From a virus: a stretch of 20,189 nt of DNA. Positions within the stretch are counted from its first letter, which is position 1, and every line of letters begins with the position of its first letter. The position numbers and the translations under genes are program-made. Location of the stretch: positions 1 to 20,189 of the IMG/VR virus record IMGVR_UViG_3300030116_001581; one strand, given 5' to 3'. Shown one piece after another: positions 1 through 20,189 of the stretch. A model generated the notes under the pieces. The model had not been told where the DNA came from and ran no database searches. It saw nothing but the letters and a program-made list of their open reading frames with translations.

Positions 1-83
1 TTTGTGAAGCCATTTTTTCTTAAATATGTTTTAAGTTTATTAATATTTTTTTTTCTTTCTTTTACCTTTTGTTTTGTTATCAT
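1..83 (-). CDS. Partial hypothetical protein (N-terminus only, runs off the left edge)
   Basis: An ATG at 83 opens a frame that stays open to the window edge, giving 27 residues that begin MITKQKVKERKKK and continue basic and lysine-rich. It starts one base after the stop of the connector gene (stop codon 87-85), which fits the tight spacing used throughout this block. No domain can be recognised in so short a piece. It would be the next gene of the portal transcription unit. The main doubt is that a short AT-rich frame can stay open by chance. Confidence 0.5.
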   Translation of the reverse strand, partial: MITKQKVKERKKNINKLKTYLRKNGFT

Positions 84-84
84 T

Positions 85-660
85 TTAACAATCAAATATA
101 GTTATATTAGCACCTTGTAAAAAACTTTTAATTTTATTGCTTGTTGGTGCTACGTCGAGATTTAAACCAGCATAATAATTCTGTGTTGTTGGGTTTAAAT
201 CAGCTCCCGTGTTAGTTGAATATTCTGGAAATAAACCCGTATTATTTCTTATATAGTCAATTAATCTTTCTCTATAAAACTCGCCCATATCCATAGCCGA
301 ATTTATTAATGGTTTTAAATCTTCGTGACTAACACTACCGCCTTGTTCACTTGACATAGTAACAACCGCATTATTAACCATTCTTAAACGTAAAAACGGT
401 AAAATAACGGCGTACGAAAACTGTACTAAAGCGGGTTGTATATATGTTTGTAGTAATGTTAAATAATTACCCGTTAAAGTATCATTATTTACTTCGCTTA
501 TTAACTTATTGTATAAATCGGTTCCTAGAACAGGTAGTATATATCTATCTTGAGCCATAAGTATATATGGTAGTAATAAGTCGTCGTCAACACTACCGCC
601 TAAACTACTATCTTTTTTTAGTCTATTTGTACTAATGAATAATGTATGTTGTATCGCCAT
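85..660 (-). CDS. Head-tail connector-like protein (DUF6712-like)
   Basis: This 191-aa protein lies directly downstream of the portal gene, the usual place for head-completion or connector proteins that dock onto the portal ring. It opens with a MAIQHTLFIST segment, followed by mostly helical sequence (about residues 25-150) with motifs such as DDDLLLPYILMAQDRYILPV and GTDLYNKLI, and ends in a short polar tail. That helical pattern with a YI-P-LG-DLY core is what I recall from DUF6712-type proteins common in Bacteroidota phages; the match is from memory, not from a search. The start codon sits 8 nt after the portal stop. No signal peptide or membrane segment is seen. Alternative: another small neck protein of the virion. 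Confidence 0.62.
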   Translation of the reverse strand: MAIQHTLFISTNRLKKDSSLGGSVDDDLLLPYILMAQDRYILPVLGTDLYNKLISEVNNDTLTGNYLTLLQTYIQPALVQFSYAVILPFLRLRMVNNAVVTMSSEQGGSVSHEDLKPLINSAMDMGEFYRERLIDYIRNNTGLFPEYSTNTGADLNPTTQNYYAGLNLDVAPTSNKIKSFLQGANITIFDC

Positions 661-668
661 TTTTTATA

Positions 669-2837
669 TTATTTTTTTCCCGGGTACGCCCCTTGGTTAG
701 GCATATTTACGGGAGCTATTTTACTTTCTTTAATTCCTCTAGGACTTCTTACATAACTTTTAGGTATACTATCTACTTTGTTATAATCATTATCTAAACT
801 TTGTCCGTCTTTTAATTCTGTACCTTGTTTAAGTCTATATAGTATTTCTTTCCATTTATGTCTACAATAAATCCCGCCTTTAAACTTAAATAAATCATAT
901 TTTTTACCTTTATGTCCTAATTGCTTATTAACACCGCTTCGACTAGCATTGTCTATATCTTCTATTCTCCAAACAAAACCACCTCTACTTAATCTCATCA
1001 TATTTTCACAAAATGGTCTACTTTTACCCGTTTTTTTTGCTTTTGTTGATCCTACCGCATATTTAAACCTAACTCTATATATAGCTTTATCTAAATAGCT
1101 AAACTTGTCTTCATTAGATTTAATTTCATTAACCGCAAAATTTTCTTTTTTTTGTATTAATCTATCCGCCCAATCCTCGTAACTTTCTTCACTACCATAA
1201 TCTCTTTCGTCTACTATTTCCCATTCTTCACTATTTATTTGTTGTCCGTCTAATTTGCTTAAAACCTCATCAAATTGTTCGTCCGATAATTCAGTTAATT
1301 CTTCAACGTTTTCTATTTCTTGGACTTTTTTTTTTGACCAACTTTGTCCAGCATCACCGCCCCATAACGCCCAAGCTATACGACCTCTTGACGGAAATCC
1401 GTCCTCGCCCGGTTCAAAACCCTCTCCTTGTTTACTACTTTTTTCGTGTCTAGCAAAAAAACTATTCATTCGTTTTATTGTAGATATAGACAAGTTTTTA
1501 CCATTTGCAATATCTCTAGCTCTAGCTACACCAACCATAGTACCACCTCGACCGTATTCTTTACGCCATTCTAAACCCTTTTTAGCTTCTTCTATCATTC
1601 CTTTAGTTGGCTTTGTATCTATGTCGTCTAACGCCTTAAATTCTTTTTTAATTTCATCGCCCGTATCTATACCCTCTTTTTCTTGTTGTTCTTCGTCTAA
1701 TTTATCTACATTTCCAATATCTATAAAATCGGCGGGTTTAAGCGTTTTAAAGTATAAATCTAGGTCTATACCGTTTGCGTGTAATATTGGCTCTAAACCC
1801 TCTAAAAGCGTGTTTTGAAATGGTTTAATTACAGTATTGTTAAATAAACTGTAACTATCTCTTAATTCGTCAGCATTATTACCAAATCCAGATCCGTCAC
1901 CCTTTACACCGAATAGTAAAGGACTTGTTACCCTATGACCCGTCAAAACCTTTCTTGTAGTTTCTTGTGATAAAAATTGGTAGCTATCGCTATTGTCATT
2001 AGCGTTTATAGGTATTATTTCGGGAGCGGTATCTTTTCCGTCGTTAAACGTTAAAAGTATTTTACCCGCATTACCACTACCGCCAAATTTAGTATTTATT
2101 TGTCTTTCTATTGTTCTTCTTTCTTCTAGTGTAGGTATTCCGTTAGCCATATTTATAGCCATACTAGGAAACATACCACTTTTTATATTAGACAAATGAA
2201 ATTGAGCAATTTCCATATCTAATTGTATATAACTTGTAGATCCTTGATAGTCTGGAGTTGCATAATAATATGAACCGGGACTATAATCCTTTATACATAA
2301 CACTTGATTAGCGTCCGATCTATCTTTTAAATCAAACGCTTTGTAGTATCTTGGTTTGTGTTTTCTAGTGTTTTCCCAATCAGCACTATAATAGTAGTTA
2401 TTTACTTTACCGTAAGCGTCCGCTTTACCACTTCTTATATATTGAGCTGGAATATGTCTTACTTCTACTATTTTTGTTCTTGGTCTGTTCCATATAGTAT
2501 TAACGTAACACATTCCAAATAGTTTTAAATCAAATGCTAAACATTTTAACGTATCTTTTGGTGAATTATGTAGTAAAGTGTTTAAAGCTAACCAACTTTG
2601 TTTTTTATTATCGTCTTTTTCTCTATCAGTAGCTTCTAAACCCTCTCCATAAATCATACTACTAACACCTTTTATAATAGCGTTGTTTATACTACTACCA
2701 TTGTATAGCTCTAATAAGTATTGAGGGTACATATTATCTGCTCCAAACTCAATATAGTCTTTGTTATTTACTTCTTTTATAGTTGGTAGATTATATTCCG
2801 CCAAATGTATTACCGATATGTTGTCTTTTTTCTTCAT
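669..2837 (-). CDS. Portal protein with two extra C-terminal modules
   Basis: This is the portal, the dodecameric ring at the capsid vertex through which DNA is packaged and ejected. The preferred start is the ATG at 2837 (722 aa), one base after the stop of the preceding gene. An ATG at 2873 (734 aa) would overlap that gene by 35 nt and adds only 12 residues. Residue numbers here use the longer form. Residues about 13-395 look like a portal: YNGSSINNAIIKGV (57-70), a central region with PAQYIRSGK, and SPLLFGVKGDGSGFGNNADELRDSY (317-341 region), a segment typical of Bacteroidota phage portals. Residues about 422-512 form a second module with GRGGTMVGVARARD and RIAWALWGGDAGQSW. Residues about 594-680 form a third with GKSRPFC and QLGHKGKKYDLFKFKGG. 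Acidic linkers separate them. The length is well above the usual 400-550 aa for a portal. Confidence 0.82.
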   Translation of the reverse strand: MKKKDNISVIHLAEYNLPTIKEVNNKDYIEFGADNMYPQYLLELYNGSSINNAIIKGVSSMIYGEGLEATDREKDDNKKQSWLALNTLLHNSPKDTLKCLAFDLKLFGMCYVNTIWNRPRTKIVEVRHIPAQYIRSGKADAYGKVNNYYYSADWENTRKHKPRYYKAFDLKDRSDANQVLCIKDYSPGSYYYATPDYQGSTSYIQLDMEIAQFHLSNIKSGMFPSMAINMANGIPTLEERRTIERQINTKFGGSGNAGKILLTFNDGKDTAPEIIPINANDNSDSYQFLSQETTRKVLTGHRVTSPLLFGVKGDGSGFGNNADELRDSYSLFNNTVIKPFQNTLLEGLEPILHANGIDLDLYFKTLKPADFIDIGNVDKLDEEQQEKEGIDTGDEIKKEFKALDDIDTKPTKGMIEEAKKGLEWRKEYGRGGTMVGVARARDIANGKNLSISTIKRMNSFFARHEKSSKQGEGFEPGEDGFPSRGRIAWALWGGDAGQSWSKKKVQEIENVEELTELSDEQFDEVLSKLDGQQINSEEWEIVDERDYGSEESYEDWADRLIQKKENFAVNEIKSNEDKFSYLDKAIYRVRFKYAVGSTKAKKTGKSRPFCENMMRLSRGGFVWRIEDIDNASRSGVNKQLGHKGKKYDLFKFKGGIYCRHKWKEILYRLKQGTELKDGQSLDNDYNKVDSIPKSYVRSPRGIKESKIAPVNMPNQGAYPGKK

Positions 2838-2838
2838 T

Positions 2839-3450
2839 TTATACTTCGTAAGTTTGAGTTCCGTATTGAGCATTTAATTCTTCTTGGTCAGAGGCGGGTT
2901 GCCCACTACTTCCACTAGGAATTATAGGCACAACGTCGTTATTATTATATTGCGTAAAATAAGAAACGGGAAAATCTCCTATTTGAATATAGTCCTCTTT
3001 TGCTTTTAGATTAACTACTATATTAGTACCCTCTATTTTTGTTAAAACTTCTTGCTCACCCGCATTACCAAAAACGTAAGTATTTAAAGAATGATAATAT
3101 AAATCTATGTCTATTGTGTCGTCGCTAGGCATAACTACTAAACTTAATTTTCTATTTACAGTATTATCATATATATTTCTTATACTTTTTTTCGCAAATA
3201 AAAAAGTAATTGCAAATTTCCAAAATCTATCATTGCTAACATATGCTGGATTATCTATATCATTACTACCGTTAATTGGAAAAGTTGTAACACATCTTGT
3301 TATATTTGTTTTTCTTGACCTACACAAAGCTATAATATATTTTGTATTTGGTATATCTACTAAACTATTTAAGTTTTCATAAAAAGTTATACTACCACCT
3401 AATACAGTAGGAGCCATAGTACCCGTAAATTCTAAATTATACACTCCCAT
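2839..3450 (-). CDS. Hypothetical virion-associated protein, 203 aa
   Basis: I do not recognise this family. The protein starts MGVYNLEFTG and is rich in beta-forming and polar residues, with a serine/glycine/proline-rich segment near residues 178-188 and an acidic QEELNAQYG stretch before the C-terminus. There is no signal peptide or membrane segment. It sits between a hidden 49-aa gene, whose 3' end overlaps its start by 14 nt, and the portal, so translational coupling is likely. Its position directly before the portal suggests a role in the head or the neck, but this is only context. The beta-rich composition would also fit a decoration protein. Confidence 0.7.
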   Translation of the reverse strand: MGVYNLEFTGTMAPTVLGGSITFYENLNSLVDIPNTKYIIALCRSRKTNITRCVTTFPINGSNDIDNPAYVSNDRFWKFAITFLFAKKSIRNIYDNTVNRKLSLVVMPSDDTIDIDLYYHSLNTYVFGNAGEQEVLTKIEGTNIVVNLKAKEDYIQIGDFPVSYFTQYNNNDVVPIIPSGSSGQPASDQEELNAQYGTQTYEV

Positions 3451-3586
3451 TAGTTGAAAATATTTTAGTATGATACTCTTTATGTAATTTTTCTTTTTCT
3501 TCTTCGCTTTTTGCTTTAGATAGCTTTTCTTTTAATTCGTTGTGCATATCCCAATTTATATGTACCCAATCTATTTTAGTTCCCAT
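3437..3586 (-). CDS. Small protein, 49 aa, hidden between annotated-size genes
   Basis: An ATG at 3586 opens a 49-codon frame ending in TAA at 3437-3439. It fills the roughly 125-nt space between the 70-aa gene (stop at 3576, 11-nt overlap) and the 203-aa gene (start at 3450, 14-nt overlap). The product begins MGTKIDWVHINWDMHNELK, continues with a charged helix (KAKSEEEKEKLHKEYH) and ends KIFSTNGSV. Two tryptophans in the first 12 residues, the amphipathic helix and the paired overlaps on both sides argue for a real gene rather than chance. Its function is unknown. By position it belongs to the head or portal unit. Confidence 0.7.
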   Translation of the reverse strand: MGTKIDWVHINWDMHNELKEKLSKAKSEEEKEKLHKEYHTKIFSTNGSV

Positions 3587-3788
3587 TGTTACCGCCTATA
3601 AAATCTAAATCGTCTTCTATTTCTACTTTTTTTGTTTTGATTTTTTTCTTTTTAGATTTGTTTGTAAAATATTTTTCTTTAAAATCTTGGCTTAAATTAT
3701 TGACTTGATGAGGTTTTAATTCTCCAAATGTCAAATTCATATTTAAGGGTTTGTAGTCTTTGTATTCGTCTTTAACTTTCCAAGCCAT
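3576..3788 (-). CDS. Small basic protein, 70 aa, first gene of the portal unit
   Basis: The chosen ATG at 3788 gives MAWKVKDEYKDYKPLNM at the N-terminus and 70 residues. An upstream in-frame ATG at 3830 (84 aa) would add 14 hydrophobic residues reading MNNIMTFIFI, which look like translated AT-rich leader. The TATATTTATA leader motif at 3810-3801 would then lie inside the gene, so the shorter form is preferred. The C-terminal third is lysine-rich (NKSKKKKIKTKKVE) followed by an acidic patch and GGNNGN. Short MAWKVK-type proteins between the structural genes are familiar to me from flavobacterial phages, but their role is not known to me. It is the first gene after the intergenic region and so probably the start of a separate transcript. 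Confidence 0.68.
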   Translation of the reverse strand: MAWKVKDEYKDYKPLNMNLTFGELKPHQVNNLSQDFKEKYFTNKSKKKKIKTKKVEIEDDLDFIGGNNGN

Positions 3789-4050
3789 AATATAGTTTAT
3801 TATAAATATAAAAGTCATTATATTGTTCACAACTTGTCTTTTTTGTTAAATAAATTTTACAAATAAGCATTTTATGTAAAAAAAACTTTATGTTAAAAAG
3901 CTAATTTTGTAACAGAGGTAAATGTTATAACTTTTTTTTTTAATAGTAACATACTACAAAGGGTATAAAATGTCTTAAATCGCTTGTTTTTAGATACTGT
4001 AAAATTTTTTATATTTCCAAATTTTTTTAAAAATATTAAAAAAGGTTTAT
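3789..4050. other. Noncoding stretch between the tail-tube-like gene and the portal unit
   Basis: This is the only stretch of about 260 nt without a convincing gene. It is very AT-rich, with a run of ten A residues on the minus strand (3941-3932), an 8-bp palindrome GTTATAAC at 3924-3931 and the TATATTTATA leader motif near its downstream end. It follows a strong terminator, so a promoter for the portal unit is expected here. I could not find a convincing Bacteroidota-type pair of -33 TTTG and -7 TAnnTTTG elements. I see no tRNA or stable hairpin inside it. Confidence 0.5.
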
Positions 4051-4080
4051 AAAAAAAGGGGCGTAATTGCCCCTTTCTTT
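4051..4080 (-). terminator. Intrinsic terminator after the tail-tube-like gene
   Basis: On the minus strand, AAAGGGGC and GCCCCTTT form an 8-bp stem (4076-4069 with 4062-4055) around the 6-nt loop AATTAC, followed directly by a T tract. It begins about 20 nt after the stop codon of the 205-aa gene. GC pairs concentrated in an otherwise AT-only region make this a clear rho-independent terminator. The symmetric A and T flanks mean it could also act in the other direction, but no plus-strand gene needs it. Confidence 0.88.
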
Positions 4081-4099
4081 TTGAGTAACGATTTATTAA

Positions 4100-4717
4100 T
4101 TATCCCGTAGTGATAGTTAAATTTGCTTCGTCTGTTAAACCGTCGAATGGGTATTTAGGCGTTGGTGTTCCACCAGAGCCAACTCCCGCCGTAGCATTTA
4201 TCCAAATCATAGGGTCTTTTTCTTCACCTCTTAATTCTAAAGTAAAACCGGTCATATCACCTTTTCCAGCACCAGTTACCGCAGTACCACCGCTTACGTC
4301 CATACCATTATCTATACCTAACAAAAATAAATTATCGTTGTTGTCTAAAACGAATACTTGACTTCTATTGTAAGAAATCAACTTTAGCTCGTTAGTTTGT
4401 GCAACGCTTAATTTTTGCATAGTAATAGATAAAGTTTGCTCAAAAAAAGTAGTGCCCGTAGCTGGGTCGCTAGTAAAGTTTACGGTCATAGAAGACAAGT
4501 TAGGTCGAAGATCATATTGAAATACTGTTACCGCACCGCCACTTTGTATATCCCAATTAGAAAATCCCGCAGTATCTATAACATTTGTATCGGTTCCGTC
4601 AAAAGTAGCATTAGCTCTAATGTCCGAACAATATGACTTAACAAAGTATATACGCTTTAAACCGCCTATTTGGTCTTTACAATCTACTAATAAACCTTTT
4701 GTTAAATTACAAGCCAT
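4100..4717 (-). CDS. Probable tail tube (major tail) protein
   Basis: This 205-aa protein follows the major capsid gene and is boxed between two intrinsic terminators, which suits a highly expressed structural protein. It starts MACNLTKGLLVDCKDQIGGL and is rich in beta-forming residues. The stretch FVLDNNDNLFLLGIDNGMDV leads into a glycine/threonine-rich segment and then FTLELRGEEKDPMIW. That succession, a hairpin-like LLGIDNGM-SGGTAVTGAGKGD followed by an L-GEE strand, resembles tail-tube proteins of Bacteroidota siphophages as I remember them. No membrane segment is present. A head decoration protein is the main alternative. The gene starts about 30 nt after the upstream terminator. Confidence 0.55.
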   Translation of the reverse strand: MACNLTKGLLVDCKDQIGGLKRIYFVKSYCSDIRANATFDGTDTNVIDTAGFSNWDIQSGGAVTVFQYDLRPNLSSMTVNFTSDPATGTTFFEQTLSITMQKLSVAQTNELKLISYNRSQVFVLDNNDNLFLLGIDNGMDVSGGTAVTGAGKGDMTGFTLELRGEEKDPMIWINATAGVGSGGTPTPKYPFDGLTDEANLTITTG

Positions 4718-4749
4718 TTTATATATTTTATATTGTTAATATTCCTTTT

Positions 4750-4777
4750 AAAAAAAGGGGTGATATTTCACACCCCT
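4750..4777 (-). terminator. Intrinsic terminator between the capsid and tail-tube-like genes
   Basis: On the minus strand AGGGGTG pairs with CACCCCT (4777-4771 with 4762-4756) around an 8-nt loop, and the stem runs straight into seven T residues (4756-4750). It lies 14 nt after the capsid stop codon and 33 nt before the next start codon. No separate promoter for the 205-aa gene can be seen in the space left, so partial read-through is likely and would lower the downstream gene relative to the capsid. Confidence 0.88.
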
Positions 4778-4790
4778 AATTATCTATCTA

Positions 4791-5792
4791 CTATGTCCAA
4801 ATTCTAGCTCCGAATACTCCGTCAGTAGCTACCGCAGTTTGTACGCCTACCGCAAAATTCATAACAATTCTTACGTTGTCTGAACCGTCATATTGGTAAG
4901 TTGGTATAATTCTAGCTTCGGTGTAATCAGTAGCTAAATTTGTACCAAATACTAGATTTTCTCTATATGTTGCAACAATACAATCGTCAAACATACCTGG
5001 GCATACATAAATTGGGTGTCCAAAGTATGTAACTCCCTCGAACGACTGTGAAGCACCTAGATTATTGATACCTTGATTTGATCCCGCTTTAGCTAACGCT
5101 TGTATGTATAGAGCATAAGTTTTGTTATTCATATAAAAACCAAAACCTGGTTTAGATGTTAAACCACCAATACCAACAGAAGCGTTATACATAGCTCCCA
5201 TATTAGTTAAAATATCGTCAACGTCTAAAGCGTCAGCAAAAGTAACTTCTGTAAAATCTTTACAAGCACTAGCGTCAGCTCCCGCTTCGTCTAAAGTACC
5301 ACTATTAGACGTAAAGCCAACAGAATTGTTAGTATCGTCAACTTTTCCCATCCAAATTCCTTTTTCTAATTGCTCTCCAGCCTTACCCGCAACAGTTGAA
5401 AGCAAAAAGTCTTCAAACGTTCCCGGTAGGTTTCCGTTTCTATCCATATTTTCACCAATCCAAGTTGGAAAAACTTTAGCTCTACAAATTTCTTCATTAA
5501 CTTTATAGTCAGTTAATGTTAAAACTTGTTCTGTTAAACTTGTATCGTTACTAGAAACAAACGTACAGTTTGAATCACCACCCGCAACAATAGGATTTGT
5601 AATACCAATATTAGATATAACCGCTTTCGCATTTAATCCGTCAATTGTTCTTACGTAATTCTTCGCAATAGTATCGGGTGACTTTACGGCAGCCGTTACA
5701 TAAGGCAAAGCTAATTTACCCGCATAAGTGTTATCAACAACATTTATGTCAAATTGGTAATCTCTTGATAAATTGTATTTGTTATTCGCCAT
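4791..5792 (-). CDS. Major capsid protein (HK97-like fold, inferred)
   Basis: A 333-aa protein that I take to be the capsid shell subunit. Evidence: it follows a protease gene and an acidic scaffold gene in the canonical protease-scaffold-capsid order, it has the right length, and it is followed at once by a strong terminator. The N-terminus reads MANNKYNLSRDYQFDINVV. Mid-protein motifs include TWIGENMDRNGNLPGTFEDF and the helix LLSTVAGKAGEQLEKGIWMGK, where a long helix before a GIW-G turn is typical of capsid proteins in Bacteroidota phages. The C-terminus has VRIVMNFAVGVQTAV, a strand as expected for the P or A domain. There is no signal peptide. The start lies 16 nt after the scaffold stop with an A/T-only leader and no Shine-Dalgarno motif. 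Confidence 0.85.
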   Translation of the reverse strand: MANNKYNLSRDYQFDINVVDNTYAGKLALPYVTAAVKSPDTIAKNYVRTIDGLNAKAVISNIGITNPIVAGGDSNCTFVSSNDTSLTEQVLTLTDYKVNEEICRAKVFPTWIGENMDRNGNLPGTFEDFLLSTVAGKAGEQLEKGIWMGKVDDTNNSVGFTSNSGTLDEAGADASACKDFTEVTFADALDVDDILTNMGAMYNASVGIGGLTSKPGFGFYMNNKTYALYIQALAKAGSNQGINNLGASQSFEGVTYFGHPIYVCPGMFDDCIVATYRENLVFGTNLATDYTEARIIPTYQYDGSDNVRIVMNFAVGVQTAVATDGVFGARIWT

Positions 5793-5808
5793 TTTAAAAA
5801 AATTTTAA

Positions 5809-6513
5809 TTATTTATTATTAATGTAATAGACCGCTCGTTGTTTTGCCGTCATTTTTGCTAAATCAACTTTTTGCGATTTAGTATTACTTTCGGGTGAAT
5901 GAGTAAAACCCTCACTACCCGGTTCTTTTTCTAATTCTATTATTTGAGATTTTAATTCCTCAACTTCTTCTACTAAAGAAGAAATCATATCTTTAGACAT
6001 CTCAACCATTTCCTCTTCTTGTACTTCTTCTTTAACTTTCTCTACTTCTTCCGCCATTTCTTTTTTATCACCATAAGCCATTTCTTTAACTTTTTTAGCC
6101 ATTTCTTTAGCTTTTTCTTTACTTACGTGATCTGGTGTATGGTCAAAAATTGCTTTAGATAATTCTTCTTCGTCTATTTCTTCCATTTCTTCATCTTTCT
6201 TTTCTTCTTCCATTTCTTCTTTTTCTTCTTCATTCTCAACTTCTTCCGCTTCTTTTTCTTCGCCCATATCTAATATTTTAGAATCTTCGTCTATTGTTAT
6301 TTTTGCACCGTCTTGCATTGTGTATGACCCGGCGTCTAGCGGTGATGTTTCTCCGTCGTCACCAATAACCATAACTTTAGAACCAATCATAAACTGGTCA
6401 TCTTCTGTTGCTAATACTCTACCGTCGTCTAGTATCATTTCAGCGTACATTTTTACTTCTTTACTTTCGTCTTTAGATAACAAAAGTTTTTTTATTTTTT
6501 CTATTGTAGTCAT
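5809..6513 (-). CDS. Acidic capsid scaffold protein
   Basis: A 234-aa protein just before the major capsid gene. Residues about 20-83 form a compact beta-rich domain (MYAEMILDDGRVLATEDDQ, then DAGSYTMQDGAKITID). Residues about 84-120 are almost entirely glutamate, lysine, aspartate and methionine. Residues about 150-196 form a coiled coil (VEKVKEEV then VEEVEELKSQIIELEKE). The last 20 residues are basic and helical (KMTAKQRAVYYINNK), the usual form of a scaffold's capsid-binding end. The scaffold would nucleate the procapsid and then be cleaved or expelled by the adjacent protease. Its function is inferred from composition and position. The start has a TATATTTATA-type leader 14 nt upstream and no Shine-Dalgarno motif. 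Confidence 0.75.
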   Translation of the reverse strand: MTTIEKIKKLLLSKDESKEVKMYAEMILDDGRVLATEDDQFMIGSKVMVIGDDGETSPLDAGSYTMQDGAKITIDEDSKILDMGEEKEAEEVENEEEKEEMEEEKKDEEMEEIDEEELSKAIFDHTPDHVSKEKAKEMAKKVKEMAYGDKKEMAEEVEKVKEEVQEEEMVEMSKDMISSLVEEVEELKSQIIELEKEPGSEGFTHSPESNTKSQKVDLAKMTAKQRAVYYINNK

Positions 6514-6561
6514 TGTTACTTTTTTTTTATAAATATTAAACTTAAATAATTGTTCATAGGA

Positions 6562-7575
6562 CTAGCTTTTTTCTACCCTATTTTTTATGGAATTACAAAC
6601 CTTATTAGCAATTTTTTTATTGTTGTATTGCCTAACCATATCTCTAATACAATCATTCCAATTATACCTAACTAATGCTTGTTTATGTATATAATTAGAA
6701 TAACTTACATATTTGTTTTTTTTCTTATACTTTTTACGTTTTTTTCCTAACTCGTCTTCTATGTATTCTTTCTTTGTACTTTCTTCGTGTGTATAACAAG
6801 CCATATATCTAACTACGCCGTTTACGTTATGAGTATGAAAACCTTTACAACCTTTAAACATATCAGCGTATATTTCCGCTTCTTCTTTGGTAGCAAATAA
6901 CGGCTCTCCGTCTAAACTACCGACAACGGCTAATTCGTTTTCTAGTATAATGTCTTTTATTTTTGCTAGTGTTACTTCGTCGGGGCAATCCGTACATTCT
7001 TCGGCTAAATCAATTATATCTTTAGGTATTGACGCTTCTATTATTTTATCAGTAAAAAAACCCTCTATACTAAACCCTCTTACTTTACCCTCTTTTACAC
7101 TATTCCAAATCTCATCATTATTTACTTTCATTTTTACAAACCAAGTGCCGATAGGTAATTTTTTAAATCCATAAGAGCTAGACTTATCATTTTTTTCGTC
7201 TTCCTTAATCCAGCTCTCAACTACGCTAATTCCTTTTACGGGTACTTTATGCTCATAAGTAGCGTTATTGTTTCTTAAACTTGACATAAAAAGCTCTTGT
7301 GCTTGTCGTATAGTTTCTTCGGTAAAGTAGACTATATACTTTTCGTCTTTTTCTTGGTCGTATCTTGGTATTTCTTTGTTAGGTATTAATACCGCACCAA
7401 CTAAAGTTTTTTGTTCTTCGTCTAATTTTGCTAATGTTAAGAATTGATCTTTATTAAAAAATACCCAATTTTCTTCTATTGCGGGAAATTCAACTAAACT
7501 AATAGCTTCTACACCAAATCTTTCGCTATCCTCGTCTATAATTAGTTCTACTTTTTTTAGTTTTTCTTTACTCAT
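6562..7575 (-). CDS. XkdF-like phage serine protease (capsid maturation)
   Basis: A 337-aa protein. Residues 1-180 match the XkdF-like prohead protease family (Peptidase_S78_2) by motif: LVEFPAIEENWVFF (28-40), the histidine segment ATYEHKVPVKG with H109, VVESWIKED (118-126), YGFKKLPIGTWFVKMKV (135-151) and VRGFSIEGFF with S169. H109 and S169 are the likely catalytic pair. Residues about 225-262 form a small cysteine/histidine module (GCKGFHTH then YMACYTHE) seen after this protease domain in Bacteroidota phages, possibly metal binding. A very basic tail (270-337) carries CIRDMVRQYNNKKIANKVC. It would cleave the scaffold and perhaps the capsid during head maturation, which agrees with its place just before those genes. 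The stop lies 48 nt before the scaffold start. Confidence 0.8.
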   Translation of the reverse strand: MSKEKLKKVELIIDEDSERFGVEAISLVEFPAIEENWVFFNKDQFLTLAKLDEEQKTLVGAVLIPNKEIPRYDQEKDEKYIVYFTEETIRQAQELFMSSLRNNNATYEHKVPVKGISVVESWIKEDEKNDKSSSYGFKKLPIGTWFVKMKVNNDEIWNSVKEGKVRGFSIEGFFTDKIIEASIPKDIIDLAEECTDCPDEVTLAKIKDIILENELAVVGSLDGEPLFATKEEAEIYADMFKGCKGFHTHNVNGVVRYMACYTHEESTKKEYIEDELGKKRKKYKKKNKYVSYSNYIHKQALVRYNWNDCIRDMVRQYNNKKIANKVCNSIKNRVEKS

Positions 7576-7604
7576 ACTTATAAATATAAATTGTTTAAAA
7601 TTGT

Positions 7605-9299
7605 TTATAACGTTGCTTGTAAATCTAAATCATTTTGTAACGCTTGACTACTACTAACATCACTCTCAACTACAAACGCTTGTACAGGTGGCGGTTCAGT
7701 TTCTATTGCTCCAAAAGTAGGTGCTATTGGAGTAACGTCCTCTACTACTTCGGGTGTAGGTGGTGGGGGTGCTCCTCCGTCCGTTTCACCCGGTATGTCA
7801 GTTTGTAGTATTGTTCTAACATTTGCTAAACCATTCGCTATAATTCCTACCGCTCCTAATGTACCAAATAGACCACCTTGTGCAAGAGCCTTGGTGGCAC
7901 CCGCATAAGTGTCCATAGTTGCTTGTGCTACCGCTAATCCTTTACCCGCTTTTGTTTCAGCACCCACTAGAGCCGTTATACCACTTAAAGCACTACCAAT
8001 AATTTGTCTTTTATTATCTTGCAACGCTTGTTCTTTTTGCAATTCTGCTTGGTCTAATTTTCCTTTTTTAGTTAAATAATCTTTATTTATTTGTTCTTTT
8101 TTTTGTGCTAATTCTTGTTCGTTAGTAATAGTTAGCTCCGCCATACGTAACAATCTATCTCTTTCATTTATAAACTCTTGTTCTTGTCTTGCTACTTCGT
8201 CAACGCCTATTTTAGCTAACTCTTGCCTATTAGCTAATTGTTCAGATAATAGAGCATTGTTTTGCTCTCCGCTTTCTTTTTGTAATTGTGTCTTTCTAAA
8301 TTCTGTTTCGGCAATAGCGTTGTCTAATTCTAATATTTGTGCTTTAATTTCAGCATTATCAACGTTTACGTCCATTTGTTTTCTTAAAGCTCCTTGTTGT
8401 TGCCTTAATGCTTCTATTTCTGCGTCAGCTTGTTTTTGTGAAATATCTAATAATTTAGTATTTGCTTCAATTCTATCCTCAATAGTTCTACTAACGTCAT
8501 CTCTTATTTGTCTTTGTTTTTCCGCTTGTGTTTCAAATTCTATCCTAACCTCTCCTAATTTAGCTTGTAATATACCAAGGTTGTTTGTTGCTTTTGTTAC
8601 GGCTTCCGCTTGGTCTTTTATAGTATTAACTGTTACGCCTTTAAAAGTGTTGTTAAATTCTTGTACAGTAACCTCGCCTAATTTAACTATTTCTCCTACA
8701 CCCTCTTTAAAATCTACTATTATTGATTTTCCAGCTTTTAAAGTTTCTTCTGTTGCTTTTTTTATTTCATCTTTATATCCCGTAATTTGATTTTGTAATT
8801 TGTTTATTCTATCTATATCACCTTTTCCCAACCACGATTTTTCCCAAGCTAACTGCACCTCTTTAATAACTAAAGCTACACCATTAAATACAAGTTTTAA
8901 AGGTTGTAGAGCTAGTTTTATTAAATTATTTATTATTCTACCTAAAGCGTCAAAATTTTCACTAGACGCCCCCGTTCTATTTACAACATCAGTTATAACT
9001 TGTGATATTTTACCTACTACAACTCCGACCATATTAAAAGCCGTAGTAACAGTATCGGCTATTTGTTGATTTTTTTGTAACGCTTCCCAAAGTTTATTAG
9101 CCATTTTTAAAACAACACCTAAACCTAGACCCCTAAATACTAAACCTAAACCTTTAAACCCGTTAGACAAACTTTTAACCGCCGACGTTTGTTTTTTAGT
9201 TTCGTTACCAACGTCTTTAACTCCTTTTTCTAATGCTCCTAATTTTGTTAAAGCGTCTTTTACGTCCGCCTCTACTTCTATTGTTACTTTTTCCGACAT
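7605..9299 (-). CDS. Tail tape measure protein
   Basis: A 564-aa protein with hydrophobic helices near residues 45-70 and 85-110, long coiled-coil helices across about 155-425 (for example EALRQQQGALRKQMD and NEQELAQKKEQINKDYL), a hydrophobic C-terminal domain (KGLAVAQATMDTYAGATKAL, then GTLGAVGIIANGLANVRTIL) and a disordered proline/glutamate-rich end. This is the layout of a tape measure, which sets tail length and enters the host envelope. At about 0.15 nm per residue it would suggest a tail of roughly 85 nm; that figure is a rule-of-thumb estimate. It is short for the class. It begins 16 nt inside the end of the 59-aa gene and is the last tail gene before the head genes. Confidence 0.8.
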   Translation of the reverse strand: MSEKVTIEVEADVKDALTKLGALEKGVKDVGNETKKQTSAVKSLSNGFKGLGLVFRGLGLGVVLKMANKLWEALQKNQQIADTVTTAFNMVGVVVGKISQVITDVVNRTGASSENFDALGRIINNLIKLALQPLKLVFNGVALVIKEVQLAWEKSWLGKGDIDRINKLQNQITGYKDEIKKATEETLKAGKSIIVDFKEGVGEIVKLGEVTVQEFNNTFKGVTVNTIKDQAEAVTKATNNLGILQAKLGEVRIEFETQAEKQRQIRDDVSRTIEDRIEANTKLLDISQKQADAEIEALRQQQGALRKQMDVNVDNAEIKAQILELDNAIAETEFRKTQLQKESGEQNNALLSEQLANRQELAKIGVDEVARQEQEFINERDRLLRMAELTITNEQELAQKKEQINKDYLTKKGKLDQAELQKEQALQDNKRQIIGSALSGITALVGAETKAGKGLAVAQATMDTYAGATKALAQGGLFGTLGAVGIIANGLANVRTILQTDIPGETDGGAPPPPTPEVVEDVTPIAPTFGAIETEPPPVQAFVVESDVSSSQALQNDLDLQATL

Positions 9300-9463
9300 A
9301 ATAATTCTTTAATTTTTTTAAATGTTTGTTTTATTGTGCTTGGGTATTCTTGCGAACCCGTTGCAAAATCATATTTACTACCAGTTGCTCCAAGATCAGT
9401 AAGTAAATTTATTGTTATAGGCATTAGTTTGCCTACCTCTTTTATGTATTTTTCTAATTCCAT
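9284..9463 (-). CDS. Small protein, 59 aa, before the tape measure gene
   Basis: An ATG at 9463 opens a 59-codon frame ending in TAA at 9284-9286. It overlaps the end of the 1148-aa gene by 10 nt and the start of the tape measure gene by 16 nt, filling a 155-nt space. The product starts MELEKYIKEVGKLMPI, has a middle LTDLGATGSKYDFATG and ends in a basic helix KQTFKKIKELLCRKK. Its position just before the tape measure is where tail assembly chaperones often lie, but its sequence gives no family match. Amphipathic helices at both ends and short overlaps on both sides support a real gene. Function unknown. Confidence 0.6.
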   Translation of the reverse strand: MELEKYIKEVGKLMPITINLLTDLGATGSKYDFATGSQEYPSTIKQTFKKIKELLCRKK

Positions 9464-12400
9464 AGTAAAAAGTTATTTTCTTCAAACAATATTCTATTTC
9501 CATTTTGGAACATAGCTCCCGTTGGTAATTGTGTGTCATCGTTACCTACGGGTTGAGTTAGTAATTCTATTTTTGCGGTCCACATAACTTGTTCATTAGC
9601 ACCACCAACTATTAACGGCTTCCAAAATCCTTTACCATCATATCCCGTTATATTTATACTTGGTGTAGTAAAAGCTGAATCTTTATTTATATGGTCTAAA
9701 CTACCACCCGCCGTTCCTACAAAGCTAGGCGTACCACTTCTATTAACTAAAAGAGTTAAATAAGTAAACGTACCTATTTTTCCTTTATTTGTGCCGTCTA
9801 AAACTGTACCTAATAAAGTTATCTTAACGTCTACCATAGTAAAATTAGGTAGTTTTAAAAATTTTGTAGTATAGCTATTATTTGTAAATTGATATTGTGT
9901 AGAGTTGTCAAAAGTTGTTGCTTGGGCATATATAGTAATAGCTCTAGTTTCTTGTGCATTTCTTCTCATAGCACTAATAGGAAAGTTGTTTTCTATATTA
10001 GGCATTAGAGCTGGAATAAATGTATTATTTGGCGTATTGTTATAAGGTAACATAGGTACTTGTGAAAATCCAACATCGGTATATGTTGGTATAGTGCCGT
10101 CACCACCACTATTATCTTGATTTACTAAAAACTCGTAACAATCACCTACGCCCGTAGTAGAGTTAGTTTCAACAAAAATCCAATTAGGGTTTTGTTGTGT
10201 GCAACATTCGTTAGTTATAGTAGTTGCTAAACCCGTAGCACTATCTACCCAAGTCATTAAACCCGTTTGTGTTGTTGTGTGTATAGCGTCACAACCCGTT
10301 TCTAACCTTTCTATAACTTTCATTAGTTTTACTTTAGTAGACTTGTTACCACCTACTAAATAATTATCTATACTTATAACTCTCCATAAACAATTCTTTA
10401 TAAAATATGTATCTTGAAATCCCGAACCCTCAAAAGTTCTTATGTCTTCGGGGTCTAAATTTATATAACACTCCATTATTCTAGCGTCCTTGTCGTATAT
10501 CTCATTTATATATTGTGCCCAATACTCATTATAAAAACCTTTATTACTAGGTAAATTACCAAAGTAGTTAAATGTAAATCCCGTATTAAAAGACGGACTA
10601 TAATAAGTCCAATTAACTATTTTTGTGTCGGCTACTACACCCGTATTTAAGTTGTCTAAATTGTATTGTAAACACAAAGGAAATTTATTAGTAGTAGGTG
10701 TGCTAGGGTTACTATATTTATAATACCCGCTTATATCTAAACTAGATATAAATGAATTTGAATATATTGCAAATTTATAAGCATTATTAGTAATAGGATT
10801 AGTACCCGTAAATTCTATTGGTGTACCCGAATAATAAAATAATTTAGGTTTTAAACCGTTTGGTACTTTTCTAACACCGCCTAGCTCCGCTTCAAACATA
10901 TAAGCAATAGCTACGTTTTGGTCGGGCATAGCTGAATTTATACCGTTTGTATCCCAATGTGGTAATCCTTGTGCTATAAAAGGCGACATAACACTAAAGT
11001 TGCTAAATTCACCATTTGAAAAATCGTTATCCATTTTTCTACGTCGCTCACCGTATACTACATTTTGTTGTTTTGTATATCTATCATTTAAAAAGTCTTT
11101 ATCTTCTAAATCTTTAAAACTTAACATTTTACTTTGTAGCTCATTAGTAGACTTTACTACTTGCTCTTTTGATACGTCTAATTTTTCCGTCCAATATTTA
11201 GTTGTACCCGCATTTATAAAGTCTTGATATGGCTCTATTAATAATAATTTTTCGTTATCGGGGTCCGTTTTTATAATTAAATTAAATCTATTTAAAAGGT
11301 CTTTTACAAAGTCTGCTTGGCTCATATCGGGCATATTGTGAAACATAGTAACTTCACCTTTTTCAAAACCACTAAACATACTTGTTTCACCCGTGCCTAA
11401 ACTTTGTATAGATAAATTGGTTATTACGGGTGTAAATGTATCACCACTTAAATTACCCGTACTTTCAGCACCATAAAAAACAACAACTAAATAACACGCC
11501 ATTTGAGGACCACCCGCCCATAATTCACTTACTGCTTGAATATCGTGTGTTCCCGGCGTTAAAGTAAAAGTTGTTGAATCTAATAAGGTACTACTATATG
11601 AGTATTCATACCAAGCCACTTGAACATTAATAGAATCTATTGGGTCGCTACTTAAATAAGCCGTAGGCGGTATTTGTAAAGTAAATTTTGTTTCTATACT
11701 AACCCAACCAAAAGGCAATTGAGCGTCTGTTTGTGTAATATCTTGTGTAGTATTAAAAAGTATTGCGGGAGCAAAAGGTACATTTGTAGGTATATTTATA
11801 TTTAAAGGTAAAGCCGATATATCACCAAAATACATATTATTAGGGTCGTAAACTTCGGTACAAGTTAGACCTTGATAACAAATATCACCAATAGAATCAC
11901 CCGAAAAAGGAACATTAGCAATAGGTGGGACTAATGCTTGTTCACCTTTAAAACCAACAAAAGCTCCCGTAGTAGACGTTGAGGTTTCAAATAAAGTTTG
12001 CACTCTTTCGAATTGCGGTGCTAAAGTCATAAACAATCTACTAAACCATTGTGTATCGGTTACGGGTGTAGATTCGTTTGTGTCATCAATTCCTAAAAAT
12101 GTACTTTTAACTTGATAACCCGCCTTTTGTGTTATTATTCTAAATAATCTTTGTATTCTTATAGCGGGTTTAAGCATACTAGGTCTTATAATCCCGTATT
12201 GGTTCATACCATTTAAAATCTCTAAATAGTCTACAAATAAATCAGTATTAGAATATCCAATTTCATCTACAAAGTCTTCGGGCGACCAAAACATAGACGA
12301 GCTTAAAGGTTGTTGTGAATGTCCGTAGTCTATAATTGGGTACATTATATCGTTAGTAGTAGTCGGAGTGTCTTCCGTAGTAGTAATTCCCGTTGTCCAA

Positions 12401-12900
12401 CTGTTAATAATATTGTCTACTGTTAGCTTGTGGTCTAGTTGTTTATCGTCTGTTACTGCTCCCGTAGTTTCATCTACATTTTTAAAAGCGTCTTGTAGTC
12501 TTTTATCTTTAAGATCAGTAAAAAAATCCGCAGTATTACCAAATAAAGCTATTTCGTATAATCTTTTATTTAGATAAATAGCTTTTAATTGTAGAAAACC
12601 TTTAAGTTGTGGTACACTATCTATATATAGTATAGCTTGAAATTTAGTTTGAGCATTATATACTAACGTTTCTAAATTAACGTCAAAATAGTTTTCAAAA
12701 AATTCATTGTTACGATTAGAAAAAGGTAGTTTAATTGTTTGACTAAAACTAGCTTTCCTTTGATCTGGACTTTTTAAATCTAAAAAATTATAATTTACAA
12801 CTACATTTGGAGCTTGTTGTAAATCCAATTCATATTGATCTACGTCAAAAGGTGCGGAGCTATCATTTTCTCTACGGTATGCTACAAGTCTAACATTCAT
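9454..12900 (-). CDS. Large tail structural protein, 1148 aa (tip, baseplate or adhesin)
   Basis: The largest gene of the window. The first 130 residues are the most family-like part: NVVVNYNFLDLKSPDQRKAS, then FSQTIKLPFSNRNNEFFENY and QLKGFLQLKAIYLNKRLYEI, a pattern I associate with tail proteins of Bacteroidota phages. The rest is beta-rich and full of threonine, asparagine and glycine, with a segment around FVKDLLNRFNLIIKTDPDNE that recurs in tail-hub or baseplate proteins of this kind. The C-terminal part (after CDAIHTTTQTG) is low-complexity and may be an adhesin-like region. No signal peptide is present. The start overlaps the preceding stop by one base (TAATG). It lies between the 477-aa protein and the tape measure gene, so a tail tip role is plausible, but the exact function is unknown. 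Confidence 0.72.
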   Translation of the reverse strand: MNVRLVAYRRENDSSAPFDVDQYELDLQQAPNVVVNYNFLDLKSPDQRKASFSQTIKLPFSNRNNEFFENYFDVNLETLVYNAQTKFQAILYIDSVPQLKGFLQLKAIYLNKRLYEIALFGNTADFFTDLKDKRLQDAFKNVDETTGAVTDDKQLDHKLTVDNIINSWTTGITTTEDTPTTTNDIMYPIIDYGHSQQPLSSSMFWSPEDFVDEIGYSNTDLFVDYLEILNGMNQYGIIRPSMLKPAIRIQRLFRIITQKAGYQVKSTFLGIDDTNESTPVTDTQWFSRLFMTLAPQFERVQTLFETSTSTTGAFVGFKGEQALVPPIANVPFSGDSIGDICYQGLTCTEVYDPNNMYFGDISALPLNINIPTNVPFAPAILFNTTQDITQTDAQLPFGWVSIETKFTLQIPPTAYLSSDPIDSINVQVAWYEYSYSSTLLDSTTFTLTPGTHDIQAVSELWAGGPQMACYLVVVFYGAESTGNLSGDTFTPVITNLSIQSLGTGETSMFSGFEKGEVTMFHNMPDMSQADFVKDLLNRFNLIIKTDPDNEKLLLIEPYQDFINAGTTKYWTEKLDVSKEQVVKSTNELQSKMLSFKDLEDKDFLNDRYTKQQNVVYGERRRKMDNDFSNGEFSNFSVMSPFIAQGLPHWDTNGINSAMPDQNVAIAYMFEAELGGVRKVPNGLKPKLFYYSGTPIEFTGTNPITNNAYKFAIYSNSFISSLDISGYYKYSNPSTPTTNKFPLCLQYNLDNLNTGVVADTKIVNWTYYSPSFNTGFTFNYFGNLPSNKGFYNEYWAQYINEIYDKDARIMECYINLDPEDIRTFEGSGFQDTYFIKNCLWRVISIDNYLVGGNKSTKVKLMKVIERLETGCDAIHTTTQTGLMTWVDSATGLATTITNECCTQQNPNWIFVETNSTTGVGDCYEFLVNQDNSGGDGTIPTYTDVGFSQVPMLPYNNTPNNTFIPALMPNIENNFPISAMRRNAQETRAITIYAQATTFDNSTQYQFTNNSYTTKFLKLPNFTMVDVKITLLGTVLDGTNKGKIGTFTYLTLLVNRSGTPSFVGTAGGSLDHINKDSAFTTPSINITGYDGKGFWKPLIVGGANEQVMWTAKIELLTQPVGNDDTQLPTGAMFQNGNRILFEENNFLLWN

Positions 12901-14333
12901 TAGCTATTTGTTTTTACTTTATTAGCGTACTCTAAATTTATAGTATATTGTATTTTCATTTTATCGTTTACGCTTGTTTTTTTTGTGTAAGTTTTATTAG
13001 TAATTATCATTGGGTACACAATACTATTATCGTCTAGTAAATGTACGTTAGTAGACGTAAACAATTCTTCTAGCCAAGCACCCTCGTCTTCATTTAACCA
13101 ATCAGTATTAACAACTAACTTTCTTTGTGCTTCTGTAAATAAAGTTTCTCTACCCCTATCATAGTTTTCATAAGTGAACGTAGCACTATTCCAACTTCCT
13201 ACCACTCTTTCCATTTCTTCGCTTTTTATATTTATACTTTCCATAGACTTACCCCGAAAATTCATATAATCCCAACAACCTAACCTATTACGCCAAGCTA
13301 ACCTAATATTGTCGTATTTATTGCAACTTTGGTGTCTATCCTCTATGCCCGTAATTCCAGCACCATATCTATAAAAGTAGTAGGTTTTAGTTCTAACAGT
13401 ACCGCCCGTAGCTAGTCCTTTAATTGTATAGTACGCCCAATTAGTATTATTGCTAGGTCTTTGTAGATTTGTACCACCATTATTAAAATTTTGCAAGTTG
13501 TATGTACCCGCCCCAAAATATATTAAACTATTTTTTACGTCGTCAGCACTAGCTTTACCACCTACACCCGTAACGTTGCTAATATCTACACTATTTATTA
13601 GTGTTCCGTCAGCTAAATAATAGCTAACGTTTATTTTTTCTATTGGCGATCCGTCAGTAATTAACCCGTCTTGTATAAAAGCTAACGTTAATTCGTCTAC
13701 ATTATCACTAGAAGAATTACCACCTCTAACAAATTGATATGTTGGACTATTAGTTAAAAATTGTTTTACTATACTTTGAGGTATATATTTAGTCATTGGG
13801 TTATTTGTTCCGTCTATGTCTAATCCGCCCTCATTTGTACCCGTATTGGTAAAAGGTGTAGTTGCTGGAGTAGAATATATAATCTCACTAGCTCCGTCTA
13901 CACCACCACTAGGCAAAGTAACAACGGGAGCGGTAGTTTGTGACGTGGCTTTTTCGTAACCCCCCTCTACTTTTATTCCTACTACTTGACTTGTATTTTG
14001 AGAATATATATTAGACGTGTCATTTTTACCTATTGAATGTATAGAACCGTCAATTGTATCAGTAGCAACATCACCAACGTCTTTTAATTGTGTTTCTAAA
14101 CTTGTTCTTACTATTTTGTGTATGTCAATGATACCAACTCCAGCATTATTTTTAGGCACTTTTATAGTTGTTAATAAAGACCACGTACTAGCGTTAGTTG
14201 TACTTTTATATATTTTAGCTACATACTTAAATTTAGGGTCGTTAATAATTGTTGTGCTTTCTTTTAATACAAACATCATAGGGTTATTTGCTCCCGCTAA
14301 TTGATTTGGTTTTTGTTCTATTGTAAACGCCAT
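12900..14333 (-). CDS. Tail structural protein, 477 aa, function not known
   Basis: Starts MAFTIEQKPNQLAGANNPMM and continues with beta-rich sequence (KFKYVAKIYKST, then GIIDIHKIVRTSLE). The middle is rich in glycine, threonine and serine. The last 150 residues form a distinct domain with CNKYDNIRLAWRNRLGCWDY, GKSMESINIKSEEMERVVG and a closing IQYTINLEYANKVKTN strand. An opening that recalls fibronectin-like or tail-tube-like modules and an ending with an aromatic-rich RLAWRNRLG-WDY motif are familiar in Bacteroidota phage tail loci, but I cannot name the family. It is linked by one-base TAATG overlaps to both neighbours (202-aa and 1148-aa genes), so the three are translationally coupled and probably act in one assembly. 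Confidence 0.68.
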   Translation of the reverse strand: MAFTIEQKPNQLAGANNPMMFVLKESTTIINDPKFKYVAKIYKSTTNASTWSLLTTIKVPKNNAGVGIIDIHKIVRTSLETQLKDVGDVATDTIDGSIHSIGKNDTSNIYSQNTSQVVGIKVEGGYEKATSQTTAPVVTLPSGGVDGASEIIYSTPATTPFTNTGTNEGGLDIDGTNNPMTKYIPQSIVKQFLTNSPTYQFVRGGNSSSDNVDELTLAFIQDGLITDGSPIEKINVSYYLADGTLINSVDISNVTGVGGKASADDVKNSLIYFGAGTYNLQNFNNGGTNLQRPSNNTNWAYYTIKGLATGGTVRTKTYYFYRYGAGITGIEDRHQSCNKYDNIRLAWRNRLGCWDYMNFRGKSMESINIKSEEMERVVGSWNSATFTYENYDRGRETLFTEAQRKLVVNTDWLNEDEGAWLEELFTSTNVHLLDDNSIVYPMIITNKTYTKKTSVNDKMKIQYTINLEYANKVKTNS

Positions 14334-14941
14334 TATCTACTTAAATTAATTTTTAAATTTGGTTGTTCATCTATTGTTATTGAATTGTCCATATCTACCG
14401 CCATAGCTCTTGTTAAATCTACTTTTAAATCCTCTATCATATCGTCATACGGTTTGCTAATAAACCTTGTTCTTTCTATACCTTTTTGTTTTATACTTCT
14501 TGCAATTAAAAAAGCTAATGTTTTATCTTTTATAAATCTACCCGTACCTTTTACTACTGTTCCGTCTTTTTTTGTGTAACCCTTATCTCTACCTTTTAAA
14601 CCCTTTAATTTTATCCAAGGTAGTATAGCACTTAACGGCGGTTGTTTACCATTCCTTTTAAAAGAAAAATCGCTACCTTGACCCCTTTTATTACCGCTAC
14701 CTTTAAAGCCACCCGCACCTTGTACGCCCTCGTCTACAAATATCCAATAGTCTTCAGCTTGTCCAAAATTCATTACAAACTTTACGCCACTTTCAGTTTT
14801 TTCAATATCATAGCTCATCTCATCAAACAAAGTGCCTTTTGCTCTTTTACCTTTCTTGTTTAGATTAGCTCTAGCTTTTTCTATTAGCCTACTACCAAAA
14901 CTTGTTAATACTTCTTCTAATGCTTTAGTTTTTAATTCCAT
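14333..14941 (-). CDS. HK97 gp10-like tail completion protein (neck/tail component)
   Basis: A 202-aa basic protein. Residues 1-60 form helices (EEVLTSFGSRLIEKARANLN), followed by the core YWIFVDEGVQGAGGFKGSG (65-83), a lysine/glycine-rich loop, then PPLSAILPWIKLKGL (101-115) and LAFLIARSIKQKGIERTRF (142-160). An FVDEG-G motif followed by FLIARSI-KGI-RT and a KP-D amphipathic end is typical of gp10-like tail-component proteins that join tail and head. The start overlaps the stop of the 169-aa gene by one base and its own stop overlaps the next start in the same way. No membrane segment. A role at the head-tail joint is inferred from family resemblance and position. Confidence 0.68.
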   Translation of the reverse strand: MELKTKALEEVLTSFGSRLIEKARANLNKKGKRAKGTLFDEMSYDIEKTESGVKFVMNFGQAEDYWIFVDEGVQGAGGFKGSGNKRGQGSDFSFKRNGKQPPLSAILPWIKLKGLKGRDKGYTKKDGTVVKGTGRFIKDKTLAFLIARSIKQKGIERTRFISKPYDDMIEDLKVDLTRAMAVDMDNSITIDEQPNLKINLSR

Positions 14942-15450
14942 TATACGTTTCTATCTTTATCGCTTGGCTCAATAGGAGCGTCACATAGTGAATTAGAATT
15001 ATTGACTTGCATAGTAAAAGTAGCGTTCCAACCCGTTAGCATATTAGAAAATCTAACGCTAAATGGCTCGGCGTTTATAGGTAAGTTTAAAACTACCTCG
15101 TTAGGTATATAGCTAAATTTTTTACCTGGGTCGTTAGCGGTTTGAACCGACAAGTTTTGTCTAAACTCTGCTATAACATCTTGCATAATTTGAAGCATTT
15201 CAGACCAAACTTCCTCGCGGTTAGACAAGTCTTCTTTTACTAAATTCATAGTAAATACTTTAAATGTATATGTTAGTACGCCTTTGTCTATGTTTGTATT
15301 TCCCGGTTCAACATAAAGTATAGGAAAGTTGCTAGAATCCATTTTTTCTATATCTACTTCGTCTAACAATCCACTATGAAAAGAATTAATTAAAAAATGA
15401 TTTGTAGCTATTGTATTAAAGTCGTCTACTATGTTTTTATATGTTATCAT
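14941..15450 (-). CDS. Probable tail terminator/completion protein, 169 aa
   Basis: Starts MITYKNIVDDFNTIATNHFL and has a mixed alpha/beta layout: an N-terminal helix, FPILYVEPGN, the strand GVLTYTFKVFTMNLV, a long helix (REEVWSEMLQIMQDVIAEF) and C-terminal strands ending in WNATFTMQV. Proteins of this size and strand-helix-strand form next to a gp10-like gene are usually tail terminators, which cap the tail tube. I do not recognise a firm family signature, so the call rests on fold-like pattern and neighbourhood. The ATG overlaps the TGA of the frameshifted frame of the upstream gene in an ATGA junction, which implies translational coupling to the longer (frameshifted) product. Confidence 0.55.
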   Translation of the reverse strand: MITYKNIVDDFNTIATNHFLINSFHSGLLDEVDIEKMDSSNFPILYVEPGNTNIDKGVLTYTFKVFTMNLVKEDLSNREEVWSEMLQIMQDVIAEFRQNLSVQTANDPGKKFSYIPNEVVLNLPINAEPFSVRFSNMLTGWNATFTMQVNNSNSLCDAPIEPSDKDRNV

Positions 15451-15689
15451 TTATATTTATTATAATTACTTTTTTCTATATTGTTCTTGTCTTGTTGATA
15501 GCTTAAATATGTAAACACTAAAGCTATCTCCGTTTTAGTTATTTTTTCTATGTCTAATATAGACGAAGACAAAGAAAATATAATGTTATACCAACCCCAT
15601 TTACTAGCTAAAGTTTTTTGACCTTGTTGTTTTTCACTAGCTCCGTCGAATAACTGTTTAAATCTTCCAACAAATTTTTGCCTAAATGA
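15447..15689 (-). CDS. -1 frame extension of the tail-chaperone-like gene (80 codons, no start codon of its own)
   Basis: Reading one base back at the end of the ten-T run gives SFRQKFVGRFKQLF and continues 80 codons without a stop to TGA at 15447-15449. The frame contains ASKWGWYNIIFSL and ITKTEIALVFTYLSYQQDK, compact motifs with tryptophans that look like real protein and not chance translation. There is no ATG at its head, so it can only be made by frameshifting. Fused to 168 residues of the zero frame it would yield a 248-aa protein. The extension fills the 157 nt between the zero-frame stop and the next gene, and ends in an ATGA overlap with that gene. The zero-frame tail overlaps only its first 81 nt. 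Confidence 0.82.
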   Translation of the reverse strand, partial: SFRQKFVGRFKQLFDGASEKQQGQKTLASKWGWYNIIFSLSSSILDIEKITKTEIALVFTYLSYQQDKNNIEKSNYNKYK

Positions 15690-16192
15690 AAAAAAAAATC
15701 TATCGCCGATAGTGTTGTACTCATTGGTAAATCTTTAAATTTGTCTATTTCGAGCTCGTCTGGATCATAAGGTTTTACGCTATAATACTCGTTTATTTCT
15801 CTATCAACTTCTCTATACAAAACCGACATTACTCTATGTAAATTAGCGTTTATATTACTAGAATATTCTTCTAAATCTACAAACTCGCCCGTTGTCATTT
15901 TACTCAAATTAGGTATAAAGCCGTATTGCTTACCTTTAAACTCTATTCTTTTTTCTAAATCTTTTTCTTCTTTACTATTTAAAAACTTGTTTAATTTTTC
16001 TACAAGTATTTTTTTATCTTTTAATTTTATTTTTTTTATAAGTTTTTTATCTACTTTACAAAACATAGCTATTATCTCGTCCTCTTTTGTTTTTCTCTTT
16101 ACCCTAGATAATTCTAAATACTTTTGATATTCTGCAATAGTAATATCTTTCCATTCCGTAGGCACTATAACCTCAAATTTTTTTCTAGCCAT
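15608..16192 (-). CDS. Tail-assembly-chaperone-like protein, zero-frame product (194 aa)
   Basis: Starts MARKKFEVIVPTEWKDITIA and contains EYQKYLELSR (21-30), EIIAMFCKVDKKLIKKIKL (39-57), VEKLNKFLN (64-72) and FIPNLSKMTTGEFVDLEEY (92-110). These helix-rich motifs recall phage proteins annotated as tail assembly chaperones in Bacteroidota phages; the match is from memory. At codons 165-168 the gene passes through ten T residues. The zero frame then continues 26 codons to TAG, while the -1 frame continues 80. Both forms could be made, as with lambda gpG and gpGT. The start has the TATATTTATA leader 5-14 nt upstream and lies 30 nt after the large terminase stop. If it is not a chaperone, it is still a frameshifted structural or assembly protein. 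Confidence 0.72.
   Translation of the reverse strand: MARKKFEVIVPTEWKDITIAEYQKYLELSRVKRKTKEDEIIAMFCKVDKKLIKKIKLKDKKILVEKLNKFLNSKEEKDLEKRIEFKGKQYGFIPNLSKMTTGEFVDLEEYSSNINANLHRVMSVLYREVDREINEYYSVKPYDPDELEIDKFKDLPMSTTLSAIDFFFHLGKNLLEDLNSYSTELVKNNKVKKL
15689..15698 (-). promoter_or_regulatory. Probable -1 ribosomal frameshift (slippery) site, ten T run
   Basis: On the minus strand the codons are GAT TTT TTT TTT CAT, that is T10 with two overlapping T-TTT-TTT heptamers in the correct register for simultaneous -1 slippage of two tRNA-Phe. It is the point where the two coding frames meet. I see no obvious stem-loop or pseudoknot in the next 60 nt and no upstream Shine-Dalgarno stimulator. Polymerase slippage on the homopolymer is the alternative way to reach the same frame. 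Confidence 0.72.
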
Positions 16193-16222
16193 TTGTTATA
16201 AATATAAAATTGTTGTTTTTGT

Positions 16223-17392
16223 TCATAAAATATAATACTTACCACTATAATTAGTAGTTAACTTATTTAACGCTACATATCTAATAGCGTCTATTAGATG
16301 GTCTTGTTGATTAGTTGCGGGTTTGTTTATTACTTGCCCGTTCTTGTCTACTAGCCACTTATAATACTTAAATTCGTTTATAGCATTTACGCTATTTTTT
16401 GTTATATGTATCTTATAACGCCTTAATACATCAATTCCCATATTAATACTATCAGCTCCTTTTTTAGCTCCTTTTATATTAAATCCTAGTCTATGTATTT
16501 CTTCTATACTTTTTGGTTCGGCACTATCACCTATTATTTCTACTTGCCTTGTTATATTATACTCTCTTAACCTTTTAGCTATATCTTGATTAGTTAAACC
16601 TTTAGCGTATAACAATTCATTAATATATAAATCATCATTTAGCTTGTATACTTCTACAATAGCCGTTGGGTCGTTGCTATATCCAAAATCCATACCTAAA
16701 GCTATTAGCGTGGCTTGATCTGGAATTGTGTTACATAGGTTAAATTGTCTAAATATTGTTTCGGTAGGTTGAGCCATATCTCCTAAACCGTATATAGTCC
16801 AATAGTTAGAATCTAGCTTTTTTAACCTTTCAATTTCTTTAATTGTTTCTTCGGGTAAAAATGGGTTGTCTAAATATGTAGATTTTATAAAAGTACAGTC
16901 ATCTCTATTTATAACGTTGTCATAAATCCAACTATAAGGGTCGGACGGGTTAAAGTCTAAATATATTTTTTCGGTACACCTTAAAGACAATTGTATAAAG
17001 TCCTCTAAAGAAAACTCTGTTGCTTCATTAAGCCAAAGATAGTTTCTTTTACGACCCCTTACTTTTGCGGGTTGGTCTACACTAATAAACTCTATTGTAT
17101 TGTTGTTTAGCTTATATGTTAATTCGCTTTTATTGTGATTATCGGGATTATATAAATTATGACTTTCTAGTATATTAAAAAAATCTCTATAAGCACTAGA
17201 TTTTAAAGCTGGAAGCGTCTTACGACAAATAGTATATACCTTACCTTTGCTTTGTAACGCTTTTAGAATTATTAATTGAGCTAGTGAATACGTCTTACTA
17301 CTTCTTGTACCACCTTGATTTACAACAATTCTTGTACTAGCATTAAGATTCTTTTGTAGGACTACCGTCCCCTTTAGGTTCAATAATTTCAA
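16223..17392 (-). CDS. terL: Terminase large subunit (packaging ATPase and nuclease)
   Basis: A 389-aa packaging motor that translocates DNA into the procapsid and cuts it. The ATPase has Walker A GGTRSSKT (27-34), Walker B YLWLNE (118-123) with the catalytic glutamate, and the coupling segment LDFNPSDPYSW (145-155). The RNase H-like nuclease has acidic residues in MDFGYSNDPTA (D235), IGDSAEP (D289) and DHLIDAIRY (D364, D368). The order and spacing fit a complete terminase, slightly short for the class. The first ATG lies 50 nt inside the small terminase gene, and the next Met codons fall after Walker A, so this start is safe. The two subunits are thus translationally coupled. Confidence 0.95.
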   Translation of the reverse strand: MKLLNLKGTVVLQKNLNASTRIVVNQGGTRSSKTYSLAQLIILKALQSKGKVYTICRKTLPALKSSAYRDFFNILESHNLYNPDNHNKSELTYKLNNNTIEFISVDQPAKVRGRKRNYLWLNEATEFSLEDFIQLSLRCTEKIYLDFNPSDPYSWIYDNVINRDDCTFIKSTYLDNPFLPEETIKEIERLKKLDSNYWTIYGLGDMAQPTETIFRQFNLCNTIPDQATLIALGMDFGYSNDPTAIVEVYKLNDDLYINELLYAKGLTNQDIAKRLREYNITRQVEIIGDSAEPKSIEEIHRLGFNIKGAKKGADSINMGIDVLRRYKIHITKNSVNAINEFKYYKWLVDKNGQVINKPATNQQDHLIDAIRYVALNKLTTNYSGKYYIL

Positions 17393-17726
17393 TTTCTATT
17401 TTCTTTATGTCTTCTTCGTTAGATGTTAAATTTATATTTTGTCTTTGTATATAACCTCGCTTATGCCCTTTATGTTGTAGGTAAAATATTATACTTTTCT
17501 CTTTTTCGTTTTCTATATTTTTAAATAACTTGCTTTCTACAAAGTCTAATTTTATATTGTCTATTTCGTCTACCCTTTTTCTGAATTCTTCGTCTTCTTT
17601 ATACCATTTGTAATAACTACTTCTACTTATGCCCGTTCTATTACAAGCCGTAGCTACAATTCCTAAACTACTTTCTAACGCTTGTAGTAATGTTTCTTTC
17701 TTTAGTGTACGTTCTTTTTTGCCCAT
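17343..17726 (-). CDS. terS: Terminase small subunit (HTH DNA recognition)
   Basis: A 127-aa protein directly before and overlapping the large terminase. Residues about 20-42 form a helix-turn-helix (LGIVATACNRTGISRSSYYK, W41 following), the pattern used by small terminases to bind the packaging start site. Residues 45-90 are helical (VDEIDNIKLDFVESKL, then KSIIFYLQHKGHKRGY), fitting the oligomerisation segment, and the C-terminus is acidic and ends KGDGSPTKES. It would select phage DNA and hand it to the large subunit. The start lies 10 nt after the ParB-like gene. A transposase-like HTH is the only other reading, and the position excludes it. Confidence 0.87.
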   Translation of the reverse strand: MGKKERTLKKETLLQALESSLGIVATACNRTGISRSSYYKWYKEDEEFRKRVDEIDNIKLDFVESKLFKNIENEKEKSIIFYLQHKGHKRGYIQRQNINLTSNEEDIKKIEIEIIEPKGDGSPTKES

Positions 17727-17736
17727 TTTATTAAAT

Positions 17737-18219
17737 TTATTTTATACTTACTTTATAACCTTGTGCTTTTAAATCTTCATATAATTTATTAGCTAGTTTT
17801 ATGTCTTTCTCTTTTACTGTTATTGTTGTTGGTTTGTCTTCTTCTATTTTATCTATATTCAATCCCAAATCTATATGTTTAAAACCCCATTCTAACAAAT
17901 CCTCTATATCAAAATTATCCGCCATTATATCAAAGTCAAACTCTCCCGTATTTTTATTTAGTCTAACGTTTAGTTCCTTTTCGTCTTTTTTAGATAGATT
18001 TACTCTAACTACGGGTACTTGTGTAGCTCCTAGCTCTACCATAATTCTAACTCTTTGGTGTCCGCCTACAATTGTATTATCTGAATTTATTATTATAGGG
18101 TCAACGCAACCAAACTTTTCTAAAGATTTTTTTAAATCCTCGTATTGTTTAGTTGTCATTTTTCTTGGATTATATTCCGCTTGTTTTAATTCGTGTATTT
18201 TTATTTTTTCTATTTTCAT
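17737..18219 (-). CDS. ParB-like nuclease-domain protein, stand-alone
   Basis: A 160-aa protein with the ParB/Srx N-terminal fold: HELKQAEYNPRK (9-20, with the NPR motif), FGCVDPIIINSDNTIVGGHQ and GGHQR (52-56) followed by RIMVELGATQVPVVRV. The following RLNKNTGEFDFDIMADNF and LLEWGFKHIDLGL segments are those that link ParB domains to DNA methyltransferase domains in phage fusion proteins. Here the methyltransferase is missing and a short basic C-terminal end (KLANKLYEDLKAQGY) takes its place. It may bind or nick DNA near the packaging site or regulate it. The start shares a base with the HNH stop (TAATG), so the two are coupled. Confidence 0.82.
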   Translation of the reverse strand: MKIEKIKIHELKQAEYNPRKMTTKQYEDLKKSLEKFGCVDPIIINSDNTIVGGHQRVRIMVELGATQVPVVRVNLSKKDEKELNVRLNKNTGEFDFDIMADNFDIEDLLEWGFKHIDLGLNIDKIEEDKPTTITVKEKDIKLANKLYEDLKAQGYKVSIK

Positions 18220-18482
18220 TAATAACTATGATTATGCTTGTTTTTATTTTGTTCTCTTAATTGATTATTAAACTCTTTATTTGTTTCAGCTTTTATATGA
18301 CAACTTCTACATAAAGCTATAAGATTTTCTATTTGGTTTCTATGTCCTCTTGGATCGCCACCTAAACCCCTAGCGTCTATATGGTGAATGTCTACTGCAA
18401 CTCTACTACAATGTTCACATAGTATGACGTCGTCAATAACATAGTCGTAATAGTCCATATATATTTTTACGTACTTTTTCAA
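18219..18482 (-). CDS. HNH endonuclease, packaging-associated type
   Basis: An 87-aa HNH nuclease. Visible motifs are the zinc pair C22-x2-C25 (LCEHC), the catalytic DIHH (31-34), N53 in IENLIALC, and the second zinc pair C58-x2-C61 followed by H62. All catalytic and zinc residues are present. Small HNH proteins next to terminases of phages with cohesive ends assist genome cutting during packaging, and that family knowledge plus its place two genes before terS suggests the same role here. Linked to the upstream gene by ATGA overlap and to ParB by TAATG. A mobile homing nuclease is less likely because it is embedded in a coupled set. Confidence 0.9.
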   Translation of the reverse strand: MKKYVKIYMDYYDYVIDDVILCEHCSRVAVDIHHIDARGLGGDPRGHRNQIENLIALCRSCHIKAETNKEFNNQLREQNKNKHNHSY

Positions 18483-18844
18483 ATCTTACAACTTTTTTCA
18501 TATACCTTTTTTAAATTGTCCATAATTTGCCTATTACAAGGACTACAACTTTTCCATTGTGGCTTGTTACCAAATATACTTTTATACAAAGAGTTTATTA
18601 TAGTTTTTTCTTCTTTATTTAGTCTTTGGTTTTTTTCAATGTTCGGTATAACTTCTTCGTATATTTTTATTTCGTCTTGTGTAAATTGCCTTATGTTTTT
18701 AAATCTTGGAAATAATTGATTTAACTTTTGTCTTCGTTCTTCACAACCGCAATCGTCACCTAATACTTTTTTAGCTAACTTGTCTATACCAGTAGCTTTT
18801 GTAAACTTTGCTATATCGTCACCTAGTCCTTTACTTTTTGTCAT
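18479..18844 (-). CDS. Conserved-looking cysteine-containing phage protein, 121 aa
   Basis: Not recognised as a named family. The protein is basic and helical, starting MTKSKGLGDDIAKFTKATGI. It has a CGCEERRQKLNQLFPRF segment (C32, C34) and a second cysteine pair in WKSCSPCNRQIMDNLKK (C100, C103), with C119 near the end. The two pairs could together bind a metal ion, but this is inference. CGCEERR-type proteins before the HNH and terminase genes are familiar to me from flavobacterial phages. The ATG overlaps the stop of the 39-aa gene (ATGA) and its stop overlaps the HNH start in the same way, so it is part of a coupled string leading into packaging genes. Confidence 0.75.
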   Translation of the reverse strand: MTKSKGLGDDIAKFTKATGIDKLAKKVLGDDCGCEERRQKLNQLFPRFKNIRQFTQDEIKIYEEVIPNIEKNQRLNKEEKTIINSLYKSIFGNKPQWKSCSPCNRQIMDNLKKVYEKSCKI

Positions 18845-18960
18845 AACTTTATTATTTTATATATAATGTAACTTATTATTGGAGTAGTCATCATAATAGT
18901 AAATATATTTAAGTGCGGTTCACCACATAATCCTAATAAATGTTTTATAAACTCTATCAT
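18841..18960 (-). CDS. Small membrane peptide, 39 aa
   Basis: An ATG at 18960 opens a 39-codon frame ending in TGA at 18841-18843. It joins the upstream sigma-like gene by ATGA and the downstream 121-aa gene by ATGA, exactly filling the space between them. The product begins MIEFIKHLLGLCGEPH and continues with a hydrophobic segment (about residues 19-37, with a PIISYIIYKI core), so it probably sits in the inner membrane with a short cytoplasmic head. The LLGLCGEPH motif gives it character beyond a random hydrophobic peptide. The function is unknown. The two perfect junctions make it a very likely gene despite its size. Confidence 0.8.
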   Translation of the reverse strand: MIEFIKHLLGLCGEPHLNIFTIMMTTPIISYIIYKIIKL

Positions 18961-19478
18961 TTTAAACCTTTTAAATAGTTTTTTATATACCTTATTGACT
19001 TACCTAATGTACTTCTATTTATTTTTGTTGCTTTGCTCATTGTATTTAAACTATAATTTTCTCTATAATATATTTTAAATACTTCTACGTCAAACCAACT
19101 TAAATGTTTTAATTTGTCTTCTATCCATTGTAACCTATCCTCTTGTTCCTCTAACTTTTTCATTTTCTCTTTAGTTAAAGGCTCTTTAGTATAAATATAA
19201 AATTCTTTTAATTGTTTTTCGTTGTATTTTTTTCTATACTTTTTGTGGTAAGGACTTGTATTGCTTTGATATTGATTTAACATAATTCTAACTATATAAA
19301 ATGTTAGTTTTTTTTGTTCTATTATATATTTTATTTTTTGTTGATCCGAATTATATAAAGCTAATATTGTTTCGTGTAGTAAATCTTCATAGTCGGGGTG
19401 TCTATTGCTAGTTATACGTTTAGATATATCTAACAAATTAGTATAGCTTTTTTCTAAATATTCGTTTAGTTTTTCCAA
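18957..19478 (-). CDS. Sigma-70-like RNA polymerase factor (ECF-type, divergent)
   Basis: A 173-aa protein with the two-part layout of small sigma factors. Residues about 9-75 resemble region 2 (LLDISKRITSNRHPDYEDLLHETIL and FYIVRIMLNQY), where the DYEDLLHE-xL pattern is the typical core-binding helix. Residues about 127-170 resemble region 4 (FDVEVFKIYYRENYSLNTMS, then TKINRSTLGKSIRYIKNYLK), a helix-turn-helix that would read a -35-type element. The linker is basic. It could redirect host polymerase to late promoters such as that for this operon. It overlaps the 94-aa gene by 13 nt. Sequence divergence leaves open whether it binds polymerase or is only a DNA-binding regulator. Confidence 0.7.
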   Translation of the reverse strand: MEKLNEYLEKSYTNLLDISKRITSNRHPDYEDLLHETILALYNSDQQKIKYIIEQKKLTFYIVRIMLNQYQSNTSPYHKKYRKKYNEKQLKEFYIYTKEPLTKEKMKKLEEQEDRLQWIEDKLKHLSWFDVEVFKIYYRENYSLNTMSKATKINRSTLGKSIRYIKNYLKGLK

Positions 19479-19750
19479 AGTTCAGCAAATAAATTAACTC
19501 CCGTTTGTTTTAAAGCATTGTATTCCCACTTACCTAAAGGCGAAATTTCTACTACAACCATTTGAGGGTTATATTGGTCTTGTATAAAATCTATTTTATT
19601 TAGTATGTACTCGTCCTCACTTTCTATTTTTTGTGTTTCTTTATGTATATAAACGTCATTTGTTACCCCTCTATCTACTTCAAATAAAAAATATCTAAAG
19701 TGTTCGTCTTTTCTTCTAATGTTTTTTGGTGCTTCGTGTTTTTTTCTCAT
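19466..19750 (-). CDS. Hypothetical protein, 94 aa
   Basis: Not recognised. It starts MRKKHEAPKNIRRKDEHFRY, a basic N-terminus, and continues with strand-like and helical segments (FLFEVDRGVTNDVYIHKETQ, MVVVEISPLGKWEYNALKQT), ending LFAELWKN. No membrane segment or signal peptide. It overlaps the nuclease gene upstream by an ATGA junction and the sigma-like gene downstream by 13 nt, so it is translated with both. Position suggests an early or regulatory role, but the sequence gives no function. Confidence 0.7.
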   Translation of the reverse strand: MRKKHEAPKNIRRKDEHFRYFLFEVDRGVTNDVYIHKETQKIESEDEYILNKIDFIQDQYNPQMVVVEISPLGKWEYNALKQTGVNLFAELWKN

Positions 19751-20091
19751 ATTGTTTTAGTATAATTATTAAATATTTCTATAAATTCTTCTAGTGAATA
19801 ACATACAACCGCTTTATAATTTCTTGCCGTCAAATTAGCTAACCATAGCTTTTGGTCTTTACTAGGTTTGTTATATTTAACTTTTAACTCTACCATTAAT
19901 CCATTATGTTTTTTATTAGGCTCAAATATTAATAGATCTGGAACGCCTTTTTTATAATGTTTTTTAACTAAAGCCTTTTGTTTATAATTTCCTTTACCTA
20001 AATACACACCCCCTAAAGTGCTAGTCCAAAGTATATGAGGGTAGTAATTTAAATATTCTACAATGCTATTATGTAAATCTTGCTCTTTCAT
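19747..20091 (-). CDS. VRR-NUC domain nuclease
   Basis: A 114-aa single-domain nuclease of the PD-(D/E)xK superfamily, VRR-NUC branch, common in phages. Visible features are the N-terminal acidic helix (EQDLHNSIVEYLN), a GG-Y-GKGN loop (27-35), the catalytic GVPDLLIF (49-56, D52), VELKVKYNKPSKDQ (67-80, with E68, K70 and Q80) and a closing helix with strand ARNYKAVVCYS. All key residues of the core are present. Such proteins are thought to act on branched DNA or recombination intermediates. It overlaps the membrane peptide upstream and the 94-aa gene downstream, each by ATGA. Confidence 0.9.
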   Translation of the reverse strand: MKEQDLHNSIVEYLNYYPHILWTSTLGGVYLGKGNYKQKALVKKHYKKGVPDLLIFEPNKKHNGLMVELKVKYNKPSKDQKLWLANLTARNYKAVVCYSLEEFIEIFNNYTKTI

Positions 20092-20186
20092 TTTATTTGA
20101 CTTTGTATATATAAAGCGGTAAAAAATCCCAGAACAAATACACCTAAAATTAATGTTGCTAAACTTATATTACTTATTTCTATCAT
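20088..20186 (-). CDS. Small membrane peptide, 32 aa
   Basis: An ATG at 20186 opens a 32-codon frame ending in TGA at 20088-20090, which overlaps the nuclease start by ATGA. The product starts MIEISNISLATLIL and is one long hydrophobic helix (about residues 8-27, with GVFVLGFFTALY) followed by a short polar end QSQIK, a single-pass membrane peptide. The window edge lies 3 nt upstream, so the true start may be further out and the protein may be longer. Function unknown. It could be a small holin-like or regulatory peptide, but nothing in the sequence singles out either. Confidence 0.65.
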   Translation of the reverse strand: MIEISNISLATLILGVFVLGFFTALYIQSQIK

Positions 20187-20189
20187 ATT

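Follow-up and report, generated by a model that had tools for sequence, protein, structure and literature searches.

A phage gene downstream of terL in which two reading frames meet at a conserved T9-T11 run: a candidate for recoding by polymerase slippage

The window (the whole stretch of 20,189 nucleotides analysed here, IMG/VR virus record IMGVR_UViG_3300030116_001581) carries, after the terminase large subunit gene, a gene whose zero frame encodes 194 aa and in which the -1 frame stays open beyond a run of ten T. The initial annotation had proposed that a -1 slip on this run joins 168 residues of the zero frame to 80 residues of the -1 frame in a 248-aa fusion, and the coordinates, lengths and frames that it gave were right. 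The features of the locus are the following.

16223..17392, minus strand: terminase large subunit (PBSX/TIGR01547), upstream of the gene studied here.
15608..16192, minus strand: zero-frame gene (short product), 194 aa, made of 168 shared residues and a 26-residue zero-frame tail.
15689..15698, minus strand: T10, the putative slip site, zero frame GAT TTT TTT TTT CAT, with an in-frame heptamer T TTT TTT.
15682..15684, minus strand: +1-frame TAG immediately behind the T run; reading of a transcript with one T lost or two gained would stop at it.
15447..15689, minus strand: -1 frame extension, 80 aa and TGA; WGWY, Y and D are invariant in the alignment of relatives.
15608..15688, minus strand: predicted dual-coded stretch, the 26 zero-frame codons and stop also read in the -1 frame; zero-frame dN/dS is 0.33-0.43 here versus 0.93-1.01 in the same frame farther downstream.
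14941..15450, minus strand: next gene, 169 aa, with an ATGA overlap with the extension.
7605..9299, minus strand: candidate tape-measure protein, 564 aa, weakly matched by tape-measure entries of PHROG (E 4.2e-5); it lies some 6 kb downstream of the gene.

Read along the minus strand, the zero frame runs ...ATA GAT TTT TTT TTT CAT TTA GGC... and reaches its stop after 26 more codons. The -1 frame runs ...TTT TCA TTT AGG CAA... and is open for 80 codons, after which its TGA and the start codon of the following gene overlap as ATGA, a junction already noted in the annotation and confirmed in the sequence. An open stretch of this length is far beyond chance, as had been supposed, since 16 other genes in the window offered 4323 stretches of 80 codons in their -1 frame, every one of them with a stop. 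The statement that the extra frame has no start codon holds for ATG, but in-frame TTG and GTG codons are present in its distal half. T10 is the only coding-strand T run of at least 8 within a gene in the window, the other such run being an intergenic T8 at 3878-3885. Among protein families, phrog_32199 matches the zero-frame gene (E 1.7e-17), and scanning the window for Rfam families and for tRNAs gave no matches.

Relatives were gathered by searches with the N-terminal part, with the extension and with profiles of the fusion. These searches yielded loci on IMG/VR contigs and on three contigs of metagenome-assembled genomes, and the annotated phage records contributed Nonlabens phage P12024L. 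In the genome collection a single-sequence scan found none, and the three contigs came from the profile scan. Scans with one profile per half placed the two parts in different frames in 274 loci, and the extension was in the -1 frame in every one of them. The loci comprise 177 distinct sequence contexts, with GC contents from 27 to 55%, in which the run is T9 (116 contexts), T10 (57) or T11 (4) and is never interrupted or shorter than nine T. Almost all of the relatives keep both the run and the open -1 frame, and conservation of the extension starts at the junction itself (SFR). The run occupies two of the three possible codon phases, both of which keep T TTT TTT as an in-frame heptamer; about 3-5 changes of phase are placed on the tree, always with at least nine T, and the T9 minimum is drawn from related sequences with only that number of phase changes. 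Differences in run length among relatives are due to substitutions and never to a frame-changing indel; the T10-C of window-like sequences, for instance, differs from the T11-A of those resembling L003 by a C to T substitution. In relatives with 55% GC, the T9 is the sole A/T run of at least seven in the locus. A stop in the +1 frame within about four codons after the run is common (155 of the 177 contexts), but it is confounded by dual coding and may be a by-product of both frames coding there, so we do not claim it as a selected stop.

In Nonlabens phages P12024L and P12024S the two halves correspond to gp40 and gp41 (phrog_32199 and phrog_38404), which are homologous to the gene described here, follow terL and share a T9 run and the -1 relation, but are annotated as two unrelated hypothetical proteins. 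In P12024L, gp41 (L121, 8351-8518) was annotated as a 55-aa gene starting from an internal ATG. It corresponds to the distal portion of the -1 extension, and phrog_38404 and phrog_32199 are therefore probably the two halves of one recoded gene.

Continuous versions of the fusion were also found. In four contigs (L244/L275, which are one contig, L276, L277 and L278) the N-terminal part and the extension form a single 258-aa ORF from which the run is absent. L244 has this ORF in the same slot, flanked upstream by the terminase and downstream by a homologue of the gene that comes next in the window (32% identity, E 6e-29). In the tree, this continuous clade is nested beside the T9 relative L279 with support of 100/99, a position that points to a loss of recoding in that clade through in-frame fusion. 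More distant continuous proteins of 259-301 aa (phrog_25418) are encoded by the Duneviridae phages FPSV-F7, laban6-1 and Ingeline_1, by Polaribacter phage Leef_1 and by a Microcystis phage; they differ in lacking the slip site, and the homology is full-length, the match between the Duneviridae-type profile and the fusion profile spanning the junction over 225 columns (probability 97.4, E 9e-12). Because the full fusion exists in these relatives as a single ORF that has no T run, it is, as judged by homology, a real protein. In the record of Flavobacterium phage 6H, gp10 (L197, 10048-10927) is broken over several frames, whereas the 99% identical FPSV-F7 carries the gene as a single ORF of 293 aa; these breaks are probably indel errors in the 6H record.

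Selection in the -1 frame, which had been put forward as a check, was measured in 23 close relatives. The ratio dN/dS was 0.14 in the N-terminal part and 0.11 in the extension beyond the overlap, indicative of strong purifying selection on the extension. Within the overlap it was 0.31 for the -1 frame and 0.36-0.43 for the zero frame, and downstream of the overlap it rose to 0.93 for the zero frame and to 1.8-2.0 for the +1 frame. In six of seven clades the zero-frame ratio rose from 0.33-0.70 within the overlap to 1.01-2.21 downstream of it, and the -1 synonymous rate fell in the overlap in most of the seven. The exception was clade L116, in which the tail is not constrained (1.26 in the overlap against 0.99 downstream). 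Confidence intervals are wide for any single clade, and the argument rests on repetition over clades. As the zero-frame tail overlapping the extension appears constrained in six of the seven, the short and the long products are probably both in use.

These data strongly support programmed recoding to the 248-aa fusion, as the initial annotation had supposed, over the two readings that dispense with recoding. The annotation had itself considered a miscounted homopolymer; under this reading, or that of a decayed gene, one T is missing from the run and the gene would in truth be continuous. Homopolymers are error-prone, and the 6H record has frame breaks absent from its near-identical counterpart, but a missing T would need to have recurred identically in 274 loci from many metagenomes and in the isolate P12024L, with runs of 9, 10 and 11. 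The constraint on the zero-frame tail and the open, conserved state of both frames likewise oppose error or decay. Given the same -1 relation and the uninterrupted T9-T11 runs in all split loci, we consider a miscount extremely improbable, and as a general explanation it is already refuted; as read from these comparisons, the split across frames is biological and not a sequencing error. Nearly as improbable is that the extension is a separate gene with its own internal start, as gp41 of P12024L is annotated. An ATG, GTG or TTG is indeed found in many -1 frames, but such codons are missing altogether from 17 of 176, and in 82 none precedes the conserved WGWY block; moreover, conservation runs from the junction onward and continuous relatives join both parts.

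The explanation that we regard as probable is that this is a two-product recoding gene whose long form arises by slippage of the polymerase on T10. Most transcripts would be read in the zero frame to give the 194-aa protein. In a fraction of mRNAs, slippage of RNA polymerase on T10 would add one U, and ordinary translation of the resulting 11-U mRNA would continue in the -1 frame to yield the 248-aa protein with its 80-aa C-terminal extension. One inserted U corresponds exactly to the -1 frame, and one lost U to the +1 frame. RNA polymerase of E. coli needs at least seven T to slip, prefers poly-T to poly-A and, in the study concerned, made insertions threefold over deletions (PMC6260861), and runs of nine bases slip efficiently in vivo (PMC5009743).

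Whether the slip is made by the polymerase or by the ribosome was assessed from sequence features around the run. The ribosomal -1 slip favoured in the initial annotation is possible, and transcriptional slippage, there listed as an alternative, fits at least as well. In the ribosomal case, two Phe-tRNAs would re-pair one base back on U_UUU_UUU, and a few percent of ribosomes would make the fusion, in the manner of lambda G/GT. This is workable because the heptamer is always present in frame, in every context and in both phases; it is also the usual route in phage tail assembly genes (PMC5009743), with a measured frequency of 6-7% in one phage tail chaperone cluster (PMC3711429). However, no RNA structure was detected downstream of the run (mean folding z of -0.1 over 48 clusters, for structures free of pseudoknots), and Shine-Dalgarno-like motifs upstream of it were seen in only 3 of the 48. 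Moreover, seven or eight T with the heptamer intact would do for a ribosomal slip, yet such runs were never found. A terminator-like hairpin just before the run, a candidate stimulator of polymerase slippage (CTATCGGCGATAG-A-T10 in the window, CTCAATGTCAGCATTGAG-T10 in the L096 group), showed no excess over shuffles and was rejected, its mean stem being 3.96 against 3.89 expected from synonymous-codon shuffles of the 48 clusters. The minimum run length was also set aside as a proof of slippage and is only suggestive, because most of the T's are also explained by the heptamer together with coding in both frames. The lack of a Shine-Dalgarno-like element, of downstream structure and of a conserved hairpin tips the balance modestly towards a transcriptional slip, with ribosomal frameshifting as a plausible but distinctly less probable route and the remainder assigned to mixtures or other routes.

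Transcriptional slippage on this gene would resemble that of Shigella mxiE (T9) and spa13 (A10) and of Thermus dnaX (nine A/T), in which a homopolymer of at least nine A/T likewise lies at the frame junction, the alternative product is likewise in the frame of one inserted base, and ribosomal stimulators are not needed (PMC5009743, PMC6260861). In contrast to those cases, the gene here belongs to phages and is conserved over hundreds of diverse ones, its zero-frame product also looks functional, and slippage is a prediction from sequence.

The initial annotation had likened the gene to lambda gpG/gpGT. The short and long architecture stands, and is shared with both lambda gpG/gpGT and HK97 gp13/14: one gene in the phage morphogenesis region gives a short and a -1 extended product with a common N-terminal part. 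Membership of that family does not stand, as sequence homology is absent and the gene is not beside a tape-measure gene. The slip site is a pure T9-T11 run instead of a heptamer of the G GGA AAG type; the gene follows terL, at about 6 kb from the tape-measure candidate, whereas those of the lambda/HK97 type lie just upstream of the tape measure and after the major tail protein; and here, in contrast to them, a zero-frame tail of 16-70 codons, itself constrained, overlaps the extension. In Ingeline_1, two genes lie between the homologue and the tape measure. Comparisons by hhalign with lambda gpG and HK97 gp13 gave nothing, and no tail chaperone model of Pfam or NCBIfam matched. The gene therefore appears G/GT-like at the level of expression, and membership of the G/GT family is not supported.

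The zero-frame product and the extension were folded apart, as two chains, and the AlphaFold2 model of the former was mostly helical and confident (pLDDT 87.6). A search of the PDB by sequence and fold gave no useful match. Fold matches were found to many uncharacterised phage proteins, including proteins of P12024S and of Flavobacterium phage 6H, together with one weak BFVD match (E 0.015) to a protein named tail assembly chaperone. The neighbourhood of the gene consists of packaging and virion genes. By analogy with the tail assembly chaperones of lambda, the short and long pair might act in virion morphogenesis, a proposal on which we judge the case evenly balanced.

In open papers, the only literature covered, no description of the gene as recoded was found, and one may exist elsewhere. 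Two hypothetical proteins, now placed in separate families, would become one recoded gene in hundreds of phages. We propose, tentatively and with slightly more doubt than assurance, that in a large, uncharacterised group of phages, probably with Bacteroidota as hosts, the proportion of the two forms of a morphogenesis protein is set by programmed slippage of the polymerase on poly-T and not by the ribosome. Such a system would be the equivalent of G/GT at the level of transcription, with a protein family that is unrelated or very distant, and one clade would have lost it again when the halves fused in frame. Bacteroidota ribosomes hide their anti-Shine-Dalgarno sequence, and in such hosts a slip site independent of a Shine-Dalgarno-like element would make sense. 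The relatives also constitute a natural series, with T9, T10 and T11 runs in two codon phases, GC contents from 27 to 55%, and both nested and outgroup continuous versions, which serves the question of when phages fix a protein ratio by polymerase slippage and when by ribosomal frameshifting.

Other observations concern the virion genes of the window. Their order is unusual (669-17392), starting with terL and the recoded gene, followed by tail-type genes and the tape-measure candidate, after them protease and capsid, and the portal near the end. The portal gene (669-2873, 734 aa) contains a coding-strand A10 run at 1326-1335 that would likewise be a candidate for polymerase slippage. Its product has long extra C-terminal domains, one of which resembles, by eye, the product of a stand-alone 116-aa gene of L244 (4982-5332).
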